DNA of 64,000 nt from Daedaleopsis sinensis (taxonomy: Eukaryota > Basidiomycota > Agaricomycetes > Polyporales > Polyporaceae), in NCBI GenBank assembly GCA_033807695.1, contig CM066302.1, forward strand, positions 3,782,001 to 3,846,000. Direction: 5' to 3'. Positions 1 to 64,000 of the stretch are shown in pieces. The notes under the pieces are model-generated. The model worked only from the letters and a program-made list of their open reading frames with translations, had not been told where the DNA came from and did no database searches. Position 1 is the first letter of the stretch. Every line of letters starts with the position of its first letter. The position numbers and the translations under genes were made by a program.

Positions 1-2681
1 CAGTGTACGCCGTGCCCATCGCAATGCAATCACCCTCATCGGCTTTCTTGCCATTCCCAAATGTGCGTCACACATTGTTCACTCTCAGTACCATATCCCC
101 TCCCAATCTTTAAGCAACGACTGTACTCGCCGAGGGCTGCATCATCGCTGTGAGCTCCGACCTTGGGGCCCGGATGGTCTCCCTCGTCGCTGTTCAGCCG
201 TCACACTGGCGTTCTCCGTATCATTCTCTGCGCATTCTACACCATCACCTACTACTCCTGACGGCCCGTTTATAGCGGATAGACAGTACACGAACGACCC
301 CGAGTTCCGCAAATTCCGACGGGAACTTTTTCACACCTCCTTGCAATACATCTTCGAGCGGCTTCGCCCGTATATGACCACGTTCGACATTGTTCGGTGT
401 GGCGATGGATACTACCGTCGGGTGATCTATGGCTTCGGCCCGTATATTGCCGACTATCCAGAACAAGTCCTACTGGCTTGCACCGTTCAAGGCTGGTGTC
501 CGAAGTCAGTATGTTCAAATATTGACCTGTGCGCTCGGACGCTGACCTTGATCAACGCGCAGATGTGCAGCTCCCCCAGATGACCTTGATACCGGTCAGC
601 ATCCACGACGATCTCATGAGCTGACAGCCGCCCACCTGGACGAAGGTCTCAGCATGCGTGATCTTTGGGATGGGCACGGAATTATTAGCTATCTTACGGT
701 GTGTTTTGATTTCTCGACATTACCACACCGATGAGTGAGCTCATCTGTGACTTGGATCTGTATAGCCGTTCACCGCCTACTTCCCCCGCGCTGACATTCA
801 TGAGCTGATTGCTCCCGACCTACTTCATCAAATCATTAAGGGCACGTTTAAGGACCATTTGGTTACGTGGGTAGAAGAATATCTCATTCTGACGCATGGC
901 AAGACGGCCGCCGCCGAGATCATGGCCGATATTGACCGAAAGTACGTGCCATATAAGTCTGATCTGACCAGCGAGTTGCTGACCTCCGAGTTCATGGTCC
1001 TCCAGAATTGCGGCCGCCCCAGCCTTCCCAGGACTACGACGCTTCCCCGAAGGACGTGGGTTCAAGCAATGGACCGGCGACGACTCGAAAGCGCTCATGA
1101 AGGTAAATATCTCAATAGCTGCATGCAATATGCAGATGCACGAGTTTCGCTACACTAATATACGCACCATTAGGTTTATCTACCTGCTATAGCCGGCCAT
1201 TTACCCCCTCAGATGGTGCGCGCAATCAGCGCGTTCCTCGACTTCTGCTATCTAGTCCGACGGGATACCATCGATGAGGACACCTTGACTGAAATTGACG
1301 ACGCACTTACTCGATTTCATCAAGAGCGCGAGATATTCGTGACCAGCGGTGTGCGTGAGACGATTTCCCTCCCACGACAACACGCGATGAAGCACTACAT
1401 TCGCAACATCCGTCTATTTGGATCACCCAACGGCCTCTGTTCTTCGATGATGGAAGCCAAGCATATCGTGGCCGTCAAGCGACCGTACAGGCGATCCAGC
1501 AAGAACAACGCTCTCGGCCAGATTCTAATGACCAATGAGCGCCTCGACAAGCTCGCCGCCCTCCGTGTTGACCTAGTTGCGCGTGGCCTTCTCGACGGTG
1601 TATGCCCTCGCCTACCCGACTACATGCGACGTATCGCCGAGATCAATCGCTCTCTCCATATTGACTCCGATTCTAGTTCGGATTCCGACCACGATCATGA
1701 TCCTAGCTTAGAATGTATGTGACACGTCTGGCTTTACATGCGCCGTACAGTTTAATTGCCAATAACTGACTTATGAACCTCGCAGCTCTGCCGGGAGGGT
1801 CTGCTATGACCGAAGCCCGTCTCCCACACGGCCTCGAGGACGATCATGACGACGATTCCGGAACTGTTAATGAGCTGGACGTACTGGCAGAGGTCGTGCT
1901 TGCAAAGACCCCAGGTATGTCTGAATCCTCTGCAACTGGCCGCTGTGTTACGGTCGCTTCTCACATACTATGCGACCTTACTGACTCGTGCACCACAGTC
2001 CGAAACCTTCCCAAGCCGATTGGAGACCTTGCCCAGCACCTCGGGTTCCCAACGTTGCCATCGCTGATCCGGTACTTCCTCTATGAGGAGCTGAACCCAG
2101 GTACAGGGCTTACCGGAGCGCAAGCAGGGCCCGCTGCATGTCCCTCTTTTGATGGCAGGATCAAGATATCCCCCTCGGCGATCGCGACCTTCCTTGCTCC
2201 TAGCGATCCATCTGGGTCGCGTGGAATGCGTCGTGAGCGCATCCGCTCCGTGAGATCTTGGAGAGGTGGCCGACCCCGTCGCGATTGTGTGTACGTGTCG
2301 AAGGACCCAGGTACTGCCGGGTTTGGACCAGGGTTCCGTGGACTGTATGTTGCACGTGTGCAGCTGCTGTTCTCATTCAGCTACTTCAACAAGCTATACG
2401 AATGTGCCCTAGTGTCCTGGTATCTGCCAGTCGATGACGAGCCGGACCCGGACACGGGAATGTGGGTGGTGGCTGCCGAGATGGAGGGGCATGGACGGCA
2501 GAGGCGTCTCGCGCTCGAAGTGATCAGTCTGGACTGTGTTTTGCGCGCTGCTCATCTGATTGGGGTGAGCGGTCATGGATTCCTTCCCCAGGGGATTGGA
2601 CCAGAAGAGGCTCTTGATGCGTTCCGTACGTTCTACGTCAACAAGTATGCGGATCACCATGCATTCGAGATAGCATATTAA
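1..2681 (+). CDS. Plavaka transposase, partial (copy A)
   Basis: This is the 3' part of a multi-exon transposase gene, entering the window inside the exon with the RRAHRN...IGFLAIPK block. Further exons give FRKFRRELFH, the EQVLLAC-QGWCPK block, FPRADIHELIAPDLLHQ, GLRRFPEGRGFKQWTGDDSK, SLPRQHAMKHY, FGSPNGLCSS and the ending FYVNKYADHHA. These blocks, in this order, are characteristic of the Plavaka family of CACTA/EnSpm-related transposases in Agaricomycetes. Introns are short with GT-AG ends (for example 63-275 and the one following DIDRK near 933). No stop or frameshift breaks the exon chain. The visible part is indistinguishable from copy B at 16471-20330. The zinc finger and SDKTTVS exons lie outside the window. 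Confidence 0.88.
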
Positions 2682-2894
2682 TACATATCTTCTTGTCTCT
2701 CGCCGCCTTGAATACTAGTGTGACTCGGACTTTGGCAGGGAAGTCAACTCGAATTTGGAGGATGGCACTGTAAGTACTGTAAGCTCTAAGATTTGTCTAA
2801 GATGATCACAAGTCCATTGTCACTAAGCTCTAACATGTGCTGTAACTTCCAACATACCGTAAGGTCTCTAACATCAAGTGTGATTTTGCTGATG
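1..2894 (+). mobile_element. Plavaka (CACTA-like) transposon, copy A, cut by window edge
   Basis: This is the transposase-side end of the same element seen complete at 16258-23663, in the opposite orientation. Position p here pairs with 19152-p there, and pairing stops at the element end (2894), just beyond the terminal CATCAG sequence. Every reading frame I compared between the copies is identical, including a 302-residue and a 169-residue exon, so the copies separated very recently. The other end lies left of the window, so the target duplication cannot be checked. Confidence 0.9.
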
Positions 2895-3540
2895 CAGCGG
2901 GTAAGGGGAAGTTTTGGGCTAAAAGTAGAGCTTACTGATAGGTGGACCGGCGGAGACTAGGGGGTTAAAGTGCACGACCGTGGAAAGCAGGGCTGCAGAT
3001 CGCGTGTGCGGTCAACACGGACAGCGATCGGTGCTATGTCAGTGTGAGCATTCACGGGTAAGGGGAAGTTATGGGCTAATAGTAGAGCTTACGAATAGGC
3101 GGACCGGCAGACACAAGAGGGGTCAAGTTCATGTGCACGATCGTGGAAAGCAGTGCTGCAGATCGCGAGTGCGAGGCGGACGGGCGGGGACTAGGGGGTT
3201 AAAGTGCACGACCGTGGAAAGCAGTGCAGCAGATCGCGTGTACGGTCAACGCGGACAGCGATCGGTTCTATGTCAGTGTGAGCATTCACGGGTAAGGGGA
3301 AGTTATGGGCTAATAGTAGAGCTTACGAATAGGCGGACCGGCAGACACCAGAGGGGTCAAACTCATGTGCACGATCGTGGAAAGCAGTGTGGCAGATCGC
3401 GAGTGCGAGGCGGACGGGCGGAGTCTAGGGGGTTAAAGTGCACGACCGTGGAAAGCAGTGCTGCAGATCGCGTGTGCGGTCAACCCGGACAGCGATCAGT
3501 TATATGTCAGTGTGAGCGACCGCGGGTAATGGGAAGTTAA
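2895..3540. repeat. 234-bp tandem repeat array
   Basis: The phrase GGGTAAGGGGAAGTT recurs at 2899, 3056 and 3290, with a variant at 3524, giving periods of 157, 234 and 234 bp. Each full 234-bp unit holds two versions of a shorter block with GTGCACGA and GTGGAAAGCAG. The first unit lacks one 77-bp block. A 186-codon open frame through the array (2980-3540) is just the repeat translated and is not a gene. Plavaka copy A is inserted at its left edge. Confidence 0.85.
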
Positions 3541-3646
3541 GGGTGGTTATTAGTATAGCAGTTGCACAGACGTGCTGGACAGGAGACGCAGCATATGAGG
3601 GCGGAGACCGTGGGATGTTGGAATCAGCTGTTACATCATGCATGTC

Positions 3647-4384
3647 TTACAAACGCGCCTTCCGAAGTACAGTCAACGCTCTGAGGCACAGGTGTGATCG
3701 ATGATTGTGTTGCTCATCTGCAACGCGCATGACGTTGCACTCCAGCAGCACAAAGTCTCCTGGCTCGAGATATGATCGGCCGCTTGCAAGAGAGATTGCG
3801 ATGTCGACGTTGGATTGAGAACTGGGGCAGGAAGTGCGAGCTAAGAGCCGGCCACCGTCTACGCCTATGATGAATGGTTGTTAGAGCGAGGTCGCATAAC
3901 AGATGAGAGGCGGACTGACTGCTCAGCAGGCCGTACTCAACATGCAGCTGGGCAAGGCGGTCGATGTCCTGCTGTCTGTATACGTGGAGCTCAAGCAGGG
4001 AATGAGAGGGTGATGCGAGGTGGTCGGGTAGTGTGCGGACAAGGGTTCCCGGGATGAACACGAACAACGGCCGCTGCCTATAGTACAGCCTCAGTCCATG
4101 TTCGACCGCACTCCAGTGACATGAGTTGCTGACGTCCGCCAGAGGAAGCACCAAATCGCACGGGTTTGCGGATATCACACTTGCCTGGAGCAGGCTTGAA
4201 GAGAAGAGCATCAGTATCTGACGGGGAGGAAGACGAGAGAAATATGTTTGTACTGGAAGTTGTGTTTCAAGTCGCGAACGAGTACATCTTCGTCGTAGAA
4301 CGCATCGGCGAGGGTTCCCCAATCAGTTGATAACAGCGGGGGGAGTTCTCGCACACACGCAGCAGCACGGAGGGCAACTGACAT
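3647..4384 (-). CDS. Helitron-linked double-module family protein (gene 1)
   Basis: I do not recognise this protein. It is a three-exon gene starting at the ATG at 4384 (MSVALRAAACV) and ending at 3647. Intron 1 has a GTACAA donor near 4250; intron 2 has a GTCAGT donor near 3925 and a TAG acceptor near 3870. The product is about 200 residues. The middle exon has CHWSAVEHG, then FVFIPGTLV and a late D. The last exon has YLEPGDFVLLE and ends LCLRALTVL. The same pattern, W then hydrophobic-G-T, then L-x-x-G-D-x-V, then a hydrophobic tail, recurs in the next four genes, so this is the outermost member of a paralogous cluster. There is no signal peptide or membrane segment. Exon boundaries are inferred by eye. 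Confidence 0.55.
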
Positions 4385-4642
4385 CGAGGGAGTGGGGAAT
4401 GGAGAGCGTTGACAGAGATTACGCGGAAGGAGTGGTAACATGAACATGCAGAGCACGGGTGTAATCATCAACTCAGGGGCAGCTCAACGGCACAATATTA
4501 CCCACGACATCAGGACGGAGGACCATGTGGCGTGGGCGAGCATGAGACCCAGCAGCACGCGTGGAGGAAGGCATAGGTGAGTAGGAAGGTATGTATTGGA
4601 ATGATGTACATAAGCGGAGAGGGGAATGCATACGTTGAAAGG

Positions 4643-5515
4643 CTAAAGCGGCGACTGGTTGTCACACAGCATAGTAACTGAAAGTAAGTCGAACCATATC
4701 GCCCACCGGCCAGCCGTACGATGACGACGGCCAAGCTTCATCTCCAGCAGCACAATGTGACCGCGGTCTAAGACCTCGAAATTGAGCGTATTCATTCCCT
4801 CTTTGCAGGTGATCCCGGTTCTGGCGTCGTAGACGTGTGGGTATACCTATAACTGATATAAAATACGACTATCAGTGATGCAGAAAATGGGCACTTACCG
4901 GACGCGAGCCGAAACGTTTGTATGTGTGGAGCAAGGGAGGGAAACCGGCTAAATCAAGGTAAGAGTAGGTGGGATAGCGATTGAGGGCACATACTCGGAG
5001 CAGGGCGAGCCAGTTTAAGGAGGCGACACATCGCAATATGATCCAAGTCGCGTACCAAGTCCACGGCGACCTCAGAGCGCGCGACGTTCGAGTGTGAGGC
5101 CCGAACGAACTCCACACTGTCGATAGTGCCGACCACGAAGATGCGCACGACAGTGTCACGCATGGACAAGAACTGAGCGTGACCGTGAGGCCCCCATGTG
5201 GCGGTGGTAGGCACCCTAGACAGTGTGCGGGCATAAGGTCCCGGAATGACGCTGTCGGCAACGCGGTGGATACGCCTGCGTGTGGTCAGCAGCGCACACA
5301 GTGGTCCTCTCCCATACAAAACAGACGTACCGGACTACGGCCGCCGGGACGGTGCTTGCTAACACCACCGTGCGCTCGTCGAAGAGCTCGTGGGGTTCGA
5401 GAATCACCGGATCCGGAACCGCAGCGAATGCCTCTGGTGGATATGGCTCGTCGGGGGGAGGGGACCATGACAGTGAAGTAGATGTAGAGAGAGGGGTGGA
5501 GGGAGAACTCGACAT
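4643..5515 (-). CDS. Helitron-linked double-module family protein (gene 2)
   Basis: This gene of unknown function has at least four exons. It starts at 5515 (MSSSPSTPLSTSTS) with a Ser/Pro-rich leader containing FDERTVVLAS, and its first intron begins GTACGTCTG near 5327. The first module carries TTATWGPHGHAQFL, then IFVVGTIDSVEF and DLVRDLDHIA. The last exon carries VYDARTGITCKEG, NFEVLDRGHIVLLE and the ending WAIWFDLLSVTML, with the stop at 4643-4645. The last exon aligns closely with genes 3 and 5 (VYDGTERV and LYDARNKF at the same place; F-x-L-x-S-x-x-x-L at the end). The short exon between about 4980 and 4905 is the least certain part. A nucleic-acid-binding role is a guess from predicted beta-rich modules and Helitron linkage. 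Confidence 0.6.
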
Positions 5516-5941
5516 GTTGACTGATGGGTCTGACCGCGAAGGGGGTCGGCCATGTTTAAGTACTGTCGTGGATGTTCACTGACCCATTCGATGACGGAAC
5601 AGCAGGCCAGCAAAGATTGTGCATGAACAGTTGACGAGCAGAGAGGATGAGGTTAGCAGGTACGGCAGGTGCGTAAGCACAGCTATGGCGCTGCCCGTAT
5701 ATGATCGGCAGCGACTGCACGTGAACTGTACAATAAATCGTTTGAGTTTGATTGATCGTCGGAAATGGATGAGACCCGGTTCGAATGTGGAGGATCTGTA
5801 CAGTTCCTCGATAGAGTTTGATCGTACTGTGTAGTTCAGAAAGTGGGTGATGAATCTGAGTCACACACAGTGCTGGAGAAAGAGACTATACTCTAATGAG
5901 GAATATAACTAGCACATATAACTAGCACCGAACGAAACCTG
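5516..5941. other. intergenic spacer
   Basis: The 426 bp between genes 2 and 3 hold no convincing exon. The only visible structure is a short direct repeat of ATAACTAGCAC near 5905-5930. Confidence 0.5.
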
Positions 5942-6740
5942 TCAAGGGGCACGGACGAGTACGGTAATCGAGAGGAGGTAGAAGGTGACTGTCCAAACCA
6001 TGCCTACGCAGTCGCGAACGCAGAACACCTCAGCAATGACCAGATCGTCAACGTTCAAGCTGTCGAATGAGATTTCGGCCATGTACACGGGCACGCGAAC
6101 TCGCTCGGTACCGTCGTACACTCTGGGGAATGACTGTGAGGCAGTATTAGCATATACAAACAGATAGATAGGAACGCACGTTGAGGCGGCTAGCATTCAG
6201 TGTCTGTGGCACGCGCGTACCTGGTGCACGTCGGTGACAATTACGGTGGATACAGCGGTGTAGCACTTACTGATGGAGGGCGAAACTCGATCAATTAGAG
6301 CCCAGAGAGCGGTGCGGTCTCGCATGCGCAGAAAGTCTAGCTGTAGCATGCATCCGGCCGGCCTCAGTGCACCGGTGGAAGTCCGGACTGCCTCCAACGT
6401 GCCCACTGCGAAAATAGGGCACGGCTTCCCCTTTGACGTGCATAGTATGTCGGCATTGGAGCCCTCGCCCCACAGGCAGTCCTTGGACGCGCGGGTGAGC
6501 GGCAAGCCGTTAGGCGACAAGTAAGCACGCTGCATGAGGCGGTAAATGCGACTGCAAATCAACAGTTCAATGGGGGCTGGCATCCGTAAAAGCGGAGCAC
6601 ACGTACGGTATTTCTGCACGGTCTACCCAAAGATCCAAGAACAGCACGTCTTCTTCGATTGCGTCTCCATCCGGGACGGACCGGGAAGCAATAGGGCCGG
6701 TGGGGGGCACGTACAGGACAAGTTCAAGGGAGGTAGACAT
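5942..6740 (-). CDS. Helitron-linked double-module family protein (gene 3)
   Basis: This multi-exon gene starts at 6740 (MSTSLELVLYVPP). Its first exon ends IEEDVLFLDLWVDRAEIPY. The second exon carries LSPNGLPL, CLWGEGSNADIL, GKPCPIFAVGTLEAV and QLDFLRMRD. The last exon carries FPRVYDGTERVRVPVYM, SFDSLNVDDLVIAE and the ending WTVTFYLLSITVLVRAP, with the stop at 5942-5944. The middle exon aligns with gene 4 (L-S-P-x-G-L, then W-G-x-G, then GKP-x-x-F-x-V-G, then Q-L). The introns begin GTGTGCTCC (near 6609), GTAAGTGCT (near 6270) and GTGCGTTCC (near 6179). A TATA-like box lies about 55 bp upstream. Function is unknown; the double-module layout matches its neighbours. Confidence 0.65.
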
Positions 6741-6791
6741 CACGAAGCGAGCGAGGTGCAGTGGACCCTGTAGCAGACGGAAAGGATGTCG

Positions 6792-6798
6792 ATTTATA
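6792..6798 (-). promoter_or_regulatory. TATA-like box for gene 3
   Basis: TATAAAT on the minus strand, 52-58 bp upstream of the ATG at 6740, a normal spacing for a fungal core promoter. Confidence 0.5.
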
Positions 6799-6912
6799 GG
6801 AGCAGAGAGGACAAGAAGACCGCCGAACAAGATAGCACTCCTGAATGATGTGCGACGGCAGCGGTCGGCGGACAGGACAGGAGGTGATTGATAAGAGGGC
6901 GTACTGATCGAA

Positions 6913-7756
6913 CTATTGGGGTGCGCAGTGCAAACGCACAACCGTCCGAAACCGGATGGACATGTCCCAGGCTTGCCAGCGTGGTCCGAATGTTGGTCGT
7001 TCAGAGCGCGTCACGTAGCACAGTGAGGCTACAACGTCGCCGCGTCTTAAAGTGGAGGGATGAATGTTAGACAAGCGAGGCTCGGTGGAGTCGTAAGCTC
7101 CAGTGAAGTGCTGCAACACATAGATGAGCACGGGACAGTGTGTGTGCGAGTTGGAAGATACTTGCATGACGGGTGACCACTGACGACGCCGCGGATGCCA
7201 ATAAGGAGGTGGATGTGGGTGCTACATTACACTGTCAGAAACGCACTGGAGTGCATCAGAAGGTACCCACGTTGTGAAGGTTCAGACATACGAGCAATGA
7301 AGTGATGACCTTCACGGTCAATCTCGCGGAACAGGTGCAGCTGCATCGACGTACATGCCTGTCCAAAGGGCAAGCATGGGTTCCACCAGACCTGCTCCAC
7401 TAAGCCAACCACGCGGAACAACGCAGGTTTGCCCATATGAAGGAGATCACACTCCATGTCACCCACGCCCCATGTGAGAGTCATGGGGATGTTCGACAGC
7501 GACAACAACCCAGGCGGTGAGAGTTCCAACTGGGCTCTCAGGACCCTGTACATCGCTCAGGCTTCAGCGAGGCGCAAGAGCCGCAGTGTGGGACTTACGG
7601 TGTGGTGACGGGATTCACAAGGGAGGGTGCGAACTCCGTATAGTACCAGCACGGTAGCTGGATGTGTTCTGGTGAAGTATCCGCGTCGACGTCGGTGGGG
7701 ACCGTGTACTGTGACAATGTAGGCCCGTTGGAGGCAGAGTGTTGAGCAGCGACCAT
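6913..7756 (-). CDS. Helitron-linked double-module family protein (gene 4)
   Basis: The gene starts at 7756 (MVAAQHSASNGP). Exon 1 ends SLVNPVTTP at a GTAAGTCCC donor near 7602. Exon 2 begins after ATGTACAG near 7550 and carries LELSPPGLLSL, TLTWGVGDMECDLL, GKPALFRVVGLVEQV and QLHLFREIDREG. A GTATGTCTG donor near 7292 closes it. The last exon carries VLQHFTGAYDSTEP, STLRRGDVVASL and the ending WDMSIRFRTVVRL, with the stop at 6913. Exon 2 is the clearest bridge between family members: its L-S-P-x-G-L, W-G and G-K-P blocks line up with gene 3. The acceptor of the last intron is uncertain. The product is about 230 residues, soluble and of unknown function. Confidence 0.63.
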
Positions 7757-8082
7757 CGTAGAGAGAGCTCGAATGCTACAGGTGTGACGGTAGACAAGGA
7801 GTAAGAGAGAAGGAGCAAGGACAGACCGTGTCGTAAAGAGCACATGGGAGCCGGGAAGGACATGAAAACACGCTAGTTTGTGCAGGAGCCTGGAGCACAC
7901 GTGACCTGTTCACGATAGTATGATAGTATGATCAGTTATTACATGTCAATGACAAGGGCAACACGCGGAGAATAGGTAGACAATGTTCATTGGGAACAGG
8001 TGCATAATACAGGACAGGGACGACACAGGAAATAGAAACAATTAGCATCGCGGGACAGAACATAACAACACGGAATGATGCT
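7757..8082. other. intergenic spacer
   Basis: The 326 bp between genes 4 and 5 show no supported gene. There is a small direct repeat of ATAGTATG near 7915-7930. Confidence 0.45.
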
Positions 8083-9491
8083 CTACATATTGTCGTCGTA
8101 ATCGGGAACGACCGCTGGACCGTCAATGGCGGTGCCGGGGGGAGCCTCATACAGCATAGAGAAGCTCTGCAGGTCAAAGCTGACCTCCCACGAGCTCCAA
8201 CCGCGGGCAGATTTAGCTTCCTTGGTGGCTTTCCATCGAGTGTAAGAAACCTCGAGCAACCCTATGTCGCCAGGACCGATAATGGATGATTCGATCGAGG
8301 CCATGTCCTTCTTCGCGCGGAACTTATTCCGAGCATCGTAAAGACCGTCGAAAGGATCGATCTGTGAGATGTTGGTCTCAGACACGAAAGTGATGAAAGG
8401 GGGGGTGGTATGCTCACAGCAGGCCGGTCCAGGCCTTTGACAACTCTGGTCTGAAAACGGTTCGCGTAGACCACAGGAGAAGGCGGTTCTATAGCGGGTA
8501 AGCGACAATAGAAAGTGACAGTAGGCGAGAATCATACCGTCGGTGCACGAAAACCGTTCATACAGCTGGCAGAGTGCGTGGTAATCTCCCTGATAAGGTA
8601 ACTCGCCAGACATGTTGACCCTGCTATGGGGGTTGCCATCCCGGTCATAGAACCACTTACTCTTGACCTTTATCAACAGCCAGATCGTCAACGGCTTGTT
8701 GTTACGGTCACACAGCACGCGCTCTGTCTTGTAACTGGTACCCCAGCGGACGTCGGCTGGCAGCGTCCCGAGCGAGAAGCGACTGTTATCAGGGTCGGTC
8801 TTGATGGCGAAGTCCTTCAAGCGGCTGCGCAAACCGGTGAGGTAGGCAAATAGCGAGGAGCACAGTCATACCTGAGAACGTCGAACGGCACGTAGTCCAC
8901 ACCCTCGAAGGAGGGATGGACTTTCGCGGGCGGTGAGTCTGCATACTCAAGCTCCGACGGTTCCCTCTGGCCGGAGGTCACCAAATCCGTAGACGGTTCC
9001 ACAGCGGGGCTAGACATCGTAGTCACCGACCACGCACTCGGGGTGGAAGGGCTGTGCAGAAGAGCAGAGGTGGAGATTCAGTCACGTATGCGATAGCTCG
9101 GGATACCTCGAGAACTCACCGTATCGTGTCCGAGGACTTAGTCGACGTTGGAACACGGTCGCTGTCCCCGTGGCTCAGAACCGACCGAGTTGCAGGAGCC
9201 GCGGTCAGCACAAGTACACCAGGAACGGCACTGACGGTGCTGGCGGTCTGGGCGGGGGTGGACCCGGTGAATCCATCCTGGGGGGACGAGTCCTGCACAG
9301 ACAGGTGTGAATGCGTGGAAGAGGACGAAGAGACCAGTGCGGCTGGATCCGACTGCACGCTGTCGTTACTTCTTCAACGCCGGTCAGTAAGCGGAACACA
9401 GCGAGTAGGACGAGTGGACTCACTCAACGCGCGGACGCTTGTTGTCCGGTCCGTCAGCGGACAGACTTGTTCTGGAGCGACGAGGCGGCAT
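8083..9491 (-). CDS. Helitron-linked double-module family protein, long form (gene 5)
   Basis: This is the longest member, around 350-400 residues. It starts at 9491 with a basic leader (MPPRRSRTSLSAD...KRPRVE, which could act as a nuclear localisation signal), then a Ser/Thr-rich exon around 9345-9120. The next exon ends VDYVPFDVL. The first module has FSLGTLPADVRWGTS and WLLIKVKSKWFYDRDG. The second has DPFDGLYDARNKF, SIIGPGDIGLLE and WEVSFDLQSFSML, with an acidic tail ending PDYDDNM at 8083. The C-terminal part aligns well with gene 2. Introns have GTGAGT or GTATGA donors; the boundaries between about 8540 and 8390 are uncertain. It is divergent from gene 6 across a 409-bp spacer. Confidence 0.62.
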
Positions 9492-9900
9492 AGCGAAGAT
9501 GTGACGGAGTGTTTGTGGATGAAAAATGGGGGGACAGTGTTGAAAGAAGAGGGCCGATTTTATCGCGGCAGGACAAAAGGCAAGGTAGTACGCGCTCCAT
9601 GCTATGGCGGACTCTGGGTACCCGTCCGTTTGCAGCGCATGAGCAGTTGAAGCGCTGTGGCATATGTGCCTGGATAGACGATCGCGGATGCAACGAATAG
9701 CTCCACACCCGATGGGATCGGCGGCGCGGAAGATAGTATGAGAGGGTTGCGCCGCGCAGTGCCGATTACCGGTCGGGACCGTGAGCACTAGGGTAAAGAA
9801 ATGGGAGCTGGGAGAAGTCAGCCGCCATGTCACCCGCGGCGGCACGGGGTATATAACTAAATTGAGAACAACAGAGATCACATACTCAGTATCAAACATC
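9492..9900. promoter_or_regulatory. divergent promoter region of genes 5 and 6
   Basis: This 409-bp spacer separates two genes that point away from each other. A clear TATATAA lies at 9850-9856 on the plus strand, 45 bp before the ATG of gene 6. A weaker ATAAAA-type sequence lies on the minus strand near 9555, about 65 bp upstream of gene 5. Confidence 0.5.
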
Positions 9901-10993
9901 ATGGCCTACTTCATGAGTAAGTGCGTCTTCGCCGACAACGAGCTCAGTGTTGATCTGTTGCAGCGGAGAACGGACTATGTCGCAACAAGTGGCCGTTCGA
10001 AATGGGCAAGCCTGCCAATCAGAAAGAGGACCTCCCTGCTTGGATGTGCTTGCCGAACACGTTCGAGGCGCTGGCGGAGCGGGTTTCAGTCGACCGAGCA
10101 GGATACGGCGCGCCGCAAGTACTTCTCACTCACAATAGCCTCGACGCGAAGGGGGTTGTGATGCAGTTCATGGTACGAGTCCAGGGCTTGGTATCGGAGG
10201 CTAGTTTGTACCCTCTGGGCAATTGGAACGGGTGAGCATGAACATTGTCGTTGTTTCTGGGCTGCTAACACACATACAGGGAAGAACAGGGTGCCCCAAA
10301 GGCGATGCAGACGTTGACGTTGACCGCCGGAGGGGTGGCGGACGCGTTCAATCCCCAATGCGACGGCATAATAGCGTTGGAAGAGATTATATGCACAGTG
10401 TTGGGCTCACCGCGAACGTCTCGGATGGCGCGGAAGGGATCCATTCGCTTGAAGCGGAGAGTCTTTACCATGGTGAGTGTTAATTCCAATTTCAGTGGCA
10501 TCAGTCGCGATATAACTTCGTCCCAGGTTCGCGAGGGCACGGACGAGACTAAGAAGGTGGTGCTGAGTACGAGAGACGACCCTCTTGGCAAGGCGGGGAT
10601 GATATCAGCCCGGTGGATTGTCGACCATCGGGTGAAGTTAGGTGTCCAACGTGAAGGCGGCGGAGTGTTCGCTGTCCCTCCCATGGGCATCAGGAAGGGC
10701 GATTTCGTCGACGCTCTAGTGGCGGTGGAAGTCGTCAGCATGAAGACTCGAGATGGACGCAAGTATGAGGTGCAGTTCTCTCCGCAGGAGGTCGTACGCT
10801 TAAAGAGCGCTGCGGAGGCGAAGGTGAGGTGAGATGGCTAGTTCGTGCGAACAAAACTGACAGAGCTGGTGCACAGGCGCTGATCAGCAAGATGCCTCGT
10901 GCCCCGAGTGCTCCCAACAATCAGCATGCGCCAACTGTCAGTCGTCCGGACGGAATGGTGTTCGAGCAAGAGGACGTTATGGACACGTTGTAG
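9901..10993 (+). CDS. probable divergent member of the double-module family (gene 6)
   Basis: Five exons join cleanly: 9901-9916, 9964-10231, 10280-about 10470, a fourth from about 10528 ending near 10824, and a last one from about 10876 to the stop at 10991-10993. Donors are GTAAGT, GTGAGC, GTGAGT and GTGAGA, and every acceptor is CAG, with phases preserved. The product is about 290 residues. It has FMVRVQGLVSEASLYP followed by a gapped hydrophobic stretch, then KLGVQREGGGVFAVPP, GIRKGDFVDAL and YEVQFSPQEVVRL. The GDFV and final F-x-x-x-x-V-x-x-L pattern resembles the C-terminal module of genes 1-5, though identity is low and the YD motif is not evident. The function is unknown. The clean exon chain supports a functional gene. 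Confidence 0.68.
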
Positions 10994-11676
10994 AGATTGA
11001 CGACCGAATGTGTATGTAACAGTAGTCTACAAAAGCATTACCTGCATCGAATACTCCTGCGTAGCCACCGTCAGCATATCACACCACGCTCCCTGCAAGG
11101 CAAGCGACTGGCCGGGTTAGAATGCATACGCTCGTGCTATGCGGGTAAGCAGATATCCATCAACGCTCCGTATCGAGCGGGGAGGAATCAGCGCATGGGA
11201 AACACAGAGTACAGAAGAGCGGTTAGACGTCATTGCTACCATCGCCACCCCAAAGTTCTGTTCGGGTGGACGGCAGAGCAGACGGGGTAAACACCTATCC
11301 AGGAAAATACGGCGGGCAACAGGCAGCGGATGCAAGCCGCAGTAATGGCCGCAGTTGAACCTGGAATGGTCGAATAGAAAGTGCAGATCTGGTCGGGGTG
11401 CGGTGGCACAGATAGAGTGTGCAGATCGAGTGCCGTACTCGTAGCCCCTCTTGACATTTGAGAGCAGGCTAGATGTGACAGTCAGCCGAGGAGGCGTTCG
11501 GAGATATGGTGAATATTGGGTGGGTGGAAGCAAGTATCACGGACGAGCAGCACGACTGCGGCCGCCACACCCGGCGTAGACAGGGAGCGGAAAGTGAGCA
11601 TCCACTGTGATTAATAAATACACGAGCGGGAAACAGCGACTGAGAACATGTGCTCGACCGCTCAGACAGACCAAAA
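10994..11676. other. intergenic region without a supported gene
   Basis: The 683 bp between genes 6 and 7 contain a 138-codon minus-strand frame (11117-11533). It has neither the family motifs nor convincing splice context, so I do not call it. A TATA-like TAATAAATA near 11612 belongs to gene 7. Confidence 0.4.
11612..11620 (+). promoter_or_regulatory. TATA-like box for gene 7
   Basis: TAATAAATA, 57-65 bp upstream of the ATG at 11677. Confidence 0.4.
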
Positions 11677-12196
11677 ATGTCGTACATAGTAAGTCGTACC
11701 GCAACTGTTGAAGACCCGGAGCTGATGCGCTGCAGCCCATCTCCATCCGCTGCTTAAAGGTGCACCCCGACGCACACTGCGACTACGTGTACACGACGGC
11801 CCATCGATATACCTCTGCGGGAGGAATAGACGTCCCTCTGACGGATGGCTCTTTCACGTTCCAAGGATCTGCGAAGATGGTGAGGCTGTTCGTGAAGACT
11901 AGCCACGGGGGTACGGTGTGGAGACGGTACACGGTGTATGTCGCAGAACCTGGCGGTGTCGTGAGGACGGCGTCCGGCAGGAAGCTATGGAACAGCGAGG
12001 CGCTGGTATTCAAAATGGGAGTCGTCAACTCAGACGCAGCCATGGTGAATATACGTGGCGACGACACGTACGGGGCGAGAAGCGCACTGAAGAAGTAAGT
12101 ACTCCTCCACGTCATGGAAGAAGAGTGCGTTAACAATCCAGCAGGGTGATGCGCTTCTTGGACTACGAGGTACCCGAAGTGCTCAGAGTTCTATAG
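11677..12196 (+). CDS. small Helitron-linked protein (gene 7)
   Basis: Three exons: ATG at 11677 (MSYI), an intron from the GTAAGTCG donor (11689) to a GCTGCAG acceptor near 11735, a central exon ending RSALKK near 12095, then a GTAAGTACT intron of about 50 bp and a last exon ending VPEVLRVL with its stop at 12194-12196. The product is about 150 residues: GGIDVPLTDGSFTFQG, VRLFVKTSHGG, RRYTVYVAEPGG and a basic stretch. It looks like one beta-rich module and could be a shortened relative of genes 1-6, but I cannot align it with confidence. Its 3' end overlaps the end of the convergent Helitron helicase gene by 34 bp. Confidence 0.55.
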
Positions 12197-15100
12197 ACGA
12201 AGTGGTTAGCGTGGCGACCACGGGCAGTAGTCAACCATGCGGCATTATAACTTACGATTTCCCTGATGCAATGACGCTTTGTCTGTTCGCTGTCGTGATA
12301 CCAGCACTGACCGGAGGAGTCGATGTACCGGCAAGTGTACTGTCGATGTCCGTAGTAAACGATGGCACAAAGCTCGTAGTCAGCACGCACATCACCTTGC
12401 TCTATGTGGACGTACCTGGAAGGAGTAAGACCGAGCACAGTGCTGTGTTCAAATACCAACAACGGTGGCGGAGCCACGATTTGCATGCTACAGTCCAGAG
12501 TTTCGCGGCAACGCACACAACGCACGGTGGTAGTTTGCATGATCTGACAGTTAATATAGTCTTGTATTGGGACGGTGTCCATGTCGGGGAAACTGGAGCG
12601 GGTCCACTGGACGGTGGGCAGCCACAAATAGCATCTACCGCAGTCGGGAATGTAGGTGGCGGGAGAACCGCATGTTAAGCACTGGCCGACAGGCACAGCA
12701 TAAGGCACGGGGCACATCAGCATCAGGCGGAGCAGATGAGAAAGTATAACTCCGGACTGACCTCGACGGGGGAATGATACGCTGTCGATGACCTGGAGGA
12801 TGTCGCGTAACTTGTTCCGGCACAATTCGAGTTCAGCGGGAGCGGCAGCAACGAGCCTGAAGGACGCAGTCATGGTCGTAACAAGGCCGTTCTGAGGGCA
12901 GATTGTGTCTGTCCATGCGGGATCATAATCGCTGGTCAAGTTCCACAGGACGGTGAGAATGACGTCGTACGCACTAGCGGGGTCAGACCGGTCGCATACC
13001 ACCCCTGTGCGGGAGGGCGTAGGCAGTCCATTCGAGGACGGATCCTGCACAGTCACAGCACGATCATACGCAGCCTCGTCGGGTACTGCCATCGGATTAA
13101 TGCGCGGTCTGCGAGCGCGCGTAGCGCCCCACATTTCGCCGGTAGCTGCTCGCTTCTTCGGGAGCGAGGATGAGTGTGGCAAGGTGGGATTGAGAGCGTG
13201 CTCAGGTGCACCACTGTCAGAGGAAACCAGCTCGTGTTCAGCGGCAGACGACCAATCCAGAGCGGCTGGCACAGACGATGGTACATACCTAATACCTTTC
13301 CATACACGATAAGCGGCGAGTAACGCCATCCGCGTGGAACCCACGACGGACGCAGGCAAGCTGCCAGACAGAGTGAGCCGAGTAATCTCGTCCAAGAGTT
13401 CAAGCTCGCGGAACTCGCGTTTAAGAGATGCCGAAGTCCCGCCTGTGATCTTCGCAGCGTCGAAACCATCGATAATAATTGTATCTTGCAGAGACGAGCT
13501 TCTGGAAAGACAAGTGTACATAGACTGGTGATTCTTGCAATATTTCAGGTGAACCGCGTTCGCAAAGCGGGTCCGGCCTTGACTACCGAAGTCAGTCATG
13601 GAGAAATTTGGCAGCACCATCATCTGCTCCCGTTGGATGGATACCACAAGATCGTCCACGGGTAACGTGCAGCGGATGCTCCTGCGAGAGCGCGTCAGCG
13701 GTATCACGTTCTCCTCTAATCCCTGTAGCTGAACCACCCTAGGCGGGTTGACCAACTTCACAAAAAGAACATCTAGCACCAGTCTACCGTTGACCGTATG
13801 AGACACAATGTCGTGCACAACAGCCTCTGCACCATTGGTCGCGCACAGTTCAGTGGCCTCATTGTACTTCAGCAGAACAGGCATGCCCACGCACAGCTCC
13901 AAAATCCCAGGATGATGTTGAGTCAACGCGGGTGGAATTTCCCACAGTGCAGCTTGTAGTAGGGGCGGAATGTTGTTGGACTTGCGAACTGGATCGACTG
14001 TGCTGGCATACGTTCGCTGTGCCTGACGTACGGACGTGCTGTCGACGTTCTTGCCCCACTTGTCCATGGAGAAAAACCGGAACAGAGGAACTCCAGCATC
14101 GGCTGCGAACTGACGCGCCCGCACTGAGTTGATAGCGTCGCGGTGTGCATTACGGGCGGTGATGATAGACACATGCCTGAAAGTAGGAGACATCAGCGAA
14201 TTGTCCCCAGCGTGAGGACGGCAGACTCTACTCATCAGCAAGCGGATGTCATCTGTTGTGCAGCGAGCATAGCGCATGTTCTCAAGTGCAAGCCTGAACA
14301 TGCCGTCCTCTTTTGACTGACCCCGCTGACGCATGTTCTGACGAAGAATTACGACAGTTGTGAATTGGTGCCACAACGCTTTCCCAAGCGCGTTTTTCTG
14401 CTGAGGGCCGGACAGAGAAGCGGTCCATTTTCCGACAGAAGCACAGTACAATGCAGGTGCAGACCCGGGTGGAGGTAGTTGTGCAAAGTCGCCAGCGAGG
14501 ATGATGCTTTTGCCACCGAAGCTGCTTGTGGTGTTGTTGAATGCTTTGCAAAGCTGGGTGTGAATCAATAGCAATGCTAGACATGATATCATGGAAACCT
14601 CATCCAGGAAGACGAGGTCGACCCGCTCTAAGCGTCCTCTGATTTTCTCCAGAGCTTTGAGAGTCGTCAGGCCATCAGCCGCCGAGTTCCCGAGCCCGAG
14701 CACAGAGTGGTAAGTAGACCCGCCGACCAGAGCGGCACTGGTTCCGGTAGGACCAAGGACAATGAACCGGTAGCCTTCCCCGCGCTTATCAAGGAATGTC
14801 ATCGTGGCAAGCAGCACACGGGACTTGCCGGTCCCACCCATTCCGGCCAAAACCATCCGCAACTGCTCTTTCTCATGATGATGCAGATGTCGAGCCGGGA
14901 TCAAGAACGCGCGGAGCTGTTCATCATTCAGTGAGTAGTCCTCGATCACTCCATGCAACAAAGAGATATGCGGGTCCTGGGGACCACGGGATATGTCAAC
15001 GTTGTTCGTACGAAGTCTTTCTAGCTCCTCCAGCGTTACCTCGCGGATAACGCCTTCATACTGTATACGATAAGCGGGGTCACGCCGCTCAGCATCTGCG

Positions 15101-16257
15101 GAGCGATCCTGGTCGGATTGATTAACAGATACGTCGGAATTGCTATCACCCTTCATCAAGTCCAGCACCCGTTTCCGTGCCGTCTGCACGTCTTGTTTCC
15201 ATTTCGCGGGCAACTGAAAGGTAGTGTGAGCACCGCGGGGTGATGGTTCAAGGCTGATTGGTGGTGTAGCACAGGGTGCATTACCAAGAATCAAGTTGCT
15301 AACAGCCTTCATTTCCGCGCGATTCTTGGCAGTACGAGGACCAGTGGCACCTTCTTCGAGCAGAGACTGCAACGAGCCCTCTGTATGCTCCCAGTAAGAG
15401 TCGTCCACCATATCTACCCCGTCGTCAACATCACAGTAACCGCTCAATTGCGAAGGGATTGCTCCTGATATGTCGAGCGTGCTAGATCGACGCAAGGCCG
15501 AGAAATCGTCCCGTGAGTCCAAGCACTCGTATAGGACATTCATATTTTTCATGATGCTGACGTGATCGGGGAGGAAATGAGTGGACTCGAACGCAGCTGT
15601 CCAACTCACACCGTCCTCCCTAAGATCACCCCCTGTCCTCCATCCACCGGGCTTGAACAATACAAGCATTGTGAACGAGTAGTTCTCGCGGTCTCCGCGA
15701 TCTGGACGAGGCAGAGGCGCACCCGCGAAGTTAAGAGTATATTTTTTGGTACGGGAACGCTCTACAACAGCATGTGTAGAACGCAACGAATGAGGTTCCA
15801 AAAACCGATGATACTTAGAGGGCATTGTACGTGATCTGCCAGTACTGGTAGCGTCATCGCCGTCGTCTGACGAGTCCGAAGACGAATCACTGAATGGGTC
15901 GATGCCGTCATCAGAGTCCACAGGCCGCAAGTGTTTCTGGGGGACTTTCTTCACATCGGTAACCGTGAGGTACTCGTAAAGACTCATACTAGCAAAATGC
16001 GACGGACGACAGGTATAGTCTTGTACCTTGTTGATTTGAACGACACCGTCCGATGTGTGACCTAGTATAACAGGATCCCGGCTCGCCTCCACTGTATGCT
16101 GAGCGGACTCTGAGTCTGCCGGGATATTAAGTGGACCGGCTGCTCTACAGTACGGTGTCCAATAGAACACTCGGAAGACATGACTGGTGTAATGGTCCGG
16201 GTTCCCCAACAAATACGCGCACACAGCAGGGCCTCCAGTCTCAGCAGATGCAGACAG
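12163..16257 (-). CDS. Helitron RepHel, C-terminal part: PIF1 helicase plus USP-like domain
   Basis: This is the downstream half of the Helitron replicase. It begins with the linker block CAYLLGNPDHYTSHVFRVFYW typical after the Rep domain. The helicase has Walker A GMGGTGKSR (around 14820-14845), Walker B VFLDEVSM (around 14595-14620), LAGDFAQLPP, RQNMRQRGQ and the motif VI-like YTCLSRSSSLQDTIIIDG: a complete superfamily 1B set. After about residue 1100 comes a tail like ubiquitin-specific peptidases: AYDVILTVLWNL, CxxC pairs (CLTC, CVRC), PPPLLVFEHS and YELCAIVYYGHRQYTC. The usual catalytic Cys before AYD reads Ser, and the expected His before YT reads Gln. The open frame extends to an ATG at 16359 inside the Plavaka end, adding 34 foreign residues. 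Confidence 0.93.
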   Translation of the reverse strand: MSASAETGGPAVCAYLLGNPDHYTSHVFRVFYWTPYCRAAGPLNIPADSESAQHTVEASRDPVILGHTSDGVVQINKVQDYTCRPSHFASMSLYEYLTVTDVKKVPQKHLRPVDSDDGIDPFSDSSSDSSDDGDDATSTGRSRTMPSKYHRFLEPHSLRSTHAVVERSRTKKYTLNFAGAPLPRPDRGDRENYSFTMLVLFKPGGWRTGGDLREDGVSWTAAFESTHFLPDHVSIMKNMNVLYECLDSRDDFSALRRSSTLDISGAIPSQLSGYCDVDDGVDMVDDSYWEHTEGSLQSLLEEGATGPRTAKNRAEMKAVSNLILGNAPCATPPISLEPSPRGAHTTFQLPAKWKQDVQTARKRVLDLMKGDSNSDVSVNQSDQDRSADAERRDPAYRIQYEGVIREVTLEELERLRTNNVDISRGPQDPHISLLHGVIEDYSLNDEQLRAFLIPARHLHHHEKEQLRMVLAGMGGTGKSRVLLATMTFLDKRGEGYRFIVLGPTGTSAALVGGSTYHSVLGLGNSAADGLTTLKALEKIRGRLERVDLVFLDEVSMISCLALLLIHTQLCKAFNNTTSSFGGKSIILAGDFAQLPPPGSAPALYCASVGKWTASLSGPQQKNALGKALWHQFTTVVILRQNMRQRGQSKEDGMFRLALENMRYARCTTDDIRLLMSRVCRPHAGDNSLMSPTFRHVSIITARNAHRDAINSVRARQFAADAGVPLFRFFSMDKWGKNVDSTSVRQAQRTYASTVDPVRKSNNIPPLLQAALWEIPPALTQHHPGILELCVGMPVLLKYNEATELCATNGAEAVVHDIVSHTVNGRLVLDVLFVKLVNPPRVVQLQGLEENVIPLTRSRRSIRCTLPVDDLVVSIQREQMMVLPNFSMTDFGSQGRTRFANAVHLKYCKNHQSMYTCLSRSSSLQDTIIIDGFDAAKITGGTSASLKREFRELELLDEITRLTLSGSLPASVVGSTRMALLAAYRVWKGIRYVPSSVPAALDWSSAAEHELVSSDSGAPEHALNPTLPHSSSLPKKRAATGEMWGATRARRPRINPMAVPDEAAYDRAVTVQDPSSNGLPTPSRTGVVCDRSDPASAYDVILTVLWNLTSDYDPAWTDTICPQNGLVTTMTASFRLVAAAPAELELCRNKLRDILQVIDSVSFPRRGQSGVILSHLLRLMLMCPVPYAVPVGQCLTCGSPATYIPDCGRCYLWLPTVQWTRSSFPDMDTVPIQDYINCQIMQTTTVRCVRCRETLDCSMQIVAPPPLLVFEHSTVLGLTPSRYVHIEQGDVRADYELCAIVYYGHRQYTCRYIDSSGQCWYHDSEQTKRHCIREIVSYNAAWLTTARGRHANHFVYRTLSTSGTS

Positions 16258-16292
16258 CATCAGCAAAATCACACTTGATGTTAGAGACCTTA
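16256..16292 (+). repeat. Plavaka copy B left inverted repeat and AG target duplication
   Basis: AG at 16256-16257 is followed by CATCAGCAAAATC... from 16258. The first 35 bases match the reverse complement of 23629-23663 at 30 positions. AG also follows the right end (23664-23665), giving a 2-bp target duplication. Confidence 0.85.
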
Positions 16293-16470
16293 CGGTATGT
16301 TGGAAGTTACAGCACATGTTAGAGCTTAGTGACAATGGACTTGTGATCATCTTAGACAAATCTTAGAGCTTACAGTACTTACAGTGCCATCCTCCAAATT
16401 CGAGTTGACTTCCCTGCCAAAGTCCGAGTCACACTAGTATTCAAGGCGGCGAGAGACAAGAAGATATGTA
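16258..16470. repeat. Plavaka subterminal repeat zone, transposase side
   Basis: The words TTAGAGACCTTA, TTAGAGCTTA, TCTTAGACAAATCTTAGAG and CTTACAGTACTTACAG are packed into about 130 bp next to the inverted repeat. In CACTA elements such words bind the element's accessory protein. The identical zone lies at 2682-2894 in copy A. Confidence 0.65.
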
Positions 16471-19400
16471 TTAATATGCTATCTCGAATGCATGGTGATC
16501 CGCATACTTGTTGACGTAGAACGTACGGAACGCATCAAGAGCCTCTTCTGGTCCAATCCCCTGGGGAAGGAATCCATGACCGCTCACCCCAATCAGATGA
16601 GCAGCGCGCAAAACACAGTCCAGACTGATCACTTCGAGCGCGAGACGCCTCTGCCGTCCATGCCCCTCCATCTCGGCAGCCACCACCCACATTCCCGTGT
16701 CCGGGTCCGGCTCGTCATCGACTGGCAGATACCAGGACACTAGGGCACATTCGTATAGCTTGTTGAAGTAGCTGAATGAGAACAGCAGCTGCACACGTGC
16801 AACATACAGTCCACGGAACCCTGGTCCAAACCCGGCAGTACCTGGGTCCTTCGACACGTACACACAATCGCGACGGGGTCGGCCACCTCTCCAAGATCTC
16901 ACGGAGCGGATGCGCTCACGACGCATTCCACGCGACCCAGATGGATCGCTAGGAGCAAGGAAGGTCGCGATCGCCGAGGGGGATATCTTGATCCTGCCAT
17001 CAAAAGAGGGACATGCAGCGGGCCCTGCTTGCGCTCCGGTAAGCCCTGTACCTGGGTTCAGCTCCTCATAGAGGAAGTACCGGATCAGCGATGGCAACGT
17101 TGGGAACCCGAGGTGCTGGGCAAGGTCTCCAATCGGCTTGGGAAGGTTTCGGACTGTGGTGCACGAGTCAGTAAGGTCGCATAGTATGTGAGAAGCGACC
17201 GTAACACAGCGGCCAGTTGCAGAGGATTCAGACATACCTGGGGTCTTTGCAAGCACGACCTCTGCCAGTACGTCCAGCTCATTAACAGTTCCGGAATCGT
17301 CGTCATGATCGTCCTCGAGGCCGTGTGGGAGACGGGCTTCGGTCATAGCAGACCCTCCCGGCAGAGCTGCGAGGTTCATAAGTCAGTTATTGGCAATTAA
17401 ACTGTACGGCGCATGTAAAGCCAGACGTGTCACATACATTCTAAGCTAGGATCATGATCGTGGTCGGAATCCGAACTAGAATCGGAGTCAATATGGAGAG
17501 AGCGATTGATCTCGGCGATACGTCGCATGTAGTCGGGTAGGCGAGGGCATACACCGTCGAGAAGGCCACGCGCAACTAGGTCAACACGGAGGGCGGCGAG
17601 CTTGTCGAGGCGCTCATTGGTCATTAGAATCTGGCCGAGAGCGTTGTTCTTGCTGGATCGCCTGTACGGTCGCTTGACGGCCACGATATGCTTGGCTTCC
17701 ATCATCGAAGAACAGAGGCCGTTGGGTGATCCAAATAGACGGATGTTGCGAATGTAGTGCTTCATCGCGTGTTGTCGTGGGAGGGAAATCGTCTCACGCA
17801 CACCGCTGGTCACGAATATCTCGCGCTCTTGATGAAATCGAGTAAGTGCGTCGTCAATTTCAGTCAAGGTGTCCTCATCGATGGTATCCCGTCGGACTAG
17901 ATAGCAGAAGTCGAGGAACGCGCTGATTGCGCGCACCATCTGAGGGGGTAAATGGCCGGCTATAGCAGGTAGATAAACCTAATGGTGCGTATATTAGTGT
18001 AGCGAAACTCGTGCATCTGCATATTGCATGCAGCTATTGAGATATTTACCTTCATGAGCGCTTTCGAGTCGTCGCCGGTCCATTGCTTGAACCCACGTCC
18101 TTCGGGGAAGCGTCGTAGTCCTGGGAAGGCTGGGGCGGCCGCAATTCTGGAGGACCATGAACTCGGAGGTCAGCAACTCGCTGGTCAGATCAGACTTATA
18201 TGGCACGTACTTTCGGTCAATATCGGCCATGATCTCGGCGGCGGCCGTCTTGCCATGCGTCAGAATGAGATATTCTTCTACCCACGTAACCAAATGGTCC
18301 TTAAACGTGCCCTTAATGATTTGATGAAGTAGGTCGGGAGCAATCAGCTCATGAATGTCAGCGCGGGGGAAGTAGGCGGTGAACGGCTATACAGATCCAA
18401 GTCACAGATGAGCTCACTCATCGGTGTGGTAATGTCGAGAAATCAAAACACACCGTAAGATAGCTAATAATTCCGTGCCCATCCCAAAGATCACGCATGC
18501 TGAGACCTTCGTCCAGGTGGGCGGCTGTCAGCTCATGAGATCGTCGTGGATGCTGACCGGTATCAAGGTCATCTGGGGGAGCTGCACATCTGCGCGTTGA
18601 TCAAGGTCAGCGTCCGAGCGCACAGGTCAATATTTGAACATACTGACTTCGGACACCAGCCTTGAACGGTGCAAGCCAGTAGGACTTGTTCTGGATAGTC
18701 GGCAATATACGGGCCGAAGCCATAGATCACCCGACGGTAGTATCCATCGCCACACCGAACAATGTCGAACGTGGTCATATACGGGCGAAGCCGCTCGAAG
18801 ATGTATTGCAAGGAGGTGTGAAAAAGTTCCCGTCGGAATTTGCGGAACTCGGGGTCGTTCGTGTACTGTCTATCCGCTATAAACGGGCCGTCAGGAGTAG
18901 TAGGTGATGGTGTAGAATGCGCAGAGAATGATACGGAGAACGCCAGTGTGACGGCTGAACAGCGACGAGGGAGACCATCCGGGCCCCAAGGTCGGAGCTC
19001 ACAGCGATGATGCAGCCCTCGGCGAGTACAGTCGTTGCTTAAAGATTGGGAGGGGATATGGTACTGAGAGTGAACAATGTGTGACGCACATTTGGGAATG
19101 GCAAGAAAGCCGATGAGGGTGATTGCATTGCGATGGGCACGGCGTACACTGTTCGTCACCCATCCATTCGTGAGGTACAAGGGATAGTATTCATTCTGCC
19201 CTGTTGCGACGGAGACAGTAGTCTTGTCACTGCCCAGAATTATCGTGTTGAGTGTGACGCCATGATTTCGGGGATCCATGCTGAGCGTGTTCTAAGAGAA
19301 CATTCGTTCAGTTCGAGACAGGCCCTGGTATGATTCACGAAAGAACACGAAGTGTTACACATACCGCTTGGCCCCACACCCAGTCTCCCGACGCAAAGTC

Positions 19401-20330
19401 CTTGTAGACGCGTTGTCCCTTCTCGTTATACACACGCTTGGGCACATAATCGCTATCATCCTGGAAGTCTGGATTGGCCATTTGATTGTGAAGGACCCGG
19501 CGGGGGTCGCGGAAGAACACCATATACTCCTTGATCTTCCATGCGGGTACCGCGCGCGGCGTATCTACTGCAGGTCCGTTGTGAACGATCGAGAAGTGTT
19601 CCCAGTCCGGTTCGCCATTGTTGATTAACCGTATGTGGTCGTAGAGATCAGCACGGCCGGCAAACGGGGGGTCCTGTCCTTCGGCAAAGAAGCAGGCAAG
19701 GATCTGCATAAGTTCATCCAACTTCTTCCCCGACATCTGCTCGCGGCGGTACAAGAAGTCGGCCAACTCAAAGTGTGCGCGGGACTGGAACGGATAGTAG
19801 CTGTTGCCAATGGGATGAGCACGAGGCGGCGGTGCGGGTGGGGGAGCTCCCTCTGGCAGAAAGTTTCCATGCTCGTCGCATCGTCGCGCTAGTGGATAAG
19901 GAACATTAGTACTTAGCTGAATCTGATCACGAAAGCACGAGCAGATCGGTCAAGACGTACCATTCATTAAAGGGTGGTACTCTACCCGTGAACGACTGCG
20001 AGTTGAAGATGATGAGGGTTGGGGCATTGTGCGATTTGGTGAGCTACCGGGGCCGGGAGAAGGCGGCTCGGGACTACTGGCTGGAGGCTGATCATCCTGG
20101 AAGATCGGAGGGGGCGAGGAGGTATGCAAGTGGGGGCCAGGACTCGGGGGAGGCGGCAAAGGAGCAGATGAACTTGAAGGCGTGTGTGGACGTTGTACAA
20201 GGCGACGATGCTTGGCGTTGACATGCCTAGTCATTCCTGAGTGGTCGGAGAAGAGTTGATTGCATCCTTGTGCTGCATAGGGACACACAATATTGCGGCG
20301 ACGGAATACATGCTTGGTCGAGCGGCCCAT
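16471..20330 (-). CDS. Plavaka transposase (copy B, apparently intact)
   Basis: Many-exon gene. It starts at 20330 (MGRSTKHVFRRR) with a C2H2 zinc finger, C-P-Y-A-A-Q-G-C then H-V-N-A-K-H, followed by a Pro/Ser linker. Exon 2 (19888-19365) has CDEHGNFLPEGAPPPAP, YYPFQSRAHFELADFLYRR and MSGKKLDELMQIL. Exon 3 starts at 19291 with the LGSDKTTVSVATGQ motif, whose Asp is taken as a DDE catalytic residue, then RRAHRN...FLAIPK. Later exons give QGWCPKC, FPRADIHELIAPDLLHQ, GRGFKQWTGDDSK, SLPRQHAMKHY, FGSPNGLCSS and the terminal FYVNKYADHHA. The order and motifs match Plavaka transposases. Splice phases checked at several junctions (for example DIDRK to IAAAPAF) stay in frame, and no disabling change was seen. 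Confidence 0.92.
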
Positions 20331-20589
20331 GCTACTAGTAGAACGAGTCTGAGTGGTGACAGACGGGGTACTGTGTGGTCGAATAGTGCAAGGTTGCCGT
20401 CGATAGATCCAGAAGAGCAAAGTGAAGGAGAGACTGAGCTGTTGCGAGTCGCGCCCTCAATTCTGGGGGGAGGACTTGGTGCCACAGCGCTTGCGTAAGC
20501 AGGAGCCCCCGCCGCACGGACCACCGCCCAGAAAATCGCTCAATCTTCACGACCGTGCGGCGTCAAGTTTGTCCCCCTCCCCCTCCATC
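20331..20589. promoter_or_regulatory. divergent promoter spacer of the two Plavaka genes
   Basis: The 259 bp separate the transposase ATG (20330, minus) from the accessory-gene ATG (20590, plus). I see no convincing TATA box. An open frame from 20422 runs through it into the accessory gene, so that start could be further upstream. Confidence 0.5.
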
Positions 20590-23338
20590 ATGGGCCCTCG
20601 TGTTCGCATCGAGCTTCCCCCCGCCCTTGAGACACGGCCCACGAACAAGAATCGCGTTGTTGGCGCCCCTGACATGCCAAAGCCGCGCAGGAGCCCCGCT
20701 GAGGTCAAGGAGGCGGCAGAGCAGAAGGTCAAGGCGAAGACCCGAGCTGCGGAAAAAGCGAAGGCTGCCCAGCACCGCGTTCAAGATATTGAGGCAGGGC
20801 TGAGTGAAGACAGCCCCACGCAGAACGACACCCTTCCTGCATTTGATGTTCAAGTCAGCGGTCCCGATCCCGAGTCTTTGGATTCCGACCGACCTCGCCA
20901 CAAGTCCCTCAAGATTGTGCTCCCGCCGTCGGGCCCCAGAGGAGGGCAGGCAAACAAATGTACGTTCGAGTCTATACATGTTTAGTGTCGTATCCGGTGA
21001 ATCAGCTAACATCATTGACACACCTATCGCAGCCGGTCAACAGTGTAGGTTCGACAATGTCGTGTTCAATCCCTAGAACAGATCTGTGCTGATAACTTTC
21101 ATTAGTAGAAGAAGAGGATCAGGAACAAGTTGAATATGTCGACTCTGAAGACTTACGCAATAGCTTCGACTCCCAGGGTTCCCCCGCCATCCGCGCCGCC
21201 GCAGACTCGGATGACGACTCCGAGCGAGATCCTCCGTTTCAACCTATGAATCAAGACGAGTCAGAGGAGAGCTCTTCGGGAGATGAAAGCGACACGTACG
21301 AGAAGGCGTACGAGAAGGCCAGAGGCAAGAAGAAGCGCGCTCCGTCAGCTCGGAGAGCAACTCAGGCGGTGGGAAAAAGGAAGCAGGATGCTATGGGAGA
21401 ACCCGAGCGCACACTGTACGTTGCTCTTTAACTTATACCATCCTACATGCACATGAATCTACCCATCTCATGCACATTACTTGCATTAGAGCCACCAAGA
21501 CGACCGGTCCCCCAGCTCCCAAGAAACCCAGACAGAACCATAGCAGCCATGGAACAAGTACAGGGTTAGTACCGAACTGGATGGACATTATTAGTAGCCG
21601 CCAGCCTCGCGGCCGTTCCACAACGCCAGCGACTTCAGTCTCCATCCCCAGGTCCACCGGCTCTTCTCGATCACCTTCGCGCCCACCCAGCAGCCTATCT
21701 GGTGGCGACACCAGCGAGAAGGAGGAGAGACAGGAGCTCATCGAACCTGCTGAAGTGCCCGCGAGTAAGTGATCATTGAACTCCTTGGTACGCGACATGT
21801 AATCGCGTACTTCCCCACCCAAACAGCTCCTATCTCCAATGTCAGCGATGCTCTTCGCTATCGTGCCAAGGCTCATCCGGTCTTCATGGCCGCCGATGAT
21901 CTTGACATCAGCATGAATTTGAGTAGTGAGACTGGACGCGATCAGGGAGGGCCTCCACCGCAGAGCATTGCTGCTATCACGGTACGTCCATCAGCACTCT
22001 ATCAGCCCGTCAATATCGCACTGCCTGTGCGCCCCCCCCCCCCCCTCCGATTCTCTCTAAAGTCCTGTCGTGCAGCACACACTCACCAAGATTGTACCGC
22101 CTTCGAGAATTCCCGGAGAGCCTGGTACCGACGCCAAATCAGCGGACTCTGGTACATTGAATAAGAAATCCCGCAAGCGCACAGGTAATGGCCCAGTCGG
22201 AGCCGCGGGGACAGGTAACACCTCCGAGTCCAAGTCTGTCACCCTACGCCATATCCCGCAGTCGATGCAAACACTCTTCACCGAGCGCTTCGTTCCCCTT
22301 GCCCGACAGTTTGCCGGCACTCTCGACCCTTGGCAGGAAGTCACGTTGAACGAGTTCAAGACTCTCCATCTGCAGGCATTTGGTAACCTCGCGCAAGTTC
22401 ATCCTCTTCACGAAGGAGATAAGTGCCATAGACTTGTACGTTTTACGATGTGCACATTCCTGTCCTCATGTTGTGCTGAAGTCTTCGCAGATCCAGCAGA
22501 AGCTCAACGACTGGCGCGCCAAGTTTGCGACCACAGGCACCGAGACGTTTAAAGAAATCCTCGCCTCCGACCCCGATCTTGCTGAAGTATTTTCGCAACC
22601 TAGCAATGTAGGTGCGTATGCGACATATCTCTTGGGCGATGGGAAGGGGGCGGCCCCGTTCTTCTACGCAGAGTGGAACGAAGGCCTCCGCAAAATTGTT
22701 GAGTCTCTTGTTCACTCCCTGTGTTTGGACGAGCAATCATCACTGACACTGATTGTACTGTTGTAGGGACGTATGCGAAGCACATTGATCGTTGGAATCC
22801 TGGCACATCACATCTCCGAGCTCTATGCTGTTAACCCCCAGGAGCGTATGGGAGACTACCCCCGTGGTGCGCTCTGTATGGCCGTTCTTGCCGTGAGTCG
22901 ACACTCGCCATTCAGCGGGGTTTTTCCATGTACTTGCTCGTCCTGACGCGGCTATTCCTTTGACAGGCAATGCATACTCTCACACACTATCAATCGGGAG
23001 AGTGGTCCCCACCCAAAGGGCGTGCTGGATGGTTCTCCGCCGACAACTACTCCGACAAGATCTATTGGGATGCCACCCGGAAGCGCGAGAAGAGCGACAA
23101 GAAGGTTACTAATATCTTGAAGGTGATCGACGATTTGGGTGGCGACGAATGGTCCGAGATCATCGAAGACGCACGCAAGGTGATGCTCCAACGGCGCACG
23201 ACGTCAGGGCGGCGTTCGAAGGCAGGGAAGGGTCAAACCGCTGCAGCAGTGGCGGATGCTTCGGCAGAAGTGCAGCAGGAGGCTGACGGTGCTAGCGACA
23301 GCGATGACGAGGGACTTATGCTTGTGAATGACGCTTAG
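20590..23338 (+). CDS. Plavaka second gene, accessory protein of unknown function
   Basis: This multi-exon gene diverges from the transposase and ends at 23338. I take the ATG at 20590 (MGPRVRIELPP) as the start. The N-terminal half is low-complexity, with a charged Ala/Lys stretch (likely coiled coil), acidic runs such as DSDDDSERD and basic runs such as RGKKKRAPSARR. The C-terminal half is globular: MQTLFTERFVPLARQFAG, KLNDWRAKFATTGTETFK, AYATYLLGDGKG, RMRSTLIVGILAHHISELY, MHTLTHYQSGEW and GWFSADNYSDKIYWD. I know no named domain. By position and co-inheritance it may do the job of TnpA of En/Spm, binding the subterminal repeats; that is inference. One intron has a 14-C run (22032-22045) before its acceptor. 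Confidence 0.72.
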
Positions 23339-23663
23339 TAGCCGATAGGTATCATACTGTCATTCGTGAAGTAACATCTCGCTCCAATACACGTAGAGCG
23401 TCTTTCGCACCTATGAAGTGATTTGAATGCACGATGCGTATGCGAGCAGTAGTAGTTGTGCGAAGTTACAAACATCTTATCAAGTCCGTCTTAGTGAGAT
23501 CTTACAGGACTTCGGTAAGTACAACGACTGATATAAGGTGCACGGCCTTGTATAAGCCAAGGTACATAGCTGAGGTAAGGTGGTTGAAGTTATACCTTAC
23601 ATGTCTTAGACATCTGGTGTAAGTTCACTAAGGTCCCTAACTTCAGGTGCGGTTTTGCTGATG
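23339..23663. repeat. Plavaka subterminal repeat zone, accessory-gene side
   Basis: CATCTTATC, GTCTTAGTGAG, ATCTTACAGG, GGTAAGG, CTTACATGTCTTAGAC and CACTAAGG crowd the last 190 bp, resembling the words at the other end. The last 57 bp also supply the foreign final codons and stop (23606) of the interrupted Helitron Rep half. Confidence 0.6.
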
Positions 23664-23665
23664 AG
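23629..23665 (-). repeat. Plavaka copy B right inverted repeat and AG target duplication
   Basis: The element ends ...GGTTTTGCTGATG at 23663, the complement of the left end with five mismatches in 35. AG follows at 23664-23665. Confidence 0.85.
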
Positions 23666-26618
23666 GGCGTTTACGACCTTGACAATGACGGATCTAGCGA
23701 CATCACCCGCAACGAAGTCGTCACTAGCCAATATGGCATCATGCCTATGAAGAACACTCCGAACTGTCTCGAAAAAGGATTCTGTGGACAGCTTGGTCTT
23801 TGTTACATAGTCAGTTACGTACGCCACTATAGCCTTAACCTGTGTGCCTGACAGCAAACAGGTGACGTCGTGGTTGCAGCGCAGCAAGTAAGAAAGAGCC
23901 GGATTGTAAGTGTTAATCCAGGCCTCACACTTAGCAAAACGAATAGCACCGCTCGACCTGTCCACCATTGTTGAGGGGAACAGCTCGCGTGGAAAACGCG
24001 CCTTACAAAACGGCGGTTTACCTTTCCAACAACCTTTGCCATGGTTAGGGTCATGGCGGTTAGACACGAACACAACCTCGTCTGCTTCGCGCAGCATATG
24101 GACATACCACTCATCATCATCGTCATCAGTGATGGTAGGAGGGCTAGGAAGAACAGTAGCAGGGTCGCGAGCACCTGACCGGAGTCGCGTGCGTACTCTG
24201 GGCTGTCCCCACCGATCTTCAACATACTCCACTTCCAAGCTTTCACGCAAAGCAGCCTCGCTAGTTAGACTGTAGTTCCCGACTTGGCAAGCCTCCAACC
24301 ACTCCAACATAGAGGATTCAAACGTAGAGTCCGCAAGCAACTGGTCGCGCAACTGTTGTGGACTGATGGAGCCCTCGATCCACACTAACATGTGTAAATG
24401 CAGCGTAAGTCTGCCTTGCGCCTCCACAGTGCCATAATACGCGTCGGTGTTGCCGAACAGGCCACGTCGCCCTGACCCTGCTCGCAGGACGGTATTCAGA
24501 AAAGTGGCAACCATGAGATGGAAAAATTTAGCGGCGCCGACTGGGTTAGAAGCGATCGCCCGCAAACGATCGTCAGACGACCGGATGTTTGGAGTGTATT
24601 CTGAAAGATCAATAGGTTCACCACAATAATACAGACAGATTGGATGTTTAAAATCCGCGGGAGCAAAGGTGACGAAGAAAACGGGAACACCTTTCTCATA
24701 TATCAAGGACCGAAGCTCGCTACGCTGATACTTCTTCAGAGTAGCGGAACCCTGCACGTGGCCTGCCACCCGGTCGACGATAGAAATCAGTTGAAAGCAC
24801 TCCTTTTCTGCGTCGGTAACCGGCTTCACATGCTGTCCCTGAGCAGCGCGAGCAATGATGCCATCCAGAGCTGTGCGGTCAATGTTTACAATCTTGTCGG
24901 CGACGGTCTCGAAGTATCTCCGGTCGGTGAGCAAGTATCCGCCGTGAGCGGAAGAGCGGATCTGCAGGTGGTTGAAGACGATGAACGGATAACAACGATC
25001 GGTCTGAAAACGCCGATCAGCATATGCGAGGTTAGTACGGACGTGCGTGGCATGGTCCAGACGCACAGTTATGAGTGAGTTGTCGAAACCCCCCAGGCCA
25101 TACGGATATAACCAGGGGAACATACCGGGGAACAAATCCGGATTATGATAGATAGACTGTGGATCGCGGTCGTTACCGATCGCAAGTGCTTTCCCGCCGG
25201 TTTCGAAATGTCGAATGGCATGAGCGATCTTAGCATCGTATGACATGTCAGCGAGCTCCTCTCCGGTCAGAGTGTGAACCATAAACGCACACTGACCATC
25301 CTCAACACCGCGGTCATTGGATGACTCGTACGTGGCCAGACCAGAGTGCGGACCTGCATGAACGGACGCCATACGGATAACTTGAACGGGGGGGGAGTCT
25401 TCAGGGTACTGTGCGAGGTTCACGGCGGAAATGGTGACGTCGGTGTAGTCGCGATGATTATAACAGAGCCACTCCAAGCTGAATATGAGGGGTTTGTGTC
25501 GCAAAAGAAAGGGAGTTCGACGCATGACAGCCTCAGTAGGAAGGGCGGGACCTACGAAGAGAATGGCGAGCACCTCGCGGATGTCAGCTAGAGGAGGCGG
25601 CAGCACGTTGTAGGCTTTCGCAACCGGCTGCCCGAATACGATAACGTTTGCCGCCAGGTACCGTTGCCCCAGCGCAACCTGTGCAACGCAAAAACTGTGT
25701 CTATACCTCGCGATCACTAATTGTTCTACATAAGACAGATTCTGAAGAACTGCGGGGACGTTACCTAACCAACGTCCGTTCGCCAATGCGTGTCTCGGCA
25801 GGCGGTGACGGCGCAGAGCAGCGAGACAGTGCGGACAGATGAGCAGAAATCTGCGGTCCCCTATTTCAGTCACTGCAGGGGCATACAAAATCGGGCCTGG
25901 AACTTCCTCGATGGGCTGATCGAGGCTGGTACGCTCCTTGCGAGTAACGCCTTCCCCATCGCGAACGAGAGGATCTAGGTCAATTGACGTAGAGTCGACG
26001 GAGGATAAATCCTTGCGGATCGTGAGACGAGCACATACCGCGCACGGGCTCTCGACTACGCACTCAGCAGAAGTCGCGTCGCACCAGTCGCTGACGATCT
26101 CGCGGATAAGTCCGGCATCGGCTGGCGAAGGAGGGAACCGTGACTGCGGTTCGCCGACGGTGCCTGTGCCCGAACGGCATAGAGCCAAAGTGAACAAAGC
26201 GACTGCATCGCGACAGCTGTCGCGGCATACGTGGGACTGGAGCAACAGCGCAACATGGCTGGCATCGTTACGAACATCACGGCCCAAATGGATGCCGTGG
26301 AATACAGCGGAGGCCCTCATACCGAGCGAAGTGTCGAACGACGCCACGGAAGCAGGCGCTCGGACACCGACAAAGAAAGGGCCCGCGGCACATTGTTGCA
26401 TGGCTTCATGCTCATGCACGAACGCGTGGAACACCGCCTCGAATTCCCACCCGGGCAGCGTCCCACATACGACAGGAAACGCACTAAACGACGTACGATT
26501 GTACCTGCGACCTGCGAATCAATTAGACAGGGGTGAACACGGAGCATGAAATGGACTTACCACCTGCACGGCGCTCGAGGGTGGTAAGCACTGGAGTAGA
26601 AATAAACGAGTTGCTCAT
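23664..26618 (-). CDS. Helitron RepHel, N-terminal part: DUF6570 zone and HUH Rep
   Basis: Exon 1 is 26618-26561 (MSNSFISTPVLTTLERRAG), then a 49-bp intron (26560-26512, GTAAGT...CAG, branch-like CTAAT), and exon 2 runs from 26511. The junction gives the block GGRRYNRTSF, usual for fungal Helitrons. A cysteine pair zone (CAVC, CPHC) leads into ANGRWLGNVP and YNVLPPPLADI, the DUF6570 signature. The Rep nuclease shows HLHMLVWIEG (two-His metal site, around 24387-24401) and AYVTDYVTK (two Tyr, around 23798-23825). The gene should continue into the helicase but is broken after KVVNAL by Plavaka. The frame then runs 19 codons into the transposon and stops at 23606. Confidence 0.93.
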
Positions 26619-28156
26619 CGCTACGACGGGGCTGAAAGGAATCGGTGAGCATGCAGTCGACAACGACGGACAGTACCAGCAACTGACTTTGGTGCGAGAG
26701 CAGCGGGAGGGATGGTAGAGGGGAAAGAGAGGAAGGATAAGTACGCCACTGCGGATGCCAAAGCGTCGGCAACAAACGGCAACAGTCAGGCAAATGACGG
26801 GTCGGCTCATGTCGGCTCGGGAGCACAACATGGGGGAAACCGGGTGCCAGGAAATTCACGTGACGCACGCGAGCCACGACAAGAAGAAGACCGATTCTTT
26901 AGTGGAATCGGAACTCAGAACTCCAAGTTCTATCCGACAAGTCTCCTGATCTCTACAGCTAGCCTCAGCAAATGCCATGGGGCTAAACAGAAAGCGACAG
27001 GAAGGATAGCGACATCCATACGACTGGGCGATGATAACTGGTGAGAGGTGGGTTTGTGCCCAATTGATTGTCGCGGTTCGTCTCTGATCGTCCATCTGCG
27101 CAGTCTTCGCACCCTCGACTACTATGGCGCATCGTATACGGTTTCATTGGGCTGCTATAGGGAGATAACTTCAAGCTTCCTTTGCAGGCTGTGTCCAATA
27201 CCAAGCTTGATGGCCTCGAAGAGCACTTTCCACGGTCATCCGATCGAAAATGAAATGGCACTTGATGGAGATCGGGCTTCTATTCTTCGCGCTTTGAGTT
27301 GTCACCTATCGAATGGTTCAACGTGAGTCCCCATAGAATCGTCGTATGTGTACACCACGACAGATTATGGACCATGGATGTAGGCTGTATATGGCGATGA
27401 GTCGTAAAGGTTGACACCGCACCCTTCACTCGGATTATCGGGCGTAAGTAGCTCCCACATCCCATCAATAAACCTATCTGTGATCTGTGGGTCTCTAACC
27501 GGATCTGTACGGATGTTAAACTCGCATCCACAGATCTCTCTGACTGTACGAAAGCGAAGCTTCTGCGAGCTCTCTTCGCAAAGCTCACGAAACCCTAAGG
27601 CAATACAATGAAGCTTTATCCACAGTGATGCTGGGTGCCATCGCGGTGCATACAGAAATTGTTATATGCTGCTATCACACTGCATAAACCGGAGCAGGAT
27701 TCATAAGCCCTATTGAACTCGAACGGGAGCTCAAATCGCAGTGTTCGAACGACGACGACACACCATCATGCAGCTGTAGCCCATTCGAAAGACGATCTTG
27801 AATCAATGGTCTGTCTTTCTAGATGAAGCTTAGACTGGACAGTGCGATCTACTAGGCGAGCGCGCTTGCATCTGATGATCTGTGAGACTGTGAGCTTCGT
27901 AGGCTGACGCGTTGACGTCGAGTGTTGACCAAAGACTGGAGTGCTCATCTCCTCTCCAACGTACACACTAGCTTCTCTATCGAGCTTCGCGGATTCTGAA
28001 GATGCAAAGACTCGGGCTTTGGCGGCCGTCTTCCAAAGACACATCACGATGCCGACTTCAATATAAGAACCGTGGCCTGAGGCTTTCGCGGAGTGGTAGA
28101 AGATCCTCTACAGGTTCTCCTTCCGTTCCCTACCTCACTTCGATCCCGTCCTCCAC
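26619..28156. other. region holding the unresolved Helitron 5' end
   Basis: These 1.5 kb hold no supported gene. Plus-strand exon-like pieces occur around 26990-27042 (followed by GTGAGAGG), 27106-27170 and 27189-27320 (followed by GTGAGTCC), possibly remnants of a host gene. The Helitron 5' end should fall somewhere here but no unambiguous terminus was seen. Confidence 0.4.
28061..28067 (+). promoter_or_regulatory. TATA-like box of the first 7TM gene
   Basis: ATATAAG, 90-96 bp upstream of the ATG at 28157. Confidence 0.45.
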
Positions 28157-30002
28157 ATGGCTCCCGATCTGGCGACCGAAGAGACTCAGGATCTCTCCCA
28201 CATGAACTTCTCGATTCCGGAAGGCCGTATTGACGAACTATCTTCTACGCTCAGTAACGTCTCTACGGCGCTCCAGGGTCTCAGCTCCGATTCGATCTCC
28301 CAGAGGCTTCGCGTGCAGATGTACGAAGTCATTCTATCCAGCGCGTTCTCCGGTGAGCAGCTCATCCTAGAATCACTACCCTTTAGGTTATCACTTACAC
28401 CAAGTCGACCCCTACAGGTATATACACTATACTTGTCCTCGTTGCGGTGTATCTTCTGTGGTACGTTCTCCTCCTTTCACCTGTCATATGCTCTTCTCAA
28501 GCCATACATATCGCTTCTAGCCGGAGAGGACTGAAGAGGCTGCCAATCATCGCCATGCTGCTCATCATCCTCACGCTTTACACGTCTACCACCATCTATT
28601 GGGTGACGCTTCTTCACCAGGGGTTCCGTGATATACGGGCAGTCGCGAGCAACCTCGTACTCGAGAGCAGCCGGATTGAAGCCAGCGTGTCGGCCTTCCG
28701 TCAAGCCGTGCTATCCAACGGTACGGCGAAAACCGACCTAAATGTTCTTAGTGCGACACAGGAGCAACGCATGTTCTTCTGGCCACGTGCATCTCAAGAC
28801 TGTGTAGGGACAGCAAGTCTTACTACAAACGTGAGCATAAACACTTCTCTCTGCGCATCCTCGCTCATACACGGGAACCGTCAGGTCATACTTGGGGATG
28901 CCGTCGTTTGGTGGCGAGCGTTGGTACTGTGGAAGCGCAGTCCCGCCATGCGCTGCGTGTACAGCGCCATTCTAGTGATCTTCACACTAAGTACATTCTC
29001 AAACGTCGGTACCACCGCGACCATATCAGCTCATACGCATCTCCTCCATAGTACCAGGGGTTGTTGTGACTATTCATGGGTGCCGGTCCACTACGCCACA
29101 AGACGCCGTGGTCCTCGCGTGCCCAGGTGAGAGTATAAGAACGACAGTCACCTCGGGCGCATTTTACATCCGCGATGAATGGGGGCTCGCGGCATCGGTC
29201 CTATCGCTGGTCAGCAACGCTATGGCGACAAGTTTGATCGCATACAAAGCATGGTATGTGATGCTGCTCTCGATTCAATTCTTGGACCCGTGCTTACGGA
29301 CGCATGCGGCTACCGTCCACACTGTGTATGGTGTTCTATATACAGGCAGCACCGCAAGCTGGTGCGTATGATGTTCGGCGCAAGTTCTGCGAGGACCCGG
29401 GTTGAGAAGGCACTGGCCATTCTGATCGAATCCGGGACGATATACTGTCTCCTCTGGGTATGTTATCAATCTCTATCCGACCGTTCGGCGTGTAGCTAAA
29501 TCGTTTCGCAGCTTGTGATCGTTGTGTACCAGTCGTGTGCGATCGCGTTGAGCCACGGCGACTCAGTCACCTCGCAGTACATCTATCGCTTCCACTTCAT
29601 CGTCGAGGGGTGCCTCGTCTCGCTAATTGTACGCCTGATTACATCTCATCCCACATGCCGCGCACATCAGCTAACTCTGCCACACAGGGCATCTACCCCA
29701 CGCTCGTCATCATCCTCGTCGCAGTCAACCGGTCGCACTGCGAGTCGACATTCACCTGCGACTCCTGCTCCGATGTGCGGTTCGTCGGAGGCGACGGCTC
29801 GCACTCGCGGATATCCAGGGAGGCTGCGAACGTCTCACAATGCGTCGTACGCCTCCTACCCACTCAGTCCACGGCTTCCGTTGGCTCGACGCGCGATCGC
29901 GAGGCTAGGCGAGCGAGCGATGCCAGTCAGGCGGTGCTCTGTCCGCCCCCAGTCGAGAAGAAGAAGGTTCGCTGTCAAGAGGCCGGACTCGGCGCGGCGT
30001 AG
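28157..30002 (+). CDS. 7-transmembrane basidiomycete membrane protein
   Basis: I read eight exons: 28157-28352, 28417-28460, 28521-28830, 28885-29050, 29126-29253, 29346-29457, 29512-29628 and 29688-30002, all GT-AG with matching phases. The product is about 430 residues with hydrophobic helices: GIYTILVLVAVYLL, IAMLLIILTLY...YW, VILGDAVVWWRALVLW, CVYSAILVIFTL, ASVLSLVSNAMATSLIAYKAW, ESGTIYCLLWLVIVVYQS and GIYPTLVIILVAVN. The pattern of a D-x-x-V-W-W-R helix followed by N-x-x-A-T-x-L-I-x-Y-K-A-W is typical of a large, uncharacterised 7TM family in basidiomycetes. The soluble tail contains CDSCSDVRF and ends at a TAG at 30000-30002. The ligand and role are unknown; a receptor-like plasma-membrane protein is possible. 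Confidence 0.82.
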
Positions 30003-30935
30003 TGATGAGCTTCGGGAGGAGGAGTTCGCAAAGCGCTTTCTACTTCCTAACATAGGCAACCATGCCTGTCAGAGGCGTAAAGATCGCTCACTTGTGCACA
30101 TGGGGTTGGGATTGAGATCTGTATTTTAGTAACTGCTTGTACACACGCTGCGTGTAAGTTATTTGCTCTAGAATCTGTATACTAGCGACTCGGAATATGT
30201 GTACACAGGTGTATATATACATATAAATGTGGATACACACTTGCACTCTTCAAGCTGGTATATTCCTTCGCATAATATGCTAGATGAATCTGGTACTAGT
30301 CAATTTAACGAGGTTGCGACGGTCTGAGTGCACGTAGCAATAGTCAGTAGTGATTAGACATCATTGGCAGTACTAGGCGACCGAGTATGATTCTCCCTAT
30401 CCACTCAAGCTGACCCCCAGTTCCCCATATCAGTGTGGCAGGAGCAGGCGGATGCGATTCTCGGAGGTGGGAAGTTCGCACCTGGCTATGAGAGTACCTA
30501 CTGGCCGGGGGTCGTTCACGGTTTTGCTGTCCGTGGAGATCTGATGAGTGCGCAGCTACTCGTGGATATCAATCTACTCACGCGCGTCCTCTGTGCAGAG
30601 TGACCCCAACGTTAAGGCAGGCAACTTGGAGGGTGCGTTTAAGGCGAGCGTTCTTGATTAAGTACCTTTGAGTATGAGATGATATCAAGGATAAACTTCC
30701 TGTGACAGTATGTGATATATTATCGTTTTGACACGATGCGCCCTCTGCTTCTAGAGTTGGAGGAGGAAGGTTACTTTCAGAAGAGGAATTTAGGTTCACG
30801 TAGTAGTCAAGCGCTTCTCCCCAGAACCGGCACCGCCTCGTGACAGGTGAAGCGCTGACGACTAGTCGACGACTCGAGTGGGACCGTCATCATCATCCAT
30901 GACACTGCCAAACCCTGCCACAACTTAAGACTATT
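30003..30935. other. intergenic region
   Basis: AT-richer downstream DNA with runs like TATATATACATATAAATG near 30215. No gene was recognised. Confidence 0.5.
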
Positions 30936-31401
30936 AGGGGTGCTCAATTTTGTTCGTTCGCTGCTGTTCGTTCGGAGGTGTTCGTCGGCTACGTGGAGTG
31001 GCGCTTTGATGCGAGGGGAGGTGTGCGAGCCGAGAAGGTATTCCGGGACCTAACCCTAGCTAAACCCTACCACTCCTGGATATCCCTTCGTTGAGGCATA
31101 TGGGCAGGGGCCCTCCACATCCTCATCGAAGCTCATTAAAGCCTGCGCAATGATTCTATGAGCACAGTGCATTACGACCACGAATTTTGAGCTCATACTG
31201 AGGTCGCAAACAAGTCAGATAAGCGCATACCTTGACGTTACATAAGCTTCCAATTACCAAACGTGGACGACGACTTGGGATTTACTCCAGAGGCGCTCGA
31301 GAAATGGCTTGACATCGGCAGAGATGCGCATCATCCATCAGCTTGTTGCCGACGAACACCTCCGAACGAACAGCAGCGAACGAACAAAATTGAGCACCCC
31401 T
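30936..31401. mobile_element. MITE with perfect 54-bp inverted terminal repeats
   Basis: The 54 bases from 30936 (AGGGGTGCTCAATTTTG...) are the exact reverse complement of 31348-31401. The total length is 466 bp with no coding capacity. ATT flanks both ends (30933-30935 and 31402-31404), fitting a 3-bp target duplication as in PIF/Harbinger-type elements, though three bases are weak evidence. Perfect repeats imply a recent insertion. Confidence 0.9.
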
Positions 31402-32501
31402 ATTGAATATTGAGTACTTGATCACTGAAATCCAGCCGCAGACAGATCTCTATAGCTTCACCATGAAATGACAATGTCGGTGTCCCTGAAATACGATCTG
31501 CTAAGCCACACTGATCTGTCTCTGACATTGCTTTGGCAGAATTATTTTCCCAGTGACAGCTGAGCGAAATGATCTGTCACGGTCAGTGGACAGTGGGTAT
31601 CAAACTTGCGCAGTATTAACCCCTGCCAACACAAGATGTTGGAGAGCCAGAACATTGTGCATAGGTATAGCACGCAGGTCGCACGCCTAGTACGATCCAT
31701 CCGCCGTTCGCAAGATAAATCTCCGTTGGAGGCCCGGGGGACCTAGGCTGAATGGACCAGCAGCAGTGGGTAAGTTGTGCTATTTGTGCTGACTTTATGC
31801 TCGTTCACAGCCTGCACGCTTGGTATTGACCTTCAAGATGTGTCGTTTGGGTAGGTTACCCTATCGAGACTTAGGCTATTCTGCCAGCGCCCACTGTGAT
31901 AGTACCTGGTGCGTACGGCTATTACGTAGCCTCGCTTCCTGCGAGGCATCGCACTTGTGCACATTGCAGTGTGCACAGGTGAATGCATGAAAGCGGGATA
32001 GCCCAATAGCCTCGTTACTGCGTATCAATTCGCTGCCTGATAAGGCGACATTGACGAATCATTTCGATTCGGCGTGCAATTCTTCTGACAGTGTAGTAGA
32101 CCCCTCCTCCTCCCTAAGGGGACTTTGCTGACCAGTTCGACACCGTCCTCCAATGCTCCGTGTGCTCCACCTAGTCGAGCCCATTGGTGGTATTTCTGCG
32201 GTTTTCTAATTTCGTATCTTATTTCAGCTTCCCGCCCCGAAAGGAATTGATTATTCACCCCAAACTCCATCAACCAGCCATCAACGATATACCTTTTCAG
32301 CCGCTATATGCTCTCACGCAATCCTGATATCATGATTTAGTCTCTTTCCCCTGAATTCGAACCGCTCCTGAGGATCCGGATTTCCAACAGGTTCCGCTCA
32401 ACGCATGGCGGGAACATGAATTTACGCTGGCTCCTCCCTGGTATAGGCCCTATCAACTATGAAGTGATTGACTACGGAGCTCCCAGCCATCTCGGAAGTG
32501 G
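31402..32501. other. intergenic region
   Basis: 1.1 kb with no recognised gene. A short intron-like stretch (GTAAGTTGTGC...TTCACAG, about 31770-31810) lies here without a credible exon context. Confidence 0.45.
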
Positions 32502-32508
32502 TATATAA
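32502..32508 (+). promoter_or_regulatory. TATA box of the second 7TM gene
   Basis: TATATAA, 42-48 bp upstream of the ATG at 32550. Confidence 0.5.
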
Positions 32509-32549
32509 TATGTCCACTGCTGACTTTCTTGTCGACAGCACGCCGAGCC

Positions 32550-34040
32550 ATGGACACGGATGCCCTTGCCACTTCCTGGCATCTCCTCGAGATCACTGCC
32601 ATCGTCCAGTCAGTGCTATGTGCGCTGTTTGGTACGTGTTTATAACTTCTCTTCACTTATGACCGTACGATTCATCACATTTGACAGGCTTGTACTTTGC
32701 CCTGTTCATCCTGGCACTCTGGGCAAACTATGGCCGACGAGATCGTTCGTCCCGCCGACTCAGGGTTGTCACAATTGTCCTGTAAGTCCCTGTGTTTGAC
32801 CAGCACGATACCGATGACTGAGTACTGAAGTCTGGTGCAGCTTCGTCAACCTGTGCGCGCATTTCATCGCACGATCCCTTCAGTTCGCCCGCTCGCGAAT
32901 CATGGAGCCCTCCGACGACGAGTTCTTCAAATGGGGCATTCCTCTCCTCGTCATTGGAAAGTGAGTTCTTTCCTTCGGTACGCCGCAGTGTTCATTCTGA
33001 CCTTGGTAATCTAGTGTCACGACAACATTCGCGGTATGCGAGACATCTCTTGCCCAATTCATCAGCGTTAGTCTTAATGAGAATTGCAGGGCCTGTGCTC
33101 TGATGGGCTCGTCGCATGGCGGTTCTATGTCATCTTCGATCGGAAGAAATGGGCTCTATATATCCCCGGAACCTTCGTCATCATCAATGCTCGTGCGTTA
33201 TCTCCATAAACTTAATCCTTGTCTGTCCGTATGAAGCTCATGGCGAACACCAGTCCTTTGTTGGTCTGCAGACGCGCAGCACTTAGCTGCGTACACCCAC
33301 TACGATTTTTACGAGAGCACCCTCCTCGAAGTCACCCTGCAGATTACCGTCGCGTGGGGCTGGCTCATGTTCGTGATCAACACTATCCTCACGGGCGCGA
33401 TCATCACGAAGATTCTGTACGGGACTAATCCACTTGTGCTGCTCCACATGGTCCTCATCTTGTTTCTTTAGGATGACGGCCCGCGAATACGGCTCGGTCA
33501 ACAAATACGAAACCGCCATCCGGGCGTGTATCGAGTCCGCCCTCGTTACTTGGGTCGGCCTCCTTCTCTACGAGATATGCTCGCTCGCACCGAACGGACA
33601 CGTGGTGGTATGTCCAGCTCCCCATTCCACGATACATCAGCCTTCTAACCGCCCTTGGAAAATTCGCAGACCAACTACGACGTCGGATATGTGATGGCCT
33701 GCGTCATCCCTGTGTTCTTCGTACGTTCTCGCGTCCTGCCCGCCGACTCTCACACTAGACGATACTGACCGTGCGCATGATCCGCATCTTTCCTCCCCAG
33801 GGCATCTCGCAGTGCCTCATCGTCGTGCGCATCGCGCTCACGAACGAGTTCGGCGCGCAGAGGCACGCTACTACGAGCTCGTTCTTGCCGGACTCGCACT
33901 CGGGCGGCTCGCGCACGATCACATTCGCGCCGGCGCCGGGCGAGACGACCACGCACGACAGGTTCGACAAGAGCGAGTTCACCGAGGACCACCTGCTGGA
34001 GATAATGTCGCCCAGTCCCCGTGTGCACGTCGGCGCATGA
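32550..34040 (+). CDS. 7-transmembrane basidiomycete membrane protein
   Basis: Nine exons: 32550-32632, 32689-32781, 32841-32960, 33015-33033, 33090-33192, 33272-33416, 33472-33607, 33670-33720 and 33801-34040, all with GT-AG introns of 53-80 bp. The product is about 330 residues. Hydrophobic segments are LEITAIVQSVLCALFG, LYFALFILALWANY, VVTIVLFVNLCAHFI, IPLLVIGN, WALYIPGTFVIINA, VTLQITVAWGWLMFVINTIL, ALVTWVGLLLYEI and VGYVMACVIPVFFGISQCLIVVRIAL. LVAWRFYVIFDRKKW is the family-typical D/A-W-R-x-Y-x-I turn. The hydrophilic tail ends PRVHVGA. It probably belongs to the same broad basidiomycete 7TM group as the gene 2.5 kb upstream and may be a distant paralogue. The 19-bp exon 4 is the least certain. 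Confidence 0.82.
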
Positions 34041-35558
34041 TCGGTGCGGTGCTTGGTGTGCGTATGTATGCTATGCGAGTTCGTGCTTGAGCCTCGAGAG
34101 GTCTGTATACGGTACTTATTATGTTGAATTATATATTTATTCTCTAACGAGGTGTACTAAACGATCATCGGTACTCAGTACTTCTATCAGCGTGAGCGTG
34201 CAGGCATGATTGATGATCAACTGGCGAAGCATGCCTAGGTACAAGAAGCAACACCGCCACCTTGGCTGGAACTCTCTTTATTGGCTCCAACCGCGTTCGG
34301 GTCTCATAGTGAAGGACTGCGCGGAAGAGGCGTCCGGGACCGTGAATGACCTGCAGGCTGCAAGTGCATCCGTGCCCGAAGAAAAAGACGCAAGAGCCAG
34401 TACTTAAGCGGTCTCCTCTTCACCGGAGTTGTGCTGCAAGAGCCTGTAGATCGACTTGGATTATTGTGTGTGCGAGATGCGGACATCCGCAGATGCTCGT
34501 CTAGGCCGAGTACACGGTGTTCATGGGCGTAGTCGGCAAAGCATAGAGAAGTCGTCGACCCACTTGCAGAATTGAGGGCACGGTGGAGTCGGCATCGTGC
34601 GCATTGAGCGTGCGATATCACTATCGGACCAATTGCGAAGCACCATCGTCGGCGGGGTTATCATGGTCCGAGGGTGAGATGCCCGCGGATGCCCCAGCAC
34701 AGGGAGGGGCACGAGACGTCGAGGGCATATTAGACTGTGCACGCGCGGTGTCCGTACACCATCACTCCCAAACAGTGCCCATCGTTGTGAATGGCTCGAA
34801 TGACTGCATTCGTTGGTTTGGAAGTCGGTTAGATTCTCCCAGATAAGTACTGTGTTCGTACCGAGTCACAGGTTGGCAAAACACCGTGACCGCTCCGTGG
34901 CACTGGCAGTAACCACACCGAGTACGTCAAGCCAAAGTTTGATGGGCGCGGTACATACCATCGCAATCGGCTTGAACCGTTGTATGTAGAGCGGCTTTAA
35001 GGGAGTATGCATTCTAGCTTGGATGCAGGACTCTGAATAGCGTGTTATCAGGTAGTCGGACGATTTGAGGAGTTTTTGTGCGTCGTTCGCCCACGTGACC
35101 GTCTGGAAAGACTTCAACGCATCGGACTCCCAGCAATGCAAGGCTAGACTTGATGATTGTTTTACTGGAGGAAAAATCCTGGGCATGCAGACCGGTGTCA
35201 GATGAACTCGTCGCCGGATTATATCGCTCGTCAGTGGCAGTCACCGCAAAGTTGCGAAGAAGTCTCGAAGTGATCCGTCGACGAGACCTAGTCCGATTAT
35301 GAAGCGACGCATAGTCGGCGGGCGTAGGAGCAGAAGGAGAATGTACCGAGTCGATACTCCTTGCATCAACTTACCAAACATGCTCCAGCTGTGCGCCCAT
35401 TGCAGCGCCCTCGTAGAGCCGGTGACTTATCCAAATGCACGCTAGTAAAAATGTCTATCAGCACTCTGCAGGATCAGCTATGCAGGGCTCCGGCGACTCA
35501 CCGTTGGGCGGCATGTACGACACACATACAGTCTGGTAAGACTCAAACGGCGATGAAT
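34041..35558. other. intergenic region before the tandem amplification
   Basis: 1.5 kb with only short, unconvincing frames. No recognised product or repeat. Confidence 0.45.
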
Positions 35559-35789
35559 ATGCCGTGTACCCTCGACTTGAAGCAGCTCCGAGCGTCTTCG
35601 ATTCGAGTTGCCGTAGTGGTCACACAATTCGAGATCAGTGCGGGTTTCTATTAGTGTTACGTATACATCAGTATTATTCACCGGGTCCCAAACGATTCGA
35701 TGACAGCAAAACGAACTATGTATATGGGAGCATGCAGTACATCTCGGCGATAGCGGCCAAGATCCAAGAGGAGCGTATGGAGCGCCGGA

Positions 35790-36959
35790 TCACAAGAGCT
35801 CGAAGAAGTTCGGAAGCAGAGTCCACAACCTCTGCCTGTACGCGTTGATTTTGGCCACGATCGACGCCGCGCAGTCCTGGCAGACCTGATAGCGCGGATG
35901 CTGTGCGTTCACGGCAGCAAGGACGTCTCGCCACTCCTCGAGGGGCTCATGCGCGCGATGGATGGTCGTGCGCGCCAGGGGACTGAGAACCAGGGTCGAC
36001 CAGAGCTGCTGCGCGCCCGCCGAGCAGAAGTGCGGTGGGTTCGTGAGTACGACGTCGAGGGGCGGAGTCGAGGCGGAGTAGGATGCGTGCGAGGCACGGA
36101 GGCGTTCGACGCCGACCACAAGGCGTTCGATGTCCGCGACGGAGAGCGGGGCGAGGTGGTAGCCGAGCGCGGCGCCCCCGAACTGCCAGGTCGTGCGGCT
36201 GAGGGCGTAGAAGAGCGGGAAGAGCAGGGACGCGTCGTTGTACTTGCATTCGCGGAGGAGCGCGATCACGCTTCCCGGGTGGACGATGAGGTTCTCTTTC
36301 GGTGCTTGACGGGATCCTGCTGCTCCTGCTCCCGGTCCCGGTCCGTGTGCGGCGTTGAGGTTCGAAGGCCCGGCACCTCCCTGTCCCTGTCCCTGTCCCT
36401 GTCCCATCGCGGGTGCTTTACCTTTCCCAACGAGAGGTGCGGCAGCGAGAGTCGCACGTACTTGGTCTTCTCGCGCGTCGTGCTGGGCGAGAGACGCGGG
36501 CCACTGGGCGCGGATGCGGGCGACAATATCCTTGCATGGCCGGTCCACGTTGAACTTTGTGGCCATCCGGAGCAAGGTAGCGAGGGCGGGGAAGGTTTCG
36601 ACGGACAGTTCTTCGACATCGGTCCGTCTGACACGAGCGTGCGCGCGATGAAGGAATGTCGGGACGCGTTTCGGGGCGTTTCAGGAAGGGAACACTCACA
36701 GTCCGTCGTATAACACGTTTAGCAAAGCTTCCATGTCCTCGCGGGTGTCCTCCATGGTCAGCTGCGTGAGTCCGCGGAAGAGCTCGTCGGTGTTGTGCCG
36801 AAACAGATTCGCGAAGACCGGAGAGTGTTTGGAGAGCAGAGACTTGTGGACACAGAACAAAGTCCCGCCGGTGCGGAGGATGACATTCCCGTCGTCGAAG
36901 TACAGAGTTGGGGTGTGTGAATGAACGTATGGAGGGGACGCACGCAGCTCGCGGTCCAA
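35790..36959 (-). CDS. BTB/POZ-domain protein, unit 1
   Basis: Two visible exons: one ending at 36700 and 36627-35790, split by a 72-bp intron (GTGAGT...TGTCAG). The first has the BTB core LYFDDGNVILRTGGTLFCVH, KSLLSKHSPVFANLF and MEALLNVLYDGL. The junction gives DGLRTDVEELSVETFPALA, then LLRMATKFNVD, usual for basidiomycete BTB proteins. A GQGQGQGQGG linker follows, then a conserved C-terminal region (ALSRTTWQFGGAALGYHLAPL, CQDCAASIVAKIN) ending LLPNFFELL. BTB domains dimerise and often act as adaptors for Cullin-3 ligases or in transcription; the partner is unknown. The coding start is unresolved: in frame there is only a TTG near 36959, and a CAG acceptor just upstream suggests an undetected 5' exon. 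Confidence 0.85.
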
Positions 36960-37499
36960 AGGCTGCCGTCATCGTCCACCTTCTCCTGGCCGTCTCCCAC
37001 ATCGAACGCCGGCAGCGATCGCTCCACCGAGGGCCGGCAGCTGTCAGAGGGCAGAGGGCGGGCGCAGAGGGCGGCGGCGGACGGCGACGAGCACTCGCAC
37101 TCGCTCTCCGTGTCCACGGGCGGCTGCAGACGACGCGGCGGTGGCTGTGCTGCTGCTCCCGCGCCTGTCAGTGGGCTGGGCGCTGGCTCTCCTCTGCTCT
37201 CTCCGTCACTGTCCGCTGCCTGCCTCGGCCCCGGCTGTCCCCTGCGAGACGCGCAGACACGCAGACACGCCTCTGGAATCGTCTGACTCTGGTTGTGTTC
37301 TAGGCAGTAAACTGGACGGCTTTCTAGGCTGTGAACTGGGCAGGGTGCTAGGCAACAAGCTGAACTGGGTGCTGCTCTCTGGGTGCTCTCTCGGGCTCTC
37401 TGGCTCGACTCGCGCATACAGTCTACACTCTGGTAAGTCTATCTACGGTACACACAGCAGAGTCTACTCTACTGCCCTCCCCCTCGCTCCCCCGTCGTT

Positions 37500-40330
37500 T
37501 CCGCCATAGACACTTCGCTCAAGACAAAGGTAAGTATCCGCGATTCAGACAAGTCCTCAACATACTCACCTTCGCATTTCCCCACATCAGGCACATCTTG
37601 ATCTTCGCATTTGCGCCTTCTACGTCTCAGAAACCGACACGCACCTTGTTGCCGCCGGAAACACGCCCATCCGTCCTCTACAGCCTCCCTCTCGTCGACC
37701 CACGTCCCCCGGCGGCCCCAGTGCTGTGTCCACCCCTCGCCGTCCCAAATCATTGATGGTAAGTCACGGCGATCCGGATTATTCATGCAGCGTATTCACC
37801 CTTTCAACAGCTTCTCTCCGCTACCAACAGACCCATGCCGCGCCCTTTGCCGTCGCCCCATTCGCTCCTGATGGCACAGAACTCACCGGAAATCGCAGTT
37901 CCATCCGCCACACCCGCCAGCAGCACGACCAGAGTCGTTCCCAGACTGCAGCCAACGCCGCTCGCAGGACCTGTCCCACGCCGTCCGCACTCGCCAGCAG
38001 CCTGCGACGCCATCGTCACAACGTGAGCCAGCTTCTGATATAGCTTCCGAGCGATGTACTCACCTTGCCAGTGCATAGCGGCACGACCAACCACTTCAGA
38101 GCGCCCCCGATTCCCGCCGAAGACTCCCCCGGAACAACACGCCTCGCATCGACGTCCGAGACCGCCGCCACCCGTCCGCACTCGCCAGCCCGCGACGCGA
38201 TCGCGATCGCACTCGTGCTGAGTCCCTGGAAATGCGAAGGTGAGTTAACTGTGGAGAGATCTCCCGGGCGTGATACTCATCTTCTGACTGCGCAGCATAT
38301 GCGTATCCTGCCACAACCGGCCGTCCGGGACCCTCAGAACGCAGTGCGCCCGCCCGAGGCAGTCGTCGGCACGACCACCACGTCCCAGGATGGCGCTCCG
38401 ACGCGTCCCCGTCCGCGTTCTTGACCCGAAGCCCGTCGACTCCCCCGGGGCAACGCCGCTCGTCGTCCGCCGTCCGAGAAGCTGTCAGCCGGACGTACTC
38501 GCCGACGACGCGTGTTGTCCTGAACATGCAAAAGTAAGCTGCCATCTGAAGGGGTATTCGAGCGATGCACTCACCTTCTAACTGCACAGCGACGAGGGCG
38601 GCGCGTCCGGGACCCTCAGAGCGGACTGCGCCCGCCCGACCCCAGTGTCAGCGCGATCCCGCGACGACGTCCCATGTCAGAAATGGCATAGCCGGAACGC
38701 CGACGGTGGGAGAAGTCGCGCACCTCGCCGCCGGTGGATCTGACATTGTCAGATTCACTCCGAACGGCCCGCCCCACGACGTGGCTCGCCGACAGGCGCG
38801 GCTCCGTTCGCTCCCGCCGTCGGGCGAGGCGCGTGAGGCGCGCACGCGAGTTCCGCCTCGTCCGAGCGGAGACGAGCGTAGGCGCGACAGTGACGTCACA
38901 TGACGCGGTCCCGACGACGATCGTCCGCCATCCATCCTGTTGCAAACAAGGTCAGCGAGCGCCGTATCATCAATTGCCATGTGCTTACCTCCGAAGCGAC
39001 ACAGGCGGTCCACCGCGGAAGGAGCCGTTTGGGCGACGACATAGGTGCGCCCGCCGCCGGATATGACCTCTGACATTGTCAGATTCTCTCCGGACGGCGC
39101 GTCCCGCGGCGTGGCTCGCCGACAAGACTAGCCGCCGTCCGACGCCATCCGCTGAGGGGCACAGAGGGTGCGGGAGTGCGAGCCGCGAGTTCCGCGTCGG
39201 GCCGCGTCGTCCGAGTCGAGTGACAACGTGAGTGTCCGCCGGGGACGTCGCAGGACGACGCCCTGACGACGATCTCCCGCAGTCCATCTACAGCAGACAA
39301 GGTGGGTGAATCAGGGACGTTTACGTGTATGAAGCAGCTTGTACTTACCTAGAAGCAACACACGCGGTCCTCTGCAGGAGAAGTCCTTTCGGAGACGACG
39401 TGGTGCGCTCCGGGCTGTCGTGGTGCGCTAGCGGGAGCGCGCCGCCGTTCGCACTCCTCCGCATGGACACCGCCATCCTGTGAGAGGCCTCGGAGGCGCG
39501 AGTCCCGTGCACTATCACGTCGTCCAGCCCGAGCCGAGTCGGGACGTGAACGTTGACGCGACGAGGTCGCAGGACGGCGCCGACGACGGTCTTCCGCAGT
39601 CCACTATAATGCAAGCAAGGTAAGTGAGTCGGTGATCTCTCGCATGCATGATCAAGCGACTCGGATGCTCACCTTGAAGGCGACTCAAGCGGTTCCCCGT
39701 GGAAGAACTCGTCTCGGCGACGGACACGCCAGAACCGCTCCCCTTGGACTGTCCCCCGCCGGCAAGCGCGCGGCGCTGTTCACAGCGTGAACGCTGCCGT
39801 CCGGTGAGGTGGTCCGGGACTCGGGCACGCGAGTTGTTCGCAACGCACGCACGCCCTATCGCGTTGTCCGAGACGGAGTCAGCACGTGTACTTTAGGTAG
39901 GTCGTGAGATGTTTAACGTACGTTTGACGTGGAATAGAAGTTCGCGAGCTCCGTACGGCTTAACGGCGGACGCGTCGTCGATGTTGCTGCCGTCGCGGGA
40001 GCATCCAAGCGTGTGCTGTCGAACTTCTCAAGGTCAGTCTCAGACACGAAAGGACGCGAACACTGCGTCGTACCTGCGTGTGAGGGCTCGCGTCGCACCG
40101 AATGCAGGTAAGAGGGCGGCTCGTTGACTCGCATCGAGGGCTGCCAGCTGCACATCGGCACAGCGAGTGAGTCACGGTCCGACTCGATGGTAGACGGATG
40201 GTACTCACTGTGTAGATGGCGGGGCAGGTCGACAGGACGCGACGGGGAGGATGGCATGGACGCGTGGTGCGGCGACGGAGCAGGGGATCGGGCGAGAGTG
40301 GGGGGAGGAGGATGGGGGAGGAGGAGAAGG
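37500..40330. other. intron-punctuated GC-rich array, unit 1
   Basis: About ten GC-rich blocks of 200-330 bp are separated by 50-80 bp AT-richer spacers that begin like plus-strand donors (GGTAAGT at 37528 and 39616, AAGGTGAGT near 38237, AAGGTCAGCG near 38949) and end CAG or TAG. Most spacers also contain CTCACCTT or CTTACCT, which on the minus strand is a donor (AAGGTGAGT). CGAGCGATG-ACTCACCTT occurs near 38050 and 38560. No spliced frame on either strand gives a recognisable protein, so this may be a non-coding or decayed multi-exon gene. Confidence 0.55.
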
Positions 40331-40392
40331 TGAGTGGACCGGCGAGCGACGCGTCTCGCCGCCTGCACACGGATGTCCCCGACACTGATCGG

Positions 40393-41280
40393 TATGAGGC
40401 GCCGTTTGCTGATTTATTAGTTCCCATACTTATGTTACACCGCCACATACACACTTGTTAACGGCGCACTTGTTTCGACGAACGCACACACATACATGTT
40501 TCTCCGGGTGGATATCGAGTGCTAAACCGGCCAGAAACTGTACCTACAATCTCTAGTACCTCTCTTAGGACCTATCTCATTGTATAATAGACCTGAATGT
40601 ATCAGTAAGGTGCATAAATGTCGCATAGATGGCCCGGGATGTCCGCTTATATAATCTTTGGTAGGCGCTCCACGGCGCTTCCCGCGAGCGACTAAATGCT
40701 AGTATACTTAAGTACTTCAAGTTTGGCCTTAGAGTCCGTACTGATGCATAAGTACTGATGATCTATTAAGTACACTAGGGCTTCAAACGAGTCTCACAGG
40801 GCTATTTATACTAGAAGTACTTAGAACTTATGTCAGTTCAAATCTTACCACTAAGTACTTACTCAGTAAGCCCATCGTTGGAGTGCTTATTCCAAGTAGT
40901 CAAGCTGAGGAGTACTAAGAAGAGTTACAAGGCCTAACTATAACTCGGGGGGCTTCAACTCAACAAGAACTACCAATCTCTTCCGCTCTACTGAGCGCCT
41001 ACAGGAGGCAGATATATTACATAAGCTGGGTGTTTACTTATCGTCGAGATGGATTTAATTCAAATACTAATGCAATCACGCCTTTTGGAGCTACGCGGGG
41101 TCATCAGAGACCTACTAGAGGTCATAGATATATTTTGCGCCCGTCATACACTGGAGAGTCAGCTGAAGACAACATATGTGTGTGTGCGTCGGTCGAAACA
41201 AGTGCGCCGTTAACAAATGTGTATGTGGCGGTGTCACATAAGTATAGGGAAATAAATAAATCGGCAAACGGCGCTTCATA
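40393..41280. mobile_element. 888-bp inverted-repeat element, unit 1
   Basis: The ends share about 110 bp of inverted repeat starting TATGA(G/A)GCGCCGTTTGC, at roughly 85-90% identity, around an AT-rich core. GATCGG flanks both sides (40387-40392 and 41281-41286). The adjacent tandem repeat supplies an empty site: ACTGATCGGTGTCTCG at 41617. There is no coding capacity. The 6-bp duplication and long repeats do not point clearly to one superfamily. Confidence 0.82.
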
Positions 41281-41830
41281 GATCGGTCTCTTGAATCTCC
41301 AGATACGAACACGCTGTGCCGAGGGGCCCCCGCACCCTCGTTCTTCTTGCGCATGGGAAACTCCGCGCCCTCATCGAGCTCAAGTCGCTTCGTGTGCTCG
41401 AGCGCTCCGCGCGTGCACGGCTCATGCACGCTCTCCGCCGCCGCACCGACTCCCGGCCGGCACGTACAACATGGCCCAGTGCGCAGGGACGTTTGTGCGA
41501 TCAGGGGACTTGGCAAGAGTGGGGGGAGAAGGGGGAGTGGGGGCAGAAGGGGGAGGGAGGAGGTGAGTGGACCGGCGAGCCACACATCTCGCCGCCTGCA
41601 TACCGATGTCCCCGAAACTGATCGGTGTCTCGAATCTCCAGATACGAACGTGTTGTGCCGAGCCCCCGCGCCCCCGCACTTTCTGCGCATGGGAAACTCC
41701 GCGCCCTCATCGAGCTCAAGTCGCTACGTGCGCTCGAGCGCTCCGCGCGTGCATAGCTCTCCGCCGCCGCTCAGCGACCGCACCGACTCCCGGCAGGCAC
41801 GTACAATATAGCCCAGTGCTCAGGGATGTT
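41281..41830. repeat. 339-bp tandem repeat, unit 1
   Basis: GATCGGT(C/G)TCT(T)GAATCTCCAG begins at 41281 and again at 41620, with downstream sequence (CGCATGGGAAACTCC, GAGCTCAAGTCGCT) matching. A third, partial copy lies left of the 888-bp element (about 40255-40392). Confidence 0.75.
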
Positions 41831-42339
41831 CGTGCGACCGACGCCGCCGAGCGGAAGCATCGCGCGGAGCGTCGGCGACACGTGAAAGAGACATTCTTGA
41901 AGCTCCATCGGGTCACGGCCGTGTGATGTCCATCATCGAGAGTAATGTCCGGCGTGGAGCAGAGCATCATGACCGGGGTATCCAGCTGTCGCAATCTGCA
42001 AAACGACTGCCTGGAGGCATGCATGGCACTCTAGAATACTCGACCACAGTTCTAGTTGTATCATTGTGTACTTGTACGTACCTCAATACACCTTTGCTTT
42101 CACTTTCAATACAGGATAGTGTCCAGACCTGAATGGATGGCGGCGTGCAGCGAGCTCGAAGAGCTTCTAGACTTCGCCGCATCGGAGCACAGCTCCCGCC
42201 TACCTCGCATTGACGTGCGAAAGACACGCCTGCTCGAGCGGTCTCCGAGTCTGCCGAGGGGGTGCTGCGGCATTCTTCCTGGCCCTGCAGACCCTGTGGC
42301 TGACAGTGTGAACTCCGAGTCTCTCTCGGATGTCGGTGA

Positions 42340-42540
42340 TTCCAAACCTTCGCCTTTGAGTGCATCAGGGAAAAAAAACATAACTCGAGTGCTCTCGCGA
42401 GACTCGCGAGACGGGATAGTCCCCGACACAAGTCCCCCTTTCGCTAGTACCCGATAGCCGCCCCTAGCTTCTCTCGAGCACCCGATAGCCGCCCCTAGCC
42501 TCTCGCGAGCACTCCCGAGACCTCGATAGTTGTGCTTGGT
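42340..42540. repeat. CGCGAGA palindromes and short GC repeats
   Basis: Contains A8 (around 42371), TCTCGCGAGACTCGCGAGA and repeated CCCGATAGCCGCCCCTAGC. The same block recurs at about 54195-54395 in unit 2. Function is unknown. Confidence 0.55.
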
Positions 42541-42867
42541 GAGTTTAGATATCATAATAGCACCTATATTCTAGAATACAATATCACACGGCTGCAGCAC
42601 CTGCATCGTATGACGAGAAAAAAGCTCATATTACTACATTAGAATACAGTACATAACATACATAATAGCAACTCGGGTCGCACTATCTACATACGGTGCC
42701 CTACATCTGCCCGGCAAAGCAGCACGCGAAGGACGCACCCCAACGTTGTCGCCCCCAAAGTCGGAGGACGCGCTTGCACTGCCGGTGGCGCCAAAACTGG
42801 GGGAGGGACGCTGCTCGCTCTGTGTCGTACTTAACGACGAGCTCCACAGGAAGTTCCTTGAGCGCCG

Positions 42868-43474
42868 CCACACGCGATGGAACTCCTGCCACTTCGTGGG
42901 CGTGTTCGTCGTGCTCACCGTCTGCAAAAACAGGAAACTGTTCATGTGTTTTGCGGGGTAAGTCGAACCTACGAAGATGCGTCGAGTAGTCAGCCAATGA
43001 GAAGATGGGCGTGAAGGGGGAGGGCAAGGAGCACGTACGAGGTGTAGACCGTGCGCCGGAACACATTGCCGAGGTTGGATGTCAAAGCTGGTGAAGCTGT
43101 TCCGGTTGAGCATGTGGTACTGGTATGTGTGATGCTCTTGACGGCGCTGTCCACCACGATCTGGGTTACGAGCGGGAAGGTCAGGTCGAGCGGGTGGACG
43201 TAGTAATCCTACCCGCTGCACACGTTGTCAGCATCGAGGCCCAGGCCCGCACGACGGCGCGTGAGACGACGTACCCGAACGTGAACAAGAGGTTCATGGC
43301 CGCTGTGCATGGGACGAGCCACATGTCCCCAACGGGATCGAACTTGGCCCTGGGAACACTCCTGTAGATCGCATCCACGGCTGAGGGCAGCAGGAGCAGG
43401 AACGAACAGTCCAATGTGAGGCGTAGATCTACGTGAGCTGTGGCACGGCCGTCACATTCGTGAACGGCGCACAT
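42868..43474 (-). pseudogene. pepsin-like (A1) aspartic protease pseudogene, unit 1
   Basis: Pieces of an A1 peptidase C-terminal lobe appear in order but in different frames: LLLLPSAVDAIYRSVP, FDPVGDMWLVPC, MNLLFTFG, then YVHPLDLTFPLVTQIVVD, QYHMLNRNSFTSFDI, LGNVFRRTVYTS and LQTVSTTNTPTKWQEF. In fungal secreted aspartic proteases these follow the second active-site Asp-Thr-Gly; here that place reads LDCSF, so the catalytic motif is gone. At least three frame changes are needed, and I found no N-terminal lobe. A short intron may remain near 43035-42962. This is a decayed copy of a secreted protease gene. Confidence 0.7.
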
Positions 43475-46400
43475 CGAGGGCTAGAGACGGCCTAATTCGG
43501 GGGTGTCCGACTCGTTCCCCTTGTTATGGCACATCGCCCGGGTAGTGGGAGGAGGTTGGTAAGTTGTAGTCAGCTGCACAGTGCAGTGTAGGCTGCTGAA
43601 AGAGATGGAGCTACGTACTGGGTTTGACATCTTACTGTTATCAGTACTGACCGTTGTCTTTCCGCAAAGTTTGAGTGAGAGAGAGGGACATGAGAGAGCA
43701 GAAGAGAGTCAAGTGTCGACCTGCCAGCAGTGCCAGCGCACAGGCGGATGGCGATGAGCGCCCGCTTTAGGGCAGGTGATTTGTGGGTGCTATGTCACTT
43801 AACGATTCCTCTCCTTCTGCCCTCAGAAAATCTAATGACCCTAGGTTTCCTCTCAACGAGCTGCTATGATTCAATCATGTTCAGACATCATAGATGACTT
43901 ACGAACGATCTCATACATTTACTGTGTGCTTCTTTGTACTATGTTGGATATCATGTAAGTAATAACATCTCACGTGTACTATGGAGCACTCCCGAGTCAC
44001 AGTGAGCGTCTCTGTAGGCTCGCGAGCATCAGTGGGTCCTATCGAGAAATTGGTTTTTCCTGATGTGGGCTGCGAGTCTGTCATTCTAGTAGATACACCC
44101 TCTGGCCACTGGCATTATCCTTGCCAGAGATTTTGAGCAAGACTCGGAGTGTGAGTGTGATTGGACGGGAGGCCGTCGAGATTGTACATACTCTCTCATG
44201 TCGCGGATTTTGAGCGGTAGATTGCACGTCATTGTCTCAGCGCGCGTACCTGAAGGAAAACCTGGAAGATTCAAGTTGTCAGAGCATCCGGAAATGTTTC
44301 AGCGTGCTATTCTTGATCATCGCAGCCCTGGGGTATACACCCCCAGCCCTCCACTGCCGTGCAGCTGAGCACCACAGCACTATGGTACAACAGTTCACGA
44401 GTCCCAGAACAGCTTGAACATGTTCAACAACAGTTTGTTGTCCTCTCCGGAGCTGCAGTCAGAACATGTAGACCGTTATACGTACTCGGTTCCTGTCAGT
44501 GTGGAGGCTGACCACGTAAGAAGTCTGGACTCGGCGGGGTCGGTCAGAACTTCTGGGAGAATGTCACACAGTCAGGGTGGTTATCACGGCTAGGGCGAGA
44601 ATGACGCAGCTGTTCCTGACTCTTCGTGACAGGACACTTAGCGTGATTTGTCCATGTCCGGGATGTCCGTCCGGCCTGTCGCCAGTATGTACGACATTTA
44701 GAATTGTTCACTATCTACTATGGATATGTACAAAGGTACGGTCGCGGAACGAGTCACTGTGTCAATACACATGAGACACATCAATCTTGTCTGCGAGGTG
44801 CAGAGTCGGATAGGTGCGAGCGCAGAGTCAGATTGCGGCTCTCAGCTGGCTCTAGAACAATGTGTGATCGGGGACTTGGGATGGCTGGGATTCGTTCGGC
44901 TGGAATGTTTGTGTGTACACGGATCAGCCGGCCTTGAGAACGCAGGAGGACGTACATACTAGGAAGGTCGGCGGCCAGGACGTAAGTCCGACATCAGCCG
45001 CGCGAGGTTATTTTGAGCAGAGCTCGCCGCCCGGGAAGTTCCACTGCAAGCGCACAGACCTGGGATCGGTATAAGGGCTGGAGGCTGGGGCAGGAAGTCC
45101 CTCACCCCATCCCTCCCCTTCTCCTCATCCTCCCGCCCACCTCGACCATCAAGTACTCCCCTCGACGCTCAGCACCGGCGGCTTGCTCGACGCTTGACGC
45201 ATTCCGCTGGACGCCTTTGAGGTGCTGCTCGACATCTGTGATGTGTTGCTCAACCTCACTCTGCGGATGATTATACGGTGAGTAGTCCATTTGTTATGAC
45301 TTGTTGAAGAGTAATACTCACTGGTTGTTTGTGTCTCTGTTTATAGATCGATGCCACCCACGTTCTATGCAGGTCAGTACACATTCTTTACACAGTGACC
45401 GGTATGATGCTTACGAGAAGTCTTGCAGCTCGGCGGACGTTCAGTCGTGACGAACGACACTACTTAGGTGGTGCGTACCTCTGCATGTGACCGTATATCC
45501 TGCCTCTGACCCTGTGATTTCCCAGGTGCACCCTTGTACATTGTCATGTTGACGACAGCTCAGTGCCAGGTACGGTGTTCATTGCGGTCCGGGTCGTTAG
45601 ACGGTGCTGACATTACATTTCTCGTGATAGAAACGCTGCTCCATACAAGAGACGTGTTAGTGTACGTAGTTAGAAGTTAGACAGAGCCCGTGTCCCTTAC
45701 GAGGTGTCTGTATGGCTCCGGGCGTGCCTCGCTGGGCCGCAGATTCTCACCGCCCGTGCGGCGACTCGTGCGCATTGGCGAGCGGCGAGTGACGATTGGC
45801 TCGAGGGAGGGGACGGAGCGCCGGATGCCGCGCGGGGGAGGTTCATAAGCCGGAGAGGGCGTGTCCCTTCGCCTCATTCCCGGGCCCTCCCCTCGTCCGC
45901 CTCTCTTCCGCCCGCTCTCGACTCGCCCCAGGCCTCTCTCGCCTGTCCTCGTCGTCCGCGGCACTCGCACGCCAGTACCGTGCGCCGTGATCCGTGGTGA
46001 GTGCAGCGTACCCGTTCGCCCGAGGCTTAGGTCGACTCACTGTTTCGCGCTGTTCCAGGTCGCAGGTGGTCTGCGCCGCGCTGCATGAGCACTGTGACGG
46101 CGGTGAGTTGTACACGCACGCGTCGGCTCGAGGCGGAGATGCTCACGGGACTATGTCAGATCGGCGGTCAAGGACTCCGAGTCGGATGGCGCGCGGGGCC
46201 GACGGGGGTGAGTACCGTTATTGTGCAATCACACGTGGTGGTGCTCACTGAGCTGGCGCACACAGTCGATCTGCGTCGGTGTATGCAGTACGTCAGCGTC
46301 GCGGTCAGCAGGATTAGTACAGTAGACACAGGTAGTAGTTAGGCGTACCGTAGTCTCGGACGGTGAGCGGCGGCGGCCACGTCGAGTGCATCTGCGGGAC

Positions 46401-46619
46401 GATTCGAGAAGTCGTCAGCAGAGCCTGAGAGAGTTGGCGTGGGGGTGTTTCTGCGTACCTGACAGGTCCATGGAGTCTCGCGGGAATCGGTTGGGTGCTT
46501 CTGGCGGGAGAGCACTTTCGAGGAGGGGAGTGACCCATGTAGTACGGATTTGGGCGAGTTTTGAAAGTGGGCGGACAGAGCGACGACGGGGTGGGTTAGA
46601 TGCGGAGCGTTCGACGCTT
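43475..46619. other. gene-poor part of unit 1
   Basis: 3.1 kb with no recognised gene. Two short frames persist in both units: an 80-codon frame at 44720-44962 (plus) and a 62-codon, heptad-like frame at 45102-45290 (minus, VEQHITDVEQHLKGVQ). Neither has other support. Confidence 0.4.
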
Positions 46620-47310
46620 TATGTAGATATGTGTTAGTAGTCGGACGAGTTAGAAATGGAGGAGTTATGGGCGAAATTCGGACGTACACACTGAAATGTA
46701 ATGAAATGACGATTTTGACGACATTTTCAAACGTCTTGCACGACGTCGAGACCATGTGCGCTGGATGCAGACTGTTCAATGAGTTCTAGAGACATGTGTT
46801 AGCACTCGGGCAAGTGAAAACTGAATGAGTTATGGGCGGATTTGAACGTACCCCACTAAAATGTAATGAAATGGCGACTTTGACGAGAATTTCAAACACG
46901 CCGCGCGGCGGCGAGACCAGGTGCCCTGGATGCACATCGTTCAACGCTTCCTGCAGATATGTGTAAGTACTCGGACAGGCGAAAATCGAAAGAGTTACGG
47001 GCGGATCTCGGACGTACCTAGTGAAATGCAATGAAACGGCCGCTTTGACTAGAATTTCAAACGTGCCGCACGACGGCGAGAGCGTGTGTGCTGGATGCAG
47101 AACGTTCAACGCGTCCTACAGATGTGTGTTAGTACTCGGACACTGTGGAACTGACAAAGATACGGACGGATCTCGGACGTACCCAGTGGGATGTCATGAA
47201 AAGACGGCTTCGGCGCGAGCTTCAGACACGCCGCCCAGCGGCGACAGCGTGTGCGTCGGATGCAGGGCGTTCACCGCTTTCTGTAGATATGTGTTAGATC
47301 CCGGACGGGC
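46620..47310. repeat. 165-bp satellite, end of unit 1
   Basis: GATATGTGTTAGTACTCGGAC-like starts recur at about 46624, 46790, 46955, 47121 and 47285 (spacing 164-166 bp). Each repeat also carries GAAATG-AATGAAA, ATTTCAAACG and GGATGCAGA-CGTTCAACG. Divergence between repeats is moderate. Confidence 0.85.
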
Positions 47311-47658
47311 CAGAAACGGGTGAGCTATAGGCATGCAGTCTCGTAACACTTGTCCACTATGCCGCCGGCTGGATTTGCATTAACGATCGCAAAGTACCGC
47401 TGTGCAAGCCCCTCCATACCGTCGAATGTGCCGTGCACCCTCAGCTTGAAGCAGCGCCAATCGCCTTCGATTCGAGTTGCCGTAGTGGTCACACAATTCG
47501 AGATCAGTGCGGGTTTCTATTAGTGTTACGTATACATCAGTATTATTCACCGGGTCCCAAACGATTCGATGACAGCAAAACGAACTATGTATATGGGAGC
47601 ATGCAGTACATCTCGGCGATAGCGGCCAAGATCCAAGAGGAGCGTATGGAGCGCCGGA

Positions 47659-48822
47659 TCACAAGAGCTCGAAGAAGTTCGGAAGCAGAGTCCACAACCT
47701 CTGCCTGTACGCGTTGATTTTGGCCACGATCGACGCCGCGCAGTCCTGGCAGACCTGATAGCGCGGATGCTGTGCGTTCACGGCCGCGAGGACGTCTCGC
47801 CACTCCTCGAGGGGCTCATGCGCGCGATGGATGGTCGTGCGCGCCAGGGGACTGAGCACCAAGGTCGACCAGAGCTGCTCTGCGCCCGCCGAGCAGAAGT
47901 GCGGTGGGTTCGTGAGTACGACGTCGAGGGACGGAGTCGAGGCGGAGTAGGATGCGTGCGAGGCACGGAGGCGTTCGACGCCGACCACGAGGCGTTCGAT
48001 GTCCGCGACGGAGAGCGGGGCGAGGTGGTAGCCGAGCGCGGCGCCCCCGAACTGCCAGGTCGTGCGGCTGAGGGCGTAGAAGAGCGGGAAGAGCAGGGAC
48101 GCGTCGTTGTACTTGCATTCGCGGAGAAGCGCGATCACGCTTCCCGGGTGGACGATGAGGTTCTCTTTTGGTGCTTGACGGGATCCTGCTGCTCCTGCTC
48201 CCGGTCCCGGTCCGTGTGCGGCGTTGAGGTTCGAAGGCCCGGCACCTCCCTGTCCCTGTCCCTGTCCCATCGCGGGTGCTTTACCTTTCCCAACGAGAGG
48301 TGGGGCAGCGAGAGTCGCACGTACTTGGTCTTCTCGCGCGTCGTGCTGGGCGAGAGACGCGGGCCACTGGGCGCGGATGCGGGCGACAATATCCTTGCAT
48401 GGCCGGTCCACGTTGAACTTTGTGGCCATCCGGAGCAAGGTAGCGAGGGCGGGGAAGGTTTCGACGGACAGTTCTTCGACATCGGTCCGTCTGACACGAG
48501 CGTGCGCGCGATGAAGGAATGTCGGGACGCGTTTCGGGGCGTTTCAGGAAGGGAACACTCACAGTCCGTCGTATAACACGTTTAGCAAAGCTTCCATGTC
48601 CTCGCGGGTGTCCTCCATGGTCAGCTGCGTGAGTCCGCGGAAGAGGTCGTCGGTGTTGTGCCGAAACAGATTCGCGAAGACCGGAGAGTGTTTGGAGAGC
48701 AGAGACTTGTGGACACAGAATAAAGTCCCGCCGGTACGGAGGATGACATTCCCGTCGTCGAAGTACAGAGTTGGGGTGTGTGAATGAACGTATGGAGGGG
48801 ACGCACGCAGCTCGCGGTCCAA
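47659..48822 (-). CDS. BTB/POZ-domain protein, unit 2
   Basis: Paralogue of the 35790 gene with the same two exons (junction about 48563/48490). It differs by a 6-bp loss in the Gly-Gln linker (one GQ fewer), AAPL to APPL, TPPLD to TPSLD, DELF to DDLF and AQQLW to AEQLW. The frame is intact, so the copy may still be expressed. The 5' exon is unresolved as in unit 1. Confidence 0.84.
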
Positions 48823-49369
48823 AGGCTGCCGTCATCGTCCACCTTCTCCTGGCCGTCTCCCACATCGAGGCCCGGGCAGCGATCGCTCCACCGAGGGCCG
48901 GCAGCTGTCAGAGGGCAGAGGGCGAGTGCAGAGGGCGGCGGCGGACGGCGACGAGCACTCGCACTCGCTCTCCGAGGCCACGGGCGGCTGCAGACGACGC
49001 GGCGGTGGCTGTGCTGCTGCTCCCGCGCCTGTCAGTGGGCTGGGCGCTGGCTCTCCTCTGCTCTCTCCGTCACTGTCCGCTGCCTGCCTCGGCCCCGGCT
49101 GTCCCCTGCGAGACGCGCAGACACGCAGACACGCCTCTGGAATCGTCTGACTCTGGTTGTGTTCTAGGCAGTAAACTGGACGGCTTTCTAGGCTGTGAAC
49201 TGGGCAGGGTGCTAGGCAACAAGCTGAACTGGGTGCTGCTCTCTGGGTGCTCTCTCGGGCTCTCTGGCTCGACTCGCGCATACAGTCTACACTCTGGTAA
49301 GTCTATCTACGGTACACACAGCAGAGTCTACTCTACTGCCCTCCCCCTCGCTCCCCCGTCGTTTCCGCC

Positions 49370-52176
49370 ATAGACACTTCGCTCAAGACAAAGGTAAGTA
49401 TCCGCGATTCAGACAAGTCCTCAACATACTCACCTTCGCATTTCCCCACATCAGGCACATCTTGATCTTCGCATTTGCGCCTTCTACGTCTCAGAAACCG
49501 ACACGCACCTTGTTGCCGCCGGAAACACGCCCATCCGTCCTCTACAGCCTCCCTCTCGTCGACCCACGTCCCCCGGCGGCCCCAGTGCTGTGTCCACCCC
49601 TCGCCGTCCCAAATCGCTGATCGTAAGTCGCCGAGATCCGGATCCTTCATTTAGAATACTCACCCTTTCGACAGCTTCTCTCCGCCACCCACAGTCCGTG
49701 CCGCTCTCTTCGCCGTCGCCCCATTCGCTCCTGATGGCACAGAACTCACCTCGCTGCCCCGGAAATCGCAGTTCCATCCGCCACATCCGCCACACCCGCC
49801 AGCAACACGACCGGAGTCGTTCCCAGACTGCAGCCAACGCCGCTCGCAGGACCTGTCCCCCGCCGTCCGCACTCGCCAGCAGCCTGCGACGCCATCGTCA
49901 CAACGTGAGCCAGCTTCTGATATAGCTTCCGAGCGATGTACTCACCTTGCCAGTGCATAGCGGCACGACCAACCACTTCAGAGCGCCCCCGATTCCCGCC
50001 GAAGACTCCCCCGGAACAACACGCCTCGCATCGACGTCCGAGACCGCCGCCACCCGTCCGCACTCGCCAGCCCGCGACGCGATCGCGATCGCACTCGTGC
50101 TGAGTCCCTGGAAATGCGAAGGTGAGTTAAATGTGGAGAGATCTCCCGGGCGTGATACTCATCTTCTGACTGCGCAGCATATGCGTATCCTGCCACAACC
50201 GGCCGTCCGGGACCCTCAGAACGCAGTGCGCCCGCCCGAGGCAGTCGTCGGCACGACCACCACGTCCCAGGATGGCGCTCCGACGCGTCCCCGTCCGCGT
50301 TCTTGACCCGAAGCCCGTCGACTCCCCCGGGGCAACGCCGCTCGTCGTCCGCCGTCCGAGAAGCTGTCAGCCGGACGTACTCGCCGACGACGCGTGTTGT
50401 CCTGAACATGCAAAAGTAAGCTACCATCTGATGGGGTATTCGAGCGATGCACTCACGTTCTAACACAGCGACGTGCGAGGGCGGCACGTCCGGGACCCTC
50501 AGAGCGGACTGCGCCCGCCCGACGCCAGTGTCAGCGCGATCCCGCGACGACGTCCCATGTCGGAAATGGCATAGCCGGATCGCCGGCGGTGGGAGAAGTC
50601 GCGCACCTCGCCGGCGGTGGATCTGACATTGTCAGATTCACTCCGAACGGCCCGCCCCACGACGTGGCTTGCCGACAGGCGCGGCTCCGTTCGCTCCCGC
50701 CGTCGGGCGAGGCGCGTGAGGCGCGCACGCGAGTTCCGCCTCGTCCGAGCGGAGACGAGCGTAGGCGCGACAGTGACGTCACAGACGCGGTCCCGACGAC
50801 GATCGTCCGCCATCCATCCTGTTACAAACAAGGTCAGCGAGCGCCGTATCATCAATTGCCATGTGCTTACCTCCGAAGCGACACAGGCGGTCCACCGCGG
50901 AAGGAGCCGTTTGGGCGACGAGCTGGGTGCGCCCGCCGCCGGATATGACCTCTAGCGTGTCTCGCCGACAAGACTAGCCGCCGTCCGACACCATCCGTTG
51001 AGGGGCACAGAGGGTGCGGGACTGCGAGCCGCGAGTTCTGCGTTGGGCCGCGTCGTCCGAGTCGAGCGACAACGTGAGTGTCCGCCGGGGACGTCGCAGG
51101 ACGACGCCCTGACGACGATCTCCCGCAGTCCATCTACAGCAGACAAGGTGGGTGAATCAGGGACGTTTACGTGTATGAAGCAGCTTGTACTTACCTAGAA
51201 GCAACACACGCGGTCCTCTGCAGGAGAAGTCGTTTCGGAGACGACGTGGTGCGCTCCGGGCTGTCGTGGTGCGCTAGCGGGAGCGCGCCGCCGTTCGCAC
51301 TCCTCCGCATGGACACCGCCATCCTGTGAGAGGCCTCGGAGGCGCGAGTCCCGTGCACTATCACGTCGTCCAGCCCGAGCCGAGTCGGGACGTGAACGTT
51401 GACGCGACGAGGTCGCAGGACGGCGCCGACGACGGTCTTCCGCAGTCCACTATAATGCAAGCAAGGTAAGTGAGTCGGTGATCTCTCGCATGCATGATCA
51501 AGCGACTCGGATGCTCACCTTGAAGGCGACTCAAGCGGTTCCCCGTGGAAGAACTCGTCTCGGCGACGGACACGCCAGAACCGCTCCCCTTGGACTGTCC
51601 CCCGCCGGCAAGCGCGCGGCGCTGTTCACAGCGTGAACGCTGCCGTCCGGTGAGGTGGTCCGGGACTCGGGCACGCGAGTTGTTCGCAACGCACGCACGC
51701 CCTATCGCGTTGTCCGAGACGGAGTCAGCACGTGTACTTTAGGTAGGTCGTGAGATGTTTAACGTACGTTTGACGTGGAATAGAAGTTCGCGAGCTCCGT
51801 ACGGCTTAACGGCGGACGCGTCGTCGATGTTGCTGCCGTCGCGGGAGCATCCAAGCGTGTGCTGTCGAACTTCTCAAGGTCAGTCTCAGACACGAAAGGA
51901 CGCGAACACTGCGTCGTACCTGCGTGTGAGGGCTCGCGTCGCACCGAATGCAGGTAAGAGGGCGGCTCGTTGACTCGCATCGAGGGCTGCCAGCTGCACA
52001 TCGGCACAGCGAGTGAGTCACGGTCCGACTCGATGGTAGACGGATGGTACTCACTGTGTAGATGGCGGGGCAGGTCGACAGGACGCGACGGGGAGGATGG
52101 CATGGACGCGTGGTGCGGCGACGGAGCAGGGGATCGGGCGAGAGTGGGGGGAGGAGGATGGGGGAGGAGGAGAAGG
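49370..52176. other. intron-punctuated GC-rich array, unit 2
   Basis: Same array as 37500-40330, with a deletion of about 36 bp near 50953 that removes one of two TCTGACATTGTCAGA palindromes, and a differing patch at 49.6-49.75 kb. Splice-like spacers are retained. Confidence 0.5.
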
Positions 52177-52238
52177 TGAGTGGACCGGCGAGCGACGCGT
52201 CTCGCCGCCTGCACACGGATGTCCCCGACACTGATCGG

Positions 52239-53126
52239 TATGAGGCGCCGTTTGCTGATTTATTAGTTCCCATACTTATGTTACACCGCCACATACACAC
52301 TTGTTAACGGCGCACTTGTTTCGACGAACGCACACACATACATGTTTCTCCGGGTGGATATCGAGTGCTAAACCGGCCAGAAACTGTACCTACAATCTCT
52401 AGTACCTCTCTTAGGACCTATCTCATTGTATAATAGACCTGAATGTATCAGTAAGGTGCATAAATGTCGCATAGATGGCCCGGGATGTCCGCTTATATAA
52501 TCTTTGGTAGGCGCTCCACGGCGCTTCCCGCGAGCGACTAAATGCTAGTATACTTAAGTACTTCAAGTTTGGCCTTAGAGTCCGTACTGATGCATAAGTA
52601 CTGATGATCTATTAAGTACACTAGGGCTTCAAACGAGTCTCACAGGGCTATTTATACTAGAAGTACTTAGAACTTATGTCAGTTCAAATCTTACCACTAA
52701 GTACTTACTCAGTAAGCCCATCGTTGGAGTGCTTATTCCAAGTAGTCAAGCTGAGGAGTACTAAGAAGAGTTACAAGGCCTAACTATAACTCGGGGGGCT
52801 TCAACTCAACAAGAACTACCAATCTCTTCCGCTCTACTGAGCGCCTACAGGAGGCAGATATATTACATAAGCTGGGTGTTTACTTATCGTCGAGATGGAT
52901 TTAATTCAAATACTAATGCAATCACGCCTTTTGGAGCTACGCGGGGTCATCAGAGACCTACTAGAGGTCATAGATATATTTTGCGCCCGTCATACACTGG
53001 AGAGTCAGCTGAAGACAACATATGTGTGTGTGCGTCGGTCGAAACAAGTGCGCCGTTAACAAATGTGTATGTGGCGGTGTCACATAAGTATAGGGAAATA
53101 AATAAATCGGCAAACGGCGCTTCATA
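52239..53126. mobile_element. 888-bp inverted-repeat element, unit 2
   Basis: The same element at the same place in unit 2 (GATCGG at 52233-52238 and 53127-53132), so the insertion predates the tandem duplication. Confidence 0.82.
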
Positions 53127-53690
53127 GATCGGTCTCTTGAATCTCCAGATACGAACACGCTGTGCCGAGGGGCCCCCGCACCCTCGTTCTTCTTGCGCAT
53201 GGGAAACTCCGCGCCCTCATCGAGCTCAAGTCGCTTCGTGTGCTCGAGCGCTCCGCGCGTGCACGGCTCATGCACGCTCTCCGCCGCCGCACCGACTCCC
53301 GGCCGGCACGTACAACATGGCCCAGTGCGCAGGGACGTTTGTGCGAGCAGGGGACTTGGCAAGAGGGGGGGGGAGAAGGGGGAGTGGGGGCAGAAGGGGG
53401 AGGGAGGAGGTGAGTGGACCGGCGAGCCACACATCTCGCCGCCTGCATACGGATGTCCCCGAAACTGATCGGTGTCTCGAATCTCCAGATACGAACGTGT
53501 TGTGCCGAGCCCCCGCGCCCCCGTACTTTCTGCGCATGGGAAACTCCGCGCCCTCATCGAGCTCAAGTCGCTACGTGTGCTCGAGCGCTCCGCGCGTGCA
53601 TAGCTCTCCGCCGCCGCTCATCCACCGCACCGACTCCCGGTAGGCACGTACAATATAGCCCAGTGCTCAGGGATGTTCGTGCGACCGACG
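53127..53690. repeat. 339-bp tandem repeat, unit 2
   Basis: Counterpart of 41281-41830, with the second copy beginning at about 53467. Confidence 0.72.
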
Positions 53691-54724
53691 CCGCCGAGCG
53701 GAAGCATCGCGCGGAGCGTCGGCGACGCGTGAAAGAGACATTCTTGAAGCTCCATCGGGTCACGGCCGTGTGCGCCGATGTCCATCATCGAGATCAATGT
53801 CCGGCGTGGAGCAGAGCATCATGACCGGGGTATCCAGCTGTTGCAATCTGCAAAACGACTGGCTGGAGGCATGCATGGCACTCTAGAATACTCGACCACA
53901 GTTCTAGTTGTATCGTTGTGTACTCGTACGTACCTCAATAAACCTTTGCTTTCGCTATCAATACAGGATAGTGTCCAGGACCAGTAGACGGACGGCAGCG
54001 TGCAGTGAGCTCGAAGCACATCTAGACTTCGCCGCATCGGAACACAGCTCCCGCCTACCTAGCATTGACGTGCGAAAGACACGCCTGCTCGAGCGGTCTC
54101 CGAGTCTGCCGAGGGGGTGCTGCGGCATTCTTCCTGGCCCTGCAGACCCTGTGGCTGACAGTGTGAACTCCGAGTCTCTCTCGGATGTCGGTGATTCCAA
54201 ACCTTCGCCTTTGAGTGCATCAGGGAAAAAAAACATAACTCGAGTGCTCTCGCGAGACTCGCGAGACGGGATAGTCCCCGACACAAGTCCCCCTTTCGCT
54301 AGTACCCGATAGCCGCCCCTAGCTTCTCTCGAGCACCCGATAGCCGCCCCTAGCCTCTCGCGAGCACTCCCGAGACCTCGATAGTTGTGCTTGGTGAGTT
54401 TAGATATCATAATAGCACCTATATTCTAGAATACAATATCACACGGCTGCAGCACCTGCATCGTATGACGAGAAAAAAGCTCATATTACTACATTAGAAT
54501 ACAGTACATAACATACATAATAGCAACTCGGGTCGCACTATCTACATACGGTGCCCTACATCTGCCCGGCAAAGCAGCACGCGAAGGACGCACCCCAACG
54601 TTGTCGCCCCCAAAGTCGGAGGACGCGCTTGCACTGCCGGTGGCGCCAAAACTGGGGGAGGGACGCTGCTCGCTCTGTGTCGTACTTAACGACGAGCTCC
54701 ACAGGAAGTTCCTTGAGCGCCGCC

Positions 54725-55329
54725 ACACGCGATGGAACTCCTGCCACTTCGTGGGCGTGTTCGTCGTGCTCACCGTCTGCAAAAACAGGAAACTGTTCAT
54801 GTGTTTTGCGGGGTAAGTCGAACCTACGAAGATGCGTCGAGTAGTCAGCCAATGAGAAGATGGGCGTGAAGGGGGAGGGCAAGGAGCACGTACGAGGTGT
54901 AGACCGTGCGCCGGAACACATTGCCGAGGTTGGATGTCAAAGCTGGTGAAGCTGTTCCGGTTGAGCATGTGGTACTGGTATGTGTGATGCTCTTGACGGC
55001 GCTGTCCACCACGATCTGGGTTACGAGCGGGAAGGTCAGGTCGAGCGGGTGGACGTAGTAATCCTACCCGCTGCACACGTTGTCAGCATCGAGGCCCAGG
55101 CCCGCACGACGGCGCGTGAGACGACGTACCCGAACGTGAACAAGAGGTTCATGGCCGCTGTGCATGGGACGAGCCACATGTCCCCAACGGGATCGAACTT
55201 GGCCCTGGGAACACTCCTGTAGATCGCATCCACGGCTGAGGGCAGCAGGAGCAGGAACGAACAGTCCAATGTGAGGCGTAGATCTACGTGAGCTGTGGCA
55301 CGGCCGTCACATTCGTGAACGGCGCACAT
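54725..55329 (-). pseudogene. pepsin-like (A1) aspartic protease pseudogene, unit 2
   Basis: The reading frames over this stretch are the same as in unit 1, with the same lost Asp-Thr-Gly and frame changes, so the decay happened before duplication or was spread by conversion. Confidence 0.7.
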
Positions 55330-58300
55330 CGAGGGCTAGAGACGGCCTAATTCGGGGGTGTCCGACTCGTTCCCCTTGTTATGGCACATCGCCCGGGTAG
55401 TGGGAGGAGGTTGGTAAGTTGTAGTCAGCTGCACAGTGCAGTGTAGGCTGCTGAAAGAGATGGAGCTACGTACTGGGTTTGACATCTTACTGTTATCAGT
55501 ACTGACCGTTGTCTTTCCGCAAAGTTTGAGTGAGAGAGAGGGACATGAGAGAGCAGAAGAGAGTCAAGTGTCGACCTGCCAGCAGTGCCAGCGCACAGGC
55601 GGATGGCGATGAGCGCCCGCTTTAGGGCAGGTGATTTGTGGGTGCTATGTCACTTAACGATTCCTCTCCTTCTGCCCTCAGAAAATCTAATGACCCTAGG
55701 TTTCCTCTCAACGAGCTGCTATGATTCAATCATGTTCAGACATCATAGATGACTTACGAACGATCTCATACATTTACTGTGTGCTTCTTTGTACTATGTT
55801 GGATATCATGTAAGTAATAACATCTCACGTGTACTATGGAGCACTCCCGAGTCACAGTGAGCGTCTCTGTAGGCTCGCGAGCATCAGTGGGTCCTATCGA
55901 GAAATTGGTTTTTCCTGATGTGGGCTGCGAGTCTGTCATTCTAGTAGATACACCCTCTGGCCACTGGCAGTATCCTTGCCAGAGATTTTGAGCAAGAGTG
56001 TGAGTGTGATTGGACGGGAGGCCGTCGAAATTGCACTCTCTCATGGTGCGGCTTTCGTGCGGCGGTGCATTGCACGTCATCTTCTCCGCACGCGTACCTG
56101 AAGGAAAACTGGAAGATTGTCAGAGCATCCGGAGATGTTTCAGCGTGCTATTCTTGAATCGCAGCCCCGGGGTATACACCCCCAGCCCTCCACTGCCGTG
56201 CAGCTGAGCACCACAGCACTATGGTACAACAGTTCACGAGTCCCAGAACCTGAGCTTGAACATGTTGAACAACAGTTTGTTGTCCTCTCCGGAGCTGCAG
56301 TCAGAACCTGTAGACCGTTATACGTACTCGGTTCCTGTCAGTGTGGAGGCTGACCACGTAAGAAGCTGTAAGAAGTCTGGACTCGGCGGGGTCGGTCAGA
56401 ACTTCCGGGAGAATGTCACACAGTCAGGGTGGTTATCACGGCTAGGGCGAGAATGACGCAGCTGTTCCTGACTCTCCGTGACAGGACACTTGGCGTGATT
56501 TGTCCATGTCCGGGACGTCCGTCTGGCCTGTCCGAACCTAGTATGTACGACATTTAGAATTGTTCACTATCTATGGATATGTACAAAGGTATGGTCGCAG
56601 AAAGAGTCTCTGTGTCGATACACATGAGACACATCAATCTTGTCTGTGAGGTGCAGAGTCGGATAGGTGCGAGCACAGAGTCAGATTGCGACTCTCGGTT
56701 GGCTCTAGAACAATGTGTGATCGGGGACTTGGGAGGGCTGGGATTCGTTCGGCTGGAATGTTTGTGTGTACACGGACCAGCCGGCCTTGAGAACGCAGGA
56801 GGACGTACATACTAGGAAGGTCGGCGGCCAGGACGTAAGTCCGACATCAGCCGCGCGAGGTTATTTTGAGCAGAGCTCGCCGCCCGGGAAGTTCCACTGC
56901 AAGCGCACAGACCTGGGATCGGTATAAGGGCTGGAGGCTGGGGCAGGAAGTCCCTCACCCCATCCCTCCCCTTCTCCTCATCCTCCCGCCCACCTCGACC
57001 ATCATGTACTCCCCTCGACGCTCAGCACCGGCGGCTTGCTCGACGCTTGACGCATTCCGCTGGACGCCTTTGAGGTGCTGCTCGACATCTGTGATGTGTT
57101 GCTCAACCTCACTCTGCGGATGATTATACGATGAGTAGTCCATTTGTTATGACTTGTTGAAGAGTAATACTCACTGGTTGTTTGTGTCTCTGTTTATAGA
57201 TCGATGCCACCCACGTTCTATGCAGGTCAGTACACATTCTTTACACAGTGACCGGTATGATGCTTACGAGAAGTCTTGCAGCTCGGCGGACGTTCAGTCG
57301 TGACGAACGACACTACTTAGGTGGTGCGTACCTCTGCATGTGACCGTATATCCTGCCTCTGACCCTGTGATTTCCCAGGTGCACCCTTGTACATTGTCAT
57401 GTTGACGACAGCTCAGTGCCAGGTACGGTGTTCATTGCGGTCCGGGTCGTTAGACGGTGCTGACATTATATTTCTCGTGATAGAAACGCTGCTCCATACA
57501 AGAGACGTGTTAGTGTACGTAGTTAGAAGTTAGACAGAGCCCGTGTCACTTACGAGGTGTCTGTATGGCTCCGGGCGTGCCTCGCTGGGTCGCAGATTCG
57601 TCACGGCTCGTGCCGTGACTCGTGCGCGTTGGCGAGTGGCGAGTGACGATTGGCTCGAGGGAGAGGACGGAGCGCCGGATGCCGCGCGGGGGAGGTTCAT
57701 AAGACGGAGGAGGGCGTGTCCCTTCGCCTCATTCCCCTCCCCTCGTCCGCCTCTCTTCCACCCGCTCTCGACTCGCCCCAGGCCTCTCTCGCCTGTCCTC
57801 GTCGTCCGCGGCACTCGCACGCCAGTACCGTGCGCCGTGATACGTGGTGAGTGCGGCGTACCCGTTCGCCCGAGTCCTAGGTCGACTCACCGTTTCACGC
57901 TGTTCCAGGTCGCAGGTGGTCTGCGCCGCGCTGCACGAGCACAGTGACGGCGGTGAGTTGTCCAGGCACGCGTCGGCTCGAGGCGGAGATGCTCACGAGA
58001 CTTTGTCAGATCGGCGGTCAAGGACTCGGATGGCGCGTACCGTTCTCGTGCAGTCAGACGCGGTGGTGCTCGCTGCGCTGGGTGCACACAGTCGATCTGC
58101 GTCGGTGTATGCAGTACGTCAGCGTCGCGGTCAGCAGGATTAGCACAGTAGACACAGGAAGTAGTTAGGCGTACCGTAGTCTCGGACGGTGGGCGGCGGC
58201 GTCGAGTGCATCTGCGGGACGATTCCAGAAGTCGTCAGCAGAGCCCGAGAGAGTTGGCGTGGGGGTGTTTCTGTGTACCTGACAGGTCCATGGAGTCTCC

Positions 58301-58439
58301 CGGGAATCGGTTGGGCGCTGCCGGCGGGAGAGCACTTTCGAGGAGGGGAGTGATTCATGTAGTACGGATTTGGGCCAGTTTTGAAAGTGGGCGGACAGAG
58401 CGACGACGGGGTGGGTCGTATGCGGAGCGTTCGACGCTT
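55330..58439. other. gene-poor part of unit 2
   Basis: Counterpart of 43475-46619. It diverges visibly from unit 1 after about 55.95 kb, with small indels that do not respect a reading frame. Confidence 0.4.
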
Positions 58440-59130
58440 TCTGTAGATATCTGTTAGTAGTCGTACGAATGAGAAATGGGCGAGTTATGGGCGAAATTCG
58501 GATGTACACACTGAAATGTAATGAAATGACGATTTTGACGCGATTTTCAAACGTCTTGCACGACGTCGGGACCATGTGCGCTGAATGCAGACTGTTCAAT
58601 GAGTTCTAGAGACATGTGTTAGCACTCGGGCAAGTGAAAACTGAATGAGTTATGGGCGGATTTGAACGTACCCCACTAAAATGTAATGAAATGGCGACTT
58701 TGACGAGAATTTCAAACACGCCGCGCGGCGGCGAGACCAGGTGCCCTGGATGCACATCGTTCAACGCTTCCTGCAGATATGTGTAAGTACTCGGACAGGC
58801 GAAAATCGAAAGAGTTACGGGCGGATCTCGGACGTACCTAGTGAAATGCAATGAAACGGCCGCTTTGACTAGAATTTCAAACGTGCCGCACGACGGCGAG
58901 AGCGTGTGTGCTGGATGCAGAACGTTCAACGCGTCCTACAGATGTGTGTTAGTACTCGGACACTGTGGAACTGACAAAGATACGGACGGATCTCGGACGT
59001 ACCCAGTGGGATGTCATGAAAAGACGGCTTCGGCGCGAGCTTCAGACACGCCGCCCAGCGGCGAGAGCATGTGCGTCGGATGCAGGGCGTTCACCGCTTT
59101 CTGTAGATATGCGTTAGATCCCGGACGGGC
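58440..59130. repeat. 165-bp satellite, end of unit 2
   Basis: The same five-repeat block at about 58444, 58610, 58775, 58941 and 59105. The central repeats look identical to unit 1; the first is more diverged. Confidence 0.85.
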
Positions 59131-59478
59131 CAGAAACGGGTGAGCTATAGGCATGCAGTCTCGTAACGCTTGTCCACTATGCCGCCGGCTGGACTTGCAT
59201 TAGCGATCACAAAGTACCGCTGTGCAAGCCCTTCCATACCGTCGAATGTGCCGTGTACCCTCAGCTTGAAGCAGCGCCAATTGCCTTCGAGTCGAGTTGC
59301 CGTAGTGGTCACACAATTCGAGATCAGTGCGGGTTTCTATTAGTGTTACGTATACATCAGTATTATTCACCGGGTCCCAAACGATTCGATGACAGCAAAA
59401 CGAACTATGTATATGGGAGCATGCAGTACATCTCGGCGATAGCGGCCAAGATCCAAGAGGAGCGTATGGAGCGCCGGA

Positions 59479-60642
59479 TCACAAGAGCTCGAAGAAGTTC
59501 GGAAGCAGAGTCCACAACCTCTGCCTGTACGCGTTGATTTTGGCCACGATCGACGCCGCGCAGTCCTGGCAGACCTGATAGCGCGGATGCTGCGCGTTCA
59601 CGGCAGCGAGGACGTCTCGCCACTCCTCGAGGGGCTCATGCGCGCGATGGATGGTCGTGCGCGCCAGGGGACTGAGCACCAAGGTCGACCAGAGCTGCTC
59701 TGCGCCCGCCGAGCAGAAGTGCGGTGGGTTCGTGAGTACGACGTCGAGGGACGGAGTCGAGGCGGAGTAGGATGCGTGCGAGGCACGGAGGCGTTCGACG
59801 CCGACCACGAGGCGTTCGATGTCCGCGACGGAGAGCGGGGCGAGGTGGTAGCCGAGCGCGGCGCCCCCGAACTGCCAGGTCGTGCGGCTGAGGGCGTAGA
59901 AGAGCGGGAAGAGCAGGGACGCGTCGTTGTACTTGCATTCGCGGAGAAGCGCGATCACGCTTCCCGGGTGGACGATGAGGTTCTCTTTTGGTGCTTGACG
60001 GGATCCTGCTGCTCCTGCTCCCGGTCCCGGTCCGTGTGCGGCGTTGAGGTTCGAAGGCCCGGCACCTCCCTGTCCCTGTCCCTGTCCCATCGCGGGTGCT
60101 TTACCTTTCCCAACGAGAGGTGGGGCAGCGAGAGTCGCACGTACTTGGTCTTCTCGCGCGTCGTGCTGGGCGAGAGACGCGGGCCACTGGGCGCGGATGC
60201 GGGCGACAATATCCTTGCATGGCCGGTCCACGTTGAACTTTGTGGCCATACGGAGCAAGGTAGCGAGGGCGGGGAAGGTTTCGACGGACAGTTCTTCGAC
60301 ATCGGTCCGTCTGACACGAGCGTGCGCGCGATGAAGGAATGTCGGGACGCGTTTCGGGGCGTTTCAGGAAGGGAACACTCACAGTCCGTCGTATAACACG
60401 TTTAGCAAAGCTTCCATGTCCTCGCGGGTGTCCTCCATGGTCAGCTGCGTGAGTCCGCGGAAGAGGTCGTCGGTGTTGTGCCGAAACAGATTCGCGAAGA
60501 CCGGAGAGTGTTTGGAGAGCAGAGACTTGTGGACACAGAACAAAGTCCCGCCGGTGCGGAGGATGACATTCCCGTCGTCGAAGTACAGAGTTGGGGTGTG
60601 TGAATGAACGTATGGAGGGGACGCACGCAGCTCGCACACCAA
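59479..60642 (-). CDS. BTB/POZ-domain protein, unit 3
   Basis: The third copy. Its protein-coding exon 2 is the same as in unit 2, including the shorter GQ linker. Just upstream of the BTB core it reads VCELRASP where units 1 and 2 read DRELRASP. The frame is intact; the 5' exon is unresolved. Confidence 0.84.
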
Positions 60643-61159
60643 AGGCTGCGGTCATCGTTCACCTTCTCCTGGCCGTCTCCCACATCGAAGCCCGGGCAGC
60701 GATCGCTCCACCGAGGGCCGGCAGCTGTCAGAGGGCAGAGGGCGGGCGCAGAGGGCGGCGGCGGACGGCGACGAGCACGAGCACGAGCACACGGCGGCGG
60801 TGGCTGTGCTGCTGCTCCCGCGCCTGTCACTGGGCTGGGCGCCTGCTCTCCTCTGCTCTCTCCGTCACTGTCCGCTGCCTGCCTCGGCCCCGGCTGTCCC
60901 CTGCGAGACGCGCAGACACGCAGACACGCCTCTGGAATCGTCTGACTCTGGTTGTGTTCTAGGCAGTAAACTGGACGGCTTTCTAGGCTGTGAACTGGGC
61001 AGGGTGCTAGGCAACAAGCTGAACTGGGTGCTGCTCTCTGGGTGCTCTCTCGGGCTCTCTGGCTCGACTCGCGCATACAGTCTACACTCTGGTAAGTCTA
61101 TCTACGGTACACACAGCAGAGTCTACTCTACTGCCCTCCCCCTCGCTCCCCCGTCGTTT

Positions 61160-63990
61160 CCGCCATAGACACTTCGCTCAAGACAAAGGTAAGTATCCGC
61201 GATTCAGACAAGTCCTCAACATACTCACCTTCGCATTTCCCCACATCAGGCACATCTTGATCTTCGCATTTGCGCCTTCTACGTCTCAGAAACCGACACG
61301 CACCTTGTTGCCGCCGGAAACACGCCCATCCGTCCTCTACAGCCTCCCTCTCGTCGACCCACGTCCCCCGGCGGCCCCAGTGCTGTGTCCACCCCTCGCC
61401 GTCCCAAATCATTGATGGTAAGTCACGGCGATCCGGATTATTCATGCAGCGTATTCACCCTTTCAACAGCTTCTCTCCGCTACCAACAGACCCATGCCGC
61501 GCCCTTTGCCGTCGCCCCATTCGCTCCTGATGGCACAGAACTCACCGGAAATCGCAGTTCCGTCCGCCACACCCGCCAGCAGCACGACCAGAGTCGTTCC
61601 CGAGCTGCAGTCAACGCCGCTCGCAGGACCTGTTCCCCGCCGTCCGCACTCGCCAGCAGCCCGCGACGCCATCGTCACAACGTGAGCCAGCTTCTGATAT
61701 AGCTTCCGAGCGATGTACTCACCTTGCCAGTGCATAGCGGCACGACCAACCACTTCAGAGCGCCCCCGACTCCCGCCGACGACTCCCCCGGAACAACACG
61801 CCTCGCATCGACGTCCGGGACCGCTGCCACCCGTCCGCACTCGCCAGCCCGTGACGCGATCGCGATCGCACTCGTGCTGAGTCCCTGGAAATGCGAAGGT
61901 GAGTTAACTGTGGAGAGATCTCCTGGGCGTGATACTCATCTTCTGACTGCGCAGCATATGCGTATCCTGCCACAACCGGCCGTCCGGGACCCTCAGAACG
62001 CAGTGCGCCCGCCCGAGGCAGTCGTCGGCACGACCACCACGTCCCAGGATGGCGCTCCGACACGTCCCCGTCCGCGTTCTTGACCCGAAGCCCGTCGACT
62101 CCCCCGGGGCAACGCCGCTCGTCGTCCGCCGTCCGAGAAGCTGTCAGCCGGACGTACTCGCCGACGACGCGTGTTGTCCTGAACATGCAAAAGTAAGCTA
62201 CCATCGGATGGGGTATTCGAGCGATGCACTCACCTTCTAACTGCACAGCGACGTGCGACGGCGGCACGTCCGGGACCCTCGAAGCGGATTGCGCCCGCCC
62301 GACACCAGTGTCAGCGCGACCCCGCGACGACGTCCCATGTCGGAAATGGCATAGCCGGAACGCCGACGGTGGGAGAAGTCGCGCACCTCGCCGCCGGTGG
62401 ATCTGACATTGTCAGATTCACCCCGAACGGCTCGCCCCACGACGTGGCTCGCCGACAGGTGCGGCACCGTTCGCCCCCGCCGTCCGGGGCGGCGCGTGAG
62501 GCGCGCACGCGAGTTCCGCCTCGTCCGAGCGGAGACGAGCGTAGGCGCGACAGTGACGTCACATGACGCGGTCCCGACGACGATCGTCCGCCATCCATCC
62601 TGTTGCAAACAAGGTCAGCGAGCGCCGTATCATCAATTGCCATGTGCTTACCTCCGAAGCGACACAGGCGGTCCACCGCGGAAGGAGCCGTTTGGGCGAC
62701 GACATAGGTGCGCCCGCCGCCGGATATGACCTCTGACATTGTCAGATTCTCTCCGGACGGCGCGTCCCGCGGCGTGGCTCGCCGACAAGACTAGCCGCCG
62801 TCCGACGCCATCCGCTGAGGGGCACAGAGGGTGCGGGACTGCGAGCCGCGAGTTCTGCGTTGGGCCGCGTCGTCCGAGTCGAGCGACAACGTGAGTGTCC
62901 GCCGGGGACGTCGCAGGACGACGCCCTGACGACGATCTCCCGCAGTCCATCTACAGCAGACAAGGTGGGTGAATCAGGGACGTTTACGTGTATGAAGCAG
63001 CTTGTACTTACCTAGAAGCAACACACGCGGTCCTCTGCAGGAGAAGTCGTTTCGGAGACGACGTGGTGCGCTCCGGGCTGTCGTGGTGCGCTAGCGGGAG
63101 CGCGCCGCCGTTCGCACTCCTCCGCATGGACACCGCCATCCTGTGAGAGGCCTCGGAGGCGCGAGTCCCGTGCACTATCACGTCGTCCAGCCCGAGCCGA
63201 GTCGGGACGTGAACGTTGACGCGACGAGGTCGCAGGACGGCGCCGACGACGGTCTTCCGCAGTCCACTATAATGCAAGCAAGGTAAGTGAGTCGGTGATC
63301 TCTCGCATGCATGATCAAGCGACTCGGATGCTCACCTTGAAGGCGACTCAAGCGGTTCCCCGTGGAAGAACTCGTCTCGGCGACGGACACGCCAGAACCG
63401 CTCCCCTTGGACTGTCCCCCGCCGGCAAGCGCGCGGCGCTGTTCACAGCGTGAACGCTGCCGTCCGGTGAGGTGGTCCGGGACTCGGGCACGCGAGTTGT
63501 TCGCAACGCACGCACGCCCTATCGCGTTGTCCGAGACGGAGTCAGCACGCGTACTTTAGGTAGGTTGTGAGATGTTAAACGTACGTTTGACGTGGAATAG
63601 AAGTTCGCGAGCTCCGTACGGCTTAACGGCGGACGCGTCGTCGATGTTGCTGCCGTCGCGGGAGCATCCAAGCGTGTGCTTTCGAGCTCAAGGTCAGTCT
63701 CAGACACGAAAGGACGCGAACACTGCGTCGTACCTGCGTGTGAGGGCTCGCGCCGTACCAAATGCAGGTGAGAGGGCGGCTCGTTGACTCGCATTGAGGG
63801 CTGCCAGCTGCACATCGGCACAGCGAGTGAGTCACCATCCGACTCGATGGTAGACGGATGGTACTCACCGTGTAGATGGCGGGGCAGGTCGACAGGACGC
63901 GACGGGGAGGATGGCATGGACGCGTGGTGCGGCGACGGAGCAGGGGATCGGGCGAGAGTGGGGGGAGGAGGATGGGGGAGGAGGAGAAGG
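61160..63990. other. intron-punctuated GC-rich array, unit 3
   Basis: Third copy of the array. It shares the unit 1 version at 61.3-61.5 kb and keeps both palindromes. Confidence 0.5.
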
Positions 63991-64000
63991 TGAGTGGACC

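Follow-up and report, generated by a model that had tools for sequence, protein, structure and literature searches.

A Helitron interrupted by Plavaka transposons

The window, the whole 64,000-nt stretch of Daedaleopsis sinensis DNA analysed here, carries a copy of a large multigene Helitron that consists of a RepHel gene and a block of accessory genes. The helicase half of RepHel (12163..16257, minus strand) belongs to the PIF1 family, with the Walker A motif GMGGTGKS and a match to PF05970 at 1.9e-17. The Rep half (about 23664..26518, minus strand) contains DUF6570 and Helitron_like_N (PF14214, 4e-28), with the HUH motif HLH and the two-tyrosine motif YVTDYVTK. One RepHel combines a two-tyrosine HUH endonuclease with a PIF1-type helicase, the pairing by which a Helitron is recognised. 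Whereas RepHel of the chromosome C9 copy is a single open frame of 2315 aa, the frame in the window is broken by a Plavaka transposon (16258..23663, minus strand; 7406 bp) with CATCA...TGATG termini and an AG target duplication. A second, inverted Plavaka, 100% identical to the first, occupies positions 1-2894, and the C9 copy has neither of these two inserts. Between this left Plavaka and gene A lies a tandem repeat (2940..3543) of 2.6 copies of a 234-bp unit. The setting beside a Helitron replicase given in the preliminary description needs two corrections: RepHel is split, and the element runs out of the window on the left, where more relatives lie at C3:3776587-3776898 and C3:3774241-3774853.

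The presumed 5' end of the Helitron (26890..26913, minus strand) includes a hairpin with a 7-bp stem and was placed at 26913, where identity with the C9 copy breaks off. Five further places share some 72-97 bp of this terminus, two of them stopping at the same base and the remaining three at +3, +11 and -14. Only this terminus was read, the 3' end being beyond the window.

The accessory genes and their linkage to RepHel

Five related minus-strand genes, with frames ending at 3647, 4643, 5942, 6913 and 8083 as first described, make up the core of the block. Gene A (3647..4384; exons 4254-4384, 3920-4194 and 3647-3864) encodes 207 aa, gene B (4643..5515; exons 5331-5515, 4995-5275, 4899-4948 and 4643-4846) 239 aa, gene C (5942..6740; exons 6607-6740, 6271-6551, 6180-6220 and 5942-6133) 215 aa and gene E (8083..9017; exons 8872-9017, 8538-8824, 8418-8488 and 8083-8361) 260 aa. 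These four genes can be modelled with GT-AG introns 46-59 nt long. The model of gene D (6913..7756; exons about 7599-7756, 7272-7545, 7162-7221 and 6913-7110) is conceptual because the intron before 7221 is out of phase. With that qualification, sequence comparison confirms A-E as spliced paralogues. All-against-all BLASTP joins B with C (4e-13), E (2e-8) and D (2e-5), and C with A (4e-4) and E (5e-4), the remaining pairs being not significant (D-E 0.02, A-B 0.5, A-E 2), so that gene A is tied to the family through C only. The two shared modules proposed earlier, with their motifs, are present, except that gene A, a putative OB-like paralogue, has no YD motif. W28, L38, D81 and R162 are invariant in a hand-assembled alignment of 16 sequences. 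Profiles of the two halves match A-E, gene A at 3.5e-22 (module 1) and 9.9e-14 (module 2), a circular result in that A-E, gene A included, are rows of these profiles. Row sets for the alignments were chosen, among several tried, for keeping in register; alignment A6 still has some row ends and the rows of gene A out of place, and alignments A2 and A5 were not folded because of misplaced rows.

Two plus-strand genes complete the block. Gene F (9901..10993; exons 9901-9916, 9964-10231, 10280-10472, 10527-10823 and 10877-10993; 296 aa) shows a possible distant relationship to module 2; the partial fit suggested for it earlier is weak, with an hhalign E of 5e-4 and a probability of 31%. Between gene G (11677..12196; exons 11677-11688, 11736-12094 and 12145-12196; 140 aa) and A-E, BLASTP gave no significant match; the start taken for its second exon is one among three candidates. 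Gene G is convergent with RepHel and adjoins it in all nine of the rows found.

Homologues lying mostly far from Helitrons had been named in advance as evidence against Helitron carriage. The opposite holds in this one genome, where 101 of 105 hit rows (7 of 9 clusters) obtained with queries E, B, C, F and G, A and D being left out, lie no more than 25 kb from the lineage's helicase, an area equal to 0.87% of the genome. The lineage was drawn as the full-length helicase rows of at least 1373 bits together with two fragments on C11, all further rows scoring below 700 bits; since the helicase search scored 34 of 133 candidates, the number of its loci is a lower bound. Relatives of gene B occur on C2, C4, C9 (two elements), C11 and C12 and at C3:1010 kb, and those of gene D on C4 and C11. 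Linkage and paralogy within this genome support the view, already put forward, that a fungal Helitron, here one lineage, carries the genes and that they expanded in it.

Such linkage could also arise if the genes were passive cargo, captured downstream of RepHel by 3'-end read-through and then duplicated, with no role in transposition. Capture downstream of RepHel has been proposed for the cap genes of Pleurotus ostreatus HELPO1 (PMC4289320, in the portion available), and one of the seven RepHel loci, that on C7, has none of the accessory genes. However, gene order is mostly kept across diverged elements, accessory-gene identity drops in parallel with RepHel identity, dN is below dS in every computable case, and the copy at C3:1010 kb is the only one that these five queries place outside Helitron surroundings. 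We consider passive carriage unlikely.

Predicted fold and sequence relatives

AlphaFold models of E and C were built from their own reading frames, with exon 3 misread, and reached pLDDT values of 46.5 and 64.8. Within the limits of such low-pLDDT models, the two agree in the order of strands and helices and in their matches to proteins of the SSB type. After shorter strands, the E model has strands at 46-59 and 68-74 followed by a helix at 78-94, and the C model has strands at 46-58 and 66-73 followed by a helix at 76-89; the stretch expected to form strand 3 is not truly modelled in either. Their best Foldseek matches in the PDB are SSB-type OB proteins. The preliminary description had envisaged tandem OB-like folds, one per module. 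An OB-like fold of the SSB kind is indeed predicted, with low to medium confidence for the family, but the tandem arrangement was rejected because both models align with single OB proteins across both modules (typically over residues of about 40-229 in E and 40-202 in C), which makes the modules in these models halves of one OB-like barrel.

Alignments to T7-type and giant-virus SSBs rank among the best and the longest of the structure comparisons, and in a viral library the gene C model matches giant-virus proteins that include P31K, a reported ranavirus SSB. On the favored reading the predicted structure is nearer to phage T7 gp2.5 and the giant-virus SSBs than to RPA. The tail of T7-type SSBs has a counterpart in one paralogue: the last 12 residues of gene E carry a net charge of -3 to -6 in all five elements examined, making E the only one of A-E with a conserved acidic C-terminal tip. 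Genes A-D as a group lack such a tail because the net charges of the 11 C-termini of the A-D type examined span -3 to +4.

Sequence searches gave no known relatives. Pfam yielded no match to A-E at E<=1, from RPA-family profiles or others, and one TrkA_C match (0.2) to the 16 members at E<=10; the sole match among PDB sequences was Clp1 at E 1.5. The family is not filed as a T7-type SSB because a sequence profile match to known families was not found. Public proteins gave no homologue at E<=0.001 with gene E as query (349 candidates) and none at E<=0.01 with alignment A1 (1983 candidates), which is weak evidence of absence because the search covered pieces of at least 0.55 of the query and the accessory genes are spliced and of small size. 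A helicase query retrieved 71 public proteins at E<=1e-20, Grifola frondosa included, so fungal proteins were covered.

An RPA-like identity by sequence finds no support in these results. REPA_OB_2 (PF16900) has a single match in the genome, at C2:3844002, next to one of the six matches to PF01336. The genes could still derive from eukaryotic RPA and have diverged past recognition, given that plant Helitrons carry RPA-like genes (PMC4683698, in the part accessible) and that Teb1, Stn1 and RPA chains are also among the OB structure matches. Against this origin stand the missing profile match, the rank and length of the T7-type and giant-virus alignments, the long helix predicted after the second long strand, which is a hallmark of the T7 type, and the acidic tail of E, a feature known from the SSBs of prokaryotes and phages (PMC5686142, likewise in part). 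We regard an RPA origin as improbable.

A possible role in rolling-circle transposition and known systems compared

Helitrons produce long single strands, and we know of no account of how fungal Helitrons protect them. Among the matches listed from the open-licence literature, bioRxiv preprints excluded and sources seen in part, no description of OB- or SSB-like genes in fungal Helitrons was found. We favor the reading, which seems to us somewhat more probable than not, that RepHel is accompanied by duplicated paralogues predicted to be single-domain OB proteins, Helitron-encoded and SSB-like but not recognisably RPA. In rolling-circle transposition the accessory proteins would coat and shield the single strand displaced by RepHel. 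Gene E, with its acidic C-terminal tip, may be the member that contacts RepHel or host replication proteins, and A-D could be partner subunits, such that duplicated genes would supply an RPA-like hetero-oligomer. Different members might also serve at different steps of transposition, as the preliminary description suggested.

It is also conceivable that the genes encode beta-rich proteins, OB-like or other, that do not bind ssDNA and instead influence how the element is silenced or regulated. Fold alone is no proof of function, and other transposons of fungi, including Helitrons, contain TET/JBP genes with a presumed anti-silencing role (PMC12730594, as far as its available text goes). We find this doubtful, as the nearest predicted-structure matches are mainly ssDNA-binding proteins, rolling-circle elements produce ssDNA and an acidic tip like that of E is typical of SSBs.

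A conserved block of SSB-like genes other than RPA is a candidate answer to strand protection in fungal Helitrons, and the cap genes of mushroom Helitrons could gain a function from the same reading. The block also raises the question whether giant viruses and rolling-circle transposons have exchanged genes. More tentatively, this Helitron lineage may encode a multi-subunit ssDNA-binding complex that has no relation to RPA, arose by duplication of SSB genes of a viral (T7/giant-virus-like) type and is co-inherited with RepHel. If true, it would link rolling-circle transposons to the machinery with which giant DNA viruses replicate, and the element would resemble a self-contained rolling-circle replicon more than a simple transposon.

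The following comparisons draw on the accessible portions of the reports cited. Like the RPA-like genes found in Helitrons of plants and animals, the family would supply a Helitron with an accessory gene of the OB-type, ssDNA-binding kind, here by prediction (PMC4683698). Those genes are RPA homologues by sequence, whereas A-E have no RPA profile match and form an expanded family with one predicted OB domain per gene. Fusarium FoHeli3 likewise has an extra, Helitron-only ORF without known domain, but upstream and in the opposite orientation, and the accessible text reports no RPA-like genes in FoHeli elements (PMC5148889). HELPO1 of P. ostreatus, whose RepHel has no RPA domain reported there, is similarly a basidiomycete RepHel with downstream genes of unassigned function and without conserved domain (PMC4289320). 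Its elements, of up to 13.7 kb, carry one to four cap genes; capA, capA2 and capB are about 45% similar to each other, and capB accompanies RepHel in other basidiomycetes (PMC4289320). In the present element seven paralogues (A-E and two beyond the window) were detected in addition to F and G, and a fold is predicted, the cap genes being compared by description only. With T7-type SSBs (phage T7 gp2.5, Enc34 ORF6 and giant-virus relatives) the family shares the acidic tail on E and, so far as the weak E and C models predict, a single OB domain in which a long helix follows the second of the long strands (PMC5686142, PMC11253617). It differs from them in having no sequence match, in the tailless A-D, and in being encoded by spliced, eukaryotic genes present as several paralogues in one transposon.

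The Helitron copy in the window

The left part of the window, up to 26913, is occupied by a minus-strand Helitron whose replicase-helicase (RepHel) lies in two pieces, a Rep half at ~23664-26518 (minus strand; PF14214, with HLH as its HUH motif and YVTDYVTK as its two-tyrosine motif) and a PIF1 helicase half at 12163-16257 (minus strand). Between them sits a 7406-bp Plavaka DNA transposon (16258-23663) with CATCA...TGATG termini, an AG duplication and PF18759. A second Plavaka, inverted relative to the first and identical over its visible part, occupies the left window edge (1-2894); the two copies, in opposite orientations, are both inside one Helitron. Judged by coordinates, the Helitron copy on contig C9 of this genome (51.6 Mb, 24 contigs) has neither insert, because the offset of matches between C3, the contig on which the window spans 3782001-3846000, and C9 shifts by 7408 bases at each place, equal to one insert plus a 2-base duplication. 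The two Helitron copies are 99.85% identical over 7374 aligned bases (nine mismatches, one gap), and therefore the unit has been copied recently. The 5′ end was set at 26913, the point where C9 identity stops; 72-97 bases at this end, which has a hairpin with a 7-bp stem, are common to five other places, two of which stop at the same base. The 3′ end is left of the window, beyond the sequence read.

Several repeats were also observed. A 234-bp tandem repeat (2.6 copies, 2940-3543) lies between accessory gene A and the left Plavaka. Right of the Helitron, 35555-64000 holds a head-to-tail ~11.85-kb unit (~2.4 copies in the window, 96.6-97.3% identity), each with a frame of 294-296 aa; inside this repeat are arrays of a 165-bp tandem unit (46591-47318 and 58420-59138; ~4 copies, 74-76% alike).

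Paralogy and selection among the accessory genes

Beside RepHel are five minus-strand genes, A (3647-4384), B (4643-5515), C (5942-6740), D (6913-7756) and E (8083-9017). GT-AG splicing across 46-59-nt introns could be modelled for A, B, C and E; in D the phase of one intron does not fit. Several exon boundaries are backed by homologues in other elements, such as exon 3 of E in C2. When all pairs were compared, five were significant (B-C 4e-13, B-E 2e-8, B-D 2e-5, A-C 4e-4, C-E 5e-4) and the others did not reach significance individually; these matches bear out the relatedness claimed in the preliminary description and show A-E to be paralogues. An alignment of hand-assembled rows, 16 sequences in all, shows no variation at W28, L38, D81 and R162. 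The same element holds two more relatives beyond the window, one at C3:3776587 (35% against C, E-value 3e-8) and one at C3:3774241 (53% against B, E-value 5e-15).

Gene F (9901-10993, plus strand) had been thought to fit module 2, the family's second half with the YD motif, in part. A weak match was recovered (E-value 5e-4, probability 31%), and F may be a distant family member via this module. The small gene G (11677-12196, plus strand) is convergent with RepHel and overlaps its end.

By Nei-Gojobori counting, 29 exon comparisons covering E, B, C, D, F and G had dN values of 0.16-0.85. For 17 of them dS could be computed (1.4-3.8), giving dN/dS of 0.08-0.42; in the other 12, as in both helicase yardstick comparisons, dS was saturated. 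One F exon, taken in a wrong frame, yielded no comparison, and some comparisons set paralogue against paralogue because the C4 stretch used does not include its gene B. Computed dN/dS is well below 1, though the ratios are rough owing to dS saturation.

Linkage and co-divergence with RepHel

Protein searches of the D. sinensis genome with E and B (E-value ≤0.001) and with C, F and G (≤0.01) returned 105 rows (E 21, B 37, C 16, F 22, G 9), which are exons rather than independent genes and include the window's own. Within 25 kb of a same-lineage helicase, a territory of 0.87% of the genome, lie 101 of the 105 rows and, by cluster, seven of nine; in this one genome, the homologues are thus near Helitrons and not mostly far from them, as expected of the Helitron-borne family first suggested. 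The exceptional clusters are at C12:1941 kb, which adjoins Rep fragments, and C3:1010 kb. At C3:1010277-1011121 is a gene B relative outside its own lineage, ~11 kb from an other-lineage Rep match, possibly a stranded copy.

Gene G adjoins RepHel in C3, C9, C2, C4, C9b (the second C9 element, 519-531 kb) and C11. The accessory block is present at six of seven RepHel loci of the lineage (C11 counted as one); the helicase loci listed are a minimum, drawn from 34 scored candidates out of 133. Against linkage counts the C7 element (helicase 67%), which has a RepHel and none of the accessory genes in the 16 kb downstream. The order RepHel-G-F-E-D/C/B/A, with G and F reversed, is seen in C3, C9, C2, C4 and C9b, some genes being missing from the matches in some of these; in C11 a further D-like gene separates G from F. 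Measured against the window copy, helicase identity falls from 66% (C2) and 62% (C4) to 50% (C9b and C11), and the identities of E, F and G drop in the same order, with small reversals between C9b and C11. Separately, C11:2430001-2550000 contains many nested and inverted Helitron pieces within ~113 kb, mostly >99.8% identical, and in them several RepHel and accessory genes, some full and some truncated.

Proposed role and known systems

Most probably, the accessory block would furnish the strand that RepHel displaces with ssDNA-binding proteins; E would be the member contacting other proteins, and A-D would be partner subunits. Linkage to RepHel is computed and the fold is predicted, and we infer each functional step. 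An SSB-like function for the block seems somewhat probable; the stronger reading, a multi-subunit SSB of virus type (T7 gp2.5 or giant-virus-like), is distinctly tentative. Confidence in both is slightly reduced because only one of five predicted structures of gene C reached pLDDT 65.

Among the publications listed by our literature search, none described such an SSB-like Helitron gene set. Accessory ssDNA-binding genes of plant and some animal Helitrons are known, in an excerpt of PMC4683698, as RPA homologues. What would be new here is a predicted non-RPA, one-domain, multi-paralogue SSB-like set; its co-divergence with RepHel is new as well. The nearest precedent, as excerpted from PMC4289320, is Pleurotus ostreatus HELPO1, whose downstream genes are of unknown function and without conserved domains; these and the present genes possibly belong to the same family.
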